In this document: in pieces, positions 1 through 40,112 of the stretch
Position numbering within the stretch: the first letter of the stretch is position 1
Layout of the letters: each line of letters opens with the position of its first letter
IMG/VR virus record: IMGVR_UViG_3300027749_000224
Span: 1 to 40,112 of that record
Origin: a virus
Reading direction: 5' to 3' (one strand)
DNA: 40,112 nucleotides
Made by a program: the position numbers and the translations under genes
Notes under the pieces: generated by a model
Told to the model about the DNA's origin: nothing
Database searches by the model: none
Seen by the model: only the letters and a program-made list of their open reading frames with translations

Positions 1-657
1 CCACATACCATTCTCAACATCTGCACCAACGTTGTGCCAGATAGTCAAGTTGTTCATGTTACGCATAGCTACCATTTCTTTGAACATTTGTATATCAGGT
101 TTTTCGCCTTTGTATAAACACATCTTGACTCCTTCACGGAATCCAGCACGCCAGGCTTGAAATGGAGTATAGTTGGGATATGTCGTTGAATAACAATCGT
201 GCATAGACCAGTATAAATTATCTGTGCTATCTAAACAGAAGTCAGCAATACGTGACATATCACCGTCAGTTTGATTCTCATGTGTTTTCATCTCTCGCAC
301 ATAAGATTTTGTCCAGCTACTCATTCCACCATTACCATAGCGTAGACCATTTATGTTATTGATTGCTTTCCATCGAAACTGTGCTTGATGGAATCGTTCG
401 TCTTTGTCAGTAAAATCCAATTGAATATTAAAGAAACTTTCTTCAGGCATGTTATCACCATCGATTAGAATGAATCGTTCGGTATCACTAGCCTCTCCAG
501 CTGCTTTGTGTGCAGCATCACTACCTTTTACGCCATCTACTCGTTTAGCCCATGGCACCATGTTCTTGATCTTAAGCCAAAATTCTTCTTTCTGTGGTTC
601 GTCATAGCTTAGATAGATACAATCTAAATCTGCTACATCAACAATATCATAACTCAT
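1..657 (-). CDS. Putative GT-A-fold glycosyltransferase, C-terminus cut by window edge
   Basis: An open frame starts at an ATG at 657-655 and runs without a stop to base 1, giving about 219 residues with the C-terminus missing. The start MSYDIVDVADLDCIYLSYDE, then WAKRVDGVKGSDAAHKAA and the DxD-like ERFILIDGDNMP at about residues 62-73, fit GT-A nucleotide-sugar transferases seen in T4-like marine phages. The acidic IDGDN would be the metal and sugar-nucleotide site. The start overlaps the previous gene by 11 nt, so translation is probably coupled. It is the last visible gene of a five-gene operon read from 2835. The substrate is unknown; it could act on the host envelope or on virion proteins. 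Family-level call only. Confidence 0.72.
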   Translation of the reverse strand, partial: MSYDIVDVADLDCIYLSYDEPQKEEFWLKIKNMVPWAKRVDGVKGSDAAHKAAGEASDTERFILIDGDNMPEESFFNIQLDFTDKDERFHQAQFRWKAINNINGLRYGNGGMSSWTKSYVREMKTHENQTDGDMSRIADFCLDSTDNLYWSMHDCYSTTYPNYTPFQAWRAGFREGVKMCLYKGEKPDIQMFKEMVAMRNMNNLTIWHNVGADVENGMW

Positions 658-982
658 AAGTTTTTAACTTCCATTTAGTATGAGGCTCTATGGGTTCTAC
701 AATGATGCTTACATCTTCTATACTACAAGCAATACCATCGTCACTTGGCATCAGTTTATGCACTACTGCTTCTGCATTGAATCTTGAAACTTTACCATCG
801 ATGACTCTAACATCAGGTCTAGCTTCAACAAAAGTCATTGCATCTATGACGATGTAATTTCCCTCTACTGACTTATCGCCGGTATAGCATAACACTTTAC
901 CTTGCTCGTCATAATATAATCTGAACTCAGGTGTTTCTAATTTGGGTGCTTCCCATATTATTACATGTTCTTCTGCGCTCAT
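647..982 (-). CDS. Conserved phage protein of unknown function, 111 aa
   Basis: This small acidic protein has no signal peptide or membrane segment. The stretches PEFRLYYDEQGKVLCYTGD, EGNYIVIDAMTF and ARPDVRVIDGKV look like a conserved small protein that I recall from marine T4-like phages, where no function is assigned. It begins with an ATGA overlap with the stop of the upstream glycosyltransferase gene and overlaps the next gene by 11 nt. It therefore sits inside a translationally coupled operon between two glycosyltransferases. A role in the same modification pathway is only suggested by position. Confidence 0.75.
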   Translation of the reverse strand: MSAEEHVIIWEAPKLETPEFRLYYDEQGKVLCYTGDKSVEGNYIVIDAMTFVEARPDVRVIDGKVSRFNAEAVVHKLMPSDDGIACSIEDVSIIVEPIEPHTKWKLKTYEL

Positions 983-1734
983 AATACTATCTTATCACAA
1001 AAATTCTTCACATGATAGTGAAATGGATACTGTTGTGGTACAGTTTGTACTCTAATCTGATTAGGTAAGCATTCATAGATAAAAGTATCTGTCCAATTTT
1101 CTGTAGGTGTACCATTGATATATTGTTTCATATGCACCATGCTCATTTCAGTAAACGATGGTAGTGTAGTATTTTCTACTCCCATGATGTGACAAGCAAT
1201 AGAATATACCCAATCAGTGGTAGCTAATTCGTTTGAATTGCATTTCAATATCTTTTTATATTCTTCCCAATTGTTAAATATTTCTTTTACTAACATAAAG
1301 AATTGTGTTGCTACTTCTGATTTCTTAAAATAAGTTATGGCATTATAAACATCTGGTAACTTATTGTCATCGATGAATCTACGATAGAATCGTATATCAG
1401 ATATCTCCTGCTTAAAATTGCGTATCGTTGTAGACACTACAATATCTCTATCTTTAAGAACGTCCCACCAATGGTCAATATTGCGCGGAATATACATATC
1501 AGCTTCTAGTTTGATTGTGTAATCATATGGACTAGCTTCATATACTTGCCAGTCATTAATTAGTTTCCAATCACTATCAGTTGCTAAATCACCATACGGT
1601 AGCATATCAGTAGTTATGATAGTTACATTGGCATCGGGTATTACTCTGAGTATGCTTTTCTTTAATGTTACAGCACAACTAGTATAGCTAGTACTCTCAG
1701 TATCCTGAGCCATTATTACAAAACCTTTATTCAC
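979..1734 (-). CDS. Putative GT-A-type glycosyltransferase, 251 aa
   Basis: The protein starts with a predicted first beta strand, MNKGFVIMAQD, followed by a second strand VTIITTD. An acidic metal-binding-like motif, KLEADMYIP, lies at about residues 75-83. This order is that of GT-A glycosyltransferases, with EAD in the DxD position. The start codon is GTG (1734-1732). I chose it because GGAG lies 7 nt upstream and because starting at the next ATG (residue 8) would remove the first strand. The gene overlaps the upstream glycosyltransferase gene by 8 nt and the downstream one by 4 nt. The C-terminal half is aromatic-rich (THMKQY-like MVHMKQYINGTPTENW). Donor and acceptor are unknown. Confidence 0.72.
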   Translation of the reverse strand: MNKGFVIMAQDTESTSYTSCAVTLKKSILRVIPDANVTIITTDMLPYGDLATDSDWKLINDWQVYEASPYDYTIKLEADMYIPRNIDHWWDVLKDRDIVVSTTIRNFKQEISDIRFYRRFIDDNKLPDVYNAITYFKKSEVATQFFMLVKEIFNNWEEYKKILKCNSNELATTDWVYSIACHIMGVENTTLPSFTEMSMVHMKQYINGTPTENWTDTFIYECLPNQIRVQTVPQQYPFHYHVKNFCDKIVL

Positions 1735-2533
1735 TTATCAGCTCCATAAAGTTTTCTTTATTCATAACATGAAAGTCCATATCTTTTATATTGATATATT
1801 CTTTACGAATCTTGCCTCTCTGCCAATTGTCAAACATCACAGTATATTCTGTATTATATTCTGTATCGGTGTTTCTATAGACGCTGGTGTTTTTGCCTAC
1901 ATGCAATAAGTTCCATGGTATAACATCTTCTTTTATTGTAGTATGACCATTAGCTATTCTAGTTGCAAGTGTAAGTCCATAATCATTTCTGAATGTTGCA
2001 GATATGAATCCATGGATGTTTGCATAATGGTCAAAATTATCCTGTACCATTTCTAAGCAATTGAATATTTGTTCTGCTCTTTTTGTTTTCTTAAACATGA
2101 CTACCGTTGCCCACAATGTATTAAAACTATATACACTTAGCATCTCTTGTACAGCATTTGGATACATAATAAAACTAGTGGTATCGTGACAGCAAAAATC
2201 TGTAGGCAAATCAAATGTCTTTAATAGTTTATCTGAGTTTACCATGTAATCAGTATCTAATAAGATAGTCTCATCGTACGGGCTAAACTGATATGCACGG
2301 TATCTACCTTTGTTATACCATAGTCCCCAATCTCTTTTATTAGATTTATCAGCCGGAGCCATTACAATGTTATCAAATTGATATGACTGTTTAACTGGCA
2401 ATGACTCACTATCTGTTACTAATGTAACAGGTAGACCCAAAAAGTGATTTATACGTTTAGCAGTTGCTACTGCCATCTCATAATAATTATATTTTGGACT
2501 GTTGAATGCAAAAAGTAATGCGCCCTTGCTCAT
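1727..2533 (-). CDS. Putative GT-A-type glycosyltransferase (GT8-like pattern), 268 aa
   Basis: The N-terminus MSKGALLFAFNSPKYNYYEM is followed by AKRINHFLGLPVTLVTD. A DxD motif appears in YDETILLDTDYMVNSD at about residues 86-101. This is the arrangement of GT-A enzymes that use nucleotide sugars with a divalent metal, and it resembles glycosyltransferases of T4-like aquatic phages. A late conserved block, DVIPWNLLHVGKN, could be acceptor-side. An SD-like AGAGAAG lies just before the ATG, inside the end of the 101-aa gene, which it overlaps by 4 nt. It is probably paralogous in fold to the two other glycosyltransferases downstream. The target is unknown; virion or host-envelope glycosylation are both possible. 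Confidence 0.75.
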   Translation of the reverse strand: MSKGALLFAFNSPKYNYYEMAVATAKRINHFLGLPVTLVTDSESLPVKQSYQFDNIVMAPADKSNKRDWGLWYNKGRYRAYQFSPYDETILLDTDYMVNSDKLLKTFDLPTDFCCHDTTSFIMYPNAVQEMLSVYSFNTLWATVVMFKKTKRAEQIFNCLEMVQDNFDHYANIHGFISATFRNDYGLTLATRIANGHTTIKEDVIPWNLLHVGKNTSVYRNTDTEYNTEYTVMFDNWQRGKIRKEYINIKDMDFHVMNKENFMELISE

Positions 2534-2835
2534 CTTTTCTTCTCTAAATCAATCCATTCTTTATACCACTCTAGCATTACGGTATTATATTTTTCTTTCA
2601 GCAATACAAGTAGTTTATCACGATTTACTTGCACCGGATTATTAAAGGTGTCCATCAAAATGATAAAATTATCATCCATAGCACTTAAAAAAGAAATAGT
2701 TTCTAGATTGGCTCTCCAAAGACCACCTTGGTCAGCTACGATTAGTTTACTATCGTACTTGTCTTTTAGATATGCTTTTGCCGAGTTGTGATTGAAGCGG
2801 GCTTTAGCTTCATTGATTAATGTTGTTGTATCCAT
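2530..2835 (-). CDS. Conserved phage protein of unknown function, 101 aa
   Basis: This is a soluble, helical, charged protein with blocks EAKARFNHNSAKAYLKDKY, LIVADQGGLWRAN and VMLEWYKEWIDLEKKR. The pattern is familiar to me as a conserved hypothetical of T4-like cyanophages and related phages, usually found near structural genes; no function is known. It is the first gene of the glycosyltransferase operon. A clear SD, TTAGGAG, precedes the ATG, and a CTAAATA box lies 15 nt upstream of the start, so it probably heads its own late transcript. Confidence 0.78.
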   Translation of the reverse strand: MDTTTLINEAKARFNHNSAKAYLKDKYDSKLIVADQGGLWRANLETISFLSAMDDNFIILMDTFNNPVQVNRDKLLVLLKEKYNTVMLEWYKEWIDLEKKR

Positions 2836-2850
2836 ATATACTCCTAAAAG

Positions 2851-2857
2851 TATTTAG
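2851..2857 (-). promoter_or_regulatory. Candidate late promoter box CTAAATA
   Basis: On the minus strand the order is TATCTAAATAC, then TTTTAGGAG (SD), then ATG, with 15 nt between the box and the start codon. T4-type late promoters use TATAAATA and aquatic T4-like phages use close variants. The same box recurs before most gene blocks in this window. It would drive the five-gene glycosyltransferase operon. Confidence 0.55.
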
Positions 2858-2882
2858 ATAGATACAACGTTATTGTGAAAAA

Positions 2883-3836
2883 TTATGCGGCTATCGCAGA
2901 ACCAGAAACACTAATAGTTCCCCAAGTATTAGCCAAATAAGTAGTTTCAGGTGCTTGTACTGTTACAGTAGTACTAGAACCGGTGCCTACTGTTAATCCA
3001 TCTGGAATTTCATCCCAAACTGTGTACAATGTGATAACGCTACCTGCATCACCGTTGACACCTTGTGTTCCGTTACTCTTAGCAACTATACGAATGAATG
3101 TACTTAAGTAACCAGAAGGACCAGTTGATGCTAATTGCGTAAACACATTAGCATTACTTGTATTTAATGCAAAATAACCATTATTTGGTAATGTGGTTGG
3201 TGTATTACCGCCACCACCTATTTTGGTTATTCCAGTAAATGAAACACTAGATATAGTTATAGTACCGGTTGTCGGTGCGCTTAATACAACTGTCCCTACA
3301 TTACTAGCTAAGTTATTGAACAACAAGTTAATACCAGCGGTACTGTTAGCATGAGTGCATGTTACTTTTAATTGTCCACCTGAATTGAAAAAATATCTTG
3401 CTGCATCGCCATTTGCAAAAGATATAGTATGAGTAAACACCGCACCCGCTGACCAAGTAGTAGCTACTGTTGCAGTATTGGCTACAGTACTACCTTGTGT
3501 TGCTGCATTTAATCTAGGTGCATAGATAGTTCCTAAATTTGTAGGAATAGCTGATAGATAAGTTATGGTGCCACCTGCTGCAGGTGCTGTAACTGTAGTT
3601 ATTGAAGTACCTTGGTGTGATGCAACATTAGCCGTTTTATTTACCAAATTAGCCCAATCTGCTGCATAGACCTGTGTACCAACTGTTACATTACCTAGTG
3701 CAGGTTGACCATACCCAGTAGTTGTTCCACCAGTAGCCCAGACTGTGTTTAGTGTTCCGTTAGCCGTTACTGGATTGCCACCTACTAATGCATTATAATC
3801 CGCTGCTGCTATGTTTCCGTATTGTGCGTAAGCCAT
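2883..3836 (-). CDS. Putative tail-fibre or virion structural protein, 317 aa
   Basis: The N-terminal motif MAYAQYGNIAAADYNALVGG, followed by LNTVWATGGTTTGYGQPALG and an ADWANLVNKTANVASHQG segment, is the start of a structural protein family I recall from cyanophages and related phages. The rest (about residues 85-317) is rich in Thr, Ala, Gly, Asn and Val with few charges, as expected for beta-rich fibre or knob domains. The C-terminal part, VITLYTVWDEIPDGLTVGTG, looks beta-sandwich-like. It starts 9 nt after the stop of the fibre gene upstream, with the SD AAGGAAT in the gap and no promoter box, so the two are probably co-translated. The exact virion position is unknown. Confidence 0.65.
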   Translation of the reverse strand: MAYAQYGNIAAADYNALVGGNPVTANGTLNTVWATGGTTTGYGQPALGNVTVGTQVYAADWANLVNKTANVASHQGTSITTVTAPAAGGTITYLSAIPTNLGTIYAPRLNAATQGSTVANTATVATTWSAGAVFTHTISFANGDAARYFFNSGGQLKVTCTHANSTAGINLLFNNLASNVGTVVLSAPTTGTITISSVSFTGITKIGGGGNTPTTLPNNGYFALNTSNANVFTQLASTGPSGYLSTFIRIVAKSNGTQGVNGDAGSVITLYTVWDEIPDGLTVGTGSSTTVTVQAPETTYLANTWGTISVSGSAIAA

Positions 3837-3845
3837 TTTTATTCC

Positions 3846-5093
3846 TTATCTTGATACAGTAACAATTGCTAATACTGTTCCAATAATTGAATCAGTTTTG
3901 TTTTCTAAAGAACGCCCAATAACATTAAATGCTGTTGCTTCACCCGGCTTAGCTGCTCGTGCGATACCCTCACCTGCGCTAACCAAACGGTCATTCTTTT
4001 TAATCGTTCCTGTAACCTTGACTTTAACACGACCTGTCATTGCCACCGGGGGATGTGTAGTATCATTGCCTGCACCTGAGTTCATCAAGTATGCAGCAGT
4101 GTTTGAGATGACCCCAAATATATCTTCACTAAGTTCGTACTTGACACTAGTAATTTCTTTTTCGCCGCCTAATTCTACTACAGTACCTGCATCATAATAT
4201 GCATCAGCTTCAAATCTTTCTGCCAAGTCAGCGTATGTTGCTTGTAACCTACTACCAGTAGTCAATGTCCAGTTACCTGTAAGTTGTCCTGCAACTGTGT
4301 TTCCACCTGTAGTTATATTAGCTGTGGTGACACTTGAAGGTGCAATAACTCCGGTGAATTGAGTGACTGCATTAGCCCCTGTCAAATAGTCGAATACGTT
4401 AGCATTGTTGTAAGTACCTGCAAAGCTAATTGCGACACCGTTAGCGTACATGTATCTGTCTGTTTTGATACCATATGTGTTGCCGTTGTTATTGATTACT
4501 ATATTACCGGCATTTACATAAAGTCCAGTTCCTGCTATACTATTGGCTGTTCCTGTACCATTTAATGTCCAAGTGCCGGTTATATTTCCACCTGTCGCTG
4601 CTGCACCTGTTGTTATATTAGCCGTGTTTAATGTACCAATATTTCCAGTTGTTACGTTAGCGTTAGCAATTGTAGCGTTGGCCGTTACAGTAGCCAAACG
4701 TACCGTTATTGTGTCCCCGACCAATGCATTGGTAGCAGTAATATTGTTTGCTGTTACATTTCCAGTAACTGTTATTGCACCAAAAGTCGTTGTTCCGCCG
4801 CTAGCAGTTGAGGTTAATGCTAACCAGCTACTCGCTGTAGTTGTTCCGTCTGCTGGGCAGACATACATTGTGTTACTGTTTGTATTCCACCATAGTTGAC
4901 CAGCTAATGGGTTAGCCGGAGGGCTAGCATTGGCATAATTTTCTAGTTGGTGAACAAAGTTTGTGTCCACGTACTGACCGTACCCAGCGTAGTTTCTGCC
5001 AGGTAATGACAATGAAGTACTGCTAGTATTGATAGTACCATCAGCAATGGTTGTCAGTACTTGACCATTACTTTTTACTATTGTATATGCCAT
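3846..5093 (-). CDS. Tail-fibre-like protein with G2-peptidase/IMC-like C-terminal domain, 415 aa
   Basis: Residues 1-95 carry a fibre N-terminus known from marine T4-like phages: SLPGRNYAGYGQYVDTNFVH, then NPLAGQLWWNTNSNTMYVCP. Residues about 100-280 are repeats of short TGN/NIT/TAN units, typical of trimeric beta-helical shafts. Residues about 285-415 (YADLAERFEADAYYDAGTVV, DIFGVISNTAAYLMN, GRVKVKVTG, GIARAAKPGEA, VIGRSLENK) resemble the C-terminal intramolecular-chaperone/Peptidase_G2 type domain of phage fibre and neck-appendage proteins, which can self-cleave after trimerisation. Cleavage here is inference. The ATG is preceded by ACGGAG and a GATAAATA box. It probably binds the host or holds a distal fibre. 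Confidence 0.75.
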   Translation of the reverse strand: MAYTIVKSNGQVLTTIADGTINTSSTSLSLPGRNYAGYGQYVDTNFVHQLENYANASPPANPLAGQLWWNTNSNTMYVCPADGTTTASSWLALTSTASGGTTTFGAITVTGNVTANNITATNALVGDTITVRLATVTANATIANANVTTGNIGTLNTANITTGAAATGGNITGTWTLNGTGTANSIAGTGLYVNAGNIVINNNGNTYGIKTDRYMYANGVAISFAGTYNNANVFDYLTGANAVTQFTGVIAPSSVTTANITTGGNTVAGQLTGNWTLTTGSRLQATYADLAERFEADAYYDAGTVVELGGEKEITSVKYELSEDIFGVISNTAAYLMNSGAGNDTTHPPVAMTGRVKVKVTGTIKKNDRLVSAGEGIARAAKPGEATAFNVIGRSLENKTDSIIGTVLAIVTVSR

Positions 5094-5116
5094 GTTGAAA
5101 TTGCTCCGTTATCTGT

Positions 5117-5124
5117 TATTTATC
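5117..5124 (-). promoter_or_regulatory. Candidate late promoter box GATAAATA
   Basis: GATAAATA on the minus strand lies 23 nt before the ATG of the 415-aa fibre gene, with the SD ACGGAG between them. It fills the short gap directly after the stop codon of the 206-aa gene. It matches the box seen at the other block starts. Confidence 0.55.
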
Positions 5125-5745
5125 TTAAATTGTTACTAAGTTTGTCAAACTTTGGATTCTGACTGTGTAATCTATCTGAATCTGCCTGTTTAAACTCTTT
5201 TGCACCGGGTGAAATACTACGTGTGTCAATAGTCTAGTAAGAATATTTCCATTAACGTCAGTGCCGTTGTTCCCAAGTAATCCCAATTCGTCAAAAACAT
5301 AGGAACTATCTGTCTGGGTACTATTATCAAATGCAGCTTGTCCTGCAGGTTCGCCGTAATCTAGTAAACATTGGACTAATATATCAGTATAAACTTTACC
5401 CGTAGTATGATTTACTGTCATTTTATTGCGTGTAGGATCCAAATTAAAAACACTAGTATCGTCTACGATTTTAGCGTATGTCTGATTGTACAATGCAGCA
5501 TTCTGTCCTGTGACATTTGGTGGAAGATAGGTGATAATTCCAGTATCAGAAACACTTGCTCCGCCGTTACCAAATGCCATTTCGTAAATTTCCCCGTAAC
5601 CACGGCTGCTTAATGTGTCAGCGATAGCTATTGACATATTCTCGTAATTAATAGCATTTTTCTTATCTACGAATATTTCCCCGTTGTTAGGATCATAGAT
5701 TTTCAAAAATCCTTCTATCTTGTATGTTAGTGTTATTGCTGACAT
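5125..5745 (-). CDS. Conserved phage virion-associated protein, 206 aa
   Basis: The protein opens with ITLTYKIEGFLKIYDPNNGE and KKNAINYENMSIAIADTL, then EIYEMAFGNGGASVSDTGII, and ends with THVVFHPVQKSLNRQIQIDY followed by TVRIQ. I recognise these blocks from a protein conserved next to fibre and baseplate genes of cyanophages and SAR11-type myoviruses. Its function has not been established, though it is probably structural. There is no signal peptide. The start ATG overlaps the stop of the 51-aa gene by one base (TAATG), showing coupling. In T4 terms this location would hold gp8 to gp12, but I see no clear similarity to any of them. Confidence 0.75.
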   Translation of the reverse strand: MSAITLTYKIEGFLKIYDPNNGEIFVDKKNAINYENMSIAIADTLSSRGYGEIYEMAFGNGGASVSDTGIITYLPPNVTGQNAALYNQTYAKIVDDTSVFNLDPTRNKMTVNHTTGKVYTDILVQCLLDYGEPAGQAAFDNSTQTDSSYVFDELGLLGNNGTDVNGNILTRLLTHVVFHPVQKSLNRQIQIDYTVRIQSLTNLVTI

Positions 5746-5900
5746 TAATTATCGCCTCTTATTTGTACTAATACTTCTTTTGTATTAGGGTCCGTTATCT
5801 TTACGCTGGAAGAAAAGTAAAAACCTCCGTGTTCGTTGGGTTTACTTTCCTGAATTTCAGGTGATTTATTTTCACTATTTTCTTCCATTTTTTCGTTCAT
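5745..5900 (-). CDS. Small conserved-looking protein, 51 aa
   Basis: A 52-codon frame runs from ATG at 5900-5898 to TAA at 5747-5745. The N-terminal half is charged and probably disordered (MNEKMEENSENKSPEIQESK). The C-terminal half is a compact beta-like segment, HGGFYFSSSVKITDPNTKEV then LVQIRGDN. The stop overlaps the ATG of the 206-aa gene in TAATG, and the frame fills an otherwise empty gap exactly, so I consider it real. DPNTKEV echoes YDPNNGEIFV in the neighbouring protein. The start is uncertain: ATG at 5888 (residue 5) is an alternative, and neither has a good SD. Function unknown; perhaps a small virion or assembly factor. Confidence 0.72.
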   Translation of the reverse strand: MNEKMEENSENKSPEIQESKPNEHGGFYFSSSVKITDPNTKEVLVQIRGDN

Positions 5901-5904
5901 ATGT

Positions 5905-5912
5905 TATTTATC
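5905..5912 (-). promoter_or_regulatory. Candidate late promoter box GATAAATA
   Basis: GATAAATA on the minus strand sits between the giant gene's stop and the 51-aa gene. Only 4 nt (ACAT) separate it from the first ATG, so an RNA started there would have little or no leader for the 51-aa frame, but a normal leader for the 206-aa gene. Confidence 0.5.
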
Positions 5913-5913
5913 T

Positions 5914-8900
5914 TTAAGTTATATCCGTCCTTAAGAAACTTGCACCTTGGGTATCTGCAATCTGTAGTGGATCTCCGTCAACTGTATTATAGATTCCGGG
6001 GATAGGATTCCATGTTTCTGAGTATAGAACATTGGTCATTTGATTGCTAGGTATCAATCCAAACGCTTCGGCATATAAAGGAATGTATGTTTGCATTCCA
6101 GTTCCGTTAGCTCCTCTGGTCAATTGTGATACTGTATTTTCAATTAAATCGCACTCATTGAATCCAATTTGTTCACCGTTTATGTACAATAATCTACCCT
6201 CTACAGTAGTGATGGTTAGTGAATTTCCTGCTGAAACTCCAACTGGTTGAATCTGTAATACCGGAGCAGTATTGTCTATAACTACTGCAAAATTACTACT
6301 ACTTACTGATAATCCAGTAGTATTGTTGTAGACTTGTATATGGCAGATAACATTCTTGTTAGAAGTCAATCCAATATTAAACGTTCCATTTGATAATGCA
6401 GGGGCGGTTACATTCTGAACTATAGAATTTGTCACCCTAGTAACATCATTTAGATAAATGGTGTCTTGTAGAGTTTCAAGTGGTTGTATTAACCATGTTC
6501 TAGTTTGATGATTTGCCCTGTATACTACCCCATCACCTTGCTGAGAAACATTCAATAGATATGTTTCTTCATTAGGAGATGCTGTTGGCATCATGCTTGT
6601 TATGATAACTTCATCCCCTGTAACTATCTGTGAAAGAATGCTTAAGTTGTTGTAAGAGTTTAGTCTCAATGCACTTGAAGGTACTCTGTATCCATTGATA
6701 GTTACCCATAATCTATCTACGTTGACTTGTTCATACTGTGTTACATATACAGAACCTGTTGCGTTTACCAATTGAACTTCTTCTTGGAAGGGGAACGGAG
6801 TCTCACTGATAGTGAATTCTTGTAATCCGCTAGCAGTACCTGTTCCGGTTCCTGTGCCACTAGCTGTGAATATTCCACCTACTACTGGACTACCAGTAGT
6901 CCAGTCATATGAAGATGCGATTGCTTCCCAATCAGTATTGCCCAATGAAGTTATCTCATACTCATTTCCAACAATAAAGTTACCCGCTGATATTTCAGGT
7001 CTAACTGCAAATATATAATATTTGTGTTTAGCTAAAATATTACCTAATATATTCGTACCCACAGACGCAGCATATTCAGTAAAGTATACTGGTGTATTTG
7101 GTATCAAGATGTCAGTACTGTCAACAGTTATTCTATTACCATTGTCATTTGTAGCGGTTGCAAAAGTGTTTGATATAGTGAATAATCCATCTATCCAAAT
7201 ATAACCACCGCTTGCATATGCTGATACAGTAGTTACTGGATAGTTAACTGCATATAATGCCGGATTATATGGTTGAGTATACAATTCATATTGTGTTGTT
7301 GATATTGGTCTAACATAATATAAATTATTGTTTAATTGCACTGAACCATTAACACCGTCAACACGCACCAATGAATTCAATACAAAGTTTGGATTTGTGT
7401 TAGTAGTTACTATTACACCACTAGAGCCACCTGCATATCCAAACAAGGTAGTAGCCACTGCTGCGGTAGTGACTGTAGGTGATGCACTAAACTCATCTTG
7501 TATAGTAAAGGCAAACGCTGAACTAGGGTTAGTGGTTATTGCACTAACTGTATAATTTGTTCCAATAGTACTGATACCATTTACTGTAGTTGATACTGCT
7601 GTTCCGCTACCTGCTCCTGCTCCACTAGCGGTAAAGATTCCACCTACAGTAGGACTTCCATAAATCCAGTTATATGTTGATGCAATTGATTGCCAATCAG
7701 TATTACCTAAACTAGTTATGCAATATTGTTCTCCTATTGAGAACGAACCTGCATTTAGATTAAGTGTTTTAAATTGTATAGATTCACCAATACTTAGGTT
7801 AAGTGATGGGTCTGATGCGCTAATCAATGCGTTTGCTAGTTTTGCTGTACCGGTACCAGAACCCACAACCGCAGCAGTAAATAAACTTCCAACTGCATAA
7901 GTCACACCAGATGTTCCAGCCGCAGTATTCCAATTTGTAGTACCTAATGCTACAATAATATATTGTTTAGTTGGTGTGAATGACCCTGCATTTACTACAG
8001 TTGCTGAACCTGCCTGTGTGCTTGTAATACCTATCGTTGCTGCCATTGGAGTAATAACATTGTTTATGTTTGTTATCTTTGCTACTGTAAATCCATTTAC
8101 AGATGCTACCATTGATCCAGTAGTAGTAGCCAGTACCGGCGATGGTCCTCCTACCGTTTCGGAAACTGTAAATGTGGTAGAATCAATAATTGAAGTAACA
8201 TAATATGTTGCACCTGCTGATAGGCCGCACCCTGAAATAACACTATTAAAGATTAATGGATAGTTAATTAATAAAACACTAGTACTTGATGTAGTCAGCC
8301 AATATCTTGCTTCATCAAAGTCACTTTGATCATATCCAACAATTGCAGTTCCAGTTCCACTACCTACAGCAGTTGCAGTAAAACTAGCAATATATGCAGA
8401 GCCTGAACCTGGTTGAACTCCACCTGCGGTTGCAGTAAATATTACCCCATTTCTAGCTGCTAATGTTATTGTTCTGCTTGCAACTGTTTGAGTAGCACTT
8501 AATGTATATGTACCTACACCCCCTGCACCAGTCAAAAAGCCGGTTATTGTTGTACCAGCAGTAACGCCTGTTCCGCTTACATCTTGGTTAATTGCGACTA
8601 CATCTTTCACTGCCGTACCAGTACCTGTAGCGGTTGCCTGAGCAACTAGTCTACTACCTACAGTATAAGTTTTACCTGTTGTGCCTGCTACAGTATTCCA
8701 ATTTGTAGTGCCCAATGTTAGTATTGTATAAGTCTGACCAACTACCAAAGCAGTTGATAATACAGAAGGAGTTAGCATAGCAGTAACAGTTAATACTCCG
8801 GTTAATACCCCATCGATGGTTTGATTATCAATACTTCCAGTGACAGTTCCGCCTGCTCCTAAATTGTTCCAATTACCTGTGCTAAGATTACTAATAATAT

Positions 8901-11900
8901 ATTGAGTACCTGCTACTAAACCATCATCTGTAACACTTGTAGCTCCAACACTTGTCCAATTGGTATTTCCCAATGATTGTATCACATACGGTTCTCCTAT
9001 TACAAAATTACCAGCAGTTACTACTTGGTCGTAATTTGCTACACTAGCAGTAGTATTGGTTACTGTTACACTAAACAGATTAGTGCCTGGTGTTCCGGTA
9101 ATACCATATTGTGTACTGAAATATTGACGGTCAGTTGAATTATATGAAGTAACTGCTACTGTAGTATTGGCTACTGGCGGGTTGTAGAATAATATTGAAT
9201 TAGTATCACTACTTATAGTGTATTTACCATTTGTTTGACGTAATCCATTAACTTCTACGATAGCATTAATTGGATTAACATCACCAACATAGTAATCTAA
9301 TGCAAAAGATGCAGTAGATCCATTACCAGTAAACTGTTGAGTCTGTGGTAGTGTATAGCCATACTGTGTAGGTTGTGTTTGTCCTAAGAATGAATATGCT
9401 AGATAATCTACTGTATTATCATAAGTCGCTGCAAATATTATTGATGCAGTGATTCCATTATCTGCGATTCCAATTGAGTAATCATTAGAAATGAATTCTG
9501 CACTTCCTGTGCCGTTCTGTAACTGGAATACCGGACCGCCAACTGTTTCACTTATAGTAAATTCGTTTGAATCATATATAGATTTGATGTAATATGTTTG
9601 ATGATGAACAATTCCACCAAATATCGTAGCACTAAACACTATTGGAGTATCTACTACCAGGCCGCTAGTTGTGATTGTTGTTATAGTATCAGTTGATGCT
9701 TTTGTTCTCAATACAGTAGCACTATAGCCCAATACTAATAAATTACCATTGTGATATACCGCAGGTGGAGACCAAGCTGCACCTAAACCTGTTTGTATAA
9801 TCGTTTCCATAAGTCCAGAAGCTGTAGACAAGAAGAATATTGTTCCTGCTGTTCCGGTTGATGAATTATACGTATCTGATATTGTAATTCTATTGGTCGC
9901 GTAACCAATAGATTTTACATAGTATGTTTGATCTTCAACTATATTTCCAAATACATTTCCGCTAAATGTTATTGCACCGTTAAGAACAAAATTATCTACA
10001 TTATCATATTGTATTGTATTGTTGACACCATTTGTTGATAATGCATAAGCTGCTACTGGACTAGTAGTTGGTTTGATTAATCCAGAACCTTGATATATGC
10101 CTGCGCTATAATTTGCATTTACATATATCTCATTAAATCCAGTAACTTCATTATATCTGATAGGATCAGTTTCAGTATTTGCTTTTACTAATTGATCACC
10201 GTTTCCAACTTCATACACATCAATTCTCAATGTGTCATGTGTAGTTGACGAGACGTAAGTTATAGGTTTAGCTACTGTGACTATTTTATTAACCCAATCT
10301 ATTGTATAGTCTGAATCTAATATCATAGTAGTACTCAATCCAGTAGTATAATCTATTAAGAATACACTTAGTTGAATAGGAGTAGTTACTCCGTTTAAGA
10401 AACTATATTGAGTTTGTGTGCCAGACGTTGGTGATATTTCTAATGAAACTACATTATACCCAATATTTTGATAGATTGTTTGATCCCAATTTGTACCAGG
10501 TCTAGTATTTACAATCATGGTAATGTTGTCGGTTACTACACCAGCAACTAATTCTTCTGGACCATATCCTGCTTCAAAAGAATCACCTTGTACATTGTAG
10601 ACTGGTTCAGGTGTATTGACATAATTATCAAGAACCCAAGTAGTACTATTAGTACTACGTAACATAGTGTTATTGTATCCTACAACAGTTAATGTTCCTG
10701 AAACATTTTCAGAAACACTACTTTGTAGATTTTCTATAACATTAGAGGTTCTTTGTGTCCACGTGATACCATTAATAGGGGCAGTCAATATAACACCGTT
10801 GTCTCCCACTGCTATAAATTGTTGGTAATACTCACTCCAAATAATATTATTCAAATTAGTAGCAACTGATGATGTTTGAGGGAACCAAATTGTTCCATTA
10901 AAACTAGTGTATATAACTCCATTATCACCTACTATCACAATAGTCTGACTATTACCCACAACACTGTTTAGTGAAAAATTAGTAGCATTAAATGAAACTT
11001 GATTCCATGACATTCCGTCAGTACTAGAATAAATTATTCCATAATTTGTAGGTGCAACTGTTCCGCTAGCTGAGGCTTGCCCTAATCCAACTGCAATAAA
11101 ACCGGTGAAACCTGCTGTACTTGCATACGCAACACTATTGAATTCATTAGTAAATCCGTTAGTAAACGCGAATGTTTGGTCCCATAAATAAGGCACATTA
11201 TCATTAGGTTGTGTTAGTGAAGTAATAATACTACTTCCAACTGCAACAGTAACTTCAGCAACACTAGAATATGTTACACAATTTAATGTTACACCTGAAG
11301 AATCTAACAATATTGGATCATTTGAGTTATATAATGAAGTTGCTGCCCAATTAATACCGTCATCACTAACTAATATAGGCGTTGCAGTATTATTTGAAGA
11401 AAGAATAAATTTACCATTAGTGCCGCCAGTGTAAATTATAAAAGTTATATTAATTAGGGTATTTGATAACCTGTTAATTGTCCAATTAGATACTGTACTA
11501 GTATTGATTGAAGAATAATCACTAGAGTTTGACGCTATAAAATATGTTGACCCTTTAAAGGTTATTGATTGTCCATTAAGTCCAGTTGGATAGAATGTTT
11601 GATCAGTCAATACTGTATCTAATGTATATTCATCTGCTGGCGCAAATGCATTACCTAAATAAGTACTGTTTGGATATGTTATTCCACTTACTAATTGAGT
11701 AAGGTCTACACCTGGCATATTAACAGTAGGGTGATAATAACCTATAATTCTATCTAATGCATTTAAGTTTCTATTATCAGGAGATAATAATTCCCATTTA
11801 CCAATAATAAATTCATTGTCATTGTTACTAACAACACATTGATATACCCGATTATTAAACTTAACTATACTAGGACTGAAGAAGAATGGTTCTGGTAACA

Positions 11901-14900
11901 ATGCATAATCACCTGAAGAAGCCATTGTCATTGACCCTGTTCCATCATTCAATTGTACTAATGAACTTAGTAGCGCCGGTAATGTAGATATTCTTACTGT
12001 AGTTGATGTTGGTTTATCATAGATATAATATGTAAGACCTAAACTTACACCTCCGAATACTGTTCCGGTAAACACGACCGGTTCATTAATATTGAAACTA
12101 GCAGAACTTGTAACAGTAATTCTGTCAGATGATGCTACTGTCTGTGTTGCAGTCGTAGATGTTATTCCACTATATGCAAAATTTTGTCCACTTACTGGTG
12201 CAGTTAATTCTGGGTTAGAATAGACCGCAACCTGATTTGATGATATAACATCAAGATAATATTTTTCAACAGTTCCTGCAGGTGTACCAACACATACTGC
12301 TGATGTGATTCCACCGATAGAATCAATCGTCAAGGCTGTTAGTGTTAAGTCGTTTGCTGGACTTGTTCCGCCAATATCAGAACCCGCTATAGTGACTGTA
12401 TTGTCAACTGCATAACCTTGTCCAGCACTAGTAATTACAATTCTATACCCACCTAAAATATAACTTACGTCAAAGTTAGGATCGGTAACAACATCTTGTA
12501 TCATCGTAACTTGTGATTCTAATACATAATGTGTACCAGAACCAGTAGTAGTAGTTTTGATTGTCGTTCCACCTACTACGTAAACTAAGTTGAATGTGTT
12601 TCCAACTTTATTAGCAACATAGTAAGTAGTATATACATTGAATGGTGCAGGAAGAGTACCAGTGCTACTTAGTACAACCGCTGTTCCATTAGGAAATGCT
12701 GAACCATTTGTTACTGTAATTGTAGCAGCAGATGGAGTTGAACTATCAGTAATTGTCGCAGCTTGCGTAGAATTTAATAAACTGTTTCCTACAGTTATAT
12801 ATCCTTCTCCACTTAATGTCATTATTCCGCTGTCAGTAGTCACAGTATATACTGTACCAAACAATTGATCTTCTGATATAGTGAATCTGCCAGTGCCGGC
12901 CGGAGGATTAGAATCTATAGAAAATACATAATAAACTAGATTCACTGATACTGTTCCAATTGACTCTCCGCTGAAGTATATTGGCATGCCAACATATAAT
13001 ACATTAGTTAAATTAGGATTTGATGATAATGGTACAGTTAACCAATTGCCAACATTACTGGTACTAGTTACAGTCAATGCAGTAGTACCGGTACCTGTAA
13101 CGGTATATGGGCCACCTGTTGTAGTTAGACTACCTATATCTTTTTCTACATTAAACTTAAGACCATTATATATGTTAGTTAATCCACCGCTAAAATTAGA
13201 GATGCAAATCCTGTTAACAGATGCTAGTGTAGCTGATATACTTCTAGTTAATAGATTAGAAATTGTACCTGACAATCCACTATATTGTTGTGAAGTTTGA
13301 TATAATGTGAATTGTTGGCCCGTAATTTGTCCCGGGCTTACTGGTAAATTGACATTCATTGTCATTGAACCGGATCCTTCAGTTAGTTGAACTGCAATGT
13401 CTTGACTATTAAGCATACAAGAACCAGTAGCTGTAGACAGTACCACTGCTTCACCATTAACTGAGGTTGATATAGAGAATGAAGTTCCGTTGGTAAATTT
13501 CTCTCTTACATAATATGTTGCACCTGCAACTATATTACCAAATGTAGTACCTGTGAATATAATAGGTTCATTGATTGATAATCCTTGAGTAGTCTCACAT
13601 GTTATAGAATAATTGCTACTTGAAGTAGAGGTAACTTCAAACATCAACGGTAATTCAGGAGTTGCGGACATTGTAAATGTTTCTAAATCAATGACTGTCA
13701 ATACATAGTATATTTTGTTTTCTACAATATTCCCAAATGTTTTGTTATTGCCAGCCGAATTTGTCACAAAGAATAATGGCATTTTTGTGTAAAAACCAAT
13801 CGTACCGTTTTGTCCCGTAGGTGTTAGTAATACAGTTACATTATTTGTTGTTCTTGTTGTGGCGACTGCATTTCTCAATCCAGTGTAGTTGATAGTAAGT
13901 ATAGCTTGATTTGTTAGTTGACCGACATATAAAATTAATCCTGCTGTAACAATAGTAGCTGTATTTTGAGCAAAAACTGTGCCAGGAACACCGTTAACAT
14001 CAACAGTATCAGAAATAGTAAAACCAGTATCTTCTAATAACGCAGCAGTACCTGTCCCACTACTTGTGAATTTTGAAATAACAACATCACCCACTGCATA
14101 AGATTTGCCTACGGTGTCAGCTACACTATTCCAATTGGTAGTACCTAATACGGTAATTACATAATTGTATCCTATCTCAAGATTTGAAGAACTTGTACTA
14201 GATGCGTTTGGCAATTGTACTAGTGATTTTACATAGTAAGTAGTACTATCAACTAATGTAGTGCCAATCGTAGAACCTACAAACTTGACTGGCATCCCTA
14301 TGTAGAAACCGACAGTAGAACCTATATCTCCCGCTACTGGTGCTCCGCCCTCATTAGGATTAATTCTTATTGCATTACGATATGCGGTGGTAGTATAACT
14401 AGAACCATATGTCTGTACTGTGTTTCTAGTTCTAGATGACCAAGTCAATGTTTGTTGATTTTCTGCATCTAAAATTTCAAATGTTGCGCCCGCAGCACTA
14501 GCCAAAATAGAATCAATTGATGGATATTCTCCATATAATTTTATTGATGATGATGCTACTTGATTGCTATTATTTAAATCACCGGCGTAGAAAGAACCAT
14601 ATAATGCACCTGACTCCCAATCAATGACTTGAGAAGTGTAAGTTGTTCTATCAAATCGCAAGGTAATTGCATTTTCTCTTATTGGCATTGAATTTGTTAT
14701 ACAATATCCAATCGCACCGATGCTAAAATTCTGAGTTCCTGTTCCAGTAGTACCTAATACTATCCTATTAGTATCTTGTATTGATTCAGTATACATAGTG
14801 TAAAGAGCAAAAACAGGAGACGGAGTAATTTCTAAAAGATTTACGTAATATGATTGACCTTCAATTAAGCCATTGATTCTAGTTGAATTAGAACCAACTG

Positions 14901-17900
14901 TATATACTACTAGATCACCAGTTTGTAAATCATATGCAGTGTTTATGTTAATAGTATTATCTAATACATTTACTTGACTACTATCAATAGATAAAGTATA
15001 AGCAGGATCAATTACTATTGTAGGTAGAACTGCATAGCCAGCACCCGGATTAATAACATTAACTCCAATTACACTACCTAAACTCATTATTGGTTCTAAT
15101 TGAGCAGGAACTCTTGGTTCAGGATATATAGATGTATCAATATATGCAGTAATTATAGGAGGATTTACATAGTTTCTACCTGTATTAAGAATGATGACAG
15201 GAGGAATATCCATAAAGATGTATTCTTCGGGTAAATGTTGAGTTATAGTAGTACCATTCATTCCCCTTGACAAGCCGGTCAATTGGTTGTTTAATAAGTC
15301 TTTTCCGCTATATCCTATTTGCTCTTCACCGATTTTTATTATTCCATTTATTGGGAATCCGTTGACATTATCAACATAACAATAAACCGTGTTCAATGAC
15401 AGATATGATTCTAGTACACCAATTTGAAAATCTTTTTTACCAACATACGATTGTGTTTCGTCTACAAATATACCTATACTTAATCCGTAATTATTAAACC
15501 ATTCGGTATATGCATTATTGTTCCAGATAGCACTTGTAGGTGGATATTGATAAACATTATCACCTCCGTTATAAACTAGTTGCGGAGACACAAATTCACC
15601 AATATTTGAATTCCATTGCGCCGGTAAATCGAAATCAGTAATATCTCCTTCAAACACTTCAGTACGGGTATACTTAAACAAGAACTCTTTAATTACAACA
15701 TGATAAGGTTTAACTTCATTCAAGTAACCTTCTAAGAATAATTGATTATCAGAACGGAATACTTCGATTGGCAATAGTTCACGAATAGTATGTGAAACAT
15801 CCAAGAATGATGTTTTATTTAACCAAGTTAAATAATTTTGACTTTCGATTGTTTCACTTTGAACATATTCAAATAATAGTATTAAACTCTTGTTTCTGAA
15901 AATTAATAATTCATTCGTATAAATTTCTTCATTTAATGAACGGATGATATATCTTGTTTCAGTTGAAGGATATGAATCATACGGAGTAGTATCAAAGAAG
16001 TTGTCTCCAAACCCTAATCTAGCACTAGGATAATCCCATAGTACAGATGAAAATTCTATTGTGCCATTGTCCAATCCTATTCTTGTCCAAAATGTGTCTG
16101 CACCATAGATATATGTTTCACCGTTGCCGGAACCATTAGCTATTACTTTTACAATAGTACCAGCCGATACTACCAATGTAGACAAATCTGCGTACACAGG
16201 AACTTGTATTGAGGCTTTGGTATTATTATCGTAGCCAGTTGCCCACCAATTTATGTAACTCCAATATTGGGTAGTATCAACGGACTCACCGGTGTTCTTT
16301 AGGAATACTGGGTTTCTGATTTCTGCAATTGGAAACTGTGCAAGTACAGTATTAGCATACTGTAGATAATTCTTTAATGCACCGAATCTATCATAGAAGA
16401 AACCTTGCCTTGGTCTAGATAATATACCGGTTTGTACTGCTTTTGGTAACAATGGGTCAGGGACAACTCCGCCGGCATTATCAACACCGCACATACTATC
16501 TAGCATTCTATTATACAACCCAATTGGTTGTTCAATACCCACTGCGCCGTGATATTGGTATCCAGCACCAGAGCCCGGTGTTCCTGGCAAGAAGTCATCT
16601 GCATAATTAGCACGTATTAAACTATATTGATTATGGGGAATGTCATCATTAGTTCCAGTTGAATACCCAATATTTAAAACGGTATCATTAGCATTAATAT
16701 ATGCAAATGCGTTGTACAATGCATAAGCACTCGGTAACAATGGTGCAAAATAAGTTATTCCAGTTGATTGCGGTTGTGCTATATAGTATTCTAAAACAGT
16801 GTCAGATAATGTTTTACCTAACATTTCAAATATTATATTTGTGTTTCTTGCCCAGAAATAATATATAGGAGATATCAACCCTTCGGCATTGATAACCCCT
16901 CCCACTGAATAATTATCTATATTATACGGAAATCCCGGACCTGTATATTGTGAAGGGGGTACATTGCTACTAATCCATGAATATACTGTTACATCGCTTC
17001 CGGGAAACACACGGCCCCACCATTGACTATTGTATGTTAAATCATTTTGATGATAGTTCATAAATCTAGTGTTAGAAGTATTGAACCACAATTGACCTAC
17101 TTTATCACTAGACCAAACAATTCCACCTTGTGTGTTATTTGGACTGTTGTATCCTGCAGGATCATTATTTGATGTAATATCGATGTTCTCAGCTACTGCA
17201 CCTAGTAATTTTCCTTGTAACGGATCAATATAATCTAGATTTTCCAAAGTGTTATTAGTTAAAGCACTAAACAATTGAATATTAAATATCCTATTAACAT
17301 CAACAATTGGTGCTGAACTTCTATATACTGCCCAGTCTGGAGTACTACTTTGACTTACATAAGTAATAACTTGACCATTGTATCCGGTATTAGGAACAAA
17401 GTTAGGTGTACCAATTGTTACGTGATTGCTATTGAAATCTAATGCAGTGCCAAAATTTGGTTGAGTTCCATACTCTACGTCTAACGAATTAGTACTTTGT
17501 GCGTATACAAAGTTACCAGGATTATCTATATTTTCGTTGTATGCCGACAAATAATCAAACATATAAACAGCACCTGCGTTAGTGAAAACATCTATCCACT
17601 GTGTAGCGTTATTGTCAAATACAGTATCATTGTCTAATTCGTCATCAGTAAAATCAAATGTTGTTGCTGAATAACGTTCACCAACTGGAGCACTTGCAAT
17701 GAATGAACCACTGTATGACTTGTCAAATTTTACTACGGTACCAAACTGAGTTCTGCCTGCAGGGTGAGGACACATTATCTTTTGGGTTTGACTGTAAATA
17801 GTAATACCCATCTCACTCAAGGTAGCAGTATTAACTACTGACAATGATAACTTGTTTCCGGCTGTTCCAATCGTAGTATCAACAAGTGATATGACTAATT

Positions 17901-20900
17901 TGCCATTGAGTGTTGTTGCATAAACATTTGGTATTGATACTATATTAATGCTAGTTGCTGATGTAGTTGCATCACCAATTGGTAATACTACAGCAAAACC
18001 ATTGATTAGTATAGTTCTAGGAGTAGTGATGGTGCATGTAGTATCTCCTACGATCATGCCATATTTTTCACCAGCATTTGTATATCTATGAACTGCACCT
18101 TCATAGTTTTTATCACTTAGTTCGTAAGGTGCACCAATCAATATCTCATTTGCATAACGATTAACATCTACACTAGTGCCAAACTCTACACCCACTCTTG
18201 GTGTTTCTTCATTAGTTAGTGTTTGTGTTAATACGAAATTACTACCACTGATATTAATTAAATCACCTGCATTTATTGTAGGTGATTGTGAACTATAGAT
18301 GTACAACGAAGAACCAATTACTGAATAGGTGTTATCGTTCAATGATGTCCCATTGACTGACACAAACAACGGAGTAGTTTGAACAGTAACTGTCATACTA
18401 CCTGTGCCTGTTGCTAATTGAATGTATGATGCTGCATTACGAGTTAACGCAATTCTAAATGTAGTGCTAGTTGGTTTATCATACACATAATAAACGGTAG
18501 CTGCTGCAATTGCACCTGCTGATATCAATGTGCCGGTGAATACCACCGGATCGTTTACACTAAATCCAGCACTACTTGTAACAGTAATTCTATCTGTGGT
18601 ACTATCAGTAGCAGTAGCGGTTTGTGTTACTGTTGCTGGTGTCCATGCTAAAGGAATTACCACAGGAATAAACGGTTGATTACTAGTTCTTGCAATAGAA
18701 TTTTGTACGGTTCTAGAGAATACATAAGTATAACCATAATTAGCAGTATTCACATTATAATCTTTATATGGTGTACCCACTACTACAGTATCTCCGTAAT
18801 AATCAGTTGCGATAGAGTATCCAAATGTATCTCCACTAACAAGACCGGCTACTGTGATTTTAGTAGAATATTCATATAAATCGGTTAATGCAGATTTACG
18901 ATAAACATAAACATAATTGTTATCTATGTCGGAAATGTATAACCAATTTTGATCACCAGACAATGCAGTTGAAGTACCCCAAGTTGTTACCCCAGCCGGA
19001 GCAGCTATTGTTTGATACAATTGCAAAGTATTTACTAAAGTAGTGTTTATTAATTGATAGATATAAACATTAGGTGAACCCGTTGGTTCTGAAATTACAA
19101 ACAAATCATCAATATATGAAATATTAGAACCAAATGATGCCCCGTGTGTTATACCTTGAATAGCACTATATGAATTTGTATCGGAATAATATCTATATCT
19201 ATAGACTATTCCAGCATCACTGTCAGCTACCATATATCCTAAATTGTCAGTATAAGCAACCGCACTACCAAAAGTTTCGCTACCCAATTCAGTAATCTCA
19301 TTGCTATATTTGTAATTTAAACTCTTACGGTAAACAGCCCAGCTACCATCGTTATTGGTATCTACCCATACTTTTAATTTATTAAATTCATTGTCTAGTA
19401 AAGGTAAGTTTATGATCTCTGGTGCAGTAGCAACACGCTGATTCTGCATTCTGAAACCAACACCTTGTCCAGTTAAACTAGTTATGTTAGGGTCTAATGA
19501 AAGATTGATAATAACACTATTCGGATCAACTACTGCTGCAACGATATAGTAATTGTCTATAGCAACATCAAAGTTAACTACCGCAAAAATCTGATAGATT
19601 GTTAGATTGTGTGCTTGACTAAATCTAATTGTTACTGTTCCATTAAGATTATTCTGTGCTGAAATTACAGAACCTAAACTTGCAGGAGTATATACTTTCC
19701 AATCTGATAGATAGTTAGCTAACCATGCATAATCACGTACATAGAACTCAGTTATAGGTATAGTAGTTCCAACTGAATTTTGTGCAGTTGACAACCCAGA
19801 ATAGTAATAGCTAGCCATCTTGACATCATCATAATTAACATATCCTGCCGTAGGATACAATTCAGATGGTTGTGTATTAGATATCGTAGGTAGTATGTCA
19901 ACGTCAGTTATTGGTCTACCGTAATTGAATACGCTGTATATAGGTACTTCTTGTTGTACGCCATTTATAGCAATACCATTAATTAAACCTACAATGCTAG
20001 GGTTACCGGTTAAATCAGTTTGATTTAACTTAAACTGAATGAAGTTATTATTCAATACTCCACCAAATTCACCTGACATAATAGCCCAGTTTTCATACAA
20101 GTCATAGTCAATGCCACCTTGTGCTAATGTTGCACCTTTGAATGCGCTTGCTGCATTCAATGTACCTTTATCTTTTATCATATTCTGATAAACATTAACT
20201 TGTGTTATGTCGGTTAGGTCAGCTAACGCCATGTAGTCTCTTGGACGATATCCAATTAAACTAAAACTTAATAAGTCAGCATCATTTTCTAAATTAGCTT
20301 TATTTACATCGTAATATAATGTACTTTCGTATGAACGAGTTTGGCTGTTAGGCAATAATCCTTTTTGTATTTGGTCATAATTTGTTTGTAACCAATCTTG
20401 TTCATCAAATGTTTCCTTTGCTTGAACAATTGTTATAGCAGTCCAATATCTATTTTTATATTTTACGATTGAACCTTGGGTATATTTAACTTCTCTAGTC
20501 CACTCTTGAATGTTATCTTGATTAAGTATGAATCCATATGCATCTACAGTTCCATTCCATTCAGCAGTTTTTGTACCACGGACGACAATACGATTTTGTC
20601 TTAATCCAGTGATCAAATTATAGATTACATCATTGAATAATGTTAGATTATTGAATACAATACCATGCTCAATGTTACTAATGTTAAATTGTCCATATGA
20701 TATAGTATCACCTTCATTCAATGCTGTCACTGTAAATGCAGTTCCGTCACGAATGACAGACATATCCGTACCTGATATAGGATATAGATTTTGATTTAAT
20801 ATAAAATTAAATTGTTGCAATGTTAATGGCTGAACAATATAACTGTCTTTGTTTATTGCAAGAATTTTTGCTGCAGGATTGATAGAAGTTATACTACCAA

Positions 20901-23900
20901 TCGCCCACCCGGTCTGTGCCCAATATAGAAACTCTGCAACCATTTGATTCCAGTTGATTGGAATACCATTTTCTATCTCATCAAAGACAACGCCTTTTTG
21001 TATCAAGTATTCACCGTAGCTTACTAAGAATTGTGATATTTGTTGAACAGTATAGAATTCAGTTCCGTATGGAACTGTAACTGTCTTATCATAAAAATCT
21101 GTTGCTACTTTTACTGTAAGAGTATCAACTGTAATAGTTTCAATTGCCGGATTTGGTTTAGGTGCTAATACTTTGAAGTACGCATTCGTCTGACTATTGC
21201 CAAAAACTTTATATCCTCGGTCAGTAATTTGTATTACTACACTACTGTAAACTATTCTATCAAACGGTTGATTTTCGTATAATAATACTTGATAGCTTTC
21301 GTCAGGAATCAATAGTGAACTGTTGTTACTATTAGCAGAACTCTTTTCTACATAGAATTTCAATAGGTTCTTGTCGCTGAATCCAGCTAAACGATATATC
21401 AATCGTACATCTAAGTTATCTAATAAGGTGTTTATATTAGTAGTAGCATCGACCCCAACTTGCTTTTCATAGTCAACTATCCAGTTGATATAGCTAGTCG
21501 CAGGTGTTCCAGAACCATAGATTGGCACATCACTTATGATTAAGTGGTCTCTGTTGTTTACTAAGTATTGATCGAATTCAATATTATATTTGTAATTGTC
21601 AACATCTACTCCTAAATTAAAGAAGTCAGCCGGTTTAGTTACTGCCAGTATACGCATCAAATCAAATGGCCATGTACTGCTTCTACGATAACTAAACTCT
21701 GCAGGCCCAACATCACCTACAACCCAGTCACGTTGAAATGCGTTTTGATCATATGCGCCTACAATAGAAATCAATGGTGAAACTAAATCTCCATTGCTGT
21801 CCACTGGAATGATGTTTAATAATTCTGGACGAGCGTACTTAGGTCTTATATAAGAATTACCATTGTTCCACACTAAACCTTCACTTAAATCTGTCCAAAG
21901 AACTAAGTTGTCGCTAGTATATGGACCTGCTCCATATCTAGTTTCCCACCATGTTGGTTTATTAGCTAAACCTAACATTTCCCATGGAGTTTGATCCGGG
22001 GTTGAGGTATCATAATAGTAGAGATACAATCCTCTGAAATACCCTTGTTCAATTGGTTGACGATTTATTTTGTTACCACTGTCAACATAGTTGTAGCTAA
22101 ATTGATTATTCTTATTGTAGAATTGTGTCTTGTAATCAATTCTATTTTGTCCTACCCAATCTAAGAAAGATTCACTGTATATTTGCAAGAACTCATCATA
22201 TGAGTAATCAGTATCTCTAAAGAATCCCGGTATTATTACACCTTCATAAGACCCTGCAGGAACTGTTTCACTTAATTTTAAGTTGTTATAAACACGAGTC
22301 TCATACTCAAGTAATACTTGGTCTCTGAAATCAACTAACTTACCAGTCGTTGGATCATAACTTCCATATAATTTAGTAAATGAGCCATCATGTCCTACAA
22401 TGAAATATGTTTCAGGATTGTAAGCAGTATCTAATACTACAGCAGGTATAGTCGCTGGATATAAACCTAACTTAGTAGGAGTATTAGGTGCATAACTTCC
22501 GTAAGTTTGATTGTACTCATTTACAGTAATTTGGTCGTTTGGTTGTAAATCAGTAGTAACAGTTAATGTAGGGCTATTAACACTTATTGTGTAGTCCACT
22601 CCTTTGATTAACTGAGTTTGTTTTCCGTTATGAGTAAGATATACTAATACTCCATTATAGTTTGATGTGGCAAAATTGTATATTTGACTTAATGGATAGA
22701 TACTAGTATCTAGCGAATTAGCAAAACTGTAAGTGTTAGTAATATACGGTGCTTTAGCTGGAAGCATGTCACTCCAGAAAAACGGTTGTTCATTATTACG
22801 AGGTGCATTCATTTGAATGATTGCATCATCTAACATTTGAGCAGGTGTCAACATTATGCTATAGCTAGAGTTATTAACTGTATCAATCAATAGATTTTTA
22901 AAGTTAATATATTGTCTACTATTGTACAGCAACGCATCAAATAAATCGTGTTTTTGATTTCGTAAAAATACACTTGGCAATACAAGAGAGGCACTATTCT
23001 GTATTATTCGATTCCCCCACGGGACTAAATTACCTAAATCACGATAATTATTTGATCCAAATACGTTGCCGGTTGTATTTGGATTGTTATAGAAAATACT
23101 TTGATATTGTCCGCGAATGTCACCGATGTTAGCAGTAGTTATATCTTCATTGAATGGGTTATTATTCAAATTATCTGGTATTTGATAATAAGCAGTATTA
23201 CTTACTTGGTCGCTTAATACTAAAATTTGCACTACAGTTTCTACTGCATCAATAACGGGAATATTAATTGTGGTAGTATTATCAGTGGTTGTTACTATAT
23301 AGTCAGTAACAGGTACATAATGATTATTAATATAAACCTGCACAGTAGGCCAATTAGTTTTTGTAGAACTCATTGGAGAAATATCGCATGTAAATGTATA
23401 AACTGGTGCAAGAATTGACCAATCAAATTCGAATATTTGATATTGAGCACTAGGAGAGATTGCAGTTTGCCAACCCAAGGACCTTACGTAATTAGTACGG
23501 TCAGTGTAATTATATACATACCCAGTATTAACATTTTGTGTTATTGCGGTAGTACGGTCTACATAATTAAAAGTATCTATGTTTAAAGAAACATCAAAAC
23601 TAATGTCTCCGATATTGTCTACTGAACTATAACGAATAGGAAAACCTAAATAAATATCATCAGTACCACTACCTATCCCATACCTAAACAATGTTGAGCC
23701 AGTAAACGATGTGCTGGTATATACTAAAGGATCACCAAAACTTACACCATTGTCATCAAATATATCAAACTTTGGTGATTGATTTAGTGTTGTCTTTTGC
23801 TGACCTGCATACCACTGTGTTCCATCAAAGTAGAAGTCTTTGCCTATATTATTGTATCCGCGATACACCGCAGTTTGTTCATTGGGTAATACTAATCCAT

Positions 23901-26304
23901 CTTCAGCTTCAAATAGAGTAATCAATGGAACTCCATAAAATGTAGTAGTTGAAAATCTTACTATATAAATTTTATTTTTTGTATTTACATTTGTATCAGC
24001 GGAGAATACTATTCTAGCACCGTCAAAAAGTGCATAATTATCTAGTGGAGTATCTGCCGTGACAACAGATGCAACAGAGGTTCCATTAACTATAGATTGA
24101 TTATACCATGTAACAGTTATAATTGTATTTGTTCCTACAACTGAAATATCACTAACTAAAGTTATTGAAGGTAATACACCAATTGTATCAGTTATATATT
24201 GATTGACCTCAAATAATCCTGATACCCCGGTTGTAGGAACTGTTATAGTAGTAGAAAATGGATATATAGAGGTAGTCATCGTACCACTAGCTGTAGTAAG
24301 AATAACCGACGGGCCACCTTTGATAGTAGATATAGTTATAAAATTGCTATTAATATCAGTTATGAAATAATTAGTACCAGATACTATTCCACCGAATACA
24401 GTGCCACCAAAACTTATAGTATCATTAACGTGTAATGAAGATGTACTACTCAACAAAATCTGATTAGTTACTGCATAAGTAGTAGTTGCTGTTCTATTAG
24501 TAATAGCACCTGCAACAGGTGCTATCACTGCATCATATGTTGTCCAACCTGCTACATCCGGGTAATATCCAGTTTGTCCCGCTACATAAGTAAATGCATC
24601 TGTGGTTCTAGTGTCAAAAAAATCTACTGGATTTTTGCCTACTGCACCAGAATTAAATAATCTCAGATTAGGATAAAACTCAATAATTGGTCTTTTTGCT
24701 TTATTGGCATCACTAGTATATTCAGTTAATAATGCAGGTGTATTATTGTATGTAGCGGTTGCATTAATTACATCGATATGAAACCAACGATTACTTCTTG
24801 ACCAAGCATTTCTATTAATTGAATTTCTAGCAATAGTAATATAATCCGGATAGATAGGTACGTACAAGCTAGAGTCATAGTTTCCAACATCATATGGAGT
24901 CGTGTCCCACGGTGTATATTCACCTGAAGAAAATAAACCAGGAGACACTAAAGTAGTTACAGCTAGTAATTCTATATTAGTGCCAACTCCTTCTACATAG
25001 TATTCTGTATTACTATAAGTATTAGGGAATACGTTACCTTGAAAAATAACTTTTAATCCATTAGTAAAAACTACTCCATTTGGAGAAGTATATTGTTTTT
25101 TACCTAATATGTCAGTTATAACATTAATTTGATTTGTAGTATTGTTTTCAACTAGTTTAATAATACCGACTCTAGTAGAAACAGTATCATCTTGATAATA
25201 CAATGTATCTAATATTGGACTATTATATGGTTCTAATTGTATGTAACCTGTATTATTTCTATAGAAAAGTCTGTTGATCCACTCTACACCATATAATGCA
25301 GTTATCTGCTGTTCAGTTGGAATAGCATTGCCTAAAGCTAATGATATAACAGGGTTATTAGCCGCACCGGTTAATGTTATTTGATAGAAATTAGTTTCAG
25401 TGCCTAAATCATTTTCACCAGTGTTATAAAACATTAATGTGAGTCCATCTAATGATGTGATTCCATCAATGCCGCCTATATCATTTACATATGCACCGTT
25501 TACTTGACTATATGGCAAGGTAGAAACAACATCTACTGTGTTATCACCAGGGAAAATATAATCAGCTAATGCATTTTTTTGAGGTACATTAAATGTAATA
25601 GTACCAGTTGATGCACCGTTATTAGTAACACCATACACATCACGAGTTTGAAGATTAGTTTGCGTTGGACTATACCCCGTGACACCAGGTGCGCCTTGTA
25701 TCCAAAATTTAGAATTTTGATTTACGATAAAATTGTAAGTTCCGCCGCGTATTAAAGTTAATGTTGGGTTAGCTTCAGCATCAGCTAATGATTCAGATGT
25801 TATTAAGTAATCAGCAGGTTGTGATTCAACTATATAAGTAGCTTCAGTATATACTGCGCTAGGCTGTACGGTTACACGTTCGGGGCCGGTTGGTATCCAG
25901 TAATATTGATTATAATTTATAATTTTATCTAGATCAGTGAAAGAATCCCATGAATAAATTTGACTACTAAACAATCTACTATTGTTATCGGTTATTCCAC
26001 CGCGTAATGTTAGTGCATCAACTATACCCGGATAGCTAATAAAATCTTTTGCGGTAGTGTCATTTTCTTTTAAGAACACAACACCTGGATCCAATTGATA
26101 ATCGGTTCTAGTTTTAGTAGGTTCAGTTACATAGTAGTCATTTGCATTAACACCATACCCAAACTTACTACCAATATAACCTTCAATTCTTTCAGTATTG
26201 GGTTGTGCAACTAGCTGGTCTAAGGTTGCTGCCAAAAACTGAGCGTTGGTTGTGGTTTTGAATATCTCTGGTAGAAAATCTAGTGTTCTAACTCTTGTTG
26301 CCAT
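5914..26304 (-). CDS. Giant modular baseplate/tail structural protein, 6,796 aa
   Basis: This single uninterrupted frame directly follows gp6. Its N-terminus ([20 protein letters not shown], then [41 protein letters not shown]) and landmarks such as [18 protein letters not shown] near residue 1308, [20 protein letters not shown] near 3300 and [17 protein letters not shown] near 3529 match a very large structural protein family I know from marine T4-like phages. Insertions are an FG-GAP propeller (about 2335-2988), a BNR/Ycf48-like propeller (about 4957-5234), at least seven G(T/N)T(N/D)W modules and about thirteen YYV modules. A GEQIGY...[12 protein letters not shown] motif near 3657 recurs near 6707. 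It is rich in Thr, Asn, Ser, Val and Tyr; predicted mass is roughly 0.7 MDa. The position suggests a role in place of gp7 and peripheral baseplate proteins; this is inference. Confidence 0.85.
6830..6988 (-). repeat. Coding module repeat, G(T/N)T(N/D)W type, copy A
   Basis: It encodes [20 protein letters not shown] followed by EAIASSYDW and [17 protein letters not shown]. It is the copy nearest the C-terminus of the giant protein and is closely similar to copy B (7591-7752). A 10-bp inverted repeat lies inside it. Confidence 0.75.
7591..7752 (-). repeat. Coding module repeat, G(T/N)T(N/D)W type, copy B
   Basis: It encodes [20 protein letters not shown], then QSIASTYNW and [17 protein letters not shown]. 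It aligns with copy A over its full length without gaps, which suggests duplication of the module inside the giant gene. Confidence 0.75.
7836..7990 (-). repeat. Coding module repeat, G(T/N)T(N/D)W type, copy C
   Basis: It encodes [20 protein letters not shown], then [20 protein letters not shown] and GSGTGTA. The final Gly-Thr tract and the central LGTTNW mark it as the same module as copies A, B, D and G. Confidence 0.72.
8603..8752 (-). repeat. Coding module repeat, G(T/N)T(N/D)W type, copy D
   Basis: It encodes [20 protein letters not shown], then [20 protein letters not shown] and TAV. It is most like copies C and G. Confidence 0.72.
8826..9016 (-). repeat. Two abutting G(T/N)T(N/D)W modules, shortened, copies E and F
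   Basis: Copy F encodes [20 protein letters not shown], then [12 protein letters not shown]. It runs straight into copy [21 protein letters not shown] followed by GGTVTG. Both lack the usual terminal Gly-Thr tract, so they look like trimmed or fused units. Confidence 0.65.
10605..11435 (-). other. BNR/Ycf48-like beta-propeller segment within the giant protein
   Basis: At about residues 4957-5234 there are repeated blades of the type [85 protein letters not shown] and [14 protein letters not shown]. Each has the S(T/F)(D/N)G..W pattern of BNR/Asp-box and Ycf48-like propellers. It is followed by the conserved [21 protein letters not shown] receptor- or glycan-binding role is inference; no sialidase catalytic set is evident. 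Confidence 0.68.
11918..12160 (-). repeat. YYV-type coding module, paired with the copy at 18380-18625
   Basis: It encodes [20 protein letters not shown], then [24 protein letters not shown] and a terminal GTGSMT. The copy 6.5 kb away in the same gene has [19 protein letters not shown] and [14 protein letters not shown]. These are the two closest members of a family of about thirteen modules. Confidence 0.7.
14034..14192 (-). repeat. Coding module repeat, G(T/N)T(N/D)W type, copy G
   Basis: It encodes [20 protein letters not shown], then [20 protein letters not shown] and TAAL. It lies more than 5 kb from the other copies and interrupts a YYV module, as if inserted into it. Confidence 0.7.
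17341..19300 (-). other. FG-GAP (integrin-alpha-like) beta-propeller segment within the giant protein
   Basis: At about residues 2335-2988 the blades are [114 protein letters not shown] and [18 protein letters not shown]. Seven blades match the usual number for an integrin-type FG-GAP propeller. Other modules are inserted between blades 4 and 5 and between blades 5 and 6. Confidence 0.75.
18380..18625 (-). repeat. YYV-type coding module, paired with the copy at 11918-12160
   Basis: It encodes [20 protein letters not shown], then [17 protein letters not shown] and [11 protein letters not shown]. It interrupts the FG-GAP propeller region of the giant protein, which suggests the module can be inserted between propeller blades. 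Confidence 0.7.
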
Positions 26305-26331
26305 TTTAAAAATCTTTTAGTTATATATTAC

Positions 26332-29300
26332 TTATGCTATCTGTAATTCGGCGGGTGTGAGAGCCGCAATGACAAGTACATCATTTGAAGTTGCTGCATT
26401 TACGAAAATTTCGTAAGGTAAACATTTAATCTCATATAAGTCTCCAAATTTCATTGTTGGGTCATTGGGTACTAATACGCATGAACTTACAAATTCACCA
26501 ATTTGATTGTGTATATATGCACTCAATTCGCTGAAGTAAAACGTATCCCCAAAGTCCCAATTATTAATGTTGAAATAATTATTCATAGCTGCCAATGTCG
26601 CACTACGTATTTCACTATCACTTGCGTTAGTTGCAGAGTTTTTAATTACTTTGATTGTACCCCTAAGTGCGGCTGATGCTTTAGCCCCAAACAATGGTTT
26701 AAACACTACGCTGTTGATAATAGCATTATCAGTTAACATCTTGTAATCTTGAACCTTACTATATTCAGTAGTCAAGTCGTTGATTGTTGGTCGAGTTGGC
26801 ATGGGTACTGTACCGGTAGTATCTTGTATCCAATTTTGATATGCTGTATAGTAGGCTTGCGTGACCACATACAAATCAATGATATTAGTTGTAGCTGGAT
26901 CAATGCGTGTAGTATTATTACTATTATGTCTATATTGAAACGCTAATCCTTGGCGCCCTGGCTTCATGCTATACTGCGGTTGTTTAACTAAAGTATAGTA
27001 TGGCGTAGTTATAGTTGGATCTTGTACTGTTATGTAAAATAGATTATCTGTATATGCATAAAATAATTGTCCTTCTGGATAATCATATTTTACAACATCT
27101 ACATCTGTAATAGTTGCATACTGATAAGAAACAATATTGCTTGGAATCAATTCGGTTCTAGTTAGATTAATAGCATCTTGAATTTCTTCAAAGAAAGCGT
27201 ATATTCCAATATTAGTATTTCCGGTTACATAACCGGTAATCTCATAAAAGAAATCTGGGTTATCTACTATAGTTCTATTATTAACATCAATACTAGCAAC
27301 TTGAACTTCAAAATCATTTATATAACCGTCACTTTCGACTGTTTGCCCAGTGATACTTCCAGTGACAGCTTTAGACAATGGATAATTTGAATTTGGTTGA
27401 GTATTAGTTTCTAATACTTTAACGAAATCTTGCAATATAACCCCAGAGAACGGATCGTATACTAACTTACCAGCTTCATAAGTAAATCTAGTATCAGCTA
27501 CACTCCCAAAATAATAATTTAATGATTTATACGTAACTGTATATCTATTATACCCAGTACTGGTAAATTTGACAAAATACCCAGCTTGAGAAGTAGGGTC
27601 TACACTCCATCTATCTTGTGCAATTGTTAGTGAATTGTCAAACACTAAAGTAAAATTTTGTTGTAACTCTAATCTAATAATACATTCATTTGTAACTGTG
27701 TTAGGCAATGTATTTTGAAACGCCGGTATTACTGTAGTAATAATTGCTCCTAATGGAACATACTTATTTAAAGTTATCGGTCCGGCTCCATTAGCAAAAT
27801 CACCCAATCCATTGTTGTAGCCGTCACCAATGACATTCAACACAGTTGTCCAAAAATATGTTACGTCTGATGGACCAGCAACACCATATACCAGTCTGTT
27901 GTTACTGTCAAAATAGTAACTATCCGGTGCTATGAATTTTATCAATGCACCTTTAGTAATATATTTTAAGTTATACGTAGAATAAGTTCCAACGGGCACA
28001 GGATTATCATTACCACTAAGTAAATCATAAAAATAACCAGATGTACTATTTGCATCTACTGTACTAGTGTGCCAATATACTAAATTATCATCGGAACTAA
28101 TAGTGGTGTTGTATCTAGGATAATTCTGAACATAGTACTGCAATGACTTGTTATCACCTAATATGTTTGCTAATGTATCGTTTAAGAAAGTTTGAATATC
28201 ACTAAGATTGGTAATATTTAATAGTGCGTACCCGTCAGTATCATCTAACCATATGCCACCGTCATTTGCATAACTATTAGAACTACTATACTTACCAGTC
28301 GGGTCAAGCAAGTCTAAATTTTTACTTACACCTACGCTACTACGATTGATAGCTTTACTTTTAATAATTGAACTATACAATGTGTATGGAAAGTTATTGT
28401 AATCTTCTCCGTTAACCATACGATTTTGTGTATAATAACGACTTGGTGCTCTTTGCTTAATGTCAGCTAATGTTTCTCTAGCTTGTGCATTAGTCACCGG
28501 AGTTTGTAGACTTAAACCAATTGTCAATGTCTCGACACGACCAACTCTGCTGACGTAGTTCATTGTAACAGTAAGATTTTGAATCTGTGTGGGCTGGATA
28601 GTATATGTCAATCCATTACCGGCACGAACATATGCTCTAAAATTACCAACTGGTATCTCGCTGAATACACCGTCACCAAACACATAACTTACTTGGTCGT
28701 TGAATCTACTGTTCACAGAATATATCTGCCTAACACTATTTTGTGTTTGAAGATATGCATTCGCATAGATATTATCTACTTTAATCCATAGTCCATAAGT
28801 ACCGTTAGTTTGACTTATTTGATATAACCATGCGTCAGTATTATTAACACCTTGAATATCACCAATGTCAAGTACTTGATTAGCTATTTGATTTTGATAT
28901 GCAAAATCAAAGTTTTGTAATGTACCTTGTTTGAAGTAGAAGAAAAATCCTGTGTTTGGGCTGCCGTATCCTAACTTGTCGTTACGATATAACATATTGA
29001 ATTGACTTGTAGGAGCAGGAGGAATTTCATATACATAATCTTCACCAACTGTGCTTACACTACATAATTCAAAATTCATGTTCATCCCATTAACTGTTGT
29101 AGAAAATGGTACTACAGGACTAGTTCCAGGTGGAACTTGTAATGTATATTCGTCTGTCTTTACCCCAAGAATCTGTGCAGAATTCGCAGGTAAACCTACA
29201 CGTTGTGTGTTTACTAATGCTGCATTTATAATCGTATTGTATTGTTCTAACCAATTTGGATTAGCTGGATCGTTCCACAATATAGGGATATTAGCTAAGT

Positions 29301-29706
29301 TAAATCCATTCAAATCAGTAAGATTTTGAGTAGTTCGCACACTTGTTACTTTTAAATAACCCTGCGCTGCTAAATTTCTTTTAGGAGTATAGCTTACAAG
29401 ATTGGCTAATTTGATAACGCTATCTCTACGTTCAGCCGTATCAATAAAGTTTTCACGGGTGTTTAAGTCATTACGGAAAGCAAGACCTTGCCCCATAAAC
29501 GCCATAACATCAAGCAATGCGATAAATTCTGAACTTTCAATAAAGTCATTGAATGTTTCAGGGTAGTAAATGCTTATATAATCTATGAAACTCTTGCGTA
29601 GTGTTTCATAATCATAACTACGGAAATCTGCTTGCTGGAAAGTTTGGTAAATGGTTTTCCAGTCATTTACCCCAAATATTGCTGATTGTCTTGAACTTGT
29701 AGCCAT
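26332..29706 (-). CDS. 6: Baseplate wedge subunit gp6-like (baseplate J family), 1,124 aa
   Basis: The N-terminus (FGVNDWKTIYQTFQQADFRS, then YDYETLRKSFIDYISIYYPE, FIALLDVMAFMGQGLAFRND, NTRENFIDTAERRDSVIKLA) is the signature of T4 gp6 and its aquatic-phage relatives. Residues about 330-470 hold the J-like part: DQVSYVFGDGVFSEIPVGNF, ETLADIKQRAPSRYYTQNRM, VNGEDYNNFPYTLYSSIIKS and KAINRSSVG. gp6 forms the ring of dimers that links baseplate wedges around the hub. T4 gp6 is about 660 aa, so this one carries some 460 extra residues, mostly in the middle and C-terminal parts. The ATG has a GATAAATA box 17 nt upstream and an AAGAG SD. It lies between gp25 and the giant gene. Confidence 0.93.
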   Translation of the reverse strand: MATSSRQSAIFGVNDWKTIYQTFQQADFRSYDYETLRKSFIDYISIYYPETFNDFIESSEFIALLDVMAFMGQGLAFRNDLNTRENFIDTAERRDSVIKLANLVSYTPKRNLAAQGYLKVTSVRTTQNLTDLNGFNLANIPILWNDPANPNWLEQYNTIINAALVNTQRVGLPANSAQILGVKTDEYTLQVPPGTSPVVPFSTTVNGMNMNFELCSVSTVGEDYVYEIPPAPTSQFNMLYRNDKLGYGSPNTGFFFYFKQGTLQNFDFAYQNQIANQVLDIGDIQGVNNTDAWLYQISQTNGTYGLWIKVDNIYANAYLQTQNSVRQIYSVNSRFNDQVSYVFGDGVFSEIPVGNFRAYVRAGNGLTYTIQPTQIQNLTVTMNYVSRVGRVETLTIGLSLQTPVTNAQARETLADIKQRAPSRYYTQNRMVNGEDYNNFPYTLYSSIIKSKAINRSSVGVSKNLDLLDPTGKYSSSNSYANDGGIWLDDTDGYALLNITNLSDIQTFLNDTLANILGDNKSLQYYVQNYPRYNTTISSDDNLVYWHTSTVDANSTSGYFYDLLSGNDNPVPVGTYSTYNLKYITKGALIKFIAPDSYYFDSNNRLVYGVAGPSDVTYFWTTVLNVIGDGYNNGLGDFANGAGPITLNKYVPLGAIITTVIPAFQNTLPNTVTNECIIRLELQQNFTLVFDNSLTIAQDRWSVDPTSQAGYFVKFTSTGYNRYTVTYKSLNYYFGSVADTRFTYEAGKLVYDPFSGVILQDFVKVLETNTQPNSNYPLSKAVTGSITGQTVESDGYINDFEVQVASIDVNNRTIVDNPDFFYEITGYVTGNTNIGIYAFFEEIQDAINLTRTELIPSNIVSYQYATITDVDVVKYDYPEGQLFYAYTDNLFYITVQDPTITTPYYTLVKQPQYSMKPGRQGLAFQYRHNSNNTTRIDPATTNIIDLYVVTQAYYTAYQNWIQDTTGTVPMPTRPTINDLTTEYSKVQDYKMLTDNAIINSVVFKPLFGAKASAALRGTIKVIKNSATNASDSEIRSATLAAMNNYFNINNWDFGDTFYFSELSAYIHNQIGEFVSSCVLVPNDPTMKFGDLYEIKCLPYEIFVNAATSNDVLVIAALTPAELQIA

Positions 29707-29723
29707 AAATATTCTCTTTTAAG

Positions 29724-29731
29724 TATTTATC
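29724..29731 (-). promoter_or_regulatory. Candidate late promoter box GATAAATA
   Basis: The box lies 17 nt before the gp6 start, followed by TTAAAAGAG as SD. It is in the 51-nt gap between gp25 and gp6 and would drive gp6 and the giant gene, whose own 27-nt upstream gap has no such box. Confidence 0.6.
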
Positions 29732-29757
29732 ATACCTGAGAACATGAGTTTTTTAGG

Positions 29758-30207
29758 TTATTGAATAGAAGCTGTGCCGGACGCATTGTTAAAAAATACA
29801 TTTAACAACTGTGCTTGATTGAAGGGAGATACTGCTACTTCTAATTCTAGTAATATTCCGTTCTCTTGCGGGAAAGCCCTTACTGAATTCAGTGCTAGTC
29901 TTGGATCTTGTCCGGCCATTCTGCGTATTTCAGTTTCTAATTGAAACTGTACATCTGCTGTATTTGGCTCAAAAACAAAAGACCAGAGTGTAGTTCCATA
30001 TCCAGGTTGACCTACTTTTTGACCCTGTGAGATATTTAGTGAATTTACGAAATCTTGTAATACCAGTGGGGTATCTACTACCATAAATTTATTGCCGATA
30101 TTTACTGGATCAATTAATGATCCTGTTCCGCCCGCAGGGCCAGTAGGTAAATTAGTTGACCTAGGTTTGTTTGCTGATATCGTGCTAAATCCAACGTATG
30201 AAGGCAT
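29758..30207 (-). CDS. 25: Baseplate wedge subunit gp25-like, 149 aa
   Basis: MPSYVGFSTISANKPRSTNL is followed by GNKFMVVDTPLVLQDFVNSL, then GQPGYGTTLWSFVFEPNTAD and LETEIRRMAGQDPRLAL. This is the gp25/GPW (type VI sheath-initiator) fold, which nucleates tail-sheath assembly on the baseplate. The length is close to T4 gp25 (132 aa). I place the start at ATG 30207-30205. The longer frame, to a GTG at 30267, overlaps the upstream gene and adds residues absent from the family. There is no clear SD. A CATAAATA box ends 4 nt before the ATG, overlapping the stop codon of the 649-aa gene. Confidence 0.93.
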   Translation of the reverse strand: MPSYVGFSTISANKPRSTNLPTGPAGGTGSLIDPVNIGNKFMVVDTPLVLQDFVNSLNISQGQKVGQPGYGTTLWSFVFEPNTADVQFQLETEIRRMAGQDPRLALNSVRAFPQENGILLELEVAVSPFNQAQLLNVFFNNASGTASIQ

Positions 30208-30211
30208 GATA

Positions 30212-30219
30212 TATTTATG
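30212..30219 (-). promoter_or_regulatory. Candidate late promoter box CATAAATA overlapping a stop codon
   Basis: The minus strand reads GCATAAATATATC then ATG. The TAA of the box is also the stop of the 649-aa gene. The box is 4 nt from the gp25 start, the same spacing as at 5905-5912, so a leaderless gp25 transcript is possible. Confidence 0.45.
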
Positions 30220-32164
30220 CTTGTAAACTAATTGGTTGACTAGTAGCAGGTTCCGGATAAGGTTCACCGGTCACTAAAGTATATTGTTTTCTTTGTAATT
30301 CTACAATTTTCTTTTCTAAATCATCTAATTCTTTTTGTGCTGATACTGAAGCCCTTTCAAGTGCTGCAATTTCAGGATCGCCTTGTGGTAATTTTTGTTT
30401 AGCTTCTGATGCTTTATATCTTGCATTCCCGGCAGCTTTTGATACATCCCAGCGTTTATCTTTTAATTTTGCAATTTCTTTTATCACTATATCTTGCTCT
30501 GCCAGTGATGCGCTATCTGTTTTAATATTGTTAGGCACTGGTGGAACTCCGGAGAAGTTTGGCATTTGAATTTTATTACTGCTCAACATAGAACCAAGTT
30601 GAGATGTTAATTGACTTCTATCTACTGTTCCGGTAGAGACTGTAGGTAATTTTATCGGAGAAGAACCGCCTGCATTCATAGCATTAATACTAGCCGTCAA
30701 TGATGCGGCTGCTGAGGGCGGTAAACCACTAGTAGCTAGCGCAGATAAAGGTACTTTTTTAGTTGCTTCTATACTTCGTGATACTGAGGCCGAGGCGCTT
30801 TGTGAACTTAGTTTAGGTACCAAATCACTATTTACTGCATTACTTATTGGTCCTGCACTTAATGAAGTAAGTGTGCTTGCCGCAGCAGTTGGTTTTGATA
30901 TATTATTCATCGCAACAGCAGATGCATTTCTAATTACTGCTCCCCATGCACCAAGTCCTGGGACTGAACTTATTGAATTTACTGCTATGTTTCCAATAGT
31001 TTTAACATTTACTGGTGTGCCCGTTGCGACCGCCCCGATTGTTACCGCAGCTATAGCGGATAGTCCACCCGGTAATGCTCCTATACCACTCCCGCCGCCG
31101 CTGGTTCTATTAGTTGGACTTCCGGCTTTTAAAGCATTTATGCTTGATGTTACCAAAGAACTAACCTGCCCGGGAGTTATTTTAGTGCCCCTAGCTGCTG
31201 CTGTGCTTAAACCAATACTTTGTGCTATCAATGATGCTGTGGCAGAATTGATTTTACCCCCACCCGTCGCTGCTCCAATTTGAGCTACCGAACCAACTAA
31301 TCCATTTATTTGACTTTGATTGAGATTTTTTCCAGCAGCTAATGTTTGTGCTATCCCAATACCTTGAGTTATAGCTGAAGTAGGAATTGCATTTTTACCT
31401 TGTGTGGTATTTAATGCCCCTACAATACTTCCTATTTGACTAGGATTAAGACTCTTACCACTAGATAATGCTTGTCCTATGCCAATGCTTGCTCCTATTA
31501 AAGATGCGGATTGCCTTGCTGCACTACTAGTGCCGCCAGTTGCTGCTCCTATTGCATTGATTGTTGAACTTATTTGACCTTGGCTAAGATTTTTACCATT
31601 AGTTAATGTGTTTGCTATTCCAATTCCTTGACTTAACAATCCGGCAGTAGCATTACTAATTATGCTGTTTTTTCCACCACTTGCCAAAGCATTGACAGTT
31701 GACATTAATAATGCACTAGTTTGAGGACTCATTCCGCTAGCAGCAGCTTTTGCAGCATTTAAACTTGAAGTCAATGCATTTGTGCCGGGCATTGTTTGCA
31801 ATGATGCTATTTGTGATGCCGGCAACGCTGCAACTGCTTCAGCCGCTACTTGATCTTCTGCATTTTTCGCAGCAATTGCTGTTAAGTTTTGTGGTACATT
31901 TGCTTGCAATGGTTTAAAAGATTTTGTTATAGCACCAAATGCAGATGCCGTTAAACTTTTTACCGCCCCTGCTTGAGCCATTAAACTTTCACCAGGTTTG
32001 CCTAGGGGTCCTAACCCAGCAAGTGAGGCTCCTATAGAACCTAATCCACCGGTGGTGTTAGTGGCAAGATTTGATGCAAAATTACCCGAAGATATAGCTG
32101 CTGCTACATTACTTCCAGCGCCTGTTATTTGATTAGTTATAGTAGATGCTAAATTGTCAGCCAT
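30215..32164 (-). CDS. Ala/Ser-rich helical-repeat structural protein, 649 aa, function unknown
   Basis: I do not recognise a named family. Residues about 1-135 are Ala/Gly/Ser/Asn-rich. Residues about 172-345 form four tandem repeats of 44-46 residues, such as QGIGIANTLTNGKNLSQGQI, SIGIGQALSSGKSLNPSQIG, QGIGIAQTLAAGKNLNQSQI and QSIGLSTAAARGTKITPGQV. A partial unit lies around 138-164. Residues about 350-545 are low-complexity Ser/Ala/Pro. Residues about 555-628 form a charged coiled coil (EIAALERASVSAQKELDDLE then KKIVELQRKQ). The position between the gp5-like spike and gp25 argues for a baseplate or assembly role. Its ATG is preceded by GAGGATAAGT, which contains the stop of the spike gene, so translation is coupled. 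Confidence 0.7.
   Translation of the reverse strand: MADNLASTITNQITGAGSNVAAAISSGNFASNLATNTTGGLGSIGASLAGLGPLGKPGESLMAQAGAVKSLTASAFGAITKSFKPLQANVPQNLTAIAAKNAEDQVAAEAVAALPASQIASLQTMPGTNALTSSLNAAKAAASGMSPQTSALLMSTVNALASGGKNSIISNATAGLLSQGIGIANTLTNGKNLSQGQISSTINAIGAATGGTSSAARQSASLIGASIGIGQALSSGKSLNPSQIGSIVGALNTTQGKNAIPTSAITQGIGIAQTLAAGKNLNQSQINGLVGSVAQIGAATGGGKINSATASLIAQSIGLSTAAARGTKITPGQVSSLVTSSINALKAGSPTNRTSGGGSGIGALPGGLSAIAAVTIGAVATGTPVNVKTIGNIAVNSISSVPGLGAWGAVIRNASAVAMNNISKPTAAASTLTSLSAGPISNAVNSDLVPKLSSQSASASVSRSIEATKKVPLSALATSGLPPSAAASLTASINAMNAGGSSPIKLPTVSTGTVDRSQLTSQLGSMLSSNKIQMPNFSGVPPVPNNIKTDSASLAEQDIVIKEIAKLKDKRWDVSKAAGNARYKASEAKQKLPQGDPEIAALERASVSAQKELDDLEKKIVELQRKQYTLVTGEPYPEPATSQPISLQA
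31130..31651 (-). repeat. Tandem coding repeats, about 135 bp x 4
   Basis: Four consecutive units of 44-46 codons encode (Q/S)(G/S)IGxxxxLxxGKxLxxxQI-type helical pairs in the 649-aa protein. The units are diverged at DNA level, so this is an old, maintained expansion. Confidence 0.75.
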
Positions 32165-32166
32165 AC

Positions 32167-34233
32167 TTATCCTCTTCCAAAATTTGTTGCATTTGAATTT
32201 TTTACAAAATCAATTGTAGTTTGTACACCAACTTCTGATGCAGCATTTACTAATCCTGCAATATCGCCGGGTGCTTCTTTTCCTGTAATGATGCCAGCAG
32301 TAGTTAGTGCTGTTTGTGCTTGTTGAAGATTTTCAGCTTTAGCAACTACTTGCGCCCCGGTGTTATCAATAAAGGTAGACAAATCTTCTGCACCGGGTTT
32401 TCCAGTAAAAATATTAGGAGGCATTGCAGATGCTACATTTGCCCCACCCTGAACTAAACTAGTGACGAGTGCAGCGGATCCAGGTTTTATAATCATCGCT
32501 GATTCCATTTGTTGTGGGGTCATTGCCATTTTTCCTACTGCGGCGTTAGTTACACCAGATGCATCTGGTATTACTCCGGTTCCGGTTGCTACTACTTCGG
32601 GTGCGTTTGCTGCTGCGTTAACTGCTGCGGAACTAATAATTGCAGTAGAAACATTTTTATCTATACTTGCACTAACTGCCGGGGCAGGTGGTACTGTTGA
32701 TGTTAATGCTGCGTTAGTTCTATTTGCAGGTGCAGTACTTGCTGTATTATTTGTTTCTGCAACTGCTGGAGGAGGGGGTGATTCTAGATTAGCATCTGGT
32801 GAAGATGATACACTTACGTCTACCCCTTGCCCTGCATTTGCCCAAGGCATATGTGTTGGTGCTCTGGTGACAATAGATTTTAATAATCCAGGTGCAGCCG
32901 CAAACCCTACTTTAGGGTCATTTAATGTATCAGTATGTGCGATTTGAGTTATCAATGGAACTTCTACGGGAGGTACTGAAGTTGCACCAGTATTAAGATT
33001 AACTTTAACACCATTAACAAACATAGTTCCACCGGATGCATATGACCCTTCTCCACCGGCACCCATACTCATTGAGCCACCGACTTTAACAGTAAAAGTT
33101 CCTAATGCATATCCGTTGAAATTACTTCCGGCCCTCCATCCAATATTAGTGGCAGCATTAATGTTTATATTGTTGGCTGCTATGTTTAAATCTTTTTTAG
33201 CGTTGATGTTTATATTATTGTCTGCATGTAAATTCAAATCACCCTGAGTTCTAACATTAACACTGTTCATTGCATATACATCAACTGTACCTTCAGTGCC
33301 TAACTCAACATAGCTTTGTCCATTACTATGAATAATCTGTAATGTTTGCCCATCATCACTCATCAATATTTGATGACCTTGAATTGTTCTCAACCTTATT
33401 AATTGATCTTTTCCATCTACATCACCGTCGTCCATAACAATACTGTGTCCGCCACGGCGTGCTACCACTTGCAATGATTCTTTACTTCCTTGACTTCCCT
33501 TATCTAATATATCTTGGTCAGTATAGCCTCCTTGAAATATAGGGCGTCCGGGAGTACTAACTCCCCAACCAACCCTCGACGGAGATTCGCGCAATGCACT
33601 AGATGATATTGGGCCTCTTATCGGATCTCTAAGTAATCCTTGTTGTTGATAAATTCCAGCAGCATAACTATGAATAGGTTTAGATTCATTTAAAAAATCT
33701 TGACTATCAGTTATACTTTTGTTATTTGTATTCAGATTAGTTACAGGTAATTTAGGTGAGCCACCTGTCTGTTCTGCTTCCCCTTTGTTTGGTACAATGT
33801 GGTCGGAAGAACCTATCGCAGGAATCATTTGTAATAATTCTGGTTCTAGTATTCCGCCAATGTAATATCCATAGTTTGAATCTCCGTTAATGAATATACA
33901 AACTACTCTACTTCCAATGTCAGGCGGGCTGAACCACATCCCGTATGAACTTGGGTTCGTTTCATAACTACCATAATCATCTGATTTACTTCCAGCACTT
34001 GCGGGTGTACTACCAAAGAAAGGACTCATATAATTTACAGTAGTCCAATTTGAATCATTGTCCGGTTCAGAACCTCCAAAATCTTCAATATAAACATCAA
34101 TTCTACCAGCGCGGGTAGTATCAATATTATTTTTGACTATTCCAATTACAGGTAAATCACGTAATACCCCGCCGCCGGTATCTGGTTTACTTCTATTGTT
34201 TTGTCCTTTGGGACTGAAATTATCTTCTGCCAT
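32167..34233 (-). CDS. 5: Baseplate hub/spike protein, gp5-like without lysozyme domain, 688 aa
   Basis: Residues about 22-135 fit the OB-fold of gp5/VgrG spikes: VLRDLPVIGIVKNNIDTTRA then GRIDVYIEDFGG, SPFFGS, MWFSPPDIGSRVVCIFINGD and YYIGGILEP. Residues about 255-375 form the beta-helix-like needle with regular repeats: DVYAMNSVNVRTQGDLNLHA, DNNININAKKDLNIAANNIN and INAATNIGW. T4 gp5 has a lysozyme domain between these parts; none is visible here. Residues about 450-465 have the THMPW motif. Residues about 470-560 are Ala/Pro/Thr-rich linker. The C-terminal part (TPQQMESAMIIKPGSAALVT, then NIFTGKPGAEDLSTFIDN) looks like a separate small helical domain. It would pierce the host outer membrane at contraction. 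A weak TTAAATA lies upstream at 34240-34246. Confidence 0.85.
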   Translation of the reverse strand: MAEDNFSPKGQNNRSKPDTGGGVLRDLPVIGIVKNNIDTTRAGRIDVYIEDFGGSEPDNDSNWTTVNYMSPFFGSTPASAGSKSDDYGSYETNPSSYGMWFSPPDIGSRVVCIFINGDSNYGYYIGGILEPELLQMIPAIGSSDHIVPNKGEAEQTGGSPKLPVTNLNTNNKSITDSQDFLNESKPIHSYAAGIYQQQGLLRDPIRGPISSSALRESPSRVGWGVSTPGRPIFQGGYTDQDILDKGSQGSKESLQVVARRGGHSIVMDDGDVDGKDQLIRLRTIQGHQILMSDDGQTLQIIHSNGQSYVELGTEGTVDVYAMNSVNVRTQGDLNLHADNNININAKKDLNIAANNININAATNIGWRAGSNFNGYALGTFTVKVGGSMSMGAGGEGSYASGGTMFVNGVKVNLNTGATSVPPVEVPLITQIAHTDTLNDPKVGFAAAPGLLKSIVTRAPTHMPWANAGQGVDVSVSSSPDANLESPPPPAVAETNNTASTAPANRTNAALTSTVPPAPAVSASIDKNVSTAIISSAAVNAAANAPEVVATGTGVIPDASGVTNAAVGKMAMTPQQMESAMIIKPGSAALVTSLVQGGANVASAMPPNIFTGKPGAEDLSTFIDNTGAQVVAKAENLQQAQTALTTAGIITGKEAPGDIAGLVNAASEVGVQTTIDFVKNSNATNFGRG

Positions 34234-34276
34234 ATAAATTATTTAACGTTATTTTGTTTGAGTGTTTCATATCTTA

Positions 34277-37200
34277 TTAATCCCGTCTATCCCATGGATT
34301 AAGTTTACCTCTATTGAGTCCAGTGTTAATTCCCCTATTAATAATTCCGGAATCATCATCTTGACTTCCTTTTTTATTAAGTGTTGTTTGATCTTGTACT
34401 GGTTTTGTTGTAGGTGGTATTTGTAAACGTTCCCATGGATTAAGTTTACCTCTATTGAGTCCAGTGTTAGTTCCTTTATTCAATGCATCCGCGGTAGCTA
34501 CACTTTTTGCAGTAGTAGCAGTAGCAGTGGTAGTTGGTGCTGTACCACTCGGCGCCCTAGATACATAAGCAGACATTAATTGTGCATTCTTAGTATAAGA
34601 TAATCCATTTAATGCGATCGGTGATCCAGTCTTAGCCTTAGTTTGATTAGCTTTAGCAGCACTGGCTGTTGCTGTAGATCCAGTGCCAGCATTAGTAGTG
34701 GGTACTGTTTTTACTTGATTGAATGCAGCGAAGGGAGATTCTCTTGCTTCTTCAACTTTTGGATTATCTAGTTCACTAAATATACCGGGTATACCTGACA
34801 AATCTTGTTGAAATAACCCTCTACTAAATTTACTTACAATAGTTTTTAGCACCATCGCTACGCCGCCTCCCCTACTGTCTATTTGATCTTGTACCCATTT
34901 TGGGTGAGGGTATATATTTATAGAATCATTGATGCTCAATATTCCATTATCATTGTTATAACCAACGGGTTCTTTGAAATTAATTTCAATAAAAACTTGT
35001 CCGCTATTTGGATTTATTGAGTACCCGTCTGTGCCGTAAAATTTATTATACAATGTAGATATTGAACTTGCTGCAGGTTGCATTAGATAATCAGGGTCAC
35101 CTAAAATAGTAAGATTAACTTCAGCCCAAGAACCAGGATCATGCAAACTAGAGATATATGAATTTTGAGTTTCTATATTATAGTTTGGTTTACCTGTTTT
35201 TGATTGCCCAGTTGGTTGATTTCTTACAGTCGCAATATCTTTATTACCACCGGGAGGCGGGTCTGTTACGCCAGCACCAAGTATTGCAACATTAAAAAAT
35301 GCACTATTTAATGATTGTTCATATCGCATTATTTCAGAATTTTTGCCTGTAAACCAATGTTCGTATCTTTTATGCGGTCCGGGGTAAGGAGTAACTTTTC
35401 CTGCATAGGCACTAAGAGTCACCGGGGTAGTATATGGTTGAACGATGAATGTAGTCTTAACAACAAAATCTTTTTGTGAGTTATCCCAACCAAGAACTTT
35501 TATTTCAGCACTAAGATTATACCAACTGACTGCTCTTATGATATCATTTTTATTATTAATTACTTCAGGTGAGTCATCAGATGTAATCTTATTATCGGTT
35601 TCAGCTTTTATCAATAAATTCAATGTATCTTCTAAATATGAACTTTGTTTTATTATTTCGTCAAATGCTTGTACTATAGGAATACCTTTACCCAAAGTAA
35701 TAGTAGTTAAATTTGTGTTAGGGGTTTTATCTGTCTGGGCAGTTACAGCATTGGATTCTTTTGTACTTGTAGCAGAGGTAGTAGGTATGCGTCTTTTATC
35801 TATCTGTTTTGGATCTACTATTGTAGCCTTTGCTATTCTCTCAAAAGAATCACCTTTCCAATCAATATCCCATTCAGCAGCAATTTCTATCTCTTTGTTA
35901 GCTAATCTTTTTTGTTGTTCCCTGTTCAACGTAGATAATAATCCCCAAGAGCCTGCGTTTTGTAACCCCGCGGTTGCTGTAATTCTATCGACTGCGGAAG
36001 GAGAAGGTTCAGACCCTCCCAATAATGCATCATATACAGTTTTACCGGTTATCGATGCACCTGACCAAACTATACCTTTTTTAGTATCAAATGCATATGA
36101 GCCTGGAATACATTTAGCTTCACATGTGTATACTACAGGAGTTCCACCAATTTTAAAATCTATTTTGCTCATTGTGATATCAAAATATCTTTCATATAAT
36201 CCAACTCCGGTCCCGAGATCAGCACTAATGTCTTTATTAATTTCAGCAGTGTCAATTACATTACCATCCTTATCATATCCTAAAAATCGTATACCTAAAA
36301 TAAAGAATTGTCTTATTGGATTTTTGATATCAATATAACCGGCAGTTGGACAAACATCTTGTAGTGCTTGTTGTGCTTGTTTTAATCTTGTTATAAAAGA
36401 GAACCCATATGGTTCCGTTATTTTAAATTCAATGTTAGTAACATTTGTAGCAGATTGTGAATCTTGCGGAGTTAATGATTGAGTTATCACTAAATCATCT
36501 ATATAAAAATCTAAATCGAATCCTGGTGCCCGTTGATTTGGGCCGCTGTTGTTAATTCCGCCACTTTGAGCAAGTAAATATGCACCGCCTGTTTTGATAG
36601 TTTTTATACTTGATGGTGCAGGTGGTGAAATATTTCTTCCTCTTTCCCCTACACCTTGAGTGAACGAACCATACCCGACTGCGGCTTCTCTATTAGTTTC
36701 TCTGATAGCTGCATTTTGTGCGTTCGCTGCATTCGCTGCTGCTATAGATTCTTTTCCACCTTCTGTTATATTATTAATAGCATTTAAATTTTTCCTACCA
36801 CTTAGAATAAATGCTTCATATGCATCTGGGGATATCATATACAAAGAAAGTTGATAAGTGTAACTTGAAAAATTAGCTAAAGGATTTTTTAATCTTTTGC
36901 CCGGTTTTTCATTTTGAGATGATTCTGCTGCGGGTGTATCTGCTGCACCGGCTTGAGTTGGCCCGGCTGTTCCTTGTCTTGCAAATCTATTATCGTATCC
37001 ATCTGCGGCAGAGTCATTAACTGTGTTATTAGTAGTGGGTATTGCCGCAGGTTTTGCAGGTGTCTGTTTTACAGTACCTGTTTTCTTTTTGTTTGTTTTA
37101 TCATCGTTGGCTCTATTTTGAGTAACACCACGATTGCCTTGCCCAGCACCTGCGGTATTAGTAAAATTATAATTAACATTTTGTGCGGCATTTGGATTTG

Positions 37201-37405
37201 CTGCAGGAGTTGCTGCTGCTAACAAAGCAGCAAGTTTTGCTTCTAGCTGACGCACCAATGCTCCGGCTTCAGTAACTATTTTTCTTAAGCCGTCTTTAAC
37301 TCTAGGGGCCACTGCTGCATTAAATTCATTTGTTGCTTTTTTTAAAGCCGCTTGAGCAACTGCTAATTCGGCACGAATTTTTGCTATTTCGTCACTAGTT
37401 GCCAT
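34277..37405 (-). CDS. Large baseplate hub-like protein (possible gp27 counterpart), 1,042 aa
   Basis: Residues 5-65 are a short coiled coil, and 65-170 a Thr/Ala/Asn-rich linker. The conserved body is about 170-890: NPLANFSSYTYQLSLYMISP, FDLDFYIDDLVITQSLTPQD, ITEPYGFSFITRLKQAQQAL, then VQPYTTPVTLSAYAGKVTPY and KRYEHWFTGKNSEIMRYEQS. The last two blocks resemble the tail-hub segment 'yxYxFTGxNxdIlxfxixfn' of phage hub proteins. With gp53 before and the gp5-like spike after, a gp27-type hub role is likely but not proven. T4 gp27 is only about 390 aa. The C-terminus ends in two copies of NTGLNRGKLNPW(E/D)R, 47 residues apart. The ATG lies 3 nt after the gp53 stop. Confidence 0.68.
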   Translation of the reverse strand: MATSDEIAKIRAELAVAQAALKKATNEFNAAVAPRVKDGLRKIVTEAGALVRQLEAKLAALLAAATPAANPNAAQNVNYNFTNTAGAGQGNRGVTQNRANDDKTNKKKTGTVKQTPAKPAAIPTTNNTVNDSAADGYDNRFARQGTAGPTQAGAADTPAAESSQNEKPGKRLKNPLANFSSYTYQLSLYMISPDAYEAFILSGRKNLNAINNITEGGKESIAAANAANAQNAAIRETNREAAVGYGSFTQGVGERGRNISPPAPSSIKTIKTGGAYLLAQSGGINNSGPNQRAPGFDLDFYIDDLVITQSLTPQDSQSATNVTNIEFKITEPYGFSFITRLKQAQQALQDVCPTAGYIDIKNPIRQFFILGIRFLGYDKDGNVIDTAEINKDISADLGTGVGLYERYFDITMSKIDFKIGGTPVVYTCEAKCIPGSYAFDTKKGIVWSGASITGKTVYDALLGGSEPSPSAVDRITATAGLQNAGSWGLLSTLNREQQKRLANKEIEIAAEWDIDWKGDSFERIAKATIVDPKQIDKRRIPTTSATSTKESNAVTAQTDKTPNTNLTTITLGKGIPIVQAFDEIIKQSSYLEDTLNLLIKAETDNKITSDDSPEVINNKNDIIRAVSWYNLSAEIKVLGWDNSQKDFVVKTTFIVQPYTTPVTLSAYAGKVTPYPGPHKRYEHWFTGKNSEIMRYEQSLNSAFFNVAILGAGVTDPPPGGNKDIATVRNQPTGQSKTGKPNYNIETQNSYISSLHDPGSWAEVNLTILGDPDYLMQPAASSISTLYNKFYGTDGYSINPNSGQVFIEINFKEPVGYNNDNGILSINDSINIYPHPKWVQDQIDSRGGGVAMVLKTIVSKFSRGLFQQDLSGIPGIFSELDNPKVEEARESPFAAFNQVKTVPTTNAGTGSTATASAAKANQTKAKTGSPIALNGLSYTKNAQLMSAYVSRAPSGTAPTTTATATTAKSVATADALNKGTNTGLNRGKLNPWERLQIPPTTKPVQDQTTLNKKGSQDDDSGIINRGINTGLNRGKLNPWDRRD
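34290..34328 (-). repeat. 39-bp direct repeat, copy 1
   Basis: It is identical over 39 bp to 34431-34469 and encodes the terminal NTGLNRGKLNPW motif of the hub-like protein. The two copies are offset by 141 bp (47 codons, in frame). Confidence 0.9.
34431..34469 (-). repeat. 39-bp direct repeat, copy 2
   Basis: It is an exact copy of 34290-34328. It encodes the upstream NTGLNRGKLNPW at about residues 980-991 of the hub-like protein. Confidence 0.9.
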
Positions 37406-37408
37406 GTA

Positions 37409-37717
37409 TTATAATCCCAATGATTGATTTATAGCATTTGATTTAGGCAGATATATACTAATACCTGTTACAAAATCAAAATATGGGTCTTTTAACATGT
37501 TAGGATTCCGCATCGCAAAAACCCACCATAATGAACTATTGCTGTACAAATCATATGCTAACAAATCAGGTCTATATTGATAGACCGTTGTTATTTCCCA
37601 ATAGACATCTGTTGGATCCATTGGTATAGGTCTATTAGACATTATATCTAAAAACTGATTGTTTACAGTATCCGTATTGTAATACGGACTTGATGCAGGA
37701 TATAAACCAATAGACAT
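37409..37717 (-). CDS. 53: Baseplate wedge subunit gp53-like, 102 aa
   Basis: The protein reads MSIGLYPASSPYYNTDTVNN, then TTVYQYRPDLLAYDLYSNSS, LWWVFAMRNPNMLKDPYFDF and GISIYLPK. This is the gp53/LysM-like wedge pattern (RPDLLAYDLY, LWWVFAxRNP). In T4, gp53 binds the wedge late and helps close it around the hub. The ATG at 37717 overlaps the stop of the previous gene in TAATG and has GGAGGA 8 nt upstream. A TTG at 37723 would add two residues but is less likely. The full protein is shorter than T4 gp53 (196 aa), so the C-terminal part of the T4 protein is missing. Confidence 0.88.
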   Translation of the reverse strand: MSIGLYPASSPYYNTDTVNNQFLDIMSNRPIPMDPTDVYWEITTVYQYRPDLLAYDLYSNSSLWWVFAMRNPNMLKDPYFDFVTGISIYLPKSNAINQSLGL

Positions 37718-39915
37718 TACCAAATTCCTCCACTTGATCTTTCACTACCTCTTAACAATGCACCGGTTGCATAACGGTCAAAACTAAAGCTATTACTGAT
37801 ATCATTTCTAGTTACTATTGGAACCGCTGTTATAGATATTTGTATTTTTGTAGGTACATAAGTTGGTTCTTGAACTACGTATGCTCCTGTCCATACTGGC
37901 GGGGCGTATCCTGCACCTGATTGCAAATTATTGTTACCTAACCTATTGATTTTGGCTGAATAGGTATTTACCTTAGTTTGTACTGTACTAGTATTATCCG
38001 CCCTGATGTAATCTACATCAGTAGGTAATGAATATGTAAAATTAGTTATTGCGATAGGATGATTGTCAAATTGAAATGCACCCAATCCAGTCAGATAACA
38101 CAATGGCGGAGGTGTTCCGGGTTTAGGATTTTGGTCTTGTCCATAAAACATTTTTGTCACTGATCTAAAAAAATGAATAACTGCTAGTAAGTAATTAGCT
38201 TCAAACACATCTTGTGCAGTAAAGTCACAGCTAAGTGTTATCTGATCAACTGAACTACTATTGTAGGTAAAATATTTGTAATTAGTATGCGTTAATGTAG
38301 TAGGGTCATATTGTGCAGCATATGCGACTGATATCGCAGGAGTGTATGGAAATATAATACCTTTAGTAGTTTGTAATGGGTTAAGTATACCGGCTTTACC
38401 TGCTGCAACCTTATACAAATAGTTTGCATTAGGTGCTAGACTTAACTTAACTCTCCAGTCTTCTTTAGCGTTAAAGTTTGTAATATCTTGTTGTGACGCT
38501 TGAGATTGTGCGTTAGCTAAAGCAGAAGTTGTTCCTCTATTAGTATTAGCATTATTATTAGCAGCTTCTATTGCTGCAAATTCAGCATCGGCTGCAACCG
38601 CAGCTTCTTGCGCCAATTGTGCCGAATCCTCAGTGATTAATTTTTGACCTTTTGGTACTATTGCTGCTGCAGGAGCAGCCGCCGAAGTTTCAGTAGGAAT
38701 TTTTTTGTCTTGGGCGGCTTCATTAGATGTTGCCGCAGCTTGTGCTAGATTAGGATCAACGACTACATTTTTTTTATCTAAAGCAGTTGCATCATTGATT
38801 GTAGTTGATGTGCCAGTGTTTTCATTCGTATAAGATGTTGTTCCGTCTGCATTTGCAACAGTTTGATAAGTTGTTCCGTCAACATTAGCAGTAGAAACAT
38901 TAGTTCCAGGTATTGCTCCACTTAGTGGAGTTGTTTCTGCTGCTGTTTTGGGTTGTATTTCTGTAACCGTTGTTGCAGTTGTATTGGGTTCTTCTGTTCT
39001 TGTTACAGTAGTTGGTCCAGGAAGTTGTGAAGCATTTTTAGCAGCTAGTGCAGTCTGTTGATCTGTAAGTGATTGACTATATCTTGCATCTCTTTCTTCT
39101 TCTGATAAGTTTTTAATTTCATTATATTGTGCTTGGGTAATTTCACCTCTGTCAAGGGCACTAGTTAATGTTTTTTGTCCAAAAGAAGTATTTGGATCTG
39201 CTGCATATAAACCTTGTCTTTTCTCTGCCTCTAGATATTGCTGCTGTGCAGATTGGCTTGCAGGAGTTTCTATTGGTTGACCATGAACAATAGTAGTTGA
39301 ACTGCCACCGGTTGTATTTTCAACTACTTTAGTAGTTCCTCTTGTTGGTTCAGTGAATGGTTGTGGATCAGCAAAATCTGATGAATCTCCGGGTGTACTT
39401 TTAGTTGGTCCTGAAAATTCAGCAGGAGAATCCCATGACGGGTCATCAGACGGTGTAACATTTTTTGTATCGGATGTTACTACCGGAGAATCAGGTGGTG
39501 TAACTGTGTATGCGGTTGGCGGTTGGTCTGGGGTAGTACTTGCAGGTGCTGCGGTGCTTGCTGCTTGTGGGTCAGTATTTTTTGCTGCTAGAGCAGTTGA
39601 TTCATTATAAGATTGTTGTGCTTTTGCTTTTTGTTCCGTTGCTGTGGTTAATGCAACTTGGGCTTGAGTTTGTTTTTCTGTGTTTTCTTTTAATCTAATT
39701 TGAGCATCTGCTTTTTCTGCCGCGGTAGAAGTTGGATCATTCAATATTTCGTTTGCGTATGCAACTTGACCATTAGCATATTTTAATGAATCTTTTGCTT
39801 GTAGTTGTGCTACACTTGCTTGTGTCGATGCTGTGTAAGCACTATCTGCGGCAGCTTTCCATTGAGCAGCCGTAGTTGCTCCTGCATTTGATGGGGTTGC
39901 GGGTGTAGTTGCCAT
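37717..39915 (-). CDS. Tail-tube/tube-cap-like baseplate protein with long disordered N-terminal region, 732 aa
   Basis: Residues about 1-480 are low-complexity Ala/Thr/Gln/Asn/Pro-rich, with a helical coiled segment at about 20-110. The folded part, about 480-732, has IIFPYTPAISVAYAAQYDPT, HTNYKYFTYNSSSVDQITLS, DFTAQDVFEANYLLAVIHFF, RSVTKMFYGQD, LGAFQFDNHPIAITNFTYSL and IQISITAVPIVTRN. This order (tube-like beta sheet, helix with 'HFFRSVTKMFYG', a FxFxxxPxxIxxFxYSLP hairpin and a final beta strand) parallels T4 gp48/gp54 baseplate tube proteins. The assignment is by pattern and position just before gp53, so gp48 or gp54 cannot be chosen. A CTAAATA box and AAGGAT lie upstream. Its stop overlaps gp53. 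Confidence 0.6.
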   Translation of the reverse strand: MATTPATPSNAGATTAAQWKAAADSAYTASTQASVAQLQAKDSLKYANGQVAYANEILNDPTSTAAEKADAQIRLKENTEKQTQAQVALTTATEQKAKAQQSYNESTALAAKNTDPQAASTAAPASTTPDQPPTAYTVTPPDSPVVTSDTKNVTPSDDPSWDSPAEFSGPTKSTPGDSSDFADPQPFTEPTRGTTKVVENTTGGSSTTIVHGQPIETPASQSAQQQYLEAEKRQGLYAADPNTSFGQKTLTSALDRGEITQAQYNEIKNLSEEERDARYSQSLTDQQTALAAKNASQLPGPTTVTRTEEPNTTATTVTEIQPKTAAETTPLSGAIPGTNVSTANVDGTTYQTVANADGTTSYTNENTGTSTTINDATALDKKNVVVDPNLAQAAATSNEAAQDKKIPTETSAAAPAAAIVPKGQKLITEDSAQLAQEAAVAADAEFAAIEAANNNANTNRGTTSALANAQSQASQQDITNFNAKEDWRVKLSLAPNANYLYKVAAGKAGILNPLQTTKGIIFPYTPAISVAYAAQYDPTTLTHTNYKYFTYNSSSVDQITLSCDFTAQDVFEANYLLAVIHFFRSVTKMFYGQDQNPKPGTPPPLCYLTGLGAFQFDNHPIAITNFTYSLPTDVDYIRADNTSTVQTKVNTYSAKINRLGNNNLQSGAGYAPPVWTGAYVVQEPTYVPTKIQISITAVPIVTRNDISNSFSFDRYATGALLRGSERSSGGIW

Positions 39916-39938
39916 ACAGTATTCTTATCCTTATATAC

Positions 39939-39945
39939 TATTTAG
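39939..39945 (-). promoter_or_regulatory. Candidate late promoter box CTAAATA
   Basis: The minus strand has GCTAAATAG 23 nt before the 732-aa start, with AAGGAT between. It lies in the divergent 99-nt region 39916-40014 and would start the long baseplate transcript. Confidence 0.5.
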
Positions 39946-39987
39946 CATTTCAAAATATCAGTATTTGGAATAAAAATAAAATATTTA

Positions 39988-39995
39988 GATAAATA
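39988..39995 (+). promoter_or_regulatory. Candidate late promoter box GATAAATA (plus strand)
   Basis: GATAAATA is followed 7 nt later by AAGGA (40003-40007) and by ATG at 40015, 19 nt from the box. The geometry is the same as for the minus-strand boxes, so the endonuclease gene may be transcribed late. Confidence 0.45.
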
Positions 39996-40014
39996 AAACT
40001 ATAAGGAAAACATC

Positions 40015-40112
40015 ATGGAAGAATGGAAAACACTTGAAAGAATACCTAAATATGAAGTTAGTAATTACGGTAAAATTAGGTCTACAAAAAATGAAAAAGT
40101 AAAATTACTAAA
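40015..40112 (+). CDS. NUMOD4-type (probable HNH homing) endonuclease, N-terminus only
   Basis: The frame from ATG 40015 runs open to the window end and encodes MEEWKTLERIPKYEVSNYGK, then IRSTKNEKVKLL. EEWK.(L/I)E.IPKYEVSNYGKIRS is a textbook NUMOD4 motif, normally found at the N-terminus of phage HNH homing endonucleases followed by an HNH and often a NUMOD1 domain. The catalytic domain is beyond the window. It has the SD AAGGA 7 nt before the ATG and is the only gene on the plus strand, divergent from the baseplate operon, as expected for a selfish insertion between genes. Confidence 0.85.
   Translation, partial: MEEWKTLERIPKYEVSNYGKIRSTKNEKVKLL

Follow-up and report, generated by a model that had tools for sequence, protein, structure and literature searches.

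Large genes after gp6 in described phages

In phage T4, the gene directly after gp6 encodes gp7, a baseplate protein of 1,032 aa. P2 gpI (Tail_P2_I, PF09684), which adjoins the gp6/gpJ homologue, is the expected functional equivalent.

Giant genes directly after gp6 have already been deposited for both cyanophages and jumbo phages. The cyanophage examples include SShM2_093 of S-ShM2 (6,198 aa) and genes of ACG-2014a (6,064 aa) and S-RIM2 (6,378 aa), the S-ShM2 genome having appeared with other cyanophage genomes in PMC3037559 (2010); for jumbo phages, deposits go back to RaK2 (PMC3622015). A literature search for descriptions of giant phage baseplate proteins, or of giant genes after gp6, found none, and neither group has a functional assignment apart from a single short motif resembling gp7 in the cyanophage proteins (see below).

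The jumbo phage proteins belong to PHROG_10938 (“virion structural protein,” 3,324 positions), whose members include RaK2 gp465 (3,326 aa), 121Q gp582 (3,323 aa), CBB_236 (3,340 aa), PA5oct gp355 (3,857 aa), SCTP-2 gp140 (3,807 aa), and Atu_ph07 gp180 (4,449 aa). By tblastn the family is found in 57 jumbo-phage records, with identities below 30% among the matches listed. In RaK2, PA5oct, Atu_ph07, 121Q, and CBB the gene immediately upstream is annotated as baseplate wedge; in Vibrio phage 2.275 and SCTP-2 the upstream gene is large and carries no wedge annotation. The one in SCTP-2 (a Salicola phage) is an unannotated 3,096-aa gene at the usual gp6 site (L190:10609-19899).

Several of these proteins have been found in virions. 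CBB_236 was detected in CBB virions by mass spectrometry, with 21 peptides (PMC5259590), and phAPEC6 gp245 (381.9 kDa) with 17 virion peptides, listed beside the wedge protein gp244 (PMC7247149); neighbor order and size suggest that gp245 is the homologue of 121Q gp582. Peptide coverage in both cases is only 7.6-7.7%. PA5oct gp355 carries an ESI-MS/MS flag.

A 6,796-residue frame

The window analyzed here is a metagenome fragment, a linear IMG/VR record of 40,112 bases (IMGVR_UViG_3300027749_000224). Its minus strand contains a single ATG-to-stop frame of 6,796 aa at 5914-26304 with no internal stops, confirming the first-pass annotation, which had not given the strand; the plus strand has 498 stops over the same interval. 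The product is predicted to be 738.5 kDa, with a pI of 4.3 and 12% Thr. The gene order is gp53-gp5-gp25-gp6-giant-(~200 aa)-fibers, with 27 nt between the gp6-like gene and the giant start, so that the proposed position directly after gp6 also holds:

37409-37723, minus strand: gp53-like wedge gene (PF11246 above cut-off; phrog_7145, E = 1e-22)
32167-34233, minus strand: gp5-like hub/spike gene (phrog_13211, E = 4e-36)
29758-30267, minus strand: gp25-like wedge gene (PF04965 above cut-off)
26332-29706, minus strand: gp6-like baseplate wedge gene, directly upstream of the giant (phrog_10646, E = 7e-257; phrog_219, E = 1e-19)
5914-26304, minus strand: giant gene, 6,796 aa, under purifying selection over its full length
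5745-5900, minus strand: conserved 51-aa ORF separating the giant from the following gene and present in all 16 relatives checked
5125-5745, minus strand: 206-aa gene downstream of the giant (phrog_11259, E = 6e-68), with similar ~200-aa genes in several jumbo phages

As in the window, a ~200-aa gene follows the giant homologue in PA5oct, SCTP-2, and Vibrio 2.275.

Scans of IMG/VR using two conserved segments of the giant found 135 and 100 related stretches. Stops or an assembly collapse inside the frame had been raised as a concern; in 49 of the 50 independent records examined whole the frame is uninterrupted, at 5,798-7,757 aa. One relative (L036) has a giant of exactly 6,796 aa, ~92% identical to that of the window. 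The longest frame seen, in L023 (record G026), is open over 7,757 aa. The single exception, L054 (record G037), has one TAA in the conserved core, at about aa 1344 of the frame; a natural mutant, a sequencing error, and recoding are all candidate explanations.

Pairwise dN/dS was calculated along the entire frame in consecutive 400-codon windows. For the three closest relatives it is 0.03-0.11 (L036), 0.03-0.20 (L005), and 0.03-0.16 (L003); for L016 and L021, which are more distant, it is 0.06-0.42, with synonymous sites near saturation. Values of 0.03-0.20 in every window indicate that selection acts on the whole chain, including its C-terminal half. Relatives with 92-94% identity in the probed segments come from contigs 231, 212, and 303 kb long, and contigs with less similar relatives reach 364 kb; the source is therefore very probably a jumbo phage.

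A core shared with the jumbo phage proteins

Profiles built from the IMG/VR relatives pick out four stretches common to the giant and six isolate homologues:

25864-26304, minus strand: N-terminal core segment, residues 1-147 (LPEIFK...; domain E from 2e-15 to 4e-33 against Atu_ph07, PA5oct, SCTP-2, Vibrio 2.275, 121Q, and RaK2)
24571-24873, minus strand: core segment, residues 478-578 (profiles against isolate homologues)
19717-24018, minus strand: largest core block, residues 763-2196, with GHDGS at residue 1304 (phrog_10938, E = 1.8e-203)
15487-17307, minus strand: core block, residues 3000-3606, with two of the landmark motifs (profiles against isolate homologues)

In profile searches the core matches the isolate proteins with E as low as 8e-141, and PHROG_10938 itself is matched by the first 3,600 residues of the giant, in two overlapping pieces (E = 1.8e-203 and 5.2e-73). 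Within the lineage, core identity is mostly 60-85%. Four landmark motifs had been read as marking a known large protein of aquatic T4-like phages in the first ~3,700 residues. Each occurs once in the giant (residues 11, 1304, 3297, and 3530), and there is indeed such a core in the first ~3,600 residues; by sequence, however, the family is that of RaK2, PA5oct, and Atu_ph07 (phrog_10938) rather than the cyanophage one.

The PHROG_10938 proteins resemble the window giant in their collinear core and their site after gp6. They differ in being ~2,300-3,500 residues shorter, without the M1 and M2 repeats described below, and without a match to the profile of its FG-GAP region. A comparison of gene lengths, as the first-pass annotation had recommended, gives 5.8-7.8 kaa for the lineage, 3.3-4.4 kaa for the jumbo isolates, and 6.1-6.4 kaa for the cyanophages. 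Judged from its core, the giant is a longer variant (the 5.8-7.8 kaa lineage) of a known jumbo-phage family, only its ~3,000-residue extension being new. That it is a phage structural protein is supported by the published presence of homologues (CBB_236, phAPEC6 gp245, PA5oct gp355) in virions, the window giant being known from its gene alone.

The insert and the C-terminal half

Outside the core, the following features can be distinguished:

17308-19707, minus strand: insert with an FG-GAP type beta-propeller, residues 2200-2999 (FG-GAP_2, PF14312, at 2482-2529)
14842-15447, minus strand: LSRGxNGT and GxGYxxxP modules, residues 3620-3821, the latter common to the cyanophage giants
11914-14403, minus strand: M1 repeat array (6 of the 13 M1 copies) with one M2, residues 3968-4797 (iterated HMMs)
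10615-11367, minus strand: Ycf48/BNR-like beta-propeller repeats, residues ~4980-5230 (PSII_BNR and other propeller models)
6823-8997, minus strand: M2 array (7 of 8 copies) with M1 copies, residues 5770-6494, whose presence is the most variable among relatives
5917-6807, minus strand: conserved C-terminal cap ending in LTRGANGT, residues 6500-6796 (alignment A6)

PF14312 is found in 32 of 34 lineage members (best E = 1.8e-8); a profile of the FG-GAP region had no match in the six isolate homologues. The second propeller is matched by PSII_BNR in 6 of 38 members (best E = 2.3e-6) and by other propeller models in further ones; for the window giant, NCBIfam F510_1955 gives E = 1e-4, below its cut-off. 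The cap has a mean column identity of 61% over 37 sequences. Profiles of the cap and extension match the C-terminus of Atu_ph07 weakly, and otherwise touch the isolates only weakly; tblastn with the last 2,997 residues matched no isolate.

The M1 (~80 aa, 13 copies) and M2 (46 aa, 8 copies) repeats were detected with iterated HMMs, self-BLAST having given the self-match alone, and neither was found in the six isolate homologues. Across 42 proteins the M2 count ranges from 0 to 8 and tracks length (Spearman rho 0.78, indicative only, as the sequences are related), while the M1 count (9-16) shows no correlation with it. The first-pass annotation described everything beyond the core as mostly module expansions, which is too strong: recognizable repeats make up ~1,420 of the 6,796 residues, and the C-terminal ~3,000 residues are kept across the lineage, mostly at 45-76% identity per 100 residues. 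This conservation argues for a C-terminal half that belongs to the lineage as a whole, with some variable units, rather than one that is mostly a recent expansion.

Comparison with the cyanophage giants

A Foldseek search of BFVD with residues 3000-4000 retrieved both family members and cyanophage proteins, prompting a comparison with S-ShM2, whose type of giant has relatives in 479 records. Three cyanophage giants have a T4 gp7 motif (DFYstKG..sy.fLfklLY) at residues ~690-720 (699-730 in S-ShM2), with E from 4e-6 to 3e-5 (reversed sequences score above 1); the same motif was looked for in the window giant and not found. In S-ShM2, where the giant is at L208:1319-19915, a separate downstream gene is annotated as gp7, an annotation that looks doubtful.

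The GxGYxxxP module of the window giant aligns with that of the cyanophage giants over 117 columns (hhalign, 94% probability, E = 1e-7), and its HMM matches SShM2_093 and SShM2_097. The cyanophage giants of the SShM2_093 type thus resemble the window giant in position after gp6, size class, and this module; they differ in having the gp7 motif and in showing no match to the jumbo-phage core profiles A1 and A2. The two could be highly diverged versions of one enlarged gene at the gp7 position, or different genes enlarged at the same place. At least two groups related to T4, the Kyanoviridae and the RaK2-like/freshwater jumbo phages, have a gene after gp6 that has become gigantic.

Search for gp7 and other wedge proteins

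The first-pass annotation saw no gp7-gp12 genes and suggested that the giant combines their functions. Profiles of T4 gp7 (phrog_964), P2 gpI (PF09684), and gp8 (PF09215) had no matches in 14 large relatives, all 14 of which had the gp6 family; 13 of the 14 also contain short N-terminal gp10-like matches at other places. No gp7 signature was detected in the giant, and no match to PF09684; a combination of several peripheral baseplate functions in one chain is possible. T4 gp7 shares with it the place directly after gp6, but is 6.6 times shorter and has no detected sequence relation to it, in a comparison that is weak at such distance. Comparison of the giant core by hhalign with T4 gp6-gp12, gp53, and P2 gpI was null, and the positive control, gp6 against T4 gp6, gave only a marginal signal (E = 0.007), so that the missing gp7 signal is not evidence of absence.

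Structure prediction adds little on this point. AlphaFold models of residues 1-1000 and 3000-4000 are beta-rich, with a mean pLDDT of 63, but the most conserved helical parts (1-141, ~3200-3307, and 3485-3560) have pLDDT below 50, making the models unusable for the gp7 question. Searches of solved structures with profiles A1-A3 gave no meaningful match. Foldseek against PDB gave none for residues 3000-4000, and for residues 1-1000 gave cupredoxin-like laccases (E = 1e-3, probability ~0.6 or less, TM below 0.2), which we regard as a non-finding.

Possible roles of the giant protein

The explanation we favor, and think likely, is that the giant is a tail baseplate protein at the T4 gp7 position, with a docked core and outward beta domains, present as one chain per wedge. 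In its favor are the gene order, the shared core, the homologues in virions, the lack of a separate gp7, gpI, or gp8 match in the 14 relatives, the cyanophage giant at the same place with its gp7 motif, the beta-rich models, and the tracking of length by M2 number. Against it are the lack of a profile link to T4 gp7 or P2 gpI, and of any solved structure matching by sequence or fold, and the low AlphaFold confidence in the most conserved helical parts of the core.

From these observations we infer that the protein sits in the baseplate, in how many copies, that its role is gp7-like, and that its outer domains project outward and bind ligands, as follows. One very long chain would be present in each wedge, probably making six per virion (~4.4 MDa in total) by analogy with gp7. 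The four core segments would dock on the gp6/gp53/gp25 wedge ring and build the wedge body and baseplate periphery, while the two beta-propellers, the 80-aa and 46-aa repeats, and the C-terminal cap would point outward, where they might carry fibers or touch host surface sugars (ligand binding by the propellers being suggested by fold type only). Gain or loss of repeats would then lengthen or shorten the outward domains and leave the core undisturbed. If this is correct, the combination of a conserved core and exchangeable propellers and repeats would show how enlarging one subunit lets a contractile baseplate grow outward, and a very large share of the baseplate protein of widespread freshwater-type jumbo phages (a shorthand label taken from the metagenome context) would lie in unannotated frames. 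The cultured relatives 121Q, RaK2, PA5oct, and CBB make the idea testable.

A stronger version, in which an uncut ~740-kDa chain in each wedge replaces gp7, gp8, and other T4 peripheral baseplate proteins and also carries the outermost host-contacting domains, seems to us unlikely. If true, the baseplate periphery would be six copies of one protein, its reach tuned by repeat number.

As an alternative to a wedge component, the giant might be a long appendage attached to the baseplate, a fiber or whisker forming a flexible string of beta domains for adsorption. Adhesins typically show such features as repeat arrays, propellers, and a length that varies, there are fiber-like genes downstream in the window, and RaK2-like phages such as CBB bear 119-nm tail hairs (PMC5259590). 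The core, however, is more conserved than is usual for adhesins; the 3.3-kaa homologues lack the repeats and propellers; RaK2 has the gene too, yet no hairs are mentioned in the passages of its description consulted; and the giant follows gp6 wherever the neighbor can be identified. We therefore consider an appendage rather improbable.

It is more doubtful still that the giant is cleaved as a polyprotein into several virion proteins, one of them a wedge subunit of normal size. A Peptidase_G2 chaperone-type domain is encoded nearby, the relatives encode a gp21-type prohead protease, and the low peptide coverage of the homologues leaves a single chain unproven. The T4 gp21 protease, however, acts on head proteins, and profile searches found no protease domain within the giant. 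The CBB and phAPEC6 papers, moreover, give one full-length entry each (PMC5259590, PMC7247149).

A tail tape measure protein, which the great length of the chain and its place among the tail genes might suggest, is very improbable: the giant is beta-rich rather than helical (and acidic and Thr-rich), its length would imply a tail greatly exceeding the 120-140 nm of relatives, and in Atu_ph07 a different gene is annotated as the tape measure. That its length is an assembly artifact or a decayed gene read through, as might be suspected of a metagenome contig with one interrupted relative, is ruled out by the open frames of the other 49 and the low dN/dS throughout against close relatives.

Downstream genes

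The 51-aa ORF after the giant may be a truncated paralogue: it contains a motif, VKITDPNTKEVLV, that resembles both the beginning of the 206-aa protein and small ORFs located at this site in Atu_ph07 (gp179) and PA5oct (gp356). Further downstream, the fiber-like protein encoded at 3846-5093 (minus strand) carries, close to its C-terminus, an intramolecular chaperone domain of the autoproteolytic Peptidase_G2 type. Two genes near the fiber genes, within 979-2533 on the minus strand, appear by eye to be glycosyltransferase-like, and one has a weak match to phrog_1903.
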